From Saccoglossus kowalevskii (lineage: Eukaryota; Hemichordata; Enteropneusta; Harrimaniidae): a stretch of 64,000 nucleotides of DNA. Positions 1-64,000 of this stretch are shown piece after piece; the first letter of the stretch is position 1, and the number at the start of each line of letters is the position of its first letter. The notes beneath the pieces were generated by a model, which saw nothing but the letters and a program-made list of their open reading frames with translations, did not search any database and was not told the origin of the DNA. A program made the translations under genes and the position numbers. Location: the NCBI RefSeq assembly GCF_000003605.2, contig NW_003135104.1:1-64000 (forward strand). The letters are read 5' to 3'.

Positions 1-57
1 GGGGTTTCACACACCAGCACAATTGAGTAGGAACCTTTCGGGGTTTTCACCACATTA
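1..57. other. indel-rich patch at the left edge
   Basis: The first unit reads GGGGTTTCACACACCAG and the next begins CACAATTGAG. Single bases are missing from the T runs, as in the other patches. The array clearly extends leftwards beyond the window. Confidence 0.6.
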
Positions 58-110
58 GCACAATTTGAGTAGAAACCTTTCAGGGTTTTCACCACATCAG
101 CACAATTTGA

Positions 111-402
111 GTAGAAACCTTTCAGGGTTTTTCCACACCAGCACAATTTGAGTAGAAACCTTTCAGGGTTTTCACCACATCAGCACAATTTGAGTAGAAA
201 CCTTTCAGGGTTTTCACCACATCAGCACAATTTGAGTAGAAACCTTTCAGGGTTTTCACCACATCAGCACAATTTGAGTAGGAACCTTTCAGGGTTTTCA
301 CCACATCAGCACAATTTGAGTAGAAACCTTTCAGGGTTTTCACCACATCAGCACAATTTGAGTAGAAACCTTTCAGGGTTTTTCCACACCAGCACAATTT
401 GA
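111..402 (+). repeat. six-unit block between two 41-bp markers (Block C)
   Basis: Six 42-bp units sit between two 41-bp markers 251 bp apart, and the fourth carries GTAGGAACC. The same arrangement recurs at 10086-10340 and 12514-12768. Longer forms occur at 15862-16158 and 60107-60403, in a 377-bp interval. The following unit is usually the GAATAAAAACC unit, then a unit with AAATTTTCAGGTC. Confidence 0.85.
352..392 (+). repeat. 41-bp marker unit (representative copy)
   Basis: In this variant TTTTCACCACATCAG is replaced by TTTTTCCACACCAG, a net loss of 1 bp, giving 41 bp. The same change recurs dozens of times, so it arose once and was copied. Copies end near 151, 402, 947, 1784, 2623, 4262, 5688, 6527, 8790, 9041, 9922, 10089, 10546, 10923, 12350, 12517, 12768, 14942, 15781, 16158, 18217, 19847, 21015, 21812, 22644, 23441, 23692, 24615, 25577, 26668, 28135, 29183, 30065, 32354, 35543, 35794, 37548, 39385, 40892, 42361, 47451, 50182, 50810, 51856, 53447, 54034, 54873, 58351, 60026 and 60403. 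The next unit is often GAATAAAAACC. Spacings are multiples of 42 minus 1 (251, 377, 545, 839, 881, 1427 bp). It shifts the reading frame each time and marks block boundaries. Confidence 0.95.
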
Positions 403-947
403 ATAAAAACCTTTCGGGGTTTTCACCACATCAGCACAATTTGAGTAGAAAATTTTCAGGTCTTTCACCACATCAGCACAATTTGAGTAGAAACCTTTCA
501 GGGTTTTCACCACATCAGCACAATTTGAGTAGAAACCTTTCGGGGTTTTCACCACATCAGCACAATTTGAGTAGAAACCTTTCAGGGTTTTCACCACATC
601 AGCACAATTTGAGTAGAAACCTTTCGGGGTTTTCACCACATCAGCACAATTTGAGTAGAAACCTTTCAGGGTTTTCACCACATCAGCACAATTTGAGTAG
701 AAACCTTTCGGGGTTTTCACCACATCAGCAGAATTTGAGTAGAAACCTTTCAGGGTTTTCACCACATCAGCACACTTTGAGTAGAAACCTTTCAGGGTTT
801 TCACCACATCAGCACAATTTGAGTAGAAACCTTTCAGGGTTTTCACCACACCAGCACAATTTGAGTAGGAACCTTTCAGGGTTTTCACCACATCAGCACA
901 ATTTGAGTAGAAACCTTTCAGGGTTTTTCCACACCAGCACAATTTGA
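403..947 (+). repeat. 13-unit block opened by GAATAAAAACC
   Basis: It starts with the GAATAAAAACC unit and an AAATTTTCAGGTCTTTC unit, then mixes A24 and G24 units. It includes one CAGCAGAATTTG and one CAGCACACTTTG unit, and ends at a 41-bp marker 545 bp after the previous one. The opening pair recurs at 12765, 16155, 40889 and 60400. Confidence 0.8.
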
Positions 948-1480
948 ATAAAAACCTTTCGGGGTTTTCACCACATCAGCACAATTTGAGTAGAAAACTT
1001 TCGGGGTTTTCACCACATCAGCACAATTTGAGTAGAAAACTTTCGGGGTTTTCACCACATCAGCACAATTTGAGTAGAAAACTTTCGGGGTTTTCACCAC
1101 ATCAGCACAATTTGAGTAGAAACCTTTCAGGGATTACACCACATCAGCACAATTTGAGTAGAAACCTTTCGGGGTTTTCACCACATCAGCACAATTTGAG
1201 TAGAAAACTTTCGGGGTTTTCACCACATCAGCACAATTTGAGTAGAAAACTTTCGGGGTTTTCACCACATCAGCACAATTTGAGTAGAAAATTTTCAGGG
1301 TTTTCACCACATCAGCACAATTTGAGTAGAAACCTTTCAGGGATTACACCACATCAGCACAATTTGAGTAGAAACCTTTCGGGGTTTTCACCACATCAGC
1401 ACAATTTGAGTAGAAAACTTTCGGGGTTTTCACCACATCAGCACAATTTGAGTAGAAAATTTTCGGGTTTTCACCACATC
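944..1480 (+). repeat. AAAACTTTC-rich block with a 5-unit sub-period
   Basis: Most units carry C18A (GTAGAAAACTTTCGGGG). A rare unit with CAGGGATTACACC is at 1131 and again at 1341, 210 bp or five units later, with a similar order of neighbours between. Related stretches are at 11700-12050 and 20440-20860, where the second copy reads CAGGGATTTCACC. This is a small nested higher-order repeat. Confidence 0.85.
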
Positions 1481-1660
1481 AGCACAATTTGAGTAGAAAC
1501 CTTTCAGGATTTCACCACATCAGCACAATTTGAGTAGAAACCTTTCAGGTTTTCACCACATCAGCACAATTTGAGTAGAAACCTTTCATGGTTTTCACCC
1601 ACATCAGCACAATTGAGTAGAAACCTTTTCGGGGTTTTCACCACATCAGCACAATTTGAG
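1480..1660. other. indel-rich patch
   Basis: Within four units there are several one-base losses or gains: TTTTCGGGTTTTC, CAGGATTTCACC, CAGGTTTTCACC, TTTTCACCCACATC, CACAATTGAG and CCTTTTCGGGG. Neighbouring units are clean. The pattern of homopolymer indels suggests weak consensus quality or a join, not biology. Confidence 0.65.
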
Positions 1661-1780
1661 TAGAAACCTTTCAGGGTTTTCACCACACCAGCACAATTTG
1701 AGTAGGAACCTTTCAGGGTTTTCACCACATCAGCACAATTTGAGTAGAAACCTTTCAGGGTTTTTCCACACCAGCACAAT

Positions 1781-2990
1781 TTGAATAAAAACCTTTCGGG
1801 GTTTTCACCACATCAGCACAATTTGAGTAGAAAACTTTCGGGGTTTTCACCACATCAGCACAATTTGAGTAGAAACCTTTCGGGGTTTTCACCACATCAG
1901 CACAATTTGAGTAGAAACCTTTCAGGGTTTTCACCACATCAGCACAATTTGAGTAGAAACCTTTCAGGGTTTTCACCACATCAGCACAATTTGAGTAGAA
2001 ACCTTTCAGGGTTTTCACCACATCAGCACAATTTGAGTAGAAACCTTTCAGGGTTTTCACCACATCAGCACAATTTGAGTAGAAACCTTTCAGGGTTTTC
2101 ACCACACCAGCACAATTTGAGTAGGAACCTTTCAGGGTTTTCACCACATCAGCACAATTTGAGTAGGAACCTTTCACGGTTTTCACCACATCAGCACAAT
2201 TTGAGTAGGAACCTTTCACGGTTTTCACCACATCAGCACAATTTGAGTAGAAACCTTTCGGGGTTTTCACCACATCAGCACAATTTGAGTAGAAACCTTT
2301 CAGGGTTTTCACCACATCAGCACAATTTGAGTAGAAACCTTTTGGGGTTTTCACAACATCAGCCCAATTTGAGTAGAAACCTTTCAGGGTTTTCACCACA
2401 TCAGCACAATTTGAGTAGAAACCTTTCAGGGTTTTCACCTCATCAGCACAATTTGAGTAGAAACTTTTCTGGGTTTTCACCACATCAGCACAATTTGAGT
2501 AGAAACCTTTCAGCGTTTTCACCACATCAGCATAATTTGAGTAGGAACCTTTCGGGGTTTTCACCACATCAGCACAATTTGAGTAGAAACCTTTCAGGGT
2601 TTTTCCACACCAGCACAATTTGAGTAGAAACCTTTCGGGTTTTTCACCACATCAGCACTATTTGAGTAGATCATTTTCAGGTCTTTCACCACATCAGCAC
2701 AATTTGAGTAGAAACCTTTCAGGGTTTTCACCACATCAGCACAATTTGAGTAGAAACCTTTCGGGGTTTTCACCACATCAGCACAATTTGAGTAGAAACC
2801 TTTCGGGGTTTTCACCACATCAGCACAATTTGAGTAGAAACCTTTCAGGGTTTTCACCACATCAGCACAATTTGAGTAGAAACCTTTCAGGGTTTTCACC
2901 ACATCAGCACAATTTGAGTAGAAACCTTTCAGGGTTTTCACCACATCAGCACAATTTGAGTAGAAACCTTTCAGGGTTTTCACCACATCA
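1781..2990 (+). repeat. block duplicated near 31.6-32.7 kb
   Basis: Rare units appear here and near 31640-32700 in the same order: two TTTCACGG units, a CCTTTTGGGG plus CAACATCAGCCC unit, AAACTTTTCTGGG, TTTCAGCG, CATAATTTGAG, a 41-bp marker, then GTAGATCATTTTCAGGTC. The offset is 29731 bp from the GGGG/CAGCCC unit rightwards and 29689 bp before it. The distal copy therefore has one extra 42-bp unit. The tail also matches 40150-40470. Confidence 0.9.
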
Positions 2991-2991
2991 G

Positions 2992-3035
2992 CACAATTTG
3001 AGTAGAAACCTTTCAGGGTTTTTTCACCACATCAG
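2992..3035 (+). repeat. 44-bp marker unit with two extra T (representative copy)
   Basis: GGGTTTTCACC has become GGGTTTTTTCACC, giving 44 bp. The same two-base gain is present near 40530, 44272, 48852 and 49651. At 3.0, 44.3 and 48.9 kb it lies about 260 bp before the first CATCTCATCAGCC unit of Block B. It is therefore an inherited block boundary and not a sequencing slip. A separate +1 T form (GGGTTTTTCACC) is found near 20237, 27733, 29534, 30751, 32667, 34974, 42761 and 45492. Confidence 0.9.
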
Positions 3036-4296
3036 CACAATTTGAGTAGAAACCTTTCAGGGTTTTCACCACATCAGCACAATTTGAGTAGAAACCTTTC
3101 AGGGTTTTCACCACATCAGCACAATTTGAGTAGAAATCTTTCAGGGTTTTCACCACATCAGCACAATTTGAGTAGGAACCTTTCATGGTTTTCACCACAT
3201 CAGCACAATTTGAGTAGAAACCTTTCAGGGTTTTCACCACATCAGCACAATTTGAGTAGAAACCTTTCGGGGTTTTCATCTCATCAGCCAAATTTGAGTA
3301 GAAAACTTTCGGGGTTTTCACCACATCAGCACAGTTTGAGTAGAAACCTTTCGGGGTTTTCATCTCATCAGCCAAATTTGAGTAGAAAACTTTCGGGGTT
3401 TTCACCACATCAGCACAGTTTGAGTAGAAACCTTTCGTGGTTTTCACCACATCAGCACAATTTGAGTAGAAACCTTTCGGGGTTTTCACCACATCAGCTC
3501 AATTTGAGTAGAAACCTTTCGGGGTTTTCACCACATCAGCTCAATTTGAGTAGAAACCTTTCAGGGTTTTCACCACATCAGCGCAATTTGAGTAGAAACC
3601 TTTTATGGTTTTCACCACATCAGCACAATTTGAGAAGGAACCTTTCGGGGTTTTCACCACATCAGCACAATTTGAGTAGAAACCTTTCGGGGTTTTCACC
3701 ACACCAGCACAATTTGAGTAGAAAATTTTCAGGGTTTTCACCACATCAGCACAATTTGAGTAGAAACCTTTCAGGGTTTTCACCACATCAGCACAATTTG
3801 AGTAGAAACCTTTAAGGGTTTTCACCACACCAGCACAATTTGAGTAGAAACCTTTCGTGGTTTTCACCACATCAGCACAATTTGAGTAGAAACCTTTCAG
3901 GGTTTTCACCACATCAGCACAATTTGAGTAGAAACCTTTCAGGGTTTTCACCACATCAGCACAATTTGAGTAGAAACCTTTCAGGGTTTTCACCACATCA
4001 GCACAATTTGAGTAGAAACCTTTCAGGGTTTTCACCACATCAGCACAATTTGAGTAGAAACCTTTCAGGGTTTTCACCACATCAGCACAATTTGAGTAGA
4101 AACCTTTCGGGGTTTTCACCACACCAGCACAATTTGAGTAGGAACCTTTCAGCGTTTTCACCACATCAGCACAATTTGAGTAGGAACCTTTCGGGGTTTT
4201 CACCACATCAGCACAATTTGAGTAGAAACCTTTCAGGGTTTTTCCACACCAGCACAATTTGAGTAGAAACCTTTCGGGGTTTTTCCACACCAGCAC
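3013..4296 (+). repeat. Block B, first copy
   Basis: After the 44-bp unit come ordinary units, then the hallmark pair of CATCTCATCAGCCAAATTTG units alternating with CAGCACAGTTTG units. These are followed by TTTCGTGG, two CAGCTCAATTTG units, CAGCGCAATTTG, CCTTTTATGG and GAGAAGGAACC. The 3013-3492 part is matched at 44267-44746 and 48846-49325. This is the most distinctive block in the window. Confidence 0.92.
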
Positions 4297-5725
4297 AATT
4301 TGAGTAGAAACCTTTCGGGGTTTTCACCACATCAGCACTATTTGAGTAGAACATTTTCAGGTCTTTCACCACATCAGCACAATATGAGTAGGAAGCTTTC
4401 GGGGTTTTCACCACATCAGCACAATTTGAGTAGAAACCTTTCAGGGTTTTCACCACATCAGCACAATTTGAGTAGAAACCTTTCAGGGTTTTCACCACAT
4501 CAGCACAATTTGAGTAGAAACCTTTCGGGGTTTTCATCTCATCAGCCAAATTTGAGTAGAAAACTTTCGGGGTTTTCACCACATCAGCACAGTTTGAGTA
4601 GAAATCTTTCGGGGTTTTCATCTCATCAGCCAAATTTGAGTAGAAAACTTTCGGGGTTTTCACCACATCAGCACAGTTTGAGTAGAAACCTTTCGTGGTT
4701 TTCACCACATCAGCACAATTTGAGTAGAAACCTTTCGGGGTTTTCACCACATCAGCTCAATTTGAGTAGAAACCTTTCGGGGTTTTCACCACATCAGCTC
4801 AATTTGAGTAGAAACCTTTCAGGGTTTTCACCACATCAGCGCAATTTGAGTAGAAACCTTTTATGGTTTTCACCACATCAGCACAATTTGAGAAGGAACC
4901 TTTCGGGGTTTTCACCACATCAGCACAATTTGAGTAGAAACCTTTCGGGGTTTTCACCACACCAGCACGATTTGAGTAGAAAATTTTCAGGGTTTTCACC
5001 ACATCAGCACAATTTGAGTAGAAACCTTTCAGGGTTTTCACCACATCAGCACAATTTGAGTAGAAACCTTTCATGGTTTTCACCACATCAACACAATTTG
5101 AGTGGAAACATTTCAGGGTTTTCACCACATCAGCACAATTTGAGTAGAAAATTTTCAGGGTTTTCATCACATCAGCACAATTTGAGTAGAAACCTTTCGG
5201 GGTTTTCACCACATCAGCACAATTTCAGTAGAAACCTTTAAGGGTTTTCACCACACCAGCACAATTTGAGTAGGAACCTTTCGTGGTTTTCACCACATCA
5301 GCACAATTTGAGTAGAAACCTTTCAGGGTTTTCACCACATCAGCACAATTTGAGTAGAAACCTTTCAGGGTTTTCACCACATCAGCACAATTTGAGTAGA
5401 AACCTTTCAGGGTTTTCACCACATCAGCACAATTTGAGTAGAAACCTTTCAGGGTTTTCACCACATCAGCACAATTTGAGTAGAAACCTTTCAGGGTTTT
5501 CACCACATCAGCACAATTTGAGTAGAAACCTTTCGGGGTTTTCACCACACCAGCACAATTTGAGTAGGAACCTTTCAGCGTTTTCACCACATCAGCACAA
5601 TTTGAGTAGGAACCTTTCGGGGTTTTCACCACATCAGCACAATTTGAGTAGAAACCTTTCAGGGTTTTTCCACACCAGCACAATTTGAGTAGAAACCTTT
5701 CGGGGTTTTCACCACACCAGCACAA
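4297..5725 (+). repeat. Block B, second tandem copy
   Basis: This repeats the preceding block. The CATCTCATCAGCC section is offset 1258 bp and the downstream section (3840-4262 against 5266-5688) is offset 1426 bp, so four units were gained between. Both offsets equal a multiple of 42 minus 2, as expected from two 41-bp units. Matches lie at 46220-48010: 4799-5725 with 46604-47485 (offset 41805) and 4208-4750 with 47397-47939 (offset 43189). Confidence 0.92.
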
Positions 5726-6950
5726 TTTGAGTAGAAACCTTTCGGGGTTTTCACCACATCAGCACAATTTGAGTAGAAACCTTTCAGGGTTTTCACCACA
5801 TCAGCACAATTTGAGTAGAAACCTTTCAGGGTTTTCACCACAGCAGCACAATTTGAGTAGAAACCTTTCAGGGTTTTCACCACATCAGCACAATTTGAGT
5901 AGGAACCTTTCGGGGTTTTCACCACATCAGCACAATTTGAGTAGAAACCTTTCAGGGTTTTCACCACACCAGCACAATTTGAGTAGAAACCTTTCAGGGT
6001 TTTCACCACACCAGCACAATTTGAGTAGAAACCTTTCGGGGTTTTCACCACATCAGCACAATTTGAGTAGAAACCTTTCAGGGTTTTCACCACATCAGCA
6101 CAATTTGAGTAGAAACCTTTCAGGGTTTTCACCACATCAGCACAATTTGAGTAGAAAATTTTCAGGGTTTTCACCACATCAGCACAATTTGAGTAGAAAC
6201 CTTTCAGGGTTTTCACCACATCAGCACAATTTGAGTAGAAACCTTTCACAGTTTTCACCACATCAGCACAATTTGAGAAGGAACCTTTCAGGGTTTTCAC
6301 CACATCAGCACAAATTGAGTAGAAACCTTTCAGGGTTTTCACCACGTCAGCACAATTTGAGTAGGAACCTTTCGGGGTTTTCACCACATCAGCACAATTT
6401 GAGTAGAAACCTTTCAGGGTTTTCACCACATCAGCACAATTTGAGTAGAAACCTTTCAGGGTTTTCACCACATCAGCACAATTTGAGTAGAAACCTTTCA
6501 GGGTTTTTCCACACCAGCACAATTTGAGTTGAAACCTTTCGGGGTTTTCACCACACCAGCACAATTTGAGTAGGAACCTTTCGGGGTTTTCACCACATCA
6601 GCACAATTTGAGTAGAAACCTTTCAGGGTTTTCACCACATCAGCACAATTTGAGTAGAAACCTTTCAGGGTTTTCACCACATCAGCACAATTTGAGTAGA
6701 AACCTTTTGGGGTTTTCACAACATCAGCTCAATTTGAGTAGAAACCTTTCAGGGTTTTCACCACATCAGCACAATTTGAGTAGAAACCTTTCAGGGTTTT
6801 CACCACATCAGCACAATTTGAGTAGAAAACTTTCGGGGTTTTCACCACATCAGCACAATTTGAGTAGAAACCTTTCAGGGTTTTCACCACATCAGCACAA
6901 TTTGAGTAGAAACCTTTCAGGGTTTTCACCACATCAGCACAATTTGAGTA
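5726..6950 (+). repeat. mixed block with CAACATCAGCTC tail
   Basis: The first 800 bp are ordinary units, including a TTTCACAG plus GAGAAGG pair and one CACGTCAG unit. After a 41-bp marker at 6527 comes GAGTTGAAACC. Three to four units later there is a CCTTTTGGGG plus CAACATCAGCTC unit and then an AAAACTTTC unit. That tail is repeated at 21054, 23731 and 35833. Confidence 0.85.
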
Positions 6951-7110
6951 GAAACCTTTTTGGGGTTTTCACAACATCAGCACAATTTGAGTAGAAACCT
7001 TTTCAGGTTTTCACCACATCAGCACAATTTGAGTAGAAACCTTTCAGGTTTCACCACATCAGCACATTTGAGTAGAAATTTTCAGGGTTTTCACCACATC
7101 AGCACAATTG
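6950..7110. other. indel-rich patch
   Basis: Clustered single-base changes include CCTTTTTGGGG, CCTTTTCAGGTTTTC, CAGGTTTCACC, CAGCACATTTGAG and CACAATTGAG. They interrupt both long open frames. Probably a consensus weakness. Confidence 0.65.
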
Positions 7111-8790
7111 AGTAGAAACCTTTGGGGGTTTTCACCACATCAGCACAATTTGAGTAGGAACCTTTCGGGGTTTTCACCACATCAGCACAATTTGAGTAGG
7201 AACCTTTCGGGGTTTTCACCACATCAGCACAATTTGAGTAGAAACCTTTCAGGGTTTTCACCACATCAGCACAATTTGAGTAGAAACCTTTCAGGGTTTT
7301 CACCACATCAGCACAATTTGAGTAGAAACCTTTCGTGGTTTTCACCACATCAGCACAATTTGAGTAGAAACCTTTCGTGGTTTTCACCACATCAGCACAA
7401 TTTGAGTAGAAACCTTTCGCGGTTTTCACCACATCAGCACAATTTGAGTAGAAACCTTTCGGGGTTTTCACCACATCAGCACAATTTGAGTAGAAACCTT
7501 TTAGGGTTTTCACCACATCAGCACAATTTGAGTAGAAACCTTTTAGGGTTTTCACCACATCAGCACAATTTGAGTAGAAACCTTTCAGGGTTTTCACCAC
7601 ATCAGCACAATTTGAGTAGAAACCTTTCAGGGTTTTCACCACATCAGCACAATTTGAGTAGAAACCTTTCTGGGTTTTCACCTCATCAGCACAATTTGAG
7701 TGGAAACCTTTCGGGGTATTCACCACATCAGCACAATTTGAGTAGAAACCTTTCAGGGTTTTCACCACATCAGCACAATTTGAGTAGAAACCTTTCGGGG
7801 TTTTCTCCACATCAGCACAATTTGAGTAGAAACCTTTCAGGGTTTTCACCACATCAGCACAATTTGAGTAGAAACTATTCGGGGTTTTCACCACATCAGC
7901 ACAATTTGAGTAGAAACCTTTCAGGGTTTTCACCACATCAGCACAATTTGAGTAGAAACCTTTCAGGGTTTTCACCACATCAGCTCAATTTGAGTAGAAA
8001 CCTTTCAGGGTTTTCACCACATCAGCACAATTTGAGTAGAAACCTTTCAGGGTTTTCACCACATCAGCACAATTTGAGTAGAAACCTTTGGGGGTTTTCA
8101 CCACACCAGCACAATTTGAGTAGGAACCTTTCGGGGTTTTCACCACATCAGCTGAATTTGAGTAGGAACCTTTCGGGGTTTTCACCACATCAGCACAATT
8201 TGAGTAGAAACCTTTCAGGGTTTTCACCACATCAGCACAATTTGAGTAGAAACCTTTCAGGGTTTTCACCACATCAGCACAATTTGAGTAGAAACCTTTC
8301 GTGGTTTTCACCACATCAGCACAATTTGAGTAGAAACCTTTCGCGGTTTTCACCACATCAGCACAATTTGAGTAGAAACCTTTCGGGGTTTTCACCACAT
8401 CAGCACAATTTGAGTAGAAACCTTTCAGGGTTTTCACCACATCAGCACAATTTGAGTAGAAACCTTTCGAAGTTTCCACCACATCAGCACAATTTGAGTA
8501 GAAACCTTTCGGAGTTTTCACCACATCAGCACAATTTGAGTAGAAACCTTTCAGGGTTTCCACCACATCAGCACAATTTGAGTAGGAACCTTTCGGGGTT
8601 TTCACCACATCAGCACAATTTGAGTAGAAACCTTTCAGGGTTTCCACCACATCAGCACAATTTGAGTAGGAACCTTTCGGGGTTTTCACCACATCAGCAC
8701 AATTTGAGTAGAAACCTTTCAGGGTTTTCACCACATCAGCACAATTTGAGTAGAAACCTTTCAGGGGTTTTCCACACCAGCACAATTTGA
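7108..8790 (+). repeat. longest run of exact 42-bp spacing on the plus frame
   Basis: Forty successive units keep 42-bp spacing, so the plus frame is open for 560 codons. No real ATG start is present: the apparent start is TTG. Rare units include CGTGG twice, CGCGG, CTTTTAGGG twice, GTATTCACC, TTTTCTCCAC, AAACTATTCGG, CTTTGGGGG and TTTCGAAGTTTCC. The 7690-8100 part is matched at 38830-39290 (offset 31141, then 31183 after one extra unit). I do not regard it as a gene. Confidence 0.85.
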
Positions 8791-9041
8791 GTAGAAACAT
8801 TTCAGGGTTTTCACCACATCAGCACAATTTGAGTAGAAACCTTTCGTGGTTTTCACCACATCAGCACAATTTGAGTAGAAACCTTTCGGGGTTTTCACCA
8901 CATCAGCACAATTTGAGTAGAAACCTTTCAGGGTTTTCACCACATCAGCACAATTTGAGTAGAAAATTTTCAGGGTTTTCACCACATCAGCACAATTTGA
9001 GTAGGAACATTTCAGGGTTTTTCCACACCAGCACAATTTGA
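8791..9041 (+). repeat. AAACATTTCAGGG block (Block N), first copy
   Basis: Just after a marker of the form TTTCAGGGGTTTTCCACACC lies a unit with GTAGAAACATTTCAGGG, then a TTTCGTGG unit. The same start recurs at 24612, 28173, 29180, 30062, 38333, 54870, 58348 and 59478. In most copies TTTCGAAGTTTCC and TTTCGGAGTTTTC units come shortly before it. Confidence 0.88.
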
Positions 9042-10310
9042 GTAGAAACCTTTCAGGGTTTTCACCACATCAGCACTATTTGAGTAGAACATTTTCAGGT
9101 CTTTCACCACATCAGCACAATTTGAGTAGGAAGCTTTCGGGGTTTTCACCACATCAGCACAATTTGAGTAGAAAATTTTCAGGGTTTTCACCACATCAGC
9201 ACAATTTGAGTAGAAACCTTTCAGGGTTTTCACCACATCAGCACAATTTGAGTAGAAACCTTTCAGGGTTTTCACCACATCAGCACAAATTGAGTAGAAA
9301 CCTTTCAGGGTTTTCACCACATCAGCACAATTTGAGTAGAAACCTTTCAGGGTTTTCACCACATCAGCACAATTTGAGTAGAAACCTTTCGGGGTTTTCA
9401 CCACATCAGCACAATTTGAGTAGAAACCTTTCAGGGTTTTCACCACATCAGCACAATTTGAGTAGAAACCTTTCGGGGTTTTCACCACATCAGCACAATT
9501 TGAGTAGAAACCTTTCAGGGTTTTCACCACATCAGCACAATTTGAGTAGAAACCTTTCGGGGTTTTCACCACATCAGCAGAATTTGAGTAGAAACCTTTC
9601 GGGGTTTTCACCACATCAGCACAATTTGAGTAGAAAACTTTCGGGGTTTTCACCACATCAGCACAATTTGAGTAGAAACCTTTCAGGGTTTTCACCACAT
9701 CAGCACAATTTGAGTAGAAACCTTTCATGGTTTTCACCACATCAGCACAAATTGAGTAGAAACCTTTCGGGGTTTTCACCACGTCAGCACAATTTGAGTA
9801 GGAACCTTTCGGGGTTTTCACCACATCAGCACAATTTGAGTAGAAACCTTTCTGGGTTTTCACCACATCCGCACAATTTGAGTAGAAACCTTTCAGGGTT
9901 TTTCCACACCAGCACAATTTGAGTAGAAACCTTTCGGGGTTTTCACCACACCAGCACAATTTGAGTAGGAACCTTTCGGGGTTTTCACCACATTAGCACA
10001 ATTTGAGTAGAAACCTTTCGGGGTTTTCACCACATCAGCACAATTTGAGTAGAAACCTTTCAGGGTTTTTCCACACCAGCACAATTTGAGTAGAAACCTT
10101 TCAGGGTTTTCACCACATCAGCACAATTTGAGTAGAAACCTTTCAGGGTTTTCACCACATCAGCACAATTTGAGTAGAAACCTTTCAGGGTTTTCACCAC
10201 ATCAGCACAATTTGAGTAGGAACCTTTCAGGGTTTTCACCACATCAGCACAATTTGAGTAGAAACCTTTCAGGGTTTTCACCACATCAGCACAATTTGAG
10301 TAGAAACCTT
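9042..10310 (+). repeat. Block Q, first copy, with Block C
   Basis: It opens with CACTATTTGAG and GTAGAACATTTTCAGGTC. It later carries CAGCAGAATTTG, AAAACTTTC, TTTCATGG, CACAAATTGAG, CACGTCAG, TTTCTGGG and CACATCCGCAC in fixed order before a 41-bp marker at 9922. The same run ends at 12350, 15781 and about 61150, and in part at 56132 and 60026. The six-unit Block C follows. Confidence 0.88.
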
Positions 10311-10380
10311 TCAGGGTTTCACCACACCAGCACAATTTGAATAAAAACCTTCAGGGTTTCACCACATCAGCACAATTGAG
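10310..10380. other. indel-rich patch
   Basis: CAGGGTTTCACC, AAAAACCTTCAGGGTTTCACC and CACAATTGAG lose single bases in neighbouring units. The equivalent places in the sister copies near 12760 and 16150 are clean. Confidence 0.65.
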
Positions 10381-10542
10381 TAGAAACCTTTCAGGGTTTT
10401 CACCACATCAGCACAATTTGAGTAGAAACCTTTCAGGGTTTTCACCACACCAGCACAATTTGAGTAGGAACCTTTCGGGGTTTTCACCACATCAGCACAA
10501 TATGAGTAGAAACCTTTCAGGGTTTTTCCACACCAGCACAAT

Positions 10543-11300
10543 TTGAATAAAAACCTTTCGGGGTTTTCACCACATCAGCACAATTTGAGTAGAAACCTTT
10601 CAGGGTTTTCACCACATCAGCACAATTTGAGTAGAAACCTTTCGGGGTTTTCACCACATCAGCACAATTTGAGTAGAAACCTTTCAGGGTTTTCACCACA
10701 TCAGCACAATTTGAGTAGAAACCTTTCAGGGTTTTCACCACACCAGCACAATTTGAGTAGAAACCTTTCAGGGTTTTCACCACATCAGCACAATTTGAGT
10801 AGAAACCTTTCGTGGTTTTCACCACATCAGCACAATTTGAGTAGAAACCTTTCGTGGTTTTCACCACATCAGCACAATTTGAGTAGAAACCTTTCAGGGT
10901 TTTTCCACACCAGCACAATTTGAGTAGAAACCTTTCGGGGTTTTCACCACATCAGCACAATTTGAGTAGAAACCTTTCAGGGTTTTCACCACATCAGCAC
11001 AATTTGAGTAGAAACCTTTCGGGGTTTTCACCACATCAGCACAATTTGAGTAGAAACCTTTCAGGGTTTTCACCACATCAGCACAATTTGAGTAGAAACC
11101 TTTCAGGGTTTTCACCACACCAGCACAATTTGAGTAGAAACCTTTCAGGGTTTTCACCACATCAGCACAATTTGAGTAGAAACCTTTCGTGGTTTTCACC
11201 ACATCAGCACAATTTGAGTAGAAACCTTTCGTGGTTTTCACCACATCAGCACAATTTGAGTAGAAACCTTTCGGGGTTTTCACCACATCAGCACAATTTG
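10543..11300 (+). repeat. 377-bp tandem doublet
   Basis: Nine units ending in two TTTCGTGG units and a 41-bp marker (10543-10923) are followed at once by a near-identical nine-unit series (10920-11297). The first begins GAATAAAAACC and the second GAGTAGAAACC. The period is nine units minus 1 bp. This is a clear recent local duplication. Confidence 0.9.
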
Positions 11301-12768
11301 AGTAGAAACTTTTCGGGGTTTTCACCACATCAGCACAATTTGAGTAGAAACCTTTTAGGGTTTTCACCACATCAGCACAATTTGAGTAGAAATCTTTCAG
11401 GGTTTTCACCACATCAGCACAATTTGAGTAGAAACCTTTCAGGGTTTTCACCACATCAGCACAATTTGAGTAGAAACCTTTCGGGGTTTTCACCACATCA
11501 GCACAATTTGAGTAGAAACCTTTCAGGGTTTTCACCACATCAGCACAATTTGAGTAGAAACCTTTCGGGGTTTTCACCACATCAGCAGAATTTGAGTAGA
11601 AACCTTTCGGGGTTTTCACCACATCAGCACAATTTGAGTAGAAACCTTTCAGGGTTTTCACCACATCAGCACAATTTGAGTAGAAACCTTTCAGGGTTTT
11701 CACCACATCAGCACAATTTGAGTAGAAAACTTTCGGGGTTTTCACCACATCAGCACAATTTGAGTAGAAAACTTTCGGGGTTTTCACCACATCAGCACAA
11801 TTTGAGTAGAAAATTTTCAGGGTTTTCACCACATCAGCACAATTTGAGTAGAAACCTTTCAGGGATTACACCACATCAGCACAATTTGAGTAGAAACCTT
11901 TCGGGGTTTTCACCACATCAGCACAATTTGAGTAGAAAACTTTCGGGGTTTTCACCACATCAGCACAATTTGAGTAGAAAATTTTCAGGGTTTTCACCAC
12001 ATCAGCACAATTTGAGTAGAAACCTTTCAGGGATTTCACCACATCAGCACAATTTGAGTAGAAACCTTTCAGGGTTTTCACCACATCAGCACAATTTGAG
12101 TAGAAACCTTTCATGGTTTTCACCACATCAGCACAAATTGAGTAGAAACCTTTCAGGGTTTTCACCACGTCAGCACAATTTGAGTAGGAACCTTTCGGGG
12201 TTTTCACCACATCAGCACAATTTGAGTAGAAACCTTTCAGGGTTTTCACCACATCAGCACAATTTGAGTAGAAACCTTTCTGGGTTTTCACCACATCCGC
12301 ACAATTTGAGTAGAAACCTTTCAGGGTTTTTCCACACCAGCACAATTTGAGTAGAAACCTTTCGGGGTTTTCACCACACCAGCACAATTTGAGTAGGAAC
12401 CTTTCGGGGTTTTCACCACATTAGCACAATTTGAGTAGAAACCTTTCAGGGTTTTCACCACATCAGCACAATTTGAGTAGAAACCTTTCAGGGTTTTTCC
12501 ACACCAGCACAATTTGAGTAGAAACCTTTCAGGGTTTTCACCACATCAGCACAATTTGAGTAGAAACCTTTCAGGGTTTTCACCACATCAGCACAATTTG
12601 AGTAGAAACCTTTCAGGGTTTTCACCACATCAGCACAATTTGAGTAGGAACCTTTCAGGGTTTTCACCACATCAGCACAATTTGAGTAGAAACCTTTCAG
12701 GGTTTTCACCACATCAGCACAATTTGAGTAGAAACCTTTCAGGGTTTTTCCACACCAGCACAATTTGA
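11301..12768 (+). repeat. Block Q, second copy, with Block C
   Basis: An AAAACTTTC-rich section with CAGGGATTACACC (11862) and CAGGGATTTCACC (12030) leads into the Block Q run of TTTCATGG, CACAAATTGAG, CACGTCAG, TTTCTGGG and CACATCCGCAC, then 41-bp markers at 12350 and 12768. It joins the family of 944-1480 to the family of 9042-9922. Confidence 0.87.
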
Positions 12769-13540
12769 ATAAAAACCTTTCGGGGTTTTCACCACATCAG
12801 CACAATTTGAGTAGAAAATTTTCAGGTCTTTCACCACATCAGCACAATTTGAGTAGAAACCTTTCAGGGTTTTCACCACATCAGCACAATTTGAGTAGAA
12901 ACCTTTCGGGGTTTTCACCACATCAGCACAATTTGAGTAGAAACCTTTCAGGGTTTTCACCACATCAGCACAATTTGAGTAGGAACCTTTCAGGGTTTTC
13001 ACCACATCAGCACAATTTGAGTAGAAACCTTTCAGGGTTTTCACCACATCAGCACAATTTGAGTAGAAACCTTTCGGGGTTTTCACACATCAGCACAATT
13101 TGAGTAGAAACCTTTCAGGGTTTTCATCTCATCAGCCAAATTTGAGTAGAAAACTTTCGGGGTTTTCACCACATCAGCACAGTTTGAGTAGAAACCTTTT
13201 GGGGTTTTCATCTCATCAGCCAAATTTGAGTAGAAAACTTTCGGGGTTTTCACCACATCAGCACAGTTTGAGTAGAAACCTTTCGTGGTTTTCACCACAT
13301 CAGCACAATTTGAGTAGAAACCTTTCGGGGTTTTCACCACATCAGCTCAATTTGAGTAGAAACCTTTCGGGGTTTTCACCACATCAGCTCAATTTGAGTA
13401 GAAACCTTTCAGGGTTTTCACCACATCAGCGCAATTTGAGTAGAAACCTTTTATGGTTTTCACCACATCAGCACAATTTGAGAAGGAACCTTTCGGGGTT
13501 TTCACCACATCAGCACAATTTCAGTAGAAACCTTTAAGGG
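12769..13540 (+). repeat. truncated Block B
   Basis: After the GAATAAAAACC opening there is a short run of units and one unit reading GGGGTTTTCACACATC. Then the Block B signature starts directly, from CATCTCATCAGCC at about 13126 to GAGAAGGAACC at about 13480. It then passes to CAGCACAATTTCAG and CCTTTAAGGG, skipping about 0.4 kb present in the 3-5 kb copies. It is an internally deleted or recombined copy. Confidence 0.87.
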
Positions 13541-14150
13541 TTTTCACCACACCAGCACAATTTGAGTAGGAACCTTTCGTGGTTTTCACCACATCAGCAC
13601 AATTTGAGTAGAAACCTTTCAGGGTTTTCACCACATCAGCACAATTTGAGTAGAAACCTTTCGGGGTTTTCACCACATCAGCACAATTTGAGTAGAAACC
13701 TTTCGGGGTTTTCACCACATCAGCACAATTTGAGTAGAAACCTTTCAGGGTTTTCACCACATCAGCACACTTTGAGTAGAAACCTTTCAGGGTTTTCACC
13801 ACATCAGCACAATTTGAGTAGAAACCTTTCAGGGTTTTCACCACATCAGCACAATTTGAGTAGAAACCTTTTAGGGTTTTCACCACATCAGCACAATTTG
13901 AGTAGAAACCTTTCGGGGTTTTCACCACATCAGCACAATTTGAGTAGAAACCTTTCAGGGTTTTCACCACATCAGCACAATTTGAGTAGAAACCTTTCAG
14001 GGTTTTCACCACATCAGCACAATTTGAGTAGAAACCTTTCAGGGTTTTCACCACATCAGCACAATTTGAGTAGAAACCTTTCAGGGTTTTCACCACATCA
14101 GCACAATTTGAGTAGAAACCTTTCAGGGTTTTCACCACACCAGCACAATT
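13541..14150 (+). repeat. ordinary units after truncated Block B
   Basis: About fourteen mostly standard units begin with GTAGGAACCTTTCGTGG, as after the other CCTTTAAGGG units at 5266 and 47071. One carries CAGCACACTTTG and one CCTTTTAGGG. Confidence 0.85.
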
Positions 14151-14240
14151 TGAGTAGAACCTTTCAGGTTTTCACCACATCAGCACAATTTGAGTAGAAA
14201 CCTTCGGGGTTTCACCACATCAGCACAATTTGAGTAGAAA
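14150..14240. other. indel-rich patch
   Basis: GTAGAACCTTTCAGG, CAGGTTTTCACC, AAACCTTCGGGGTTTCACC and GTAGAAACTTTCGGGG occur within three units. Likely consensus errors. Confidence 0.6.
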
Positions 14241-14942
14241 CTTTCGGGGTTTTCACCACATCAGCACAATTTGAGTAGAAACCTTTTAGGGTTTTCACCA
14301 CATCAGCACAATTTGAGTAGAAACCTTTTAGGGTTTTCACCACATCAGCACAATTTGAGTAGAAACCTTTCAGGGTTTTCACCACATCAGCACAATTTGA
14401 GTAGAAACCTTTCAGGGTTTTCACCACATCAGCACAATTTGAGTAGAAAACTTTCGGGGTTTTCACCACATCAGCAGAATTTTAGTAGAAACATTTCGGG
14501 GTTTTCACCACATCAGCACAATTTGAGTAGAAACCTTTCAGGGTTTTCACCACATCAGCACAATTTGAGTGGAAAACTTTCGGGGTTTTCACCACATCAG
14601 CACAATTTGAGTAGAAACCTTTCAGGGTTTTCACCACATCAGCACAATTTGAGTAGAAACCTTTCAGGGTTTTCACCACATCAGCACAATTTGAGTAGAA
14701 ACCTTTCATGGTTTTCACCACATCAGCACAAATTGAGTAGAAACCTTTCAGGGTTTTCACCACGTCAGCAGAATTTGAGTAGGAACCTTTCGGGGTTTTC
14801 ACCACATCAGCACAATTTGAGTAGAAACCTTTCAGGGTTTTCACCACAGCACAATTTGAGTAGAAACCTTTCAGGGTTTTCACCACATCAGCACAATTTG
14901 AGTAGAAACCTTTCAGGGTTTTTCCACACTAGCACAATTTGA
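14241..14942 (+). repeat. block with CAGCAGAATTTTAG unit, tail copied at the window end
   Basis: It holds CAGCAGAATTTTAGTAG plus AAACATTTCGGGG at 14472, a pair that recurs at 41342 and 41720. Its last 250 bp carry TTTCATGG, CACAAATTGAG, CACGTCAGCAGAATTTG, a 39-bp unit and the rare CCACACTAGCAC. They are repeated at about 63750-64000 with an offset of 49059 bp. Confidence 0.9.
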
Positions 14943-16500
14943 GTAGAAACCTTTCGGGGTTTTCACCACACCAGCACAATTTGAGTAGAAACCTTTTGGG
15001 GTTTTCACAACATCAGCACAATTTGAGTAGAAACCTTTCAGGGTTTTTACCACATCAGCACAATTTGAGTAGAAACCTTTCAGGTCTTTCACCACATCAG
15101 CGCAATTTGAGTAGAAACCTTTCAGGGTTTTCACCACATCAGCACAATTTGAGTAGAAACCTTTCGGGGTTTTCACCACATCAGCACAATTTGAGTAGAA
15201 ACCTTTCAGGGTTTTCACCACATCAGCACAATTTGAGTAGGAACCTTTCAGGGTTTTCACCACATCAGCACAATTTGAGTAGAAACCTTTCAGGGTTTTC
15301 ACCACATCAGCACAATTTGAGTAGAAACCTTTCGGGGTTTTCACCACATCAGCACAATTTGAGTAGAAACCTTTCAGGGTTTTCACCACATCAGCACAAT
15401 TTGAGTAGAAACCTTTCGGGGTTTTCACCACATCAGCAGAATTTGAGTAGAAACCTTTCGGGGTTTTCACCACATCAGCACAATTTGAGTAGAAAACTTT
15501 CGGGGTTTTCACCACATCAGCACAATTTGAGTAGAAACCTTTCAGGGTTTTCACCACATCAGCACAATTTGAGTAGAAACCTTTCATGGTTTTCACCACA
15601 TCAGCACAAATTGAGTAGAAACCTTTCGGGGTTTTCACCACGTCAGCACAATTTGAGTAGGAACCTTTCGGGGTTTTCACCACATCAGCACAATTTGAGT
15701 AGAAACCTTTCTGGGTTTTCACCACATCCGCACAATTTGAGTAGAAACCTTTCAGGGTTTTTCCACACCAGCACAATTTGAGTAGAAACCTTTCGGGGTT
15801 TTCACCACACCAGCACAATTTGAGTAGGAACCTTTCGGGGTTTTCACCACATTAGCACAATTTGAGTAGAAACCTTTCAGGGTTTTCACCACATCAGCAC
15901 AATTTGAGTAGAAACCTTTCAGGGTTTTCACCACATCAGCACAATTTGAGTAGAAACCTTTCAGGGTTTTCACCACATCAGCACAATTTGAGTAGAAACC
16001 TTTCAGGGTTTTCACCACATCAGCACAATTTGAGTAGGAACCTTTCAGGGTTTTCACCACATCAGCACAATTTGAGTAGAAACCTTTCAGGGTTTTCACC
16101 ACATCAGCACAATTTGAGTAGAAACCTTTCAGGGTTTTTCCACACCAGCACAATTTGAATAAAAACCTTTCGGGGTTTTCACCACATCAGCACAATTTGA
16201 GTAGAAAATTTTCAGGTCTTTCACCACATCAGCACAATTTGAGTAGGAACCTTTCAGGGTTTTCACCACATCAGCACAATTTGAGTAGAAACCTTTCAGG
16301 GTTTTCACCACATCAGCACAATTTGAGTAGAAACCTTTCGGGGTTTTCACCACATCAGCACAATTTGAGTAGAAACCTTTCGGGGTTTTCACCACATCAG
16401 CACAATTTGAGTAGAAACCTTTTAGGGTTTTCACCACATCAGCAGAATTTGAGTAAGAAACCTTTCAGGGTTTTCACCACATCAGCACACTTTGAGTAGA
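14943..16500 (+). repeat. Block Q, third copy, with Block C
   Basis: A 20-unit run between markers 839 bp apart carries the Block Q signature and ends at 15781. The 377-bp form of Block C follows (15862-16158), then GAATAAAAACC and AAATTTTCAGGTC units. The 15752-16158 part is matched at 59997-60403 with an offset of 44245 bp. Confidence 0.9.
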
Positions 16501-17230
16501 AACCTTTCATGGTTTTCACCACATCAGCACAATTTGAGTAGAAACCTTTCGAGGTTTTCACCACATCAGCACACTTTGAGTAGAAACCTTTCAGGGTTTT
16601 CACCACATCAGCACAATTTGAGTAGAAACCTTTCAGGGTTTTCACCACATCAGCACAATTTGAGTAGAAACCTTTCTGGGTTTTCACCACATCAGCACAC
16701 TTTGAGTAGAAACCTTTCGTGGTTTTCACCACATCAGCACAATTTGAGTAGAAACCTTTCGCGGTTTTCACCACATCAGCACAATTTGAGTAGAAACCTT
16801 TCGGGGTTTTCACCACATCAGCACAATTTGAGTAAAAACCTTTCGGGGTTTTCACCACATGAGCACAATTTGAGTAGAAACCTTTTAGGGTTTTCACCAC
16901 ATCAGCACAATTTGAGTAGAAACCTTTCAGGGTTTTCACCATATCAGCACAATTTGAGTAGAAACCTTTCAGGGTTTTCACCACATCAGCACAATTTGAG
17001 TAGAAACCTTTCTGGGTTTTCACCACATCAGCACAATTTGAGTAGAAAACCTTTCGGGGTTTTCACCACATCAGCACAATTTGAGTAGAAACCTTTCAGG
17101 GTTTTCACCACATCAGCGCAATTTGAGTAGAAACCTTTCAGGGTTTTCACCACATCAGCACAATTTGAGTTGAAACCTTTCAGGGTTTTCACCACATCAG
17201 CACAATTTGAGTAGAAAACCTTTCGGGGTT
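16501..17230 (+). repeat. block rich in CAGCACACTTTG units
   Basis: Units with CACACTTTG, TTTCATGG, TTTCGAGG, TTTCTGGG, TTTCGTGG and TTTCGCGG follow in order. The first part recurs near 33250-33400 and the later part near 61940-62060. Two GTAGAAAACC units near 17045 and 17215 each gain one base, and a GTAAGAAACC unit lies near 16450. Confidence 0.8.
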
Positions 17231-20200
17231 TTCACCACATCAGCACAATTTGAGTAGAAACCTTTCGGGGTTTTCACCACATCAGCACAATTTGAGTAGA
17301 AACCTTTTAGGGTTTTCACAACATCAGCACAATTTGAGTAGAAACCTTTCAGGGTTTTCACCACATCAGCACAATTTGAGTAGAAACCTTTCAGGGTTTT
17401 CACCACATCAGCACAATTTGAGTAGAAACCTTTCTGGGTTTTCACCACATCAGCACAATTTGAGTAGAAACCTTTCGGGGTTTTCACCACATCAGCGCAA
17501 TTTGAGTAGAAACCTTTCAGGGTTTTCACCACATCAGCGCAATTTGAGTAGAAACCTTTCAGGGTTTTCACCACATCAGCACAATTTGAGTAGAAACCTT
17601 TCAGGGTTTTCACCACATCAGCACAATTTGAGTTGAAACCTTTCAGGGTTTTCACCACATCAGCACAATTTGAGTAGAAAGCTTTCGTGGTTTTCACCAC
17701 ATCAGCACAATTTGAGTAGAAACCTTTCGGGGTTTTCACCACATCAGCACAATTTGAGTAGAAACCTTTCGGGGTTTTCACCACATCAGCACAATTTGAG
17801 TAGAAACCTTTCAGGGTTTTCACCACATCAGCACAATTTGAGTAGAAACCTTTCAGGGTTTTCACCACATCAGCGCAATTTGAGTAGAAACCTTTCAGGG
17901 TTTTCACCACATCAGCACAATTTGAGTTGAAACCTTTCAGGGTTTTCACCACATCAGCACAATTTGAGTAGAAACCTTTCAGGGTTTTCACCACATCAGC
18001 ACAATATGAGTAGAAACCTTTCAGGGTTTTCACCACATCAGCACAATTTGAGTAGAAACCTTTCGGGGTTTTCACCACACCAGCACAATTTGAGTAGGAA
18101 CCTTTCGGGGTTTTCACCACATCAGCACAATTTGAGTAGAAACCTTTCAGGTTTTCACCACATCAGCACAATTTGAGTAGAAACCTTTCAGGGTTTTTCC
18201 ACACCAGCACAATTTGAGTAGAAACCTTTCGGGGTTTTCACCACATCAGCACTATTTGAGTAGAACATTTTCAGGTCTTTCACCACATCAGCACAATATG
18301 AGTAGGAAGCTTTCGGGGTTTTCACCACACCAGCACAATTTGAGTGGAAACCTTTCGGGGTTTTCACCACAGCACAATTTGAGTAGAAACCATTCAGGGT
18401 TTTCACCACACCAGCACAATTTGAGTAGGAACCTTTCGGGGTTTTCACCACATCAGCACAATTTGACTAGAAATTTTTCAGGGTTTTCACCACACCAGCA
18501 CAATTTGAGTAGAAACCTTTCAGGGTTTTCACCACATCAGCACAATTTGAGTAGAAACCTTTCAGGGTTTTCACCACATCAGCACAATTTGAGTAGAAAC
18601 CTTTCAGGGTTTTCACCACATCAGCACAATTTGAGTAGAAACCTTTCAGGGTTTTCACCACATCAGCACAATTTGAGTAGAAACCTTTCAGGGTTTTCAC
18701 CACATCAGCACAATTTGAGTAGAAACCTTTCGGGGTTTTCACCACATCAGCACAATTTGAGTAGAAACCTTTCAGGGTTTTCACCACATCAGCGCAATTT
18801 GAGTAGAAACCTTTCAGGGTTTTCACCACATCAGCGCAATTTGAGTAGAAACCTTTCAGGGTTTTCACCACATCAGCACAATTTGAGTTGAAACCTTTCA
18901 GGGTTTTCACCACATCAGCACAATTTGAGTAGAAACCTTTCAGGGTTTTCACCACATCAGCACAATATGAGTAGGAAGCTTTCGGGGTTTTCACCACACC
19001 AGCACAATTTGAGTGGAAACCTTTCGGGGTTTTCACCACAGCACAATTTGAGTAGAAACCATTCAGGGTTTTCACCACACCAGCACAATTTGAGTAGGAA
19101 CCTTTCGGGGTTTTCACCACATCAGCACAATTTGACTAGAAATTGTTCAGGGTTTTCACCACACCAGCACAATTTGAGTAGAAACCTTTCAGGGTTTTCA
19201 CCACATCAGCACAATTTGAGTAGAAACCTTTCAGGGTTTTCACCACATCAGCACAATTTGAGTAGAAACCTTTCAGGGTTTTCACCACATCAGCACAATT
19301 TGAGTAGAAACCTTTCAGGGTTTTCACCACATCAGCACAATTTGAGTAGAAACCTTTCACGGTTTTCACCACATCAGCACAATTTGAGAAGGAACCTTTC
19401 GGGGTTTTCACCACATCAGCACAATTTGAGTAGGAACCTTTCAGGGTTTTCACCACATCAGCACAATTTGAGTAGAAACCTTTCAGGGTTTTCACCACAT
19501 CAGCGCAATTTGAGTAGAAACCTTTCAGGGTTTTCACCACATCAGCACAATTTGAGTTGAAACCTTTCAGGGTTTTCACCACATCAGCACAATTTGAGTA
19601 GAAACCTTTCAGGGTTTTCACCACATCAGCACAATATGAGTAGAAACCTTTCAGGGTTTTCACCACATCAGCACAATTTGAGTAGAAACCTTTCGGGGTT
19701 TTCACCACACCAGCACAATTTGAGTAGGAACCTTTCGGGGTTTTCACCACATCAGCACAATTTGAGTAGAAACCTTTCAGGTTTTCACCACATCAGCACA
19801 ATTTGAGTAGAAACCTTTCAGGGTTTTTCCACACCAGCACAATTTGAGTAGAAACCTTTCGGGGTTTTCACCACATCAGCACTATTTGAGTAGAACATTT
19901 TCAGGTCTTTCACCACATCAGCACAATATGAGTAGGAAGCTTTCGGGGTTTTCACCACACCAGCACAATTTGAGTGGAAACCTTTCGGGGTTTTCACCAC
20001 AGCACAATTTGAGTAGAAACCATTCAGGGTTTTCACCACACCAGCACAATTTGAGTAGGAACCTTTCGGGGTTTTCACCACATCAGCACAATTTGACTAG
20101 AAATTTTTCAGGGTTTTCACCACACCAGCACAATTTGAGTAGAAACCTTTCAGGGTTTTCACCACATCAGCACAATTTGAGTAGAAACCTTTCAGGGTTT

Positions 20201-20240
20201 TCACCACATCAGCACAATTTGAGTAGAAACCTTTCAGGGT
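17231..20240 (+). repeat. Block A tandem array with 1630-bp period
   Basis: The signature is a 41-bp marker, CACTATTTGAG, GTAGAACATTTTCAGGTC, CACAATATGAGTAGGAAGC, GAGTGGAAACC, a 39-bp unit, AAACCATTCAGGG and GACTAGAAATTTTTC. It occurs at 18188 and again at 19818, exactly 1630 bp later. A partial copy starts near 18960. The period equals 39 units minus 8 bp, which fits two 39-bp and two 41-bp units. Further copies are at 26639, 34340 and 37519. Confidence 0.93.
18334..18372 (+). repeat. 39-bp marker unit (representative copy)
   Basis: Three bases of CACATCAGCAC are missing, leaving TTTTCACCACAGCACAA, so the unit is 39 bp and the frame is kept. Other copies are near 14848, 19037, 19997, 26819, 30385, 34480, 36990, 37700, 51173, 51339, 52262 and 63904. 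In Block A it is always followed by a unit carrying AAACCATTCAGGG. Being rare and shared, it is a good lineage marker. Confidence 0.93.
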
Positions 20241-20400
20241 TTTTCACCACATCAGCACAATTTGAGTAGAAACCTTTTCAGGTTTTCACCACATCAGCAC
20301 ATTTGAGTAGAAACCTTTCAGGGTTTCACCACATCAGGCACAATTTGAGTAGAAACCTTTCGGGGTTTCACACATCAGCACAATTGAGTAGAAACCTTCG
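20240..20400. other. indel-rich patch
   Basis: GGGTTTTTCACC, CCTTTTCAGG, CAGCACATTTGAG, CAGGGTTTCACC, CATCAGGCACAA, GGGTTTCACACATC and AAACCTTCGGGG cluster here. It separates Block A from an AAAACTTTC-rich block, so it may mark a forced join. Confidence 0.65.
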
Positions 20401-22190
20401 GGGTTTTCATCTCATCAGCCAAATTTGAGTAGAAAACTTTCGGGGTTTTCACCACATCAGCACAATTTGAGTAGAAACCTTTCGGGGTTTTCACCACATC
20501 AGCACAATTTGAGTAGAAAACTTTCGGGGTTTTCACCACATCAGCACAATTTGAGTAGAAAACTTTCGGGGTTTTCACCACATCAGCACAATTTGAGTAG
20601 AAAATTTTCAGGGTTTTCACCACATCAGCACAATTTGAGTAGAAACCTTTCAGGGATTACACCACATCAGCACAATTTGAGTAGAAACCTTTCGGGGTTT
20701 TCACCACATCAGCACAATTTGAGTAGAAAACTTTCGGGGTTTTCACCACATCAGCACAATTTGAGTAGAAAATTTTCAGGGTTTTCACCACATCAGCACA
20801 ATTTGAGTAGAAACCTTTCAGGGATTTCACCACATCAGCACAATTTGAGTAGAAACCTTTCAGGGTTTTCACCACATCAGCACAATTTGAGTAGAAACCT
20901 TTCATGGTTTTCACCACATCAGCACAAATTGAGTAGAAACCTTTTGGGGTTTTCACCACATCAGCACAATTTGAGTAGAAATCTTTCAGGGTTTTTCCAC
21001 ACCAGCACAATTTGAGTTGAAACCTTTCGGGGTTTTCACCACACCAGCACAATTTGAGTAGGAACCTTTCGGGGTTTTCACCACATCAGCACAATTTGAG
21101 TAGAAACCTTTCAGGGTTTTCACCACATCAGCACAATTTGAGTAGAAACCTTTTGGGGTTTTCACAACATCAGCTCAATTTGAGTAGAAACCTTTCAGGG
21201 TTTTCACCACATCAGCACAATTTGAGTAGAAACCTTTCAGGGTTTTCACCACATCAGCACAATTTGAGTAGAAACCTTTCAGGGTTTTCACCACATCAGC
21301 ACAATTTGAGTAGAAACCTTTCAGGGTTTTCACCACATCAGCACAATTTGAGTAGAAACCTTTCAGGGTTTTCACCACATGAGCACAATTTGAGTAGAAA
21401 CCTTTCAGGGTTTTCACCACATCAGCACAATTTGAGTAGAAACCTTTCAGGGTTTTCACCACATCAGCACAAATTGAGTAGAAACCTTTCAGGGTTTTCA
21501 CCACATCAGCACAATTTGAGTAGAAAACTTTCGGGGTTTTCACCACATCAGCACAATTTGAGTAGAAACCTTTCAGGGTTTTCACCACATCAGCACAATT
21601 TGAGTAGAAACCTTTCAGGGTTTTCACCACATCAGCACAATTTGAGTAGAAATCTTTCGGGGTTTTCACCACATCAGCACAATTTGAGTAGAAATCTTTC
21701 GGGGTTTTCACCACATCAGCACAATTTGAGTAGAAAATTTTCAGGGTTTTCACCACATCAGCACAATTTGAGTAGGAACATTTCAGGGTTTTTCCACACC
21801 AGCACAATTTGAGTAGAAACCTTTCAGGGTTTTCACCACATCAGCACTATTTGAGTAGAACATTTTCAGGTCTTTCACCACATCAGCACAATTTGAGTAG
21901 AACATTTTCAGGTCTTTCACCACATCAGCACAATTTGAGTAGAAACCTTTCGGGGTTTTCACCACATCAGCACAATTTGAGTAGAAACCTTTCAGGGTTT
22001 TCACCACATCAGCACAATTTGAGTAGAAACCTTTCGGGGTTTTCACCACATCAGCAGAATTTGAGTAGAAACCTTTCAGGGTTTTCACCACATCAGCACA
22101 CTTTGAGTAGAAACCTTTCAGGGTTTTCACCACATCAGCACAATTTGAGTAGAAACCTTTCAGGGTTTTCACCACACCAGCACAATTTGA
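20401..22190 (+). repeat. AAAACTTTC-rich block then mixed units
   Basis: The first part parallels 11700-12130, including CAGGGATTACACC and CAGGGATTTCACC. After a marker at 21015 it follows the GAGTTGAAACC and CAACATCAGCTC series of 6527. After the marker at 21812 there are two successive GTAGAACATTTTCAGGTC units (about 21857 and 21899), a local doubling of that unit. Confidence 0.85.
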
Positions 22191-22325
22191 GTAGAACCTT
22201 TCAGGGTTTTCACCACATCAGCACAATTTGAGTAGAAACCTTTCAGGGTTTCCACATCAGCACAATTGAGTAGAAACCTTTCAGGGTTTTCACCACATCA
22301 GCACAATTGAGTAGAAACTTTCAGG
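22190..22325. other. indel-rich patch
   Basis: GTAGAACCTTTCAGGG, CAGGGTTTCCACATC, two CACAATTGAG units and GTAGAAACTTTCAGGG occur within about 130 bp. Probably low consensus quality. Confidence 0.6.
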
Positions 22326-23441
22326 GTTTTCACCACATCAGCACAATTTGAGTAGAAACCTTTCAGGGTTTTCACCACATCAGCACAATTTGAGTAGAAA
22401 CCTTTCAGGGTTTTCACCACATCAGCACAATTTGAGTAGAAACCTTTCAGGGTTTTCACCACATCAGCACAATTTGAGTAGAAACCTTTCAGGGTTTTCA
22501 CCACATCAGCACAATTTGAGTAGAAACCTTTCAGGGTTTTCACCACACCAGCACAATTTGAGTAGGAACCTTTCGGGGTTTTCACCACATCAGCACAATT
22601 TGAGTAGAAACCTTTCAGAGTTTTTCCACACCAGCACAATTTGAATAAAAACCTTTCGGGGTTTTCACCACATCAGCACAATTTGAGTAGAAACCTTTCA
22701 GGGTTTTCACCACATCAGCACAATTTGAGTAGAAACCTTTCAGGGTTTTCACCACATCAGCACAATTTGAGTAGAAACCTTTCAGGGTTTTCACCACATC
22801 AGCACAATTTGAGTAGAAACCTTTCAGGGTTTTCACCACATCAGCACAATTTGAGTAGAAACCTTTCAGGGTTTTCACCACATCAGCACAATTTGAGTAG
22901 AAACCTTTCAGGGTTTTCACCACATCAGCACAATTTGAGTAGAAACCTTTCAGGGTTTTCACCACATCAGCACAATTTGAGTAGAAACCTTTCAGGGTTT
23001 TCACCACATCAGCACAATTTGAGTAGAAACCTTTCAGGGTTTTCACCACATCAGCACAATTTGAGTAGAAACCTTTCAGGGTTTTCACCACATCAGCACA
23101 ATTTGAGTAGAAACCTTTCAGGGTTTTCACCACATCAGCACAATTTGAGTAGAAACCTTTCAGGGTTTACACCACACCAGCACAATTTGAGTAGGAACCT
23201 TTCGGGGTTTTCACCACATCAGCACAATTTGAGTAGAAACCTTTCAGGGTTTTCACCACATCAGCACAATTTGAGTAGAAACCTTTCAGGGTTTTCACCA
23301 CATCAGCACAATTTGAGTAGAAACCTTTCAGGGTTTTCACCACATCAGCACAATTTGAGTAGGAACCTTTCGGGGTTTTCACCACATCAGCACAATTTGA
23401 GTAGAAACCTTTCAGGGTTTTTCCACACCAGCACAATTTGA
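22326..23441 (+). repeat. most homogeneous part of the array
   Basis: From about 22680 to 23160 some twelve successive units appear identical to the A24 consensus on reading. One unit with CAGGGTTTACACC (23167) and a GTAGGAACCTTTCGGGG unit follow. The flanks match 34995-35543. Low divergence suggests recent unit-by-unit expansion or conversion. Confidence 0.85.
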
Positions 23442-25370
23442 ATAAAAACCTTTCGGGGTTTTCACCACATCAGCACAATTTGAGTAGAAACCTTTCAGGG
23501 TTTTCACCACGTCAGCACAATTTGAGTAGGAACCTTTCGGGGTTTTCACCACATCAGCACAATTTGAGTAGAAACCTTTCAGGGTTTTCACCACATCAGC
23601 ACAATTTGAGTAGAAACCTTTCAGGGTTTTCACCACATCAGCACAATTTGAGTAGAAACCTTTCAGGGTTTTTCCACACCAGCACAATTTGAGTTGAAAC
23701 CTTTCGGGGTTTTCACCACACCAGCACAATTTGAGTAGGAACCTTTCGGGGTTTTCACCACATCAGCACAATTTGAGTAGAAACCTTTCAGGGTTTTCAC
23801 CACATCAGCACAATTTGAGTAGAAACCTTTCAGGGTTTTCACCACATCAGCACAATTTGAGTAGAAACCTTTTGGGGTTTTCACAACATCAGCTCAATTT
23901 GAGTAGAAACCTTTCAGGGTTTTCACCACATCAGCACAATTTGAGTAGAAACCTTTCAGGGTTTTCACCACATCAGCACAATTTGAGTAGAAAACTTTCG
24001 GGGTTTTCACCACATCAGCACAATTTGAGTAGAAACCTTTCAGGGTTTTCACCACATCAGCACAATTTGAGTAGAAACCTTTCAGGGTTTTCACCACATC
24101 AGCACAATTTGAGTAGAAACATTTCAGGGTTTTCACCACATCAGCACAATTTGAGTAGAAACCTTTCACGGTTTTCACCACATCAGCACAATTTGAGAAG
24201 GAACCTTTCGGGGTTTTCACCACATCAGCACAATTTGAGTAGGAACCTTTCGGGGTTTTCACCACATCAGCACAATTTGAGTAGAAACATTTCAGGGTTT
24301 TCACCACATCAGCACAATTTGAGTAGAAACCTTTCAGGGTTTTCACCACATCAGCACAATTTGAGTAGAAACCTTTCAGGGTTTTCACCACATCAGCACA
24401 ATTTGAGTAGAAACCTTTCGAAGTTTCCACCACATCAGCACAATTTGAGTAGAAACCTTTCGGAGTTTTCACCACATCAGCACAATTTGAGTAGAAACCT
24501 TTCAGGGTTTTCACCACATCAGCACAATTTGAGTAGGAACCTTTCGGGGTTTTCACCACATCAGCACAATTTGAGTAGAAACCTTTCAGGGGTTTTCCAC
24601 ACCAGCACAATTTGAGTAGAAACATTTCAGGGTTTTCACCACATCAGCACAATTTGAGTAGAAACCTTTCGTGGTTTTCACCACATCAGCACAATTTGAG
24701 TAGAAACCTTTCGGGGTTTTCACCACATCAGCACAATTTGAGTAGAAACCTTTCGGGATTTTCACCACATCAGCACAATTTGAGTAGAAACCTTTTAGGG
24801 TTTTCACCACATCAGCACAATTTGAGTAGAAACCTTTCGGGGTTTTCACCACATCAGCACAATTTGAGTAGAAACCTTTCGGGGTTTTCACCACATCAGC
24901 ACAATTTGAGTAGAAACCTTTCAGGGTTTTCACCACATCAGCACAATTTGAGTAGAAACCTTTCAGGGTTTTCACCACATCAGCGCAATTTGAGTAGAAA
25001 CCTTTCAGGGTTTTCACCACATCAGCACAATTTGAGTTGAAACCTTTCAGGGTTTTCACCACATCAGCACAATTTGAGTAGAAACCTTTCGTGGTTTTCA
25101 CCACATCAGCACAATTTGAGTAGAAACCTTTCGGGGTTTTCACCACATCAGCACAATTTGAGTAGAAACCTTTCGGGGTTTTCACCACATCAGCACAATT
25201 TGAGTAGAAACCTTTTAGGGTTTTCACCACATCAGCACAATTTGAGTAGAAACCTTTCAGGGTTTTCACCACATCAGCACAATTTGAGTAGAAACCTTTC
25301 AGGGTTTTCACCACATCAGCACAATTTGAGTAGAAACCTTTTGGGGTTTTCACAACATCAGCACAATTTG
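23442..25370 (+). repeat. block copied at 35.5 kb, followed by Block N
   Basis: 23412-24100 is matched by 35514-36130 at a constant offset of 12102 bp, with shared CACGTCAG, GAGTTGAAACC, CAACATCAGCTC and AAAACTTTC units. It then runs through TTTCACGG plus GAGAAGG, TTTCGAAGTTTCC and TTTCGGAGTTTTC into Block N at 24612. Confidence 0.9.
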
Positions 25371-26640
25371 AGTAGAACCTTTCAGGGTTTTCACCACATC
25401 AGCACAATTTGAGTAGAAACCTTTCTGGGTTTTCACCACATCAGCACAATTTGAGTAGAAACCTTTCAGCGCTTTCACCACATCAGCACAATTTGAGTAG
25501 GAACCTTTCGGGGTTTTCACCACATCAGCACAATTTGAGTAGAAACCTTTCAGGGTTTTTCCACACCAGCACAATTTGAGTAGAAACCTTTCGGGGTTTT
25601 CACCACATCAGCACTATTTGAGTAGATCATTTTCAGGTCTTTCACCACATCAGCACAATTTGAGTAGGAAGCTTTCGGGGTTTTCACCACATCAGCACAA
25701 TTTGAGTAGAAACCTTTCGAGTTTTCACCACATCAGCACAATTTGAGTAGAAACTTTTCGGGGTTTTCACCACTTCAGCACAATTTGAGTAGAAACCTTT
25801 CAGGGTTTTCACCACATCAGCTCAATTTGAGTAGAAACCTTTCAGGGTTTTCACCACATCAGCTCAATTTGAGTAGAAACCTTTCAGGGTTTTCACCACA
25901 TCAGCACAATTTGAGTAGAAACCTTTCGGGGTTTTCACCACATCAGCACAATTTGAGTAGAAACCTTTCAGGGTTTTCACCACATCAGCACAATTTGAGT
26001 AGAAACCTTTCAGGGTTTTCACCACATCAGCACAATTTGAGTAAAAACCTTTCAGGGTTTTCACCACATCAGCACAATTTGAGTAGAAACCTTTCAGGGT
26101 TTTCACCACATCAGCACAATTTGAGTAGAAACCTTTCAGGGTTTTCACCACATCAGCACAATTTGAGTAGAAACCTTTCAGGGTTTTCACCACATCAACA
26201 CAATTTGAGTAGAAACATTTCAGGGTTTTCACCACATCAGCACAATTTGAGTAGAAAATTTTCAGGGTTTTCATCACATCAGCACAATTTGAGTAGAAAC
26301 CTTTCGGGGTTTTCACCACATCAGCACAATTTCAGTAGAAACCTTTCAGGGTTTTCACCACACCAGCACAATTTGAGTAGGAACCTTTCGTGGTTTTCAC
26401 CACATCAGCACAATTTGAGTAGAAACCTTTCAGAGTTTTCACCACATCAGCACAATTTGAGTAGAAACCTTTCAGGGTTTTCACCACATCAGCACAATTT
26501 GAGTAGAAACCTTTCAGGGTTTTCACCACATCAGCACAATTTGAGTAGAAACCTTTCAGGGTTTTCACCACATCAGCACAGTTTGAGTAGAAACCTTTCA
26601 GGTTTTCACCACATCAGCACAATTTGAGTAGAAACCTTTC
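25371..26640 (+). repeat. block copied at 50.0-50.5 kb
   Basis: CAGCGCTTTCACC (25467), a 41-bp marker, GTAGATCATTTTCAGGTC, TTTCGAGTTTTCACC (25718) and AAACTTTTCGGGG match the series at 50070-50360 with a constant offset of 24603 bp. The one-base loss in TTTCGAGTTTTC is in both copies, so it is genuine. The later part carries CATCAACACAA and CATCACATCAG units as in Block B tails. Confidence 0.9.
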
Positions 26641-28135
26641 AGGGTTTTTCCACACCAGCACAATTTGAGTAGAAACCTTTCGGGGTTTTCACCACATCAG
26701 CACTATTTGAGTAGAACATTTTCAGGTCTTTCACCACATCAGCACAATATGAGTAGGAAGCTTTCGGGGTTTTCACCACACCAGCACAATTTGAGTGGAA
26801 ACCTTTCGGGGTTTTCACCACAGCACAATTTGAGTAGAAACCATTCAGGGTTTTCACCACACCAGCACAATTTGAGTAGGAACCTTTCGGGGTTTTCACC
26901 ACATCAGCACAATTTGACTAGAAACCTTTCAGGGTTTTCACCACACCAGCACAATTTGAGTAGAAACCTTTCAGGGTTTTCACCACATCAGCACAATTTG
27001 AGTAGAAACCTTTCAGGGTTTTCACCACATCAGCACAATTTGAGTAGAAACCTTTCAGGGTTTTCACCACATCAGCACAATTTGAGTAGAAACCTTTCAG
27101 GGTTTTCACCACATCAGCACAATTTGAGTAGAAACCTTTCACGGTTTTCACCACATCAGCACAATTTGAGAAGGAACCTTTCGGGGTTTTCACCACATCA
27201 GCACAATTTGAGTAGGAACCTTTCAGGGTTTTCACCACATCAGCACAATTTGAGTAGAAACCTTTCTGGGTTTTCACCACATCAGCACAATTTGAGTAGA
27301 AACCTTTCGGGGTTTTCACCACATCAGCACAATTTGAGTAGAAACCATTCAGGGTTTTCACCACATCAGCACAATTTGAGTAGGAACCTTTCGGGGTTTT
27401 CACCACATCAGCACAATTTGAGTAGAAACCTTTCAGGGTTTTCACCACATCAGCACAATTTGAGTAGAAACCTTTCAGGGTTTTCACCACATCAGCACAA
27501 TTTGAGTAGAAACCTTTCAGGGTTTTCACCACATCAGCACAATTTGAGTAGAAACCTTTCGGGGTTTTCACCTCATCAGCACAATTTGAGTAGAAACCTT
27601 TCAGGTCTTTCACCACATCAGCACAATTTGAGAAGGAACCTTTCGGGGTTTTCACCACATCAGCACAATTTGAGTGGAAACCTTTCGGGGTTTTCACCAC
27701 ATCAGCGCAATTTGAGTAGAAACCATTCAGGGTTTTTCACCACATCAGCACAATTTGAGTAGGAACCTTTCGGGGTTTTCACCACATCAGCACAATTTGA
27801 CTAGAAATTTTTCAGGGTTTTCACCACACCAGCACAATTTGAGTAGAAACCTTTCGTGGTTTTCACCACATCAGCACAATTTGAGTAGAAACCTTTCGGG
27901 GTTTTCACCACATCAGCTCAATTTGAGTAGAAACCTTTCGGGGTTTTCACCACATCAGCTCAATTTGAGTAGAAACCTTTCAGGGTTTTCACCACATCAG
28001 CGCAATTTGAGTAGAAACCTTTCAGGGTTTTCACCACATCAGCACAATTTGAGTAGGAACCTTTCGGGGTTTTCACCACATCAGCACAATTTGAGTAGAA
28101 ACCTTTCAGGGGTTTTCCACACCAGCACAATTTGA
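26641..28135 (+). repeat. Block A, third copy, with a Block B remnant
   Basis: 26639-26902 repeats the Block A head. Its tail differs from the 18-20 kb copies by GACTAGAAACCTTTC in place of GACTAGAAATTTTTC. Near 27842-28010 there are TTTCGTGG, two CAGCTCAATTTG and one CAGCGCAATTTG unit in Block B order, without the CATCTCATCAGCC units. Confidence 0.87.
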
Positions 28136-31075
28136 GTAGAAACCTTTCAGGGGTTTTCCACACCAGCACAATTTGAGTAGAAACATTTCAGGGTTTTCAC
28201 CACATCAGCACAATTTGAGTAGAAACCTTTCGTGGTTTTCACCACATCAGCACAATTTGAGTAGAAACCTTTCGAGGTTTTCACCACATCAGCACAATTT
28301 GAGTAGAAACCTTTTGGGGTTTTCACCACATCAGCACAATTTGACTAGAAACCTTTCAGGGTTTTCACCACATCAGCACAATTTGAGTAGAAACCTTTCA
28401 GGGTTTTCACCACATCAGCACAATTTGAGTAGAAACCTTTCAGGGTTTTCACCACATCAGCACAATTTGAGTAGAAACCTTTCAGGGTTTTCACCACATC
28501 AGCACAATTTGAGTAGAAACCTTTCAGGGTTTTCACCACATCAGCACAATTTGAGTAGAAACCTTTCGGGGTTTTCACCTCATCAGCACAATTTGAGTAG
28601 AAACCTTTCAGGGTTTTCACCACATCAGCACAATTTGAGTAGAAACCTTTCGGGGTTTTCACCACATCAGCACAATTTGAGTAGAAACCTTTCACGGTTT
28701 TCACCACATCAGCACAATTTGAGTAGAAACCTTTCACGGTTTTCACCACATCAGCACAATTTGAGAAGGAACCTTTCAGGGTTTTCACCACATCAGCACA
28801 ATTTGAGTAGGAACCTTTCGGGGTTTTCACCACATCAGCACAATTTGAGTAGAAACATTTCAGGGTTTTCACCACATCAGCACAATTTGAGTAGAAACCT
28901 TTCAGGGTTTTCACCACATCAGCACAATTTGAGTAGAAACCTTTCAGGGTTTTCACCACATCAGAACAATTTGAGTAGAAACCTTTCGAAGTTTCCACCA
29001 CATCAGCACAATTTGAGTAGAAACCTTTCGGAGTTTTCACCACATCAGCACAATTTGAGTAGAAACCTTTCAGGGTTTTCACCACATCAGCACAATTTGA
29101 GTAGGAACCTTTCGGGGTTTTCACCACATCAGCACAATTTGAGTAGAAACCTTTCAGGGGTTTTCCACACCAGCACAATTTGAGTAGAAACATTTCAGGG
29201 TTTTCACCACATCAGCACAATTTGAGTAGAAACCTTTCGTGGTTTTCACCACATCAGCACAATTTGAGTAGAAACCTTTCGAGGTTTTCACCACATCAGC
29301 ACAATTTGAGTAGAAACCTTTTGGGGTTTTCACCACATCAGCACAATTTGACTAGAAACCTTTCAGGGTTTTCACCACATCAGCACAATTTGAGTAGAAA
29401 CCTTTCAGGGTTTTCACCACATCAGCACAATTTGAGTAGAAACCTTTCAGGGTTTTCACCACATCAGCACAATTTGAGTAGGAACCTTTCAGGGTTTTCA
29501 CCACATCAGCGCAATTTGAGTAGAAACCTTTCAGGGTTTTTCACCACATCAGCACAATTTGAGTAGAAACCTTTCGGGGTTTTCACCTCATCAGCACAAT
29601 TTGAGTAGAAACCTTTCACGGTTTTCACCACATCAGCACAATTTGAGAAGGAACCTTTCGGGGTTTTCACCACATCAGCACAATTTGAGTAGGAACCTTT
29701 CGGGGTTTTCACCACATCAGCACAATTTGAGTAGAAACCTTTCAGGGTTTTCACCACATCAGCACAATTTGAGTAGAAACCTTTCAGGGTTTTCACCACA
29801 TCAGCACAATTTGAGTAGAAACCTTTCAGGGTTTTCACCACATCAGCACAATTTGAGTAGAAACCTTTCGAAGTTTCCACCACATCAGCACAATTTGAGT
29901 AGAAACCTTTCGGAGTTTTCACCACATCAGCACAATTTGAGTAGAAACCTTTCAGGGTTTTCACCACATCAGCACAATTTGAGTAGGAACCTTTCGGGGT
30001 TTTCACCACATCAGCACAATTTGAGTAGAAACCTTTCAGGGGTTTTCCACACCAGCACAATTTGAGTAGAAACATTTCAGGGTTTTCACCACATCAGCAC
30101 AATTTGAGTAGAAACCTTTCGTGGTTTTCACCACATCAGCACAATTTGAGTAGAAACCTTTCGAGGTTTTCACCACATCAGCACAATTTGAGTAGAAACC
30201 TTTCAGGGTTTTCACCACATCAGCACAATTTGATTTAGGAACCTTTTCAGGGTTTTCACCACATCAGCACAATTTGAGTTGAAACCTTTCAGGGTTTTCA
30301 CCACATCAGCACAATTTGAGTAGAAACCTTTCGGGGTTTTCACCACATCAGCACAATTTGAGTGGAAACCTTTCGGGGTTTTCACCACAGCACAATTTGA
30401 GTAGAAACCATTCAGGGTTTTCACCACATCAGCACAATTTGAGTAGGAACCTTTCGGGGTTTTCACCACATCAGCACAATTTGAGTAGAAACCTTTCAGG
30501 GTTTTCACCACATCAGCACAATTTGAGTAGAAACCTTTCAGGGTTTTCACCACATCAGCACAATTTGAGTAGAAACCTTTCGGGGTTTTCACCTCATCAG
30601 CACAATTTGAGTAGAAAACTTTCAGGGTTTTCACCACATCAGCTCAATTTGAGAAGGAACCTTTCGGGGTTTTCACCACATCAGCACAATTTGAGTAGGA
30701 ACCTTTCAGGGTTTTCACCACATCAGCGCAATTTGAGTAGAAACCTTTCAGGGTTTTTCACCACATCAGCACAATTTGAGTAGAAACCTTTCGGGGTTTT
30801 CACCTCATCAGCACAATTTGAGTAGAAACCTTTCACGGTTTTCACCACATCAGCACAATTTGAGAAGGAACCTTTCGGGGTTTTCACCACATCAGCACAA
30901 TTTGAGTAGGAACCTTTCGGGGTTTTCACCACATCAGCACAATTTGAGTAGAAACCTTTCAGGGTTTTCACCACATCAGCACAATTTGAGTAGAAACCTT
31001 TCGAAGTTTCCACCACATCAGCACAATTTGAGTAGAAACCTTTCAGGGTTTTCACCACATCAGCACAATTTGAGT
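28136..31075 (+). repeat. Block N triplet (28.2, 29.2, 30.1 kb)
   Basis: Three copies of the AAACATTTCAGGG start lie 1007 bp and 882 bp apart (28173, 29180, 30062). The first two share TTTCGAGG, CCTTTTGGGG and GACTAGAAACC. A +1 T unit at 29534 recurs at 30751 (offset 1217), as do CACCTCATCAG, TTTCACGG and GAGAAGG. 28150-28700 is matched at 54847-55400 with an offset of 26697 bp. Confidence 0.9.
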
Positions 31076-31290
31076 AGAACCTTTCGGGGTTTTCACCACA
31101 TCAGCACAATTTGAGTAGAAACCTTTCAGGGGTTTTCCACACCAGCACAATTTGAGTAGAAACTTTCGGGTTTCACCACATCAGCACATTTGAGTAGAAA
31201 CATTCGGGTTCACACATCAGCACATTGAGTAGAACCTTTCGGGTTTCATCTCATCAGCCAAATTGAGTAGAAACTTCGGGGTTTTCACAC
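31075..31290. other. indel-rich patch, the densest
   Basis: Every unit is short: GTAGAACCTTTCGGGG, GTAGAAACTTTCGGGTTTCACC, CAGCACATTTGAG, AAACATTCGGGTTCACACATC, CAGCACATTGAG, GTAGAACCTTTCGGG and GTAGAAACTTCGGGG. It contains a recognisable CATCTCATCAGCC unit of Block B. This is the strongest candidate for an unpolished join. Confidence 0.7.
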
Positions 31291-33160
31291 ATCAGCACAG
31301 TTTGAGTAGAAACCTTTCGTGGTTTTCACCACATCAGCACAATTTGAGTAGAAACCTTTCGGGGTTTTCACCACATCAGCTCAATTTGAGTAGAAACCTT
31401 TCGGGGTTTTCACCACATCAGCACAATTTGAGTAGAAACCTTTCGGGGTTTTCACCACATCAGCACAATTTGAGTAGAAACCTTTCGGGGTTTTCACCAC
31501 ATCAGCACAATTTGAGTAGAAACCTTTTAGGGTTTTCACCACATCAGCACAATTTGAGTAGAAACCTTTCAGGATTTTCACCACATCAGCACAATTTGAG
31601 TAGAAACCTTTCGGGGTTTTCACCACATCAGCACAATTTGAGTAGAAACCTTTCAGGGTTTTCACCACATCAGCACAATTTGAGTAGAAACCTTTCAGGG
31701 TTTTCACCACATCAGCACAATTTGAGTAGAAACCTTTCAGGGTTTTCACCACATCAGCACAATTTGAGTAGAAACCTTTCAGGGTTTTCACCACATCAGC
31801 ACAATTTGAGTAGAAACCTTTCAGGGTTTTCACCACACCAGCACAATTTGAGTAGGAACCTTTCACGGTTTTCACCACATCAGCACAATTTGAGTAGGAA
31901 CCTTTCACGGTTTTCACCACATCAGCACAATTTGAGTAGAAACCTTTCGGGGTTTTCACCACATCAGCACAATTTGAGTAGAAACCTTTCAGGGTTTTCA
32001 CCACATCAGCACAATTAGAGTAGAAACCTTTCGGGGTTTTCACCTCATCAGCCAAATTTGAGTAGAAACCTTTTGGGGTTTTCACAACATCAGCCCAATT
32101 TGAGTAGAAACCTTTCAGGGTTTTCACCACATCAGCACAATTTGAGTAGAAACCTTTCAGGGTTTTCACCTCATCAGCACAATTTGAGTAGAAACTTTTC
32201 TGGGTTTTCACCACATCAGCACAATTTGAGTAGAAACCTTTCAGCGTTTTCACCACATCAGCATAATTTGAGTAGGAACCTTTCGGGGTTTTCACCACAT
32301 CAGCACAATTTGAGTAGAAACCTTTCAGGGTTTTTCCACACCAGCACAATTTGAGTAGAAACCTTTCGGGTTTTTCACCACATCAGCACTATTTGAGTAG
32401 ATCATTTTCAGGTCTTTCACCACATCAGCACAATTTGAGTAGAAACCTTTCAGGGTTTTCACCACATCAGCACAATTTGAGTAGAAACCTTTCAGGGTTT
32501 TCACCACATCAGCACAATTTGAGTAGAAACCTTTCTGGGTTTTCACCACATCAGCACAATTTGAGTAGAAACCTTTCGGGGTTTTCACCACATCAGCACA
32601 ATTTGAGTAGAACCCTTTCGGGGTTTTCACCACATCAGCACAATTTGAGTAGAAACCTTTCAGGGTTTTTCACCACATCAGCACAATTTGAGTAGAAAAC
32701 TTTCGGGGTTTTCACCACATCAGCACAATTTGAGTAGAAACCTTTCAGGGTTTTCACCACATCAGCACAATTTGAGTAGAAACCTTTCAGGGTTTTCACC
32801 ACATCAGCACAAATTTGAGTAGAAACCTTTTGGGGTTTTCACAACATCAGCACAATTTGAGTAGAAACCTTTCAGGGTTTTCACCACATCAGCACAATTT
32901 GAGTAGAAACCTTTCAGGGTTTTCACCACATCAGCACAATTTGAGTAGAAAATTTTCAGGGTTTTCACCACATCAGCACAATTTGAGTAGAAACCTTTCG
33001 GGGTTTTCACCACATCAGCACAATTTGAATAGAAACCTTTCAGGGTTTTCACCACATCAGCACAATTTGAGTAGAAACCTTTCGGGGTTTTCACCACATC
33101 AGCACAATTTCAGTAGAAACCTTTCGGGGTTTTCACCACATCAGCACAATTTGAGTAGAA
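31291..33160 (+). repeat. block copied from 58.8 kb then from 1.9 kb type
   Basis: From CAGCACAGTTTG through TTTCGTGG, one CAGCTCAATTTG (31377), CTTTTAGGG and CAGGATTTTC (31571), it matches 58760-59250 at an offset of 27466 bp. From about 31640 it matches 1920-2990. The switch happens within ordinary units. Later there are AATTTGAATAG and CAGCACAATTTCAG units as at 45300-45390. Confidence 0.88.
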
Positions 33161-33320
33161 ACCTTTTCGGGGTTTCACCACATCAGCACAATTGAGTAGA
33201 AACCTTTCAGGGTATTCACCACATCAGCACAATTTGAGTAGAAACCTTTCATGGTTTTCACCACATCAGCACACTTTGAGTAGAAACCTTTCATGGTTTT
33301 CACCACATCAGCACAATTGA
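33160..33320. other. indel-rich patch
   Basis: CCTTTTCGGGGTTTCACC and two CACAATTGAG units are seen. The second lies inside a CACACTTTG/TTTCATGG/TTTCGAGG series that is otherwise identical to 16486-16580, where the T run is complete. The loss is therefore private to this copy. Confidence 0.65.
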
Positions 33321-34300
33321 GTAGAAACCTTTCGAGGTTTTCACCACATCAGCACACTTTGAGTAGAAACCTTTCAGGGTTTTCACCACATCAGCACAAT
33401 TTGAGTAGAAACCTTTCAGGGTTTTCACCACATCAGCACAATTTGAGTAGAAACCTTTCGGGGTTTTCACCACATCAGCACAATTTGAGTAGAAACCTTT
33501 CAGGGTTTTCACCACATCAGCACAATTTGAGTAGAAACCTTTCAGGGTTTTCACCACATCAGCACAATTTAAGTAGAAACCTTTCAGGGTTTTCACCACA
33601 TCAGCACAATTTGAGTAGAAACCTTTCGTGGTTTTCACCACATCAGCACAATTTGAGTAGAAACCTTTCGGGGTTTTCACCACATCAGCACAATTTGAGT
33701 AGAAACCTTTTAGGGTTTTCACCACATCAGCACAATTTGAGTAGAAACCTTTTAGGGTTTTCACCACATCAGCACAATTTGAGTAGAAACCTTTCAGGGT
33801 TTTCACCACATCAGCACAATTTGAGTAGAAACCTTTCGGGGTTTTCACCACATCAGCACAATTTGAGTAGAAACCTTTCAGGGTTTTCACCACATCAGCA
33901 CAATTTGAGTAGAAACCTTTCAGGGTTTTCACCACATCAGCACACTTTGAGTAGAAACCTTTCAGGGTTTTCACCACATCAGCACAATTTGAGTAGAAAC
34001 CTTTCAGGGTATTCACCACATCAGCACAATTTGAGTGGAAACCTTTCACGGTTTTCACCACATCAGCACAATTTGAGTAGAAACCTTTCGGGGTTTTCAC
34101 CACACCAGCACAATTTGAGTAGGAACCTTTCGGGGTTTTCACCACATCAGCACAATTTGAGTTGAAACCTTTCAGGGTTTTCACCACATCAGCACAATTT
34201 GAGTAGAAACCTTTCAGGGTTTTCACCACATCAGCACAATTTGAGTAGAAACCTTTCGTGGTTTTCACCACATCAGCACAATTTGAGTAGAAACCTTTCG
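33321..34300 (+). repeat. mostly ordinary units with CACACTTTG markers
   Basis: About 23 units of exact 42-bp spacing include CTTTTAGGG twice, CACACTTTG twice, CACAATTTAAG, GTATTCACC and GAGTGGAAACCTTTCACGG. GAGTTGAAACC and TTTCGTGG units lead into Block A. Confidence 0.8.
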
Positions 34301-35000
34301 GGGTTTTCACCACATCAGCACAATTTAAGTAGAAACCTTTCGGGGTTTTCACCACATCAGCACTATTTGAGTAGAACATTTTCAGGTCTTTCACCACATC
34401 AGCACAATATGAGTAGGAAGCTTTCGGGGTTTTCACCACACCAGCACAATTTGAGTGGAAACCTTTCGGGGTTTTCACCACAGCACAATTTGAGTAGAAA
34501 CCATTCAGGGTTTTCACCACACCAGCACAATTTGAGTAGGAACCTTTCGGGGTTTTCACCACATCAGCACAATTTGACTAGGAACCTTTCAGGGTTTTCA
34601 CCACATCAGCACAATTTGAGTAGAAACCTTTCAGGGTTTTCACCACATCAGCACAATTTGAGTAGAAACCTTTCAGGGTTTTCACCACATCAGCACAATT
34701 TGAGTAGAAACCTTTCAGGGTTTTCACCACACCAGCACAATTTGAGTAGGAACCTTTCGGGGTTTTCACCACACCAGCACAATTTGAATAAAAACCTTTC
34801 AGGGTTTTCACCACATCAGCACAATTGGAGTAGAAACCTTTCAGGGTTTTCACCACATCAGCACAATTTGAGTAGAAACCTTTCAGGGTTTTCACCACAT
34901 CAGCACAATTGGAGTAGAAACCTTTCAGGGTTTTCACCACATCAGCACAATTTGAGTAGAAACCTTTCAGGGTTTTTCACCACATCAGCACAATTTGAGT
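34300..35000 (+). repeat. Block A, fourth copy, then CACAATTGGAG pair
   Basis: The Block A head is present but the 41-bp marker before it is replaced by a standard-length unit with CACAATTTAAG. After it come GAATAAAAACC and two CACAATTGGAG units (34820, 34904). The same pair is found at 45635 and 45719, offset 10815 bp. Confidence 0.88.
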
Positions 35001-36340
35001 AGAAACCTTTCGGGGTTTTCACCACATCAGCACAATTTGAGTAGAAACCTTTCAGGGTTTTCACCACATCAGCACAATTTGAGTAGAAACCTTTCAGGGT
35101 TTTCACCACATCAGCACAATTTGAGTAGAAACCTTTCAGGGTTTTCACCACATCAGCACAATTTGAGTAGAAACCTTTCAGGGTTTTCACCACATCAGCA
35201 CAATTTGAGTAGAAACCTTTCAGGGTTTTCACCACATCAGCACAATTTGAGTAGAAACCTTTCAGGGTTTTCACCACACCAGCACAATTTGAGTAAGAAC
35301 CTTTCGGGGTTTTCACCACATCAGCACAATTTGAGTAGAAACCTTTCAGGGTTTTCACCACATCAGCACAATTTGAGTAGAAACCTTTCAGGGTTTTCAC
35401 CACATCAGCACAATTTGAGTAGAAACCTTTCAGGGTTTTCACCACATCAGCACAATTTGAGTAGGAACCTTTCGGGGTTTTCACCACATCAGCACAATTT
35501 GAGTAGAAACCTTTCAGGGTTTTTCCACACCAGCACAATTTGAATAAAAACCTTTCGGGGTTTTCACCACATCAGCACAATTTGAGTAGAAACCTTTCAG
35601 GGTTTTCACCACGTCAGCACAATTTGAGTAGGAACCTTTCGGGGTTTTCACCACATCAGCACAATTTGAGTAGAAACCTTTCAGGGTTTTCACCACATCA
35701 GCACAATTTGAGTAGAAACCTTTCAGGGTTTTCACCACATCAGCACAATTTGAGTAGAAACCTTTCAGGGTTTTTCCACACCAGCACAATTTGAGTTGAA
35801 ACCTTTCGGGGTTTTCACCACACCAGCACAATTTGAGTAGGAACCTTTCGGGGTTTTCACCACATCAGCACAATTTGAGTAGAAACCTTTCAGGGTTTTC
35901 ACCACATCAGCACAATTTGAGTAGAAACCTTTCAGGGTTTTCACCACATCAGCACAATTTGAGTAGAAACCTTTTGGGGTTTTCACAACATCAGCTCAAT
36001 TTGAGTAGAAACCTTTCAGGGTTTTCACCACATCAGCACAATTTGAGTAGAAACCTTTCAGGGTTTTCACCACATCAGCACAATTTGAGTAGAAAACTTT
36101 CGGGGTTTTCACCACATCAGCACAATTTGAGTAGAAACCTTTCAGGGTTTTCACCACATCAGCACAATTTCAGTAGAAACCTTTCGTGGTTTTCACCACA
36201 TCAGCACAATTTGAGTAGAAACCTTTCGGGGTTTTCACCACATCAGCACAATTTGAGTAGAAACCTTTCAGGTTTTTCACCACATCAGCACAATTTGAGT
36301 AGGAACCTTTCGGGGTTTTCACCACATCAGCACAATTTGA
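35001..36340 (+). repeat. copy of the 22.7-24.1 kb block
   Basis: 35270-36130 follows 23168-24030 unit by unit at an offset of 12102 bp, including markers at 35543 and 35794. Only small substitutions such as GTAAGAACC at about 35291 differ. After 36170 it diverges through CAGCACAATTTCAG and TTTCGTGG units. Confidence 0.9.
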
Positions 36341-36465
36341 GTAGAAACCTTTCAGGTTTTCCACACCAGCACAATTTGAATAAAAACCTTTCAGGTTTTC
36401 ACCACATCAGCACAATTGGAGTAGAAACCTTTCAGGGTTTTCACCACATCAGCACAATTGAGTAG
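36340..36465. other. indel-rich patch
   Basis: CAGGTTTTCCACACC, CAGGTTTTCACC, CACAATTGGAG and CACAATTGAG cluster here, after a CAGGTTTTTCACC unit near 36271. It separates the 23-kb-like block from a Block A-like block. Confidence 0.6.
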
Positions 36466-38230
36466 AAACCTTTCAGGGTTTTCACCACATCAGCACAATT
36501 TGAGTAGAAACCTTTCACGGTTTTCACCACATCAGCACAATTTGAGAAGGAACCTTTCGGGGTTTTCACCACATCAGCACAATTTGAGTAGGAACCTTTC
36601 AGGGTTTTCACCACATCAGCACAATTTGAGTAGAAACCTTTCAGGGTTTTCACCACATCAGCACAATTTGAGTAGAAACCTTTCGGGGTTTTCACCACAT
36701 CAGCACAATTTGAGTAGAAACCTTTCAGGGTTTTCACCACATCAGCACAATTTGAGTAGAAACCTTTCAGGGTTTTCACCACATCAGCGCAATTTGAGTA
36801 GAAACCTTTCAGGGTTTTCACCACATCAGCACAATTTGAGTTGAAACCTTTCAGGGTTTTCACCACATCAGCACAATTTGAGTAGAAACCTTTCAGGGTT
36901 TTCACCACATCAGCACAATATGAGTAGGAAGCTTTCGGGGTTTTCACCACACCAGCACAATTTGAGTGGAAACCTTTCGGGGTTTTCACCACAGCACAAT
37001 TTGAGTAGAAACCATTCAGGGTTTTCACCACACCAGCACAATTTGAGTAGGAACCTTTCGGGGTTTTCACCACATCAGCACAATTTGACTAGAAATTTTT
37101 CAGGGTTTTCACCACACCAGCACAATTTGAGTAGGAACCTTTCGTGGTTTTCACCACATCAGCACAATTTGAGTAGAAACCTTTCAGAGTTTTCACCACA
37201 TCAGCACAATTTGAGTAGAAACCTTTCAGGGTTTTCACCACATCAGCACAATTTGAGTTGAAACCTTTCAGGGTTTTCACCACATCAGCACAATTTGAGT
37301 AGAAACCTTTCAGGGTTTTCACCACATCAGCACAATTTGAGTAGAAACCTTTCAGGGTTTTCACCACATCAGCACAATTTGAGTAGAAACCTTTCGGGGT
37401 TTTCACCACACCAGCACAATTTGAGTAGGAACCTTTCGGGGTTTTCACCACATCAGCACAATTTGAGTAGAAACCTTTCAGGTTTTCACCACATCAGCAC
37501 AATTTGAGTAGAAACCTTTCAGGGTTTTTCCACACCAGCACAATTTGAGTAGAAACCTTTCGGGGTTTTCACCACATCAGCACTATTTGAGTAGAACATT
37601 TTCAGGTCTTTCACCACATCAGCACAATATGAGTAGGAAGCTTTCGGAGTTTTCACCACACCAGCACAATTTGAGTGGAAACCTTTCGGGGTTTTCACCA
37701 CAGCACAATTTGAGTAGAAACCATTCAGGGTTTTCACCACACCAGCACAATTTGAGTAGGAACCTTTCGGGGTTTTCACCACATCAGCACAATTTGACTA
37801 GAAATTTTTCAGGGTTTTCACCACACCAGCACAATTTGAGTAGAAACCTTTCAGGGTTTTCACCACATCAGCACAATTTGAGTAGAAACCTTTCAGGGTT
37901 TTCACCACATCAGCACAATTTGAGTAGAAACCTTTCAGGGTTTTCACCACATCAGCACAATTTGAGTAGAAACCTTTCAGGGTTTTCACCACATCAGCAC
38001 AATTTGAGTAGAAACCTTTCGGGGTTTTCACCACATCAGCACAATTTGAGTAGAAACCTTTCAGGGTTTTCACCACATCAGCGCAATTTGAGTAGAAACC
38101 TTTCAGGGTTTTCACCACATCAGCGCAATTTGAGTAGAAACCTTTCAGGGTTTTCACCACATCAGCACAATTTGAGTTGAAACCTTTCAGGGTTTTCACC
38201 ACATCAGCACAATTTGAGTAGAAACCTTTC
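36466..38230 (+). repeat. Block A, partial and fifth full copies
   Basis: A partial Block A (from CACAATATGAGTAGGAAGC, about 36916, with 39-bp unit near 36990) is followed by a full copy at 37519-37782 and ordinary units to 38230. The full copy matches 18188 at an offset of 19331 bp, with one change to TTTCGGAGTTTTC. The CAGGTTTTCACC unit before the marker (about 37480) is shared with 18150 and 19770. Confidence 0.9.
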
Positions 38231-38335
38231 AGGTTTTCACCACATCAGCACAATATGAGTAGAGCTTTCGGGGTTTCACCACATCAGCACATTTGAGTAG
38301 AAACCTTTCAGGGGTTTTCCACACCAGCACAATTG
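38230..38335. other. indel-rich patch
   Basis: CAGGTTTTCACC, GTAGAGCTTTCGGGGTTTCACC, CAGCACATTTGAG and CACAATTGAG lie within three units, exactly where Block A gives way to Block N. Confidence 0.65.
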
Positions 38336-39940
38336 AGTAGAAACATTTCAGGGTTTTCACCACATCAGCACAATTTGAGTAGAAACCTTTCGTGGTTTTC
38401 ACCACATCAGCACAATTTGAGTAGAAACCTTTCGGGGTTTTCACCACATCAGCACAATTTGAGTAGAAACCTTTCGGGATTTTCACCACATCAGCACAAT
38501 TTGAGTAGAAACCTTTTAGGGTTTTCACCACATCAGCACAATTTGAGTAGAAACCTTTCGGGGTTTTCACCACATCAGCACAATTTGAGTAGAAACCTTT
38601 CGGGGTTTTCACCACATCAGCACAATTTGAGTAGAAACCCTTCAGGGTTTTCACCACATCAGCACAATTTGAGTAGAAACCTTTCAGGGTTTTCACCACA
38701 CCAGCACAATTTGAGTAGGAACCTTTCGGGGTTTTCACCACATCAGCACAATTTGAGTAGAAACCTTTCAGGGTATTCACCACATCAGCACAATTTGAGT
38801 AGAAACCTTTCAGGGTTTTCACCACATCAGCACAATTTGAGTAGAAACCTTTCGGGGTTTTCACCACACCAGCACAATTTGAGTAGAAACCTTTCAGGGT
38901 TTTCACCACATCAGCTCAATTTGAGTAGAAACCTTTCAGGGTTTTCTCCACATCAGCACAATTTGAGTAGAAACCTTTCAGGGTTTTCACCACATCAGCA
39001 CAATTTGAGTAGAAACTATTCGGGGTTTTCACCACATCAGCACAATTTGAGTAGAAACCTTTCAGGGTTTTCACCACATCAGCACAATTTGAGTAGAAAC
39101 CTTTCAGGGTTTTCACCACATCAGCTCAATTTGAGTAGAAACCTTTCAGGGTTTTCACCACATCAGCACACTTTGAGTAGAAACCTTTCAGGGTTTTCAC
39201 CACATCAGCACAATTTGAGTAGAAACCTTTCAGGGTTTTCACCACATCAGCACAATTTGAGTAGAAACCTTTGGGGGTTTTCACCACACCAGCACAATTT
39301 GAGTAGGAACCTTTCGGGGTTTTCACCACATCAGCACAATTTGAGTAGAAACCTTTCAGGGTTTTTCCACACCAGCACAATTTGAATAAAAACCTTTCGG
39401 GGTTTTCACCACATCAGCACAATTTGAGTAGAAACCTTTCAGGGTTTTCACCACATCAGCACAATTTGAGTAGGAACCTTTCGGGGTTTTCACCACATCA
39501 GCACAATTTGAGTAGAAACCTTTCAGGGTTTTCACCACATCAGCACAATTTGAGTAGAAACCTTTTAGGGTTTTCACCACATCAGCACAATTTGAGTAGA
39601 AACCTTTCGGGGTTTTCACCACATCAGCACAATTTGAGTAGAAACCTTTCAGGGTTTTCACCACATCCGCACAATTTGAGTAGAAACCTTTCAGGGGTTT
39701 CACCACATCAGCACAATTTGAGTAGAAACCTTTTGGGGTTTTCACAACATCAGCACAATTTGAGTAGAAACCTTTCGAGGTTTTCACCACATCAGCACAA
39801 TTTGAGTAGAAACCTTTCAGGGTTTTCACCACATCAGCACAATTTGAGTAGAAAACTTTTGGGGTTTTCACCACATCAGCACAATTTGAGTAGAAACCTT
39901 TCACAGTTTTCACCACATCAGCACAATTTGAGAAGGAACC
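38336..39940 (+). repeat. Block N with AAACCCTTC unit, then copy of 7.7-8.1 kb
   Basis: The series AAACATTTC, TTTCGTGG, CGGGATTTTC (38476), CTTTTAGGG and AAACCCTTC (38638) matches 59478-59830 at an offset of 21145 bp. From about 38830 it matches 7690-8100 (TTTTCTCCAC, AAACTATTCGG, CTTTGGGGG). A marker and GAATAAAAACC follow at 39385. Confidence 0.9.
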
Positions 39941-40170
39941 TTCAGGGTTTCACTTCATCAGCACAATTGAGGTAGAACTTTTGGGGTTTCACACATCAGC
40001 ACATTAGAGTAGAAACTTTCAGCGTTTTCACCACATCAGCATAATTTGAGTAGGAACCTTTTGGGGTTTTCACCACATCAGCACAAATTTGAGTAGAAAC
40101 CTTTCAGGGTTTTATCCACACCAGCACAATTTGAGTAGAAACCTTTCGGGTTTTTCACCCACATCAGCAC
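39940..40170. other. indel-rich patch
   Basis: AACCTTCAGGGTTTCACTTC, CACAATTGAGGTAG, TTTTGGGGTTTCACACATC, CAGCACATTAGAG, CACAAATTTGAG, GGGTTTTATCCACACC and TTTTTCACCCACATC occur here. Despite the damage, the CATAATTTGAG and CAGCG words show that it belongs to the 2.5-kb/32.3-kb family. Confidence 0.65.
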
Positions 40171-42540
40171 TATTTGAGTAGATCATTTTCAGGTCTTTCA
40201 CCACATCAGCACAATTTGAGTAGAAACCTTTCAGGGTTTTCACCACATCAGCACAATTTGAGTAGAAACCTTTCAGGGTTTTCACCACATCAGCACAATT
40301 TGAGTAGAAACCTTTCGGGGTTTTCACCACATCAGCACAATTTGAGTAGAAACCTTTCAGGGTTTTCACCACATCAGCACAATTTGAGTAGAAACCTTTC
40401 AGGGTTTTCACCACATCAGCACAATTTGAGTAGAAACCTTTCAGGGTTTTCACCACATCAGCACAATTTGACTAGAAATTTTTCAGGGTTTTCACCACAC
40501 CAGCACAATTTGAGTAGAAACCTTTCAGGGTTTTTTCACCACATCAGCACAATTTGAGTAGAAACCTTTCAGGGTTTTCACCACATCAGCACAATTTGAG
40601 TAGAAACCTTTCAGGGTTTTCACCACATCAGCACAATTTGAGTAGAAACCTTTCAGGGTTTTCACCACATCAGCACAATTTGAGTAGGAACCTTTCAGGG
40701 TTTTCACCACATCAGCACAATTTGAGTAGAAACCTTTCAGGGTTTTCACCACATCAGCACAATTTGAGTAGGAACCTTTCAGGGTTTTCACCACATCAGC
40801 ACAATTTGAGTAGAAACCTTTCAGGGTTTTCACCACATCAGCACAATTTGAGTAGAAACCTTTCAGGGTTTTTCCACACCAGCACAATTTGAATAAAAAC
40901 CTTTCGGGGTTTTCACCACATCAGCACAATTTGAGTAGAAAATTTTCAGGTCTTTCACCACATCAGCACAATTTGAGTAGGAACCTTTCAGGGTTTTCAC
41001 CACATCAGCACAATTTGAGTAGAAACCTTTCAGGGTTTTCACCACATCAGCACAATTTGAGTAGAAACCTTTCGGGGTTTTCACCACATCAGCACAATTT
41101 GAGTAGAAACCTTTCGGGGTTTTCACCACATCAGCACAATTTGAGTAGAAACCTTTTAGGGTTTTCACCACATCAGCACAATTTGAGTAGAAACCTTTTA
41201 GGGTTTTCACCACATCAGCACAATTTGAGTAGAAACCTTTCGGGGTTTTCACCACATCAGCACAATTTGAGTAGAAACCTTTCAGGGTTTTCACCACATC
41301 AGCACAATTTGAGTAGAAAACTTTCGGGGTTTTCACCACATCAGCAGAATTTTAGTAGAAACATTTCGGGGTTTTCACCACATCAGCACAATTTGAGTAG
41401 AAACCTTTCAGGGTTTTCACCACATCAGCACAATTTGAGTGGAAAACTTTCGGGGTTTTCACCACATCAGCACAATTTGAGTAGAAAACTTTCGGGGTTT
41501 TCACCACATCAGCACAATTTGAGTAGAAAATTTTCGGGGTTTTCACCACATCAGCACAATTTGAGTAGGAACCTTTCAGGGTTTTCACCACATCAGCACA
41601 ATTTGAGTAGAAACCTTTCAGGGTTTTCACCACATCAGCACAATTTGAGTAGAAACCTTTCAGGGTTTTCACCACATCAGCACAATTTGAGTAGAAAACT
41701 TTCGGGGTTTTCACCACATCAGCAGAATTTTAGTAGAAACATTTCGGGGTTTTCACCACATCAGCACAATTTGAGTAGAAAATTTTCAGGGTTTTCACCA
41801 CATCAGCACAATTTGAGTAGAAACCTTTCAGGGATTTCACCACATCAGCACAATTTGAGTAGAAACCTTTCGGGGTTTTCACCACATCAGCACAATTTGA
41901 GTAGAAACCTTTCAGGGTTTTCACCACATCAGCACAATTTGAGTAGAAAATTTTCAGGGTTTTCACCACATCAGCACAATTTGAGTAGAAACCTTTCGGG
42001 GTTTTCACCACATCAGCACAATTTGAGTAGAAACCTTTCGGGGTTTTCACCACATCAGCACAATTTGAGTAGAAACCTTTCGGGGTTTTCACCACATCAG
42101 CACAATTTCAGTAGAAACCTTTCGTGGTTTTCACCACATCAGCACAATTTGAGTAGAAACCTTTCAGGGTTTTCACCACATCAGCACAAATTGAGTAGAA
42201 ACCTTTCAGGGTTTTCACCACGTCAGCACAATTTGAGTAGGAACCTTTCGGGGTTTTCACCACATCAGCACAATTTGAGTAGAAACCTTTCAGGGTTTTC
42301 ACCACATCAGCACAATTTGAGTAGAAATCTTTCAGGGTTTTTCCACACCAGCACAATTTGAGTAGAAACCTTTCAGGGTTTTCACCACATCAGCACAATT
42401 TGAATAGAAACCTTTCAGGGTTTTCACCACATCAGCACAATTTGAGTAGAAACCTTTCAGGGTTTTCACCACATCAGCACAATTTGAGTAGAAACCTTTC
42501 AGGGTTTTCACCACATCAGCACAATTTGAGTAGAAACCTT
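40171..42540 (+). repeat. composite block with doubled CAGCAGAATTTTAG unit
   Basis: GTAGATCATTTTCAGGTC opens it as at 2650 and 32400. A 44-bp unit lies near 40530, then GAATAAAAACC at 40892. The CAGCAGAATTTTAG plus AAACATTTC pair occurs at 41342 and 41720, 378 bp or nine units apart, marking a nine-unit sub-duplication. The end (CACAAATTGAG, CACGTCAG, AAATCTTTC, 41-bp marker, AATTTGAATAG) matches 53270-53500, offset 11086 bp. Confidence 0.87.
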
Positions 42541-42780
42541 TCGGGGGTTTTCACCACATCAGCACAATTTGAGTAGGAACCTTTCAGGGTTTTCACCACA
42601 TCAGCACAATTTGAGTAGAAACCTTTCGGGGTTTTCACCACATCAGCACAATTTGAGTAGAAACCTTTTCAGGGTTTTCTACCACATCAGCACAATTTGA
42701 GTAGAAACCTTTCGGGGTTTTCACCACATCAGCACAATTTGAGTAGAAACCTTTCTGGGTTTTTCACCACATCAGCACAA
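42540..42780. other. indel-rich patch, mild
   Basis: TTTCGGGGGTTTTC, CCTTTTCAGGG, GGTTTTCTACCACATC and CTGGGTTTTTCACC each gain one base over about 240 bp. Gains rather than losses dominate here. Confidence 0.5.
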
Positions 42781-44266
42781 TTTGAGTAGAAACCTTTCAG
42801 CGTTTTCACCACATCAGCACAATTTGAGTAGAAACCTTTCTGGGTTTTCACCACATCAGCACAATTTGAGTAGAAACCTTTCAGGGTTTTCACCACATCA
42901 GCACAATTTGAGTAGAAACCTTTCAGGGTTTTCACCACATCAGCACAATTTGAGTAGAAACCTTTCTGGGTTTTCACCACATCAGCACAATTTGAGTAGA
43001 AACCTTTCAGGGTTTTCACCACATCAGCACAATTTGAGTAGAAACCTTTCAGGGTTTTCACCACATCAGCACAATTTGAGTAGAAACCTTTCAGGGTTTT
43101 CACCACATCAGCACAATTTGAGTAGAAACCTTTCAGGGTTTTCACCATATCAGCACAATTTGAGTAGAAACCTTTCAGGGTTTTCACCACATCTGCACAA
43201 TTTGAGTAGAAACCTTTCAGGGTTTTCACCACACCAGCACAATTTGAGTAGGAACCTTTCGGGGTTTTCACCACATCAGCACAATTTGAGTAGGAACCTT
43301 TCACGGTTTTCGCCACATCAGCACAATTTGAGTAGAAACCTTTCGGGGTTTTCACCACATCAGCACAATTTGAGTAGAAACCTTTCAGGGTTTTCACCAC
43401 ATCAGCACAATTTGAGTTGAAACCTTTCAGGGTTTTCACCACATCAGCACAATTTGAGTAGAAACCTTTCGGGGTTTTCACCTCATCAGCCAAATTTGAG
43501 TAGAAACCTTTTGGGGTTTTCACAACATCAGCACAATTTGAGTAGAAACCTTCCAGGGTTTTCACCACATCAGCACAATTTGAGTAGAAACCTTTCGGGG
43601 TTTTCACCACATCAGCTTAATTTGAGTAGAAACCTTTCGAAGTTTTCACCACATCAGCACAATTTGAGTAGAAACCTTTCAGGGTTTTCACCACATCAGC
43701 TCAATTTGAGTAGAAACCTTTCTGGGTTTTCACCACATCAGCACAATTTGAGTAGAAACCTTTCTGGGTTTTCACCACATCAGCACAATTTGAGTAGAAA
43801 CCTTTCAGGGTTTTCACCACATCAGCACATTTTGAGTAGAAACCTTTCAGGGTTTTCACCACATCAGCACAATTTGAGTAGAAACCTTTCAGGGTTTTCA
43901 CCACATCAGCACAATTTGAGTAGAAACCTTTCAGGGTTTTCACCACATCAGCACAATTTGAGTAGAAACCTTTCTGGGTTTTCACCACATCAGCACAATT
44001 TGAGTAGAAACCTTTCGGGGTTTTCACCACATCAGCACAATTTGAGTAGAAACCTTTCGGGGTTTTCACCACATCAGCACAATTTGAGTAGAAACCTTTC
44101 AGGGTTTTCACCACATCAGCACAATTTGAGTAGAAACCTTTCAGGGTTTTCACCACATCAGCACAATTTGAGTAGAAACCTTTCAGGGTTTTCACCACAT
44201 CAGCACAATTTGAGTAGAATCCTTTCAGGGTTTTCACCACATCAGCACAATTTGAGTAGAAACCTT
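42781..44266 (+). repeat. copy of 62.6-63.7 kb
   Basis: TTTCAGCG (42799), CACCATATCAG (43141), CACATCTGCAC, TTTCACGGTTTTCGCC, CACCTCATCAGCC, CAACATCAG, CCTTCCAGGG and CAGCACATTTTGAG (43826) all recur 19792 bp downstream. Collinearity holds from about 42780 to 43950. Parts recur at 54130-54440 (one unit shorter) and 57121-57300. Confidence 0.93.
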
Positions 44267-46220
44267 TCAGGGTTTTTTCACCACATCAGCACAATTTGAG
44301 TAGAAACCTTTCAGGGTTTTCACCACATCAGCACAATTTGAGTAGAAACCTTTCAGGGTTTTCACCACATCAGCACAATTTGAGTAGAAATCTTTCAGGG
44401 TTTTCACCACATCAGCACAATTTGAGTAGGAACCTTTCATGGTTTTCACCACATCAGCACAATTTGAGTAGAAACCTTTCTGGGTTTTCACCACATCAGC
44501 ACAATTTGAGTAGAAACCTTTCGGGGTTTTCATCTCATCAGCCAAATTTGAGTAGAAAACTTTCGGGGTTTTCACCACATCAGCACAGTTTGAGTGGAAA
44601 CCTTTCGGGGTTTTCATCTCATCAGCCAAATTTGAGTAGAAAACTTTCGGGGTTTTCACCACATCAGCACAGTTTGAGTAGAAACCTTTCGTGGTTTTCA
44701 CCACATCAGCACAATTTGAGTAGAAACCTTTCGGGGTTTTCACCACATCAGCTCAATTTGAGTAGAAACCTTTCGGGGTTTTCACCACATCAGCTCAATT
44801 TGAGTAGAAACCTTTCAGGGTTTTCACCACATCAGCGCAATTTGAGTAGAAACCTTTTATGGTTTTCACCACATCAGCACAATTTGAGAAGGAACCTTTT
44901 GGGGTTTTCACCACATCAGCACAATTTGAGTAGAAACCTTTCGGTGTTTTCACCACACCAGCACAATTTGAGTAGAAAATTTTCAGGGTTTTCACCACAT
45001 CAGCACAATTTGAGTAGAAACCTTTCAGGGTTTTCACCACATCAGCACAAATTGAGTAGAAACCTTTCAGGGTTTTCACCACATCAGCACAATTTGAGTA
45101 GAAAACTTTCGGGGTTTTCACCACATCAGCACAATTTGAGTAGAACCCTTTCGGGGTTTTCACCACATCAGCACAATTTGAGTAGAAACCTTTCAGGGTT
45201 TTCACCACATCAGCACAATTTGAGTAGAAAATTTTCAGGGTTTTCACCACATCAGCACAATTTGAGTAGAAACCTTTCGGGGTTTTCACCACATCAGCAC
45301 AATTTGAATAGAAACCTTTCAGGGTTTTCACCACATCAGCACAATTTGAGTAGAAACCTTTCGGGGTTTTCACCACATCAGCACAATTTCAGTAGAAACC
45401 TTTCGTGGTTTTCACCACATCAGCACAATTTGAGTAGAAACCTTTCTGGGTTTTCACCACATCAGCACAATTTGAGTAGAAACCTTTCAGGGTTTTTCAC
45501 CACATCAGCACAATTTGAGTAAAAACCTTTCAGGGTTTTCACCACACCAGCACAATTTGAGTAGGAACCTTTCGGGGTTTTCACCACACCAGCACAATTT
45601 GAATAAAAACCTTTCAGGGTTTTCACCACATCAGCACAATTGGAGTAGAAACCTTTCAGGGTTTTCACCACATCAGCACAATTTGAGTAGAAACCTTTCA
45701 GGGTTTTCACCACATCAGCACAATTGGAGTAGAAACCTTTCAGGGTTTTCACCACATCAGCACAATTTGAGTAGAAACCTTTCAGGGTTTTCACCACATC
45801 AGCACAATTTGAGTAGAAACCTTTCGGGGTTTTCACCACATCAGCACAATTTGAGTAGAAACCTTTCAGGGTTTTCACCACATCAGCACAATTTGAGTAG
45901 AAACCTTTCAGGGTTTTCACCACATCAGCACAATTTGAGTAGAAACCTTTCAGGGTTTTCACCACATCAGCACAATTTGAGTAGAAACCTTTCCAGGGTT
46001 TTCACCACATCAGCACAATTTGAGTAGAAACCTTTCAGGGTTTTCACCTCATCAGCACAATTTGAGTAGAAACTTTTCTGGGTTTTCACCACATCAGCAC
46101 AATTTGAGTAGAAACCTTTCAGCGTTTTCACCACATCAGCACAATTTGAGTAGGAACCTTTCACGGTTTTCACCACATCAGCACAATTTGAGTAGAAATC
46201 TTTCAGGGTTTTCACCACAT
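44267..46220 (+). repeat. Block B, third full copy, then CACAATTGGAG pair
   Basis: 44267-44746 matches 3013-3492. One CAGCACAGTTTG unit continues into GAGTGGAAACC, a private change. The block passes into AAATTTTC, AAAACTTTC and AATTTGAATAG units. The CACAATTGGAG pair at 45635 and 45719 matches 34.8 kb. Near 46040-46150 the CACCTCATCAG, AAACTTTTCTGGG and CAGCG units repeat those of 2.4 kb. Confidence 0.9.
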
Positions 46221-49200
46221 CAGCACAATTTGAGTAAGGAACCTTTCATGGTTTTCACCACATCAGCACAATTTGAGTAGAAACCTTTCAGGGTTTTCAC
46301 CACATCAGCACAATTTGAGTAGAAACCTTTCGGGGTTTTCATCTCATCAGCCAAATTTGAGTAGAAAACTTTCGGGGTTTTCACCACATCAGCACAGTTT
46401 GAGTAGAAACCTTTCGGGGTTTTCATCTCATCAGCCAAATTTGAGTAGAAAACTTTCGGGGTTTTCACCACATCAGCACAGTTTGAGTAGAAACCTTTCG
46501 TGGTTTTCACCACATCAGCACAATTTGAGTAGAAACCTTTCGGGGTTTTCACCACATCAGCTCAATTTGAGTAGAAACCTTTCGGGGTTTTCACCACATC
46601 AGCTCAATTTGAGTAGAAACCTTTCAGGGTTTTCACCACATCAGCGCAATTTGAGTAGAAACCTTTTATGGTTTTCACCACATCAGCACAATTTGAGAAG
46701 GAACCTTTCGGGGTTTTCACCACATCAGCACAATTTGAGTAGAAACCTTTCGGGGTTTTCACCACATCAGCACAATTTGAGTAGAAAATTTTCAGGGTTT
46801 TCACCACATCAGCACAATTTGAGTAGAAACCTTTCAGGGTTTTCACCACATCAGCACAATTTGAGTAGAAACCTTTCAGGGTTTTCACCACATCAACACA
46901 ATTTGAGTGGAAACATTTCAGGGTTTTTACCACATCAGCACAATTTGAGTAGAAAATTTTCAGGGTTTTCATCACATCAGCACAATTTGAGTAGAAACCT
47001 TTCGGGGTTTTCACCACATCAGCACAATTTCAGTAGAAACCTTTAAGGGTTTTCACCACACCAGCACAATTTGAGTAGGAACCTTTCGTGGTTTTCACCA
47101 CATCAGCACAATTTGAGTAGAAACCTTTCAGGGTTTTCACCACATCAGCACAATTTGAGTAGAAACCTTTCAGGGTTTTCACCACATCAGCACAATTTGA
47201 GTAGAAACCTTTCAGGGTTTTCACCACATCAGCACAATTTGAGTAGAAACCTTTCAGGGTTTTCACCACATCAGCACAATTTGAGTAGAAACCTTTCGGG
47301 GTTTTCACCACACCAGCACAATTTGAGTAGGAACCTTTCAGCGTTTTCACCACATCAGCACAATTTGAGTAGGAACCTTTCGGGGTTTTCACCACATCAG
47401 CACAATTTGAGTAGAAACCTTTCAGGGTTTTTCCACACCAGCACAATTTGAGTAGAAACCTTTCGGGGTTTTTCCACACCAGCACAATTTGAGTAGAAAC
47501 CTTTCGGGGTTTTCACCACATCAGCACTATTTGAGTAGAACATTTTCAGGTCTTTCACCACATCAGCACAATATGAGTAGGAAGCTTTCGGGGTTTTCAC
47601 CACATCAGCACAATTTGAGTAGAAACCTTTCAGGGTTTTCACCACATCAGCACAATTTGAGTAGAAACCTTTCAGGGTTTTCACCACATCAGCACAATTT
47701 GAGTAGAAACCTTTCGGGGTTTTCATCTCATCAGCCAAATTTGAGTAGAAAACTTTCGGGGTTTTCACCACATCAGCACAGTTTGAGTAGAAATCTTTCG
47801 GGGTTTTCATCTCATCAGCCAAATTTGAGTAGAAAACTTTCGGGGTTTTCACCACATCAGCACAGTTTGAGTAGAAACCTTTCGTGGTTTTCACCACATC
47901 AGCACAATTTGAGTAGAAACCTTTCGGGGTTTTCACCACATCAGCTCAATTTGAGTAGAAACCTTTCGGGGTTTTCACCACATCAGCACAATTTCAGTAG
48001 AAACCTTTAAGGGTTTTCACCACACCAGCACAATTTGAGTAGGAACCTTTCGTGGTTTTCACCACATCAGCACAATTTGAGTAGAAACCTTTCAGGGTTT
48101 TCACCACATCAGCACAATTTGAGTAGAAACCTTTCAGGGTTTTCACCACATCAGCACAATTTGAGTAGAAACCTTTCAGGGTTTTCACCACATCAGCACA
48201 ATTTGAGTAGAAACCTTTCAGGGTTTTCACCACATCAGCACAATTTGAGTAGAAACCTTTCGGGGTTTTCACCACATCAGCACAATTTGAGTAGGAACCT
48301 TTCAGCGTTTTCACCACATCAGCACAATTTGAGTAGGAACCTTTCGGGGTTTTCACCACATCAGCACAATTTGAGTAGAAACCTTTCAGGGTTTTCCACA
48401 CCAGCACAATTTGAGTAGAAACCTTTCGGGGTTTTCACCACATCAGCACAATTTGAGTAGAAACCTTTCGAGGTTTTCACCACACCAGCACAATTTGAGT
48501 AGAAAATTTTCAGGGTTTTCACCACATCAGCACAATTTGAGTAGAAACCTTTCAGGGTTTTCACCACATCAGCACAATTTGAGTAGAAACCTTTCAGGGT
48601 TTTCACCACATCAGCACAATTTGAGTAGAAACCTTTCAGGGTTTTCACCACATCAACACAATTTGAGTGGAAACATTTCAGGGTTTTCACCACATCAGCA
48701 CAATTTGAGTAGAAACCTTTCAGGGTTTTCACCACATCAGCACAATTTGAGTAGAAACCTTTCAGGGTTTTCACCACATCAGCACAATTTGAGTAGAAAC
48801 CTTTCAGGGTTTTCACCACATCAGCACAATTTGAGTAGAAACCTTTCAGGGTTTTTTCACCACATCAGCACAATTTGAGTAGAAACCTTTCAGGGTTTTC
48901 ACCACATCAGCACAATTTGAGTAGAAACCTTTCAGGGTTTTCACCACATCAGCACAATTTGAGTAGAAATCTTTCAGGGTTTTCACCACATCAGCACAAT
49001 TTGAGTAGGAACCTTTCATGGTTTTCACCACATCAGCACAATTTGAGTAGAAACCTTTCAGGGTTTTCACCACATCAGCACAATTTGAGTAGAAACCTTT
49101 CGGGGTTTTCATCTCATCAGCCAAATTTGAGTAGAAAACTTTCGGGGTTTTCACCACATCAGCACAGTTTGAGTAGAAACCTTTCGGGGTTTTCATCTCA

Positions 49201-49660
49201 TCAGCCAAATTTGAGTAGAAAACTTTCGGGGTTTTCACCACATCAGCACAGTTTGAGTAGAAACCTTTCGTGGTTTTCACCACATCAGCACAATTTGAGT
49301 AGAAACCTTTCGGGGTTTTCACCACATCAGCTCAATTTGAGTAGAAACCTTTCGGGGTTTTCACCACATCAGCTCAATTTGAGTAGAAACCTTTCAGGGT
49401 TTTCACCACATCAGCGCAATTTGAGTAGAAACCTTTTATGGTTTTCACCACATCAGCACAATTTGAGAAGGAACCTTTCGGGGTTTTCACCACATCAGCA
49501 CAATTTGAGTAGAAACCTTTCGGGGTTTTCACCACATCAGCACAATTTGAGTAGAAAATTTTCAGGGTTTTCACCACATCAGCACAATTTGAGTAGAAAC
49601 CTTTCAGGGTTTTCACCACATCAGCACAATTTGAGTAGAAACCTTTCAGGGTTTTTTCAC
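46220..49660 (+). repeat. Block B triplet, about 1384-bp period
   Basis: CATCTCATCAGCC pairs start near 46339, 47724 and 49110, giving successive spacings close to 1385 bp. The 46.2-48.0 kb part is the 4.2-5.7 kb block in two overlapping registers (offsets 41805 and 43189), whose difference, 1384 bp, is 33 units minus 2. The second copy (47.7-48.0 kb) jumps from the first CAGCTCAATTTG unit to CAGCACAATTTCAG, an internal loss. The third opens with a 44-bp unit. Confidence 0.92.
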
Positions 49661-50430
49661 CACATCAGCACAATTTGAGTAGAAACCTTTCAGGGTTTTC
49701 ACCACATCAGCACAATTTGAGTAGAAACCTTTCAGGGTTTTCACCACATCAGCACAATTTTGAGTAGAAACCTTTCAGGGTTTTCACCACATCAGCACAA
49801 TTTGAGTAGGAACCTTTCATGGTTTTCACCACATCAGCACAATTTGAGTAGAAACCTTTTAGGGTTTTCACCACATCAGCACAATTTGAGTAGAAATCTT
49901 TCAGGGTTTTCACCACATCAGCACAATTTGAGTAGAAACCTTTCAGGGTTTTCACCACATCAGCACAATTTGAGTAGAAACCTTTCGTGGTTTTCACCAC
50001 ATCAGCACAATTTGAGTAGATACCTTTCTGGGTTTTCACCACATCAGCACAATTTGAGTAGAAACCTTTCAGCGCTTTCACCACATCAGCACAATTTGAG
50101 TAGGAACCTTTCGGGGTTTTCACCACATCAGCACAATTTGAGTATAAACCTTTCAGGGTTTTTCCACACCAGCACAATTTGAGTAGAAACCTTTCGGGGT
50201 TTTCACCACATCAGCACTATTTGAGTAGATCATTTTCAGGTCTTTCACCACATCAGCACAATTTGAGTAGGAAGCTTTCGGGGTTTTCACCACATCAGCA
50301 CAATTTGAGTAGAAACCTTTCGAGTTTTCACCACATCAGCACAATTTGAGTAGAAACTTTTCGGGGTTTTCACCACATCAGCACAATTTGAGTAGAAACC
50401 TTTCAGGGTTTTCACCACATCAGCTCAATT
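49661..50430 (+). repeat. copy of the 25.4-25.8 kb block
   Basis: From GTAGATACC and TTTCTGGG through CAGCGCTTTC (50070), GTATAAACC, a 41-bp marker, GTAGATCATTTTCAGGTC and TTTCGAGTTTTC (50321), it matches 25.4-25.8 kb at an offset of 24603 bp. GTAGATACC and GTATAAACC are private point changes. A CACAATTTTGAG unit near 49756 gains one T. Confidence 0.88.
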
Positions 50431-52430
50431 TGAGTAGAAACCTTTCAGGGTTTTCACCACATCAGCACAATTTGAGTAGAAACCTTTCGGGGTTTTCGCC
50501 ACATCAGCACAATTTGAGTAGAAACCTTTCAGGGTTTTCACCACATCAGCACAATTTGAGTAAAAACCTTTCAGGGTTTTCACCACATCAGCACAATTTG
50601 AGTAGAAACCTTTCAGGGTTTTCATCACATCAGCACAATTTGAGTAGAAACCTTTCAGGGTTTTCACCACATCAGCACAATTTGAGTAGAAACCTTTCAG
50701 GGTTTTCACCACACCAGCACAATTTGAGTAGGAACCTTTCGGGGTTTTCACCACATCAGCACAATATGAGTAGAAACCTTTCAGGGTTTTTCCACACCAG
50801 CACAATTTGAATAAAAACCTTTCGGGGTTTTCACCACATCAGCACAATTTGAGTTGAAAATTTTCAAGTCTTTCACCACATCAGCACAATTTGAGTAGGA
50901 ACCTTTCGGGTTTTTATACCACATCAGCACAATTTGAGTAGAAACCTTTCAGGGTTTTCACCACATCAGCACAATTTGAGTAGAAACCTTTCAGGGTTTT
51001 CACCACATCAGCACAATTTGAGTAGAAACCTTTCAGGGTTTTCACCACATCAGCACAATTTGAGTAGAAACCTTTCAGGGTTTTCACCACATCAGCACAA
51101 TTTGAGTAGAAACCTTTCGGAGTTTTCACCACATCAGCACAATTTGAGTAGAAACCTTTTGGGGGTTTTCACCACAGCACAATTTGAGTAGAAACCTTTC
51201 AGGGTTTTCACCACATCAGCACAATTTGAATAGAAACCTTTCAGGGTGTTTCACCACATCAGCACAATTTGAGTAGAAACCTTTCAGGGTTTTCACCACA
51301 TCAGCACAATTTGAGTAGAAACCTTTTGGGGTTTTCACCACAGCACAATTTGAGTAGAAACCTTTCAGGGTTTTCACCACATCAGCACAATTTGAATAGA
51401 AACCTTTCAGGGTTTTCACCACATCAGCACAATTTGAGTAGAAACCTTTCAGGGTTTTCACCACATCAGCACAATTTGAGTAGAAACCTTTCAGGGTTTT
51501 CACCACATCAGCACAATTTGAGTAGGAAGCTTTCGGGGTTTTCACCACATCAGCACAATTTGAGTAGAAACCTTTCAGGGTTTTCACCACATCAGCACAA
51601 TTTGAGTAGAAACCTTTCAGGGTTTTCACCACATCAGCACAATTTGAGTAAAAACCTTTCAGGGTTTTCACCACATCAGCACAATTTGAGTAGAAACCTT
51701 TCAGGGTTTTCACCACATCAGCACAATTTGAGTAGAAACCTTTCAGGGTTTTCACCACATCAGCACAATTTGAGTAGGAACCTTTCGGGGTTTTCACCAC
51801 ATCAGCACAATATGAGTAGAAACCTTTCAGGGTTTTTCCACACCAGCACAATTTGAATAAAAACCTTTCGGGGTTTTCACCACATCAGCACAATTTGAGT
51901 AAGAAATTTTCAGGTCTTTCACCACATCAGCACAATTTGAGTAGGAACCTTTCGGGTTTTTATACCACATCAGCACAATTTGAGTAGAAACCTTTCAGGG
52001 TTTTCACCACATCAGCACAATTTGAGTAGAAACCTTTCGGGGTTTTCACCACATCAGCACAATTTGAGTAGAAACCTTTCAGGGTTTTCACCACATCAGC
52101 ACAATTTGAGTAGAAACCTTTCAGGGTTTTCACCACATCAGCACAATTTGAGTAGAAACCTTTCAGGGTTTTCACCACATCAGCACAATTTGAGTAGAAA
52201 CCTTTCGGAGTTTTCACCACATCAGCACAATTTGAGTAGAAACCTTTCGGGGTTTTCACCACAGCACAATTTGAGTAGAAACCTTTCAGGGTTTTCACCA
52301 CATCAGCACAATTTGAATAGAAACCTTTCAGGGTTTTCACCACATCAGCACAATTTGAGTAGAAACCTTTCAGAGTTTTCACCACATCAGCACAATTAGA
52401 GTAGAAACCTTTCGGTGTTTTCACCTCATC
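50430..52430 (+). repeat. 1046-bp tandem duplication
   Basis: 50425-50805 recurs at 51470-51851. The rare CGGGTTTTTATACCAC at 50911 recurs at 51957, both 1046 bp later. The period is 25 units minus 4 bp, fitting one 41-bp and one 39-bp unit. Each copy has GAATAAAAACC and then an AAATTTTC unit altered differently (GTTGAAAATTTTCAAGTC, GTAAGAAATTTTCAGGTC). Units near 51150-51250 contain extra one-base changes. Confidence 0.92.
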
Positions 52431-52439
52431 AGCCAAATT

Positions 52440-52660
52440 TGAGTAGAAACCTTTTCGGGGTTTTCACAACATCAGCACAATTTGAGTAGAAACCTTTCAA
52501 GGTTTTCAACACATCAGCACAATTTGGAGTAAAAACCTTTCGGGGTTTTCACTCATCAGCACAATTGAGTAAGAACCTTTCAGGGTTTTCACCACATCAG
52601 CTCAATTGAGTAGAAACCTTTCAGGGTTTTCACCACATCAGCTCAATTGAGTAGAAACCT
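52440..52660. other. indel-rich patch
   Basis: CCTTTTCGGGG, CAAGGTTTTCAACAC, CACAATTTGGAGTAAAAACC, TTTTCACTCATC, CACAATTGAGTAAGAACC and two CAGCTCAATTGAG units lie within five to six units. Likely a poorly resolved join between the 1046-bp duplication and a homogeneous segment. Confidence 0.65.
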
Positions 52661-54030
52661 TTCGGGGTTTTCACCACATCAGCACAATTTGAGTAGAAAC
52701 CTTTCAGGGTTTTCACCACATCAGCACAATTTGAGTAGAAACCTTTCAGGGTTTTCACCACATCAGCACAATTTGAGTAGAAACCTTTCAGGGTTTTCAC
52801 CACATCAGCACAATTTGAGTAGAAACCTTTCAGGGTTTTCACCACATCAGCACAATTTGAGTAGAAACCTTTCAGGGTTTTCACCACATCAGCACAATTT
52901 GAGTAGAAACCTTTCAGGGTTTTCACCACATCAGCACAATTTGAGTAGAAACCTTTCAGGGTTTTCACCACACCAGCACAATTTGAGTAGGAACCTTTCG
53001 GGGTTTTCACCACATCAGCACAATTTGAGTAGAAACCTTTCAGGGTTTTCACCACATCAGCACAATTTGAGTAGAAACCTTTCAGGGTTTTCACCACATC
53101 AGCTCAATTTGAGTAGAAACCTTTCAGGGTTTTCACCACATCAGCACAATTTGAGTAGAAACCTTTCGGGGTTTTCACCACATCAGCACAATTTGAGTAG
53201 AAACCTTTCAGGGTTTTCACCACATCAGCACAATTTGAGTAGAAACCTTTCAGGGTTTTCACCACATCAGCACAAATTGAGTAGAAACCTTTCAGGGTTT
53301 TCACCACGTCAGCACAATTTGAGTAGGAACCTTTCGGGGTTTTCACCACATCAGCACAATTTGAGTAGAAACCTTTCAGGGTTTTCACCACATCAGCACA
53401 ATTTGAGTAGAAATCTTTCAGGGTTTTTCCACACCAGCACAATTTGAGTAGAAACCTTTCAGGGTTTTCACCACATCAGCACAATTTGAATAGAAACCTT
53501 TCAGGGTTTTCACCACATCAGCACAATTTGAGTAAAAACCTTTCAGGGTTTTCACCACATCAGCACAATTTGAGTAGGAACCTTTCAGGGTTTTCACCAC
53601 ATCAGCACAATTTGAGTAGAAACCTTTCGGGGTTTTCACCACATCAGCACAATTTGAGTAGGAACCTTTCAGGGTTTTCACCACATCAGCACAATTTGAG
53701 TAGAAACTTTTCGGGGTTTTCACCACATCAGCACAATTTGAGTAGAAACCTTTCAGGGTTTTCACCACATCAGCACAATTTGAGTAGAAACCTTTCGGGG
53801 TTTTCACCACATCAGCACAATTTGAGTAGAAACCTTTCAGGGTTTTCACCACATCAGCACAATTTGAGTAGAAACCTTTCAGGGTTTTCACCACATCAGC
53901 ACAATTTGAGTAGAAACCTTTCAGGGTTTTCACCACACCAGCACAATTTGAGTAGGAACCATTCGGGGTTTTCACCACATCAGCACAATTTGAGTAGAAA
54001 CCTTTCAGGGATTTTCCACACCAGCACAAT
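52661..54030 (+). repeat. homogeneous segment then mixed units
   Basis: From about 52690 to 52960 successive units are A24 consensus. CACAAATTGAG, CACGTCAG and AAATCTTTC precede a marker at 53447, as at 42361. GTAGGAACCATTCGGGG near 53950 and CAGGGATTTTCCACACC near 54008 are local variants of the closing units. Confidence 0.85.
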
Positions 54031-56132
54031 TTGAATAAAAACCTTTCGGGGTTTTCACCACATCAGCACAATTTGAGTAGAAACCTTTCTGGGTTTTCAC
54101 CACATCAGCACAATTTGAGTAGAAACCTTTCAGCGTTTTCACCACATCAGCACAATTTGAGTAGAAACCTTTCTGGGTTTTCACCACATCAGCACAATTT
54201 GAGTAGAAACCTTTCAGGGTTTTCACCACATCAGCACAATTTGAGTAGAAACCTTTCAGGGTTTTCACCACATCAGCACAATTTGAGTAGAAACCTTTCT
54301 GGGTTTTCACCACATCAGCACAATTTGAGTAGAAACCTTTCAGGGTTTTCACCACATCAGCACAATTTGAGTAGAAACCTTTCAGGGTTTTCACCACATC
54401 AGCACAATTTGAGTAGAAACCTTTCAGGGTTTTCACCATATCAGCACAATTTGAGTAGAAACCTTTCACGGTTTTCACCACATCAGCACAATTTGAGAAG
54501 GAACCTTTCGGGGTTTTCACCACATCAGCACAATTTGAGTAGGAACCTTTCGGGGTTTTCACCACATCAGCACAATTTGAGTAGAAACCTTTCAGGGTTT
54601 TCACCACATCAGCACAATTTGAGTAGAAACCTTTCAGGGTTTTCACCACATCAGCACAATTTGAGTAGAAACCTTTCAGGGTTTTCACCACATCAGCACA
54701 ATTTGAGTAGAAACCTTTCGAAGTTTCCACCACATCAGCACAATTTGAGTAGAAACCTTTCGGAGTTTTCACCACATCAGCACAATTTGAGTAGAAACCT
54801 TTCAGGGTTTTCACCACATCAGCACAATTTGAGTAGAAACCTTTCAGGGGTTTTCCACACCAGCACAATTTGAGTAGAAACATTTCAGGGTTTTCACCAC
54901 ATCAGCACAATTTGAGTAGAAACCTTTCGTGGTTTTCACCACATCAGCACAATTTGAGTAGAAACCTTTCGAGGTTTTCACCACATCAGCACAATTTGAG
55001 TAGAAACCTTTTGGGGTTTTCACCACATCAGCACAATTTGACTAGAAACCTTTCAGGGTTTTCACCACATCAGCACAATTTGAGTAGAAACCTTTCAGGG
55101 TTTTCACCACATCAGCACAATTTGAGTAGAAACCTTTCAGGGTTTTCACCACATCAGCACAATTTGAGTAGAAACCTTTCAGGGTTTTCACCACATCAGC
55201 ACAATTTGAGTAGAAACCTTTCAGGGTTTTCACCACATCAGCACAATTTGAGTAGAAACCTTTCGGGGTTTTCACCTCATCAGCACAATTTGAGTAGAAA
55301 CCTTTCAGGGTTTTCACCACATCAGCACAATTTGAGTAGAAACCTTTCAGGGTTTTCACCACATCAGCACAATTTGAGTAGAAACCTTTCACGGTTTTCA
55401 CCACATCAGCACAATTTGAGTAGAAACCTTTCACGGTTTTCACCACATCAGCACAATTTGAGAAGGAACCTTTCGGGGTTTTCACCACATCAGCACAATT
55501 TGAGTAGAAACCTTTCGGGGTTTTCACCACATCAGCACAATTTGAGTAGAAACCTGTCAGGGTTTTCACCACATCAGCACAATTTGAGTAGAAACCTTTC
55601 AGGGTTTTCACCACATCAGCACAATTTGAGTAGAAACCTTTCAGGGTTTTCACCACATCAGCACAATTTGAGTAGAAACCTTTCGGGGTTTTCACCACAT
55701 CAGCACAATTTGAGTAGAAACCTTTCGGGGTTTTCACCACATCAGCACAATTTGAGTAGAAACCATTCAGGGTTTTCACCACATCAGCACAATTTGAGTA
55801 GAAACCTTTCAGGGATTTCACCACATCAGCACAATTTGACTAGAAATTTTTCAGGGTTTTCACCACATCAGCACAATTTGAGTAGAAACCTTTCGTGGTT
55901 TTCACCACATCAGCACAATTTGAGTAGAAACCTTTCAGGGTTTTCACCACGTCAGCACAATTTGAGTAGGAACCTTTCAGGGTTTTCACCACATCAGCAC
56001 AATTTGAGTAGAAACCTTTCAGGGTTTTCACCACATCAGCACAATTTGAGTAGAAACCTTTCTGGGTTTTCACCACATCCGCACAATTTGAGTAGAAACC
56101 TTTCAGGGTTTTTCCACATCAGCACAATTTGA
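54031..56132 (+). repeat. SAF-type block, then Block N copy of 28 kb
   Basis: TTTCAGCG at 54131 and CACCATATCAG at 54433 parallel 42.8-43.2 kb with one unit fewer. TTTCGAAGTTTCC, TTTCGGAGTTTTC and a marker lead to Block N at 54870, which follows 28173-28700 at an offset of 26697 bp. It ends with TTTCTGGG and CACATCCGCAC before TTTTTCCACATCAG, a marker that kept T39. Confidence 0.9.
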
Positions 56133-57423
56133 GTAGAAACCTTTCGGGGTTTTCACCACATCAGCACAATTTGAGTAGGAACCTTTCGGGGTTTTCACCA
56201 CATCAGCACAATTTGAGTAGAAACCTTTCAGGGTTTTCACCACATTAGCACAATTTGAGTAGAAACCTTTCAGGGTTTTCACCACATCAGCACAATTTGA
56301 GTAGAAACCTTTCGGGGTTTTCACCACATCAGCACAATTTGAGTAGAAACCTTTCGGGGTTTTCACCACATCAGCACAATTTGAGTAGAAACCTTTCAGG
56401 GTTTTCACCACATCAGCACAATTTGAGTAGAAACCTTTCAGGGTTTTCACCACATCAGCACAATTTGAGTAGAAACCTTTCGGGGTTTTCACCACATCAG
56501 CACAATTTGAGTAGAAACCTTTCGGGGTTTTCACCACATCAGCACAATTTGAGTAGAAACCTTTTAGGGTTTTCACCACATCAGCACAATTTGAGTAGAA
56601 ACCTTTCAGGGTTTTCACCACATCAGCACAATTTGAGTAGAAACCTTTCAGGGTTTTCACCACATCAGCACAATTTGAGTAGAAACCTTTCAGGGTTTTC
56701 ACCACATCAGCACAATTTGAGTAGAAACCTTTTGGGGTTTTCACCACATCAGCACAATTTGAGTAGAACCTTTCAGGGTTTTCACCACATCAGCACAATT
56801 TGAGTAAAAACCTTTCTGGGTTTTCACCACATCAGCACAATTTGAGTAAAAACCTTTCAGCGCTTTCACCACATCAGCACAATTTGAGTAGGAACCTTTC
56901 GGGGTTTTCACCACATCAGCACAATTTGAGTAGAAACCTTTCAGGGTTTTCACCACATCAGCACAATTTGAGTAGAAACCTTTCGTGGTTTTCACCACAT
57001 CAGCACAATTTGAGTAGAAACCTTTCAGGGTTTTCACCACATCAGCACAATTTGAGTAGAAACCTTTCAGGGTTTTCACCACATCAGCACAATTTGAGTA
57101 GAAACCTTTCAGGGTTTTCACCATATCAGCACAATTTGAGTAGAAACCTTTCAGGGTTTTCACCACATCTGCACAATTTGAGTAGAAACCTTTCAGGGTT
57201 TTCACCACACCAGCACAATTTGAGTAAGAACCTTTCGGGGTTTTCACCACATCAGCACAATTTGAGTAGGAACCTTTCACGGTTTTCGCCACATCAGCAC
57301 AATTTGAGTAGAAACCTTTCGGGGTTTTCACCACATCAGCACAATTTGAGTAGAAACCTTTCAGGGTTTTCACCACATCAGCACAATTTGAGTAGAAACC
57401 TTTCAGGGTTTTCACCACATCAG
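56133..57423 (+). repeat. ordinary units up to the diverged island
   Basis: Mostly A24/G24 units. CAGCGCTTTC (56859), CACCATATCAG (57121), CACATCTGCAC (57168) and TTTCACGGTTTTCGCC (57288) repeat the order of 43.1-43.3 kb. The last unit before the island is standard, so the boundary is abrupt. Confidence 0.85.
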
Positions 57424-57628
57424 CACAATTTGAGTAGAAACCTTTCAGTCTTTTCCTCACCACAACACGAGTAGAAGAGACTCTTTGGGGTCTTCACATC
57501 ATCACAATTAGAGTAGAAGAGCATCGTGGTTTTTTTCACCTCATCACAACCAGAGTAGTAAGAAGCTTTGGTGGTTTTCACCTCAGCAGAACAATTGAAG
57601 TAGAAACCTTTGGGGGTTTTCACCTCAG
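57424..57628 (-). repeat. diverged repeat island, possible coding relic on the minus strand
   Basis: Five consecutive units are strongly diverged: two sharing 79 bp (57424-57502), then 42, 45 and 39 bp (57503, 57545, 57590). Words such as CAGTCTTTTCCTCACC, AAGAGACTCTTTGGGG, GAAGAGCATCGTGG and GTAAGAAGCTTTGG occur nowhere else. On the minus strand one frame runs through from 57875 to 57420. It gives units like AEVKTPKGFYFNC, SAEVKTTKASYYSGC, DEVKKTTMLFYSNC and DDVKTPKSLFYSCC, with the Tyr-Ser-x-Cys and Val-Lys spacing kept. Many differences fall at third codon positions (AAA/AAG, CCC/CCA/CCG, TCA/TCT/TCG). The plus frame has three stops. No start codon context, signal or unique exon is visible, so no gene is called. 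Confidence 0.8.
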
Positions 57629-59265
57629 CACAATTTGAGTAGAAACCCTTCGGGGTTTTCACCACATCAGCACAATTTGAGTAGAAACCTTTCGGGGTTT
57701 TCACCACATCAGCACAATTTGAGTAGAAACCTTTTTGGGTTTTCACCACATCAGCACAATTTGAGTAGAAACCTTTCGGGGTTTTCACCACATCAGCACA
57801 ATTTGAGTAGAAACCTTTCAGGGTTTTCACCACATCAGCGCAATTTGAGTAGAAACCTTTCAGGGTTTTCACCACATCAGCACAATTTGACTAGAAACCT
57901 TTCAGGGTTTTCACCACATCAGCACAATTTGAGTAGAAACCTTTCAGGGTTTTCACCACATCAGCACAATTTGAGTAGAAACCTTTCAGGGTTTTCACCA
58001 CATCAGCACAATTTGAGTAGAAACCTTTCAGGGTTTTCACCACATCAGCACAATTTGGGTAGAAACCTTTCGGGGTTTTCACCTCATCAGCACAATTTGA
58101 GTAGAAAACTTTCGGGGTTTTCGCCACATCAGCACAATTTGAGTAGAAACCTTTCGAAGTTTCCACCACATCAGCACAATTTGAGTAGAAACCTTTCGGA
58201 GTTTTCACCACATCAGCACAATTTGAGTAGAAACCTTTCAGGGTTTTCACCACATCAGCACAATTTGAGTAGGAACCTTTCGGGGTTTTCACCACATCAG
58301 CACAATTTGAGTAGAAACCTTTCAGGGGTTTTCCACACCAGCACAATTTGAGTAGAAACATTTCAGGGTTTTCACCACATCAGCACAATTTGAGTAGAAA
58401 CCTTTCGTGGTTTTCACCACATCAGCACAATTTGAGTAGAAACCTTTCGGGGTTTTCACCACATCAGCACAATTTGAGTAGAAACCTTTCGGGGTTTTCA
58501 CCACATCAGCACAATTTGAGTAGAAACCTTTCGGGGTTTTCACCACATCAGCACAATTTGAGTAGAAACCTTTCAGGGTTTTCACCACATCAGCACACTT
58601 TGAGTAGAAACCTTTCAGGGTTTTCACCACATCAGCACAATTTGAGTAGAAACCTTTCGGGGTTTTCACCACATCAGCACAATTTGAGTAGAAACCTTTC
58701 GGGGTTTTCATCTCATCAGCCAAATTTGAGTAGAAAACTTTCGGGGTTTTCACCACATCAGCACAGTTTGAGTAGAAACCTTTCGTGGTTTTCACCACAT
58801 CAGCACAATTTGAGTAGAAACCTTTCGGGGTTTTCACCACATCAGCTCAATTTGAGTAGAAACCTTTCGGGGTTTTCACCACATCAGCACAATTTGAGTA
58901 GAAACCTTTCGGGGTTTTCACCACATCAGCACAATTTGAGTAGAAACCTTTCGGGGTTTTCACCACATCAGCACAATTTGAGTAGAAACCTTTTAGGGTT
59001 TTCACCACATCAGCACAATTTGAGTAGAAACCTTTCAGGATTTTCACCACATCAGCACAATTTGAGTAGAAACCTTTCGGGGTTTTCACCACATCAGCAC
59101 AATTTGAGTAGAAACCTTTCAGGGTTTTCACCACATCAGCACAATTTGAGTAGAAACCTTTCAGGGTTTTCACCACATCAGCACAATTTGAGTAGAAACC
59201 TTTCAGGGTTTTCACCACATCAGCACAATTTGAGTAGAAACCTTTCAGGGTTTTCACCACATCAG
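57629..59265 (+). repeat. units after the island, Block N and a single Block B signature
   Basis: The first unit still reads AAACCCTTCGGGG, then standard units resume. CAATTTGGGTAG (58056), TTTCGAAGTTTCC and TTTCGGAGTTTTC precede Block N at 58348. One CATCTCATCAGCC unit (about 58709), CAGCACAGTTTG, TTTCGTGG and one CAGCTCAATTTG follow, matching 31.3-31.6 kb at an offset of 27466 bp. Confidence 0.88.
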
Positions 59266-59269
59266 CACA

Positions 59270-59330
59270 ATTGAGTAGAAACCTTTCGAAGTTCCACCAC
59301 ATCAGCACAATTGAGTAGAAACCTTTCGGA
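59270..59330. other. short indel-rich patch
   Basis: Two CACAATTGAG units flank TTTCGAAGTTCCACC, which has one T fewer than TTTCGAAGTTTCCACC in every other copy of this unit (8470, 24420, 28990, 29870, 54720, 58155). The missing bases are thus private to this spot. Confidence 0.65.
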
Positions 59331-61130
59331 GTTTTCACCACATCAGCACAATTTGAGTAGAAACCTTTCAGGGTTTTCACCACATCAGCACAATTTGAGT
59401 AGGAACCTTTCGGGGTTTTCACCACATCAGCACAATTTGAGTAGAAACCTTTCAGGGGTTTTCCACACCAGCACAATTTGAGTAGAAACATTTCAGGGTT
59501 TTCACCACATCAGCACAATTTGAGTAGAAACCTTTCGTGGTTTTCACCACATCAGCACAATTTGAGTAGAAACCTTTCGGGGTTTTCACCACATCAGCAC
59601 AATTTGAGTAGAAACCTTTCGGGATTTTCACCACATCAGCACAATTTGAGTAGAAACCTTTTAGGGTTTTCACCACATCAGCACAATTTGAGTAGAAACC
59701 TTTCGGGGTTTTCACCACATCAGCACAATTTGAGTAGAAACCTTTCGGGGTTTTCACCACATCAGCACAATTTGAGTAGAAACCCTTCAGGGTTTTCACC
59801 ACATCAGCACAATTTGAGTAGAAACCTTTCAGGGTTTTCACCACACCAGCACAATTTGAGTAGGAACCTTTCGGGGTTTTCACCACGTCAGCACAATTTG
59901 AGTAGGAACCTTTCGGGGTTTTCACCACATCAGCACAATTTGAGTAGAAACCTTTCTGGGTTTTCACCACATCCGCACAATTTGAGTAGAAACCTTTCAG
60001 GGTTTTTCCACACCAGCACAATTTGAGTAGAAACCTTTCGGGGTTTTCACCACACCAGCACAATTTGAGTAGGAACCTTTCGGGGTTTTCACCACATTAG
60101 CACAATTTGAGTAGAAACCTTTCAGGGTTTTCACCACATCAGCACAATTTGAGTAGAAACCTTTCAGGGTTTTCACCACATCAGCACAATTTGAGTAGAA
60201 ACCTTTCAGGGTTTTCACCACATCAGCACAATTTGAGTAGAAACCTTTCAGGGTTTTCACCACATCAGCACAATTTGAGTAGGAACCTTTCAGGGTTTTC
60301 ACCACATCAGCACAATTTGAGTAGAAACCTTTCAGGGTTTTCACCACATCAGCACAATTTGAGTAGAAACCTTTCAGGGTTTTTCCACACCAGCACAATT
60401 TGAATAAAAACCTTTCGGGGTTTTCACCACATCAGCACAATTTGAGTAGAAAATTTTCAGGTCTTTCACCACATCAGCACAATTTGAGTAGAAACCTTTC
60501 AGGGTTTTCACCACATCAGCACAATTTGAGTAGAAACCTTTCGGGGTTTTCACCACATCAGCACAATTTGAGTAGAAACCTTTCAGGGTTTTCACCACAT
60601 CAGCACAATTTGAGTAGGAACCTTTCAGGGTTTTCACCACATCAGCACAATTTGAGTAGAAACCTTTCAGGGTTTTCACCACATCAGCACAATTTGAGTA
60701 GAAACCTTTCGGGGTTTTCACCACATCAGCACAATTTGAGTAGAAACCTTTCAGGGTTTTCACCACATCAGCACAATTTGAGTAGAAACCTTTCGGGGTT
60801 TTCACCACATCAGCAGAATTTGAGTAGAAACCTTTCGGGGTTTTCACCACATCAGCACAATTTGAGTAGAAAACTTTCGGGGTTTTCACCACATCAGCAC
60901 AATTTGAGTAGAAACCTTTCAGGGTTTTCACCACATCAGCACAATTTGAGTAGAAACCTTTCATGGTTTTCACCACATCAGCACAAATTGAGTAGAAACC
61001 TTTCGGGGTTTTCACCACGTCAGCACAATTTGAGTAGGAACCTTTCGGGGTTTTCACCACATCAGCACAATTTGAGTAGAAACCTTTCTGGGTTTTCACC
61101 ACATCCGCACAATTTGAGTAGAAACCTTTC
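59331..61130 (+). repeat. Block N, Block C and Block Q in series
   Basis: 59478-59830 matches 38333-38685. 59997-60403 matches 15752-16158 at an offset of 44245 bp. 60400-61130 then repeats the Block Q series (CAGCAGAATTTG, AAAACTTTC, TTTCATGG, CACAAATTGAG, CACGTCAG, TTTCTGGG, CACATCCGCAC) of 9.0 and 14.9 kb. The order of joined blocks differs from that at 15-16 kb, where Q precedes C. Confidence 0.9.
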
Positions 61131-61310
61131 AGGTTTTTCCACACCAGCACAATTTGAGTAGAAACCTTTCGGGTTTCACCACATCAGCACAATTTGAGTA
61201 GAACCTTCGCGGTTTCACCACATCAGCACATTTGAGTAGAAACCTTTCGGGGTTTCACAACATCAACACAATTTGAGTACAAACCTTTCGGGGTTTCACC
61301 ACATCAGCAC
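61130..61310. other. indel-rich patch
   Basis: CAGGTTTTTCCACACC, CGGGTTTCACC, GTAGAACCTTCGCGGTTTCACC, CAGCACATTTGAG, GGGGTTTCACAACATCAACAC and GAGTACAAACC cluster here. It terminates a Block Q copy. Confidence 0.65.
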
Positions 61311-62580
61311 AATTTGAGTAGAAACCTTTTAGGGTTTTCACCACATCAGCACAATTTGAGTAGAAACCTTTCAGGGTTTTCACCACATCAGCACAATTTG
61401 AGTAGAAACCTTTCAGGGTTTTCACCACATCAGCACAATTTGAGTAGAAACCTTTCTGGGTTTTCACCACATCAGCACAATTTGAGTAGAAACCTTTCGG
61501 GGTTTTCACCACATCAGCACAATTTGAGTAGAAACCTTTCAGGGTTTTCACCACATCAGCGCAATTTGAGTAGAAACCTTTCAGGGTTTTCACCACATCA
61601 GCACAATTTGAGTTGAAACCTTTCAGGGTTTTCACCACATCAGCACAATTTGAGTAGAAACCTTTCGTGGTTTTCACCACATCAGCACAATTTGAGTAGA
61701 AACCTTTCGGGGTTTTCACCACATCAGCACAATTTGAGTAGAAACCTTTCGGGGTTTTCACCACATCAGCACAATTTGAGTAGAAACCTTTTAGGGTTTT
61801 CACCACATCAGCACAATTTGAGTAGAAACCTTTCGGCGTTTTCACCACATCAGCACAATTTGAGTAGGAACCTTTCGGGGTTTTCACCACATCAGCACAA
61901 TTTGAGTAGAAACCTTTCAGGGTTTTCACCACATCAGCACAATTTGAGTAGAAACCTTTCTGGGTTTTCACCACATCAGCACACTTTGAGTAGAAACCTT
62001 TCGTGGTTTTCACCACATCAGCACAATTTGAGTAGAAACCTTTCGCGGTTTTCACCACATCAGCACAATTTGAGTAGAAACCTTTCGGGGTTTTCACCAC
62101 ATCAGCACAATTTGAGTAGAAACCTTTTAGGGTTTTCACCACATCAGCACAATTTGAGAAGGAACCTTTCGGGGTTTTCACCACATCAGCACAATTTGAG
62201 TAGAAACCTTTCGGGGTTTTCACCACATCAGCACAATTTGAGTAGAAACCTTTCGGGGTTTTCACCACATCAGCACAATTTGAGTAGAAACCTTTCTGGG
62301 TTTTCACCACATCAGCACAATTTGAGTAGAAACCTTTCGGGGTTTTCACCACATCAGCACAATTTGAGTAGAAACCTTTCAGGGTTTTCACCACATCAGC
62401 GCAATTTGAGTAGAAACCTTTCAGGGTTTTCACCACATCAGCACAATTTGAGTTGAAACCTTTCAGGGTTTTCACCACATCAGCACAATTTGAGTAGAAA
62501 CCTTTCGGGGTTTTCACCACATCAGCACAATTTGAGTAGAAACCTTTCGGGGTTTTCACCACATCAGCACAATTTGAGTA
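61311..62580 (+). repeat. units within the longest minus-strand open frame
   Basis: Exact 42-bp spacing is kept from here to 63.4 kb, giving 715 open codons on the minus strand (61255-63402) with a GTG, not ATG, start. CACACTTTG, TTTCGTGG and TTTCGCGG (61980-62050) match 16696-16780. GAGTTGAAACC and CAGCGCAATTTG units occur twice about 840 bp apart (61557 and 62399), an internal duplication of 20 units. Confidence 0.85.
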
Positions 62581-64000
62581 GAAACCTTTCAGCGTTTTCA
62601 CCACATCAGCACAATTTGAGTAGAAACCTTTCTGGGTTTTCACCACATCAGCACAATTTGAGTAGAAACCTTTCAGGGTTTTCACCACATCAGCACAATT
62701 TGAGTAGAAACCTTTCAGGGTTTTCACCACATCAGCACAATTTGAGTAGAAACCTTTCTGGGTTTTCACCACATCAGCACAATTTGAGTAGAAACCTTTC
62801 AGGGTTTTCACCACATCAGCACAATTTGAGTAGAAACCTTTCAGGGTTTTCACCACATCAGCACAATTTGAGTAGAAACCTTTCAGGGTTTTCACCACAT
62901 CAGCACAATTTGAGTAGAAACCTTTCAGGGTTTTCACCATATCAGCACAATTTGAGTAGAAACCTTTCAGGGTTTTCACCACATCTGCACAATTTGAGTA
63001 GAAACCTTTCAGGGTTTTCACCACACCAGCACAATTTGAGTAGGAACCTTTCGGGGTTTTCACCACATCAGCACAATTTGAGTAGGAACCTTTCACGGTT
63101 TTCGCCACATCAGCACAATTTGAGTAGAAACCTTTCGGGGTTTTCACCACATCAGCACAATTTGAGTAGAAACCTTTCAGGGTTTTCACCACATCAGCAC
63201 AATTTGAGTAGAAACCTTTCAGGGTTTTCACCACATCAGCACAATTTGAGTAGAAACCTTTCGGGGTTTTCACCTCATCAGCCAAATTTGAGTAGAAACC
63301 TTTTGGGGTTTTCACAACATCAGCACAATTTGAGTAGAAACCTTCCAGGGTTTTCACCACATCAGCACAATTTGAGTAGAAACCTTTCGGGGTTTTCACC
63401 ACATCAGCTCAATTTGAGTAGAAACCTTTCAGGGTTTTCACCACATCAGCACAATTTGAGTAGAAACCTTTCAGGGTTTTCACCACATCAGCACAATTTG
63501 AGTAGAAACCTTTCTGGGTTTTCACCACATCAGCACAATTTGAGTAGAAACCTTTCTGGGTTTTCACCACATCAGCACAATTTGAGTAGAAACCTTTCAG
63601 GGTTTTCACCACATCAGCACATTTTGAGTAGAAACCTTTCAGGGTTTTCACCACATCAGCACAATTTGAGTAGAAACCTTTCAGGGTTTTCACCACATCA
63701 GCACAATTTGAGTAGAAACCTTTCAGGGTTTTCACCACATCAGCACAATTTGAGTAGAAACCTTTCATGGTTTTCACCACATCAGCACAAATTGAGTAGA
63801 AACCTTTCAGGGTTTTCACCACGTCAGCAGAATTTGAGTAGGAACCTTTCGGGGTTTTCACCACATCAGCACAATTTGAGTAGAAACCTTTCAGGGTTTT
63901 CACCACAGCACAATTTGAGTAGAAACCTTTCAGGGTTTTCACCACATCAGCACAATTTGAGTAGAAACCTTTCAGGGTTTTTCCACACTAGCACAATTTG
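62581..64000 (+). repeat. chimeric end block (42.8-kb type then 14.7-kb type)
   Basis: From TTTCAGCG at 62591 to CAGCACATTTTGAG at 63618 the sequence follows 42799-43826 at an offset of 19792 bp. From TTTCATGG at about 63766 to the last base it follows 14707-14941 at an offset of 49059 bp, including CACGTCAGCAGAATTTG, a 39-bp unit and CCACACTAGCAC. The switch lies in standard units between about 63650 and 63760. The array continues past the window. Confidence 0.92.

Follow-up and report, generated by a model that had tools for sequence, protein, structure and literature searches.

Diverged, probably old monomers form a short island inside a 42-bp satellite array of Saccoglossus kowalevskii

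The window analysed here, a stretch of 64,000 nucleotides, represents bases 1-64,000 of contig C2697 (71,869 bases), and over its whole length (1..64000) it consists of a single tandem array with a 42-bp unit, for which TRF reported 1527.6 copies with a 94% match. On the minus strand the unit reads FYSNCADVVKTLKG in the sole open frame of that strand. Wraparound alignment divided the window into 1,528 units, 444 of which are identical to the consensus, and the mean number of differences from it is about 1.5 per unit. A long head-to-tail array of near-identical units of this kind is satellite DNA. In the assembly that was searched (572,110,611 bases in 4,830 contigs), the same satellite makes up the remainder of C2697 and also a second contig, C4287 (16,997 bases), except for the last 2 bases of the latter, and the total found was 88.9 kb. 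When partial end units are counted, there are 1,716 units in C2697 and 408 in C4287.

Runs of 19-20 units are exactly repeated at places far apart in the window (2882-3681 and 48715-49514; 3934-4771 and 47123-47960; 23197-24034 and 35299-36136). These distant repeated runs, of up to 20 units, show that segments have been copied within the array as block duplications. The duplications lie at varying distances and no fixed higher-order period was seen in the window; the identity of informative units was 0.028 at lag 4 and was highest at lags 1 and 109 (0.053 each). One unit type with 7 differences from the consensus, SYSYCADVVKDLKM, recurs identically at 4352-4393 and six further sites in the window, as well as at three in C4287. 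Neighbouring units that each carry at least two one-base deletions were observed at 7039-7117, 14160-14239, 31162-31311, 38265-38342, 39938-40014, and 61124-61241. Most of these clustered deletions are in short homopolymers, and they resemble sequencing errors left uncorrected; deletions are also seen in the terminal unit at each end of C2697. The telomere-type repeat (TTAGG)5 was present at one place only in the assembly.

The satellite array is non-coding. The single-base variants of which three or more copies exist fall into 62 types, comprising 19 synonymous changes, 38 that change a residue and 5 that create stops, which is about as expected without selection (14.9, 43.9, and 3.2, respectively). 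An in-frame stop is present in 164 of the 1,520 array units, and the length of 140 of these units is not divisible by three. The longest open stretches in the window extend over 717 codons on the minus strand and 572 on the plus strand; because 42 is divisible by 3, a frame without stops in one unit continues into the next, and a long open stretch therefore says little by itself.

The initial annotation had drawn attention to a heavily diverged island amid this near-uniform array, and its divergence is evident from our alignment: the units cut by it at 57440-57605 differ from the consensus at 13, 9, 15, and 11 positions, whereas the maximum for other complete units is 8 in C2697 and 7 in C4287. 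Based upon wraparound alignment and frame analysis, the island (57439..57644, minus strand) comprises five diverged and apparently old monomers, with one minus frame open throughout. In minus-strand order these are U0 (57606..57644; 39 bp; FYSNCAEVKTPKG), which is closest to the array with 5 differences, U1 (57561..57605; 45 bp; FYFNCSAEVKTTKAS), U2 (57519..57560; 42 bp; YYSGCDEVKKTTML), U3 (57477..57518; 42 bp; FYSNCDDVKTPKSL), and U4 (57439..57476; 38 bp; FYSCCGEEKTER), where the frame is lost as the array resumes. The variable unit lengths described earlier were thus seen again, but the units are five in number (38, 42, 42, 45, and 39 bp) rather than four of 38/39, 42, 45, and 39 bp. The claim that the minus frame stays open through the island holds, as it forms part of a stop-to-stop open frame of 156 codons (57420..57890, minus strand) that also covers nearly six array units to the right, and the frame break reported at the left end falls where the array resumes, near 57447-57449. 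The plus strand has 1, 6, and 2 stops across its three frames in a slightly different span, and the earlier figure of three was not exactly reproduced. A Cys residue, said to be constant, is indeed found in all five units, while the Tyr-Ser-x-Cys word and the Val-Lys spacing are each kept in four of the five, with Tyr-Phe-Asn-Cys replacing the former in one unit and Glu-Glu-Lys the latter in the leftmost. A single-sequence AlphaFold prediction for the 156-residue frame was uninformative (pLDDT 29.5).

The left side of the island is abrupt (57446..57449). Up to this junction its flank matches two other parts of the window unit by unit, viz. block a (62836..63886) and block b (43044..44094); to the right of it the match stops, and both blocks run on without the island. 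Each of the ten units left of the junction shows 0 or 1 base difference from its counterparts at 43,044-43,463 and 62,836-63,255, and across the junction point only 0-3 bases per unit distinguish the two blocks from one another, while the island departs. The right side is graded, the aligned differences from the consensus being, from left to right, 13, 8, 13, 9, 5, and 2 and then at the array level, a gradation carried by two units (those with 5 and 2 differences). In the two satellite contigs the island is unique. A 122-bp piece of it matched only itself in the 572-Mb assembly, in a search that skips very common words and in which one candidate was found and scored; an island that had mutated faster, or that had arisen through error, would be unique as well.

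A sharp left side could also be produced if the island had been copied into the array from a related but different satellite family or element. However, the right side is graded and the same search, with its skipping of very common words, found no second copy of the 122-bp piece in the assembly, and we regard such an origin as unlikely. An assembly or sequencing artefact, whether a misjoin or an uncorrected stretch of reads, would be in keeping with the one sharp junction, with the error-like clusters of one-base deletions that the array carries in short homopolymers, and with the deletions in the units at the two ends of the contig. In contrast to these clusters, the island, except for its 38-bp junction unit, differs mainly by substitutions and by length changes of 3 bases, and its frame stays open; an artefact of this kind appears very improbable.

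The explanation that we favor, and consider probable, is that a few successive old monomers, forming the island, were spared from homogenisation and most likely represent a former array edge, to which younger array was later joined. Unequal exchange, block duplication, and conversion would homogenise an array of this kind, with a few old monomers escaping; the island may then mark a former edge, with its divergence fading into the right-hand array, and a subsequent exchange that joined younger array to this old edge would account for the sharp left junction. As the island gives way on the left, over a few bases, to sequence that is found elsewhere in the array without it, a later exchange probably did join younger array at this point. 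The greater age of the island (as opposed to more rapid evolution), its former position at an edge, and this order of events are inferences on our part. The general unequal-exchange model envisages satellite DNA with diverged monomers at the edges of arrays. The present array shares with such satellites a homogeneous core, block duplications, and a few old, diverged monomers, but its diverged monomers are internal to the assembled array, with no edge in view; a true edge is absent from the assembly, both contigs being satellite but for the 2 terminal bases of C4287. Since the origins of satellites are mostly erased by homogenisation, preserved old monomers of this kind would make it possible to deduce the ancestral unit.

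The codon states of the island also bear upon its age. Five of them, viz. TCG, AAG at the first Lys, TTC at Ser, and both GGT and TGT at Asn, are without any instance in the 1,520 array units, which fits an older or separate divergence. Other island states do occur among these units (ACT in 27, CCA in 23, TCT in 3, CCC in 3, the second AAG in 2, ACG in 46, AGT in 9, and GCT in 14), which counts against the relic explanation. In its favor, the array retains a minority of island-like states: where the consensus has the codon GTG, GAG is present in four of the five island units and in 32 of the 1,520 array units. Pro is found in 26 of these 32 GAG units compared with 455 of the 1,488 others, and in two of the island units; the 32 include block copies, so that the 26 are not independent events. 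The earlier suggestion that the island represents the ancestor of the satellite is supported, by inference, as far as states older than those of the array are concerned, while the case for a coding past is moderate and comes from a small sample. Opposite the island's left junction, at 43464 and 63256, both matching blocks carry the rare GAG-type unit FYSNLADEVKTPKG; given 32 such units in 1,520, this could be due to chance.

A coding past is compatible with the relic explanation and adds to it. It holds that the satellite expanded from a gene whose protein had tandem repeats of 13-15 residues ([FY]-Y-S-N-C-(A)-D-E-V-K-T-P-K-G/SL), with the island keeping the coding constraint that the array has lost, and we entertain it as a tentative possibility. 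The fuller version, in which an internal gene repeat of 13-15 residues gave rise to the whole satellite (at least 89 kb) and part of the coding ancestor survives as the island, with constraint at the codon level, is in our estimation somewhat doubtful. The length changes in multiples of three noted previously are seen in the units preceding the junction unit (39, 45, 42, and 42 bp), but not in the 38-bp junction unit itself. For comparison, the frame is kept by only 1 of 30 indel types in the array and 13 of 213 indel copies (1 of 17 types when at least three copies are required), and in a neutral simulation with two indels drawn from the array spectrum the open frame was kept in about 5%; however, this contrast would be exaggerated if, as is possible, many one-base deletions of the array stem from sequencing errors. 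In a codon alignment made by hand, the pooled pN/pS was 0.35, compared with null means of 0.77-1.15 (P 0.0023-0.025 in six settings). The other five frames gave values of 0.60-1.18, based upon fewer codons, as those straddling gaps or containing stops were left out. Among the ten pairs of units, dN was smaller than dS in 7 and larger in 1, and the comparison was undefined in 2.

Against these observations, the sample consists of five units with 28 substitutions, and the codon alignment was laid by hand with the frame in mind, which may favor coding. Over 13 alignment variants and leave-one-out analyses, pN/pS ranged from 0.29 to 0.60 and P from 0.0075 to 0.18, with P below 0.05 in 9 of 13 and above it in 4 of 13. 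The check by codon position that had been proposed for the island was carried out and gave no significant result: the changes were distributed 5/8/11 over the three positions in the hand alignment and 6/14/12 in an unguided MAFFT alignment, in which second positions change most, and none of five permutation tests was significant (P 0.13, 0.21, and 0.17 by hand; 0.37 and 0.28 unguided). The open frame is kept through the diverged units, but chance achieves this easily when no frame-breaking indel occurs, the probability of a stop-free island being 0.27-0.52 in simulations that matched the observed substitution count and were free of indels. A test upon runs of five units was dropped for the island, as the automatic unit cuts fall inside codons and 8 of 10 island runs were scored as broken.

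The island may instead never have been coding, i.e., it may be a relic or a fast-evolving patch whose open frame and in-phase lengths are due to luck. This is a strong possibility that falls a little short of being probable. It agrees with the null outcome of the permutation tests, with the neutral behavior of the array in the island's own frame, and with the ease with which an open stretch is obtained when 42 is a multiple of 3, whereas the contrast in pN/pS between frames and the in-frame lengths of the island argue against it.

Searches for a related gene were dominated by the satellite itself. A search with a 261-bp island region, in which very common words are skipped, gave at least 77 matches in the assembly, and every one of them lies in C2697 or C4287. 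A 54-residue island peptide gave 193 matches with the best 150 of 848 candidates scored; all of the matches listed are in the same two contigs and none except the island itself exceeds 48.3 bits. Among these best 150 of 848 candidates, a gene with lower similarity to the peptide than the satellite has could be missed, while one closer to the island should outrank it. The peptide search for a coding relative that the initial annotation had called for thus revealed no credible one in this one assembly, where satellite matches crowd the best 150 of 848 candidates scored, and this counts against a coding origin. A gene with the same repeat in a relative, if found, would show that satellite DNA had originated from a coding sequence.

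Against Pfam, a 97-residue island peptide had no match above the cut-off (DUF2650 reached 8 vs. 22.9 bits), and NCBIfam gave none. The RHH_8 family was matched by a 70-residue satellite peptide (30.4 vs. 25.4 bits, E 4.5e-7), but no single stretch passes and we take this to be a sum of weak repeat matches. In PDB, the 97-residue island query matched lysostaphin (4.4e-8, four stretches within a limit of 10) and superoxide dismutase (1.2). With a 74-residue island query and a limit of 1, the sole match was a designed toroid (3.9e-5, with none of its stretches passing individually), and lysostaphin no longer appeared. The lysostaphin and toroid matches extend over periodic stretches and were set aside as chance matches of repeat on repeat. 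A tblastn match to an Acinetobacter plasmid (0.03, 28% identity) was rejected. Exact DNA patterns had 0 matches in viral and prokaryote contigs, peptide patterns had 1 and 12 stretches there, of which none was confirmed, and blastn against phages and plasmids gave no match. Rfam and tRNA searches both returned 0. In the literature searched, no occurrence was found of the 42-bp unit (as four 14-15-base words) or of six peptide words, and no printed repeat letters were found in PMC4301066.

Satellites with units of similar length are known from vertebrates. In the part of the source available, Cen-42 is a centromeric 42-bp repeat of croaker fishes that forms long arrays (PMC12631908). It resembles the present array in unit length and in the extent of the arrays, a likeness drawn from its description, but the 168-bp four-unit higher-order repeat reported there for Cen-42 is not seen here, where the identity at lag 4 is not raised (PMC12631908). 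The CNM repeat family of bird microchromosomes has a unit of 41-42 bp and, in the portions of these papers available, is characterized by A3-5 and T3-5 runs spaced 6-7 bp apart (PMC6435179, PMC9974502, PMC3091757). The unit length is again shared, a likeness likewise drawn from the description. The TTTTCN5GAAAA dyad, given in the part available for the CNM-related chicken sate-21, is absent from our unit. One CNM-like T3-N6-A3 word, as defined from those portions, is present in the consensus, and such a word also occurs in 7% of mononucleotide and 15% of dinucleotide-preserving shuffles.
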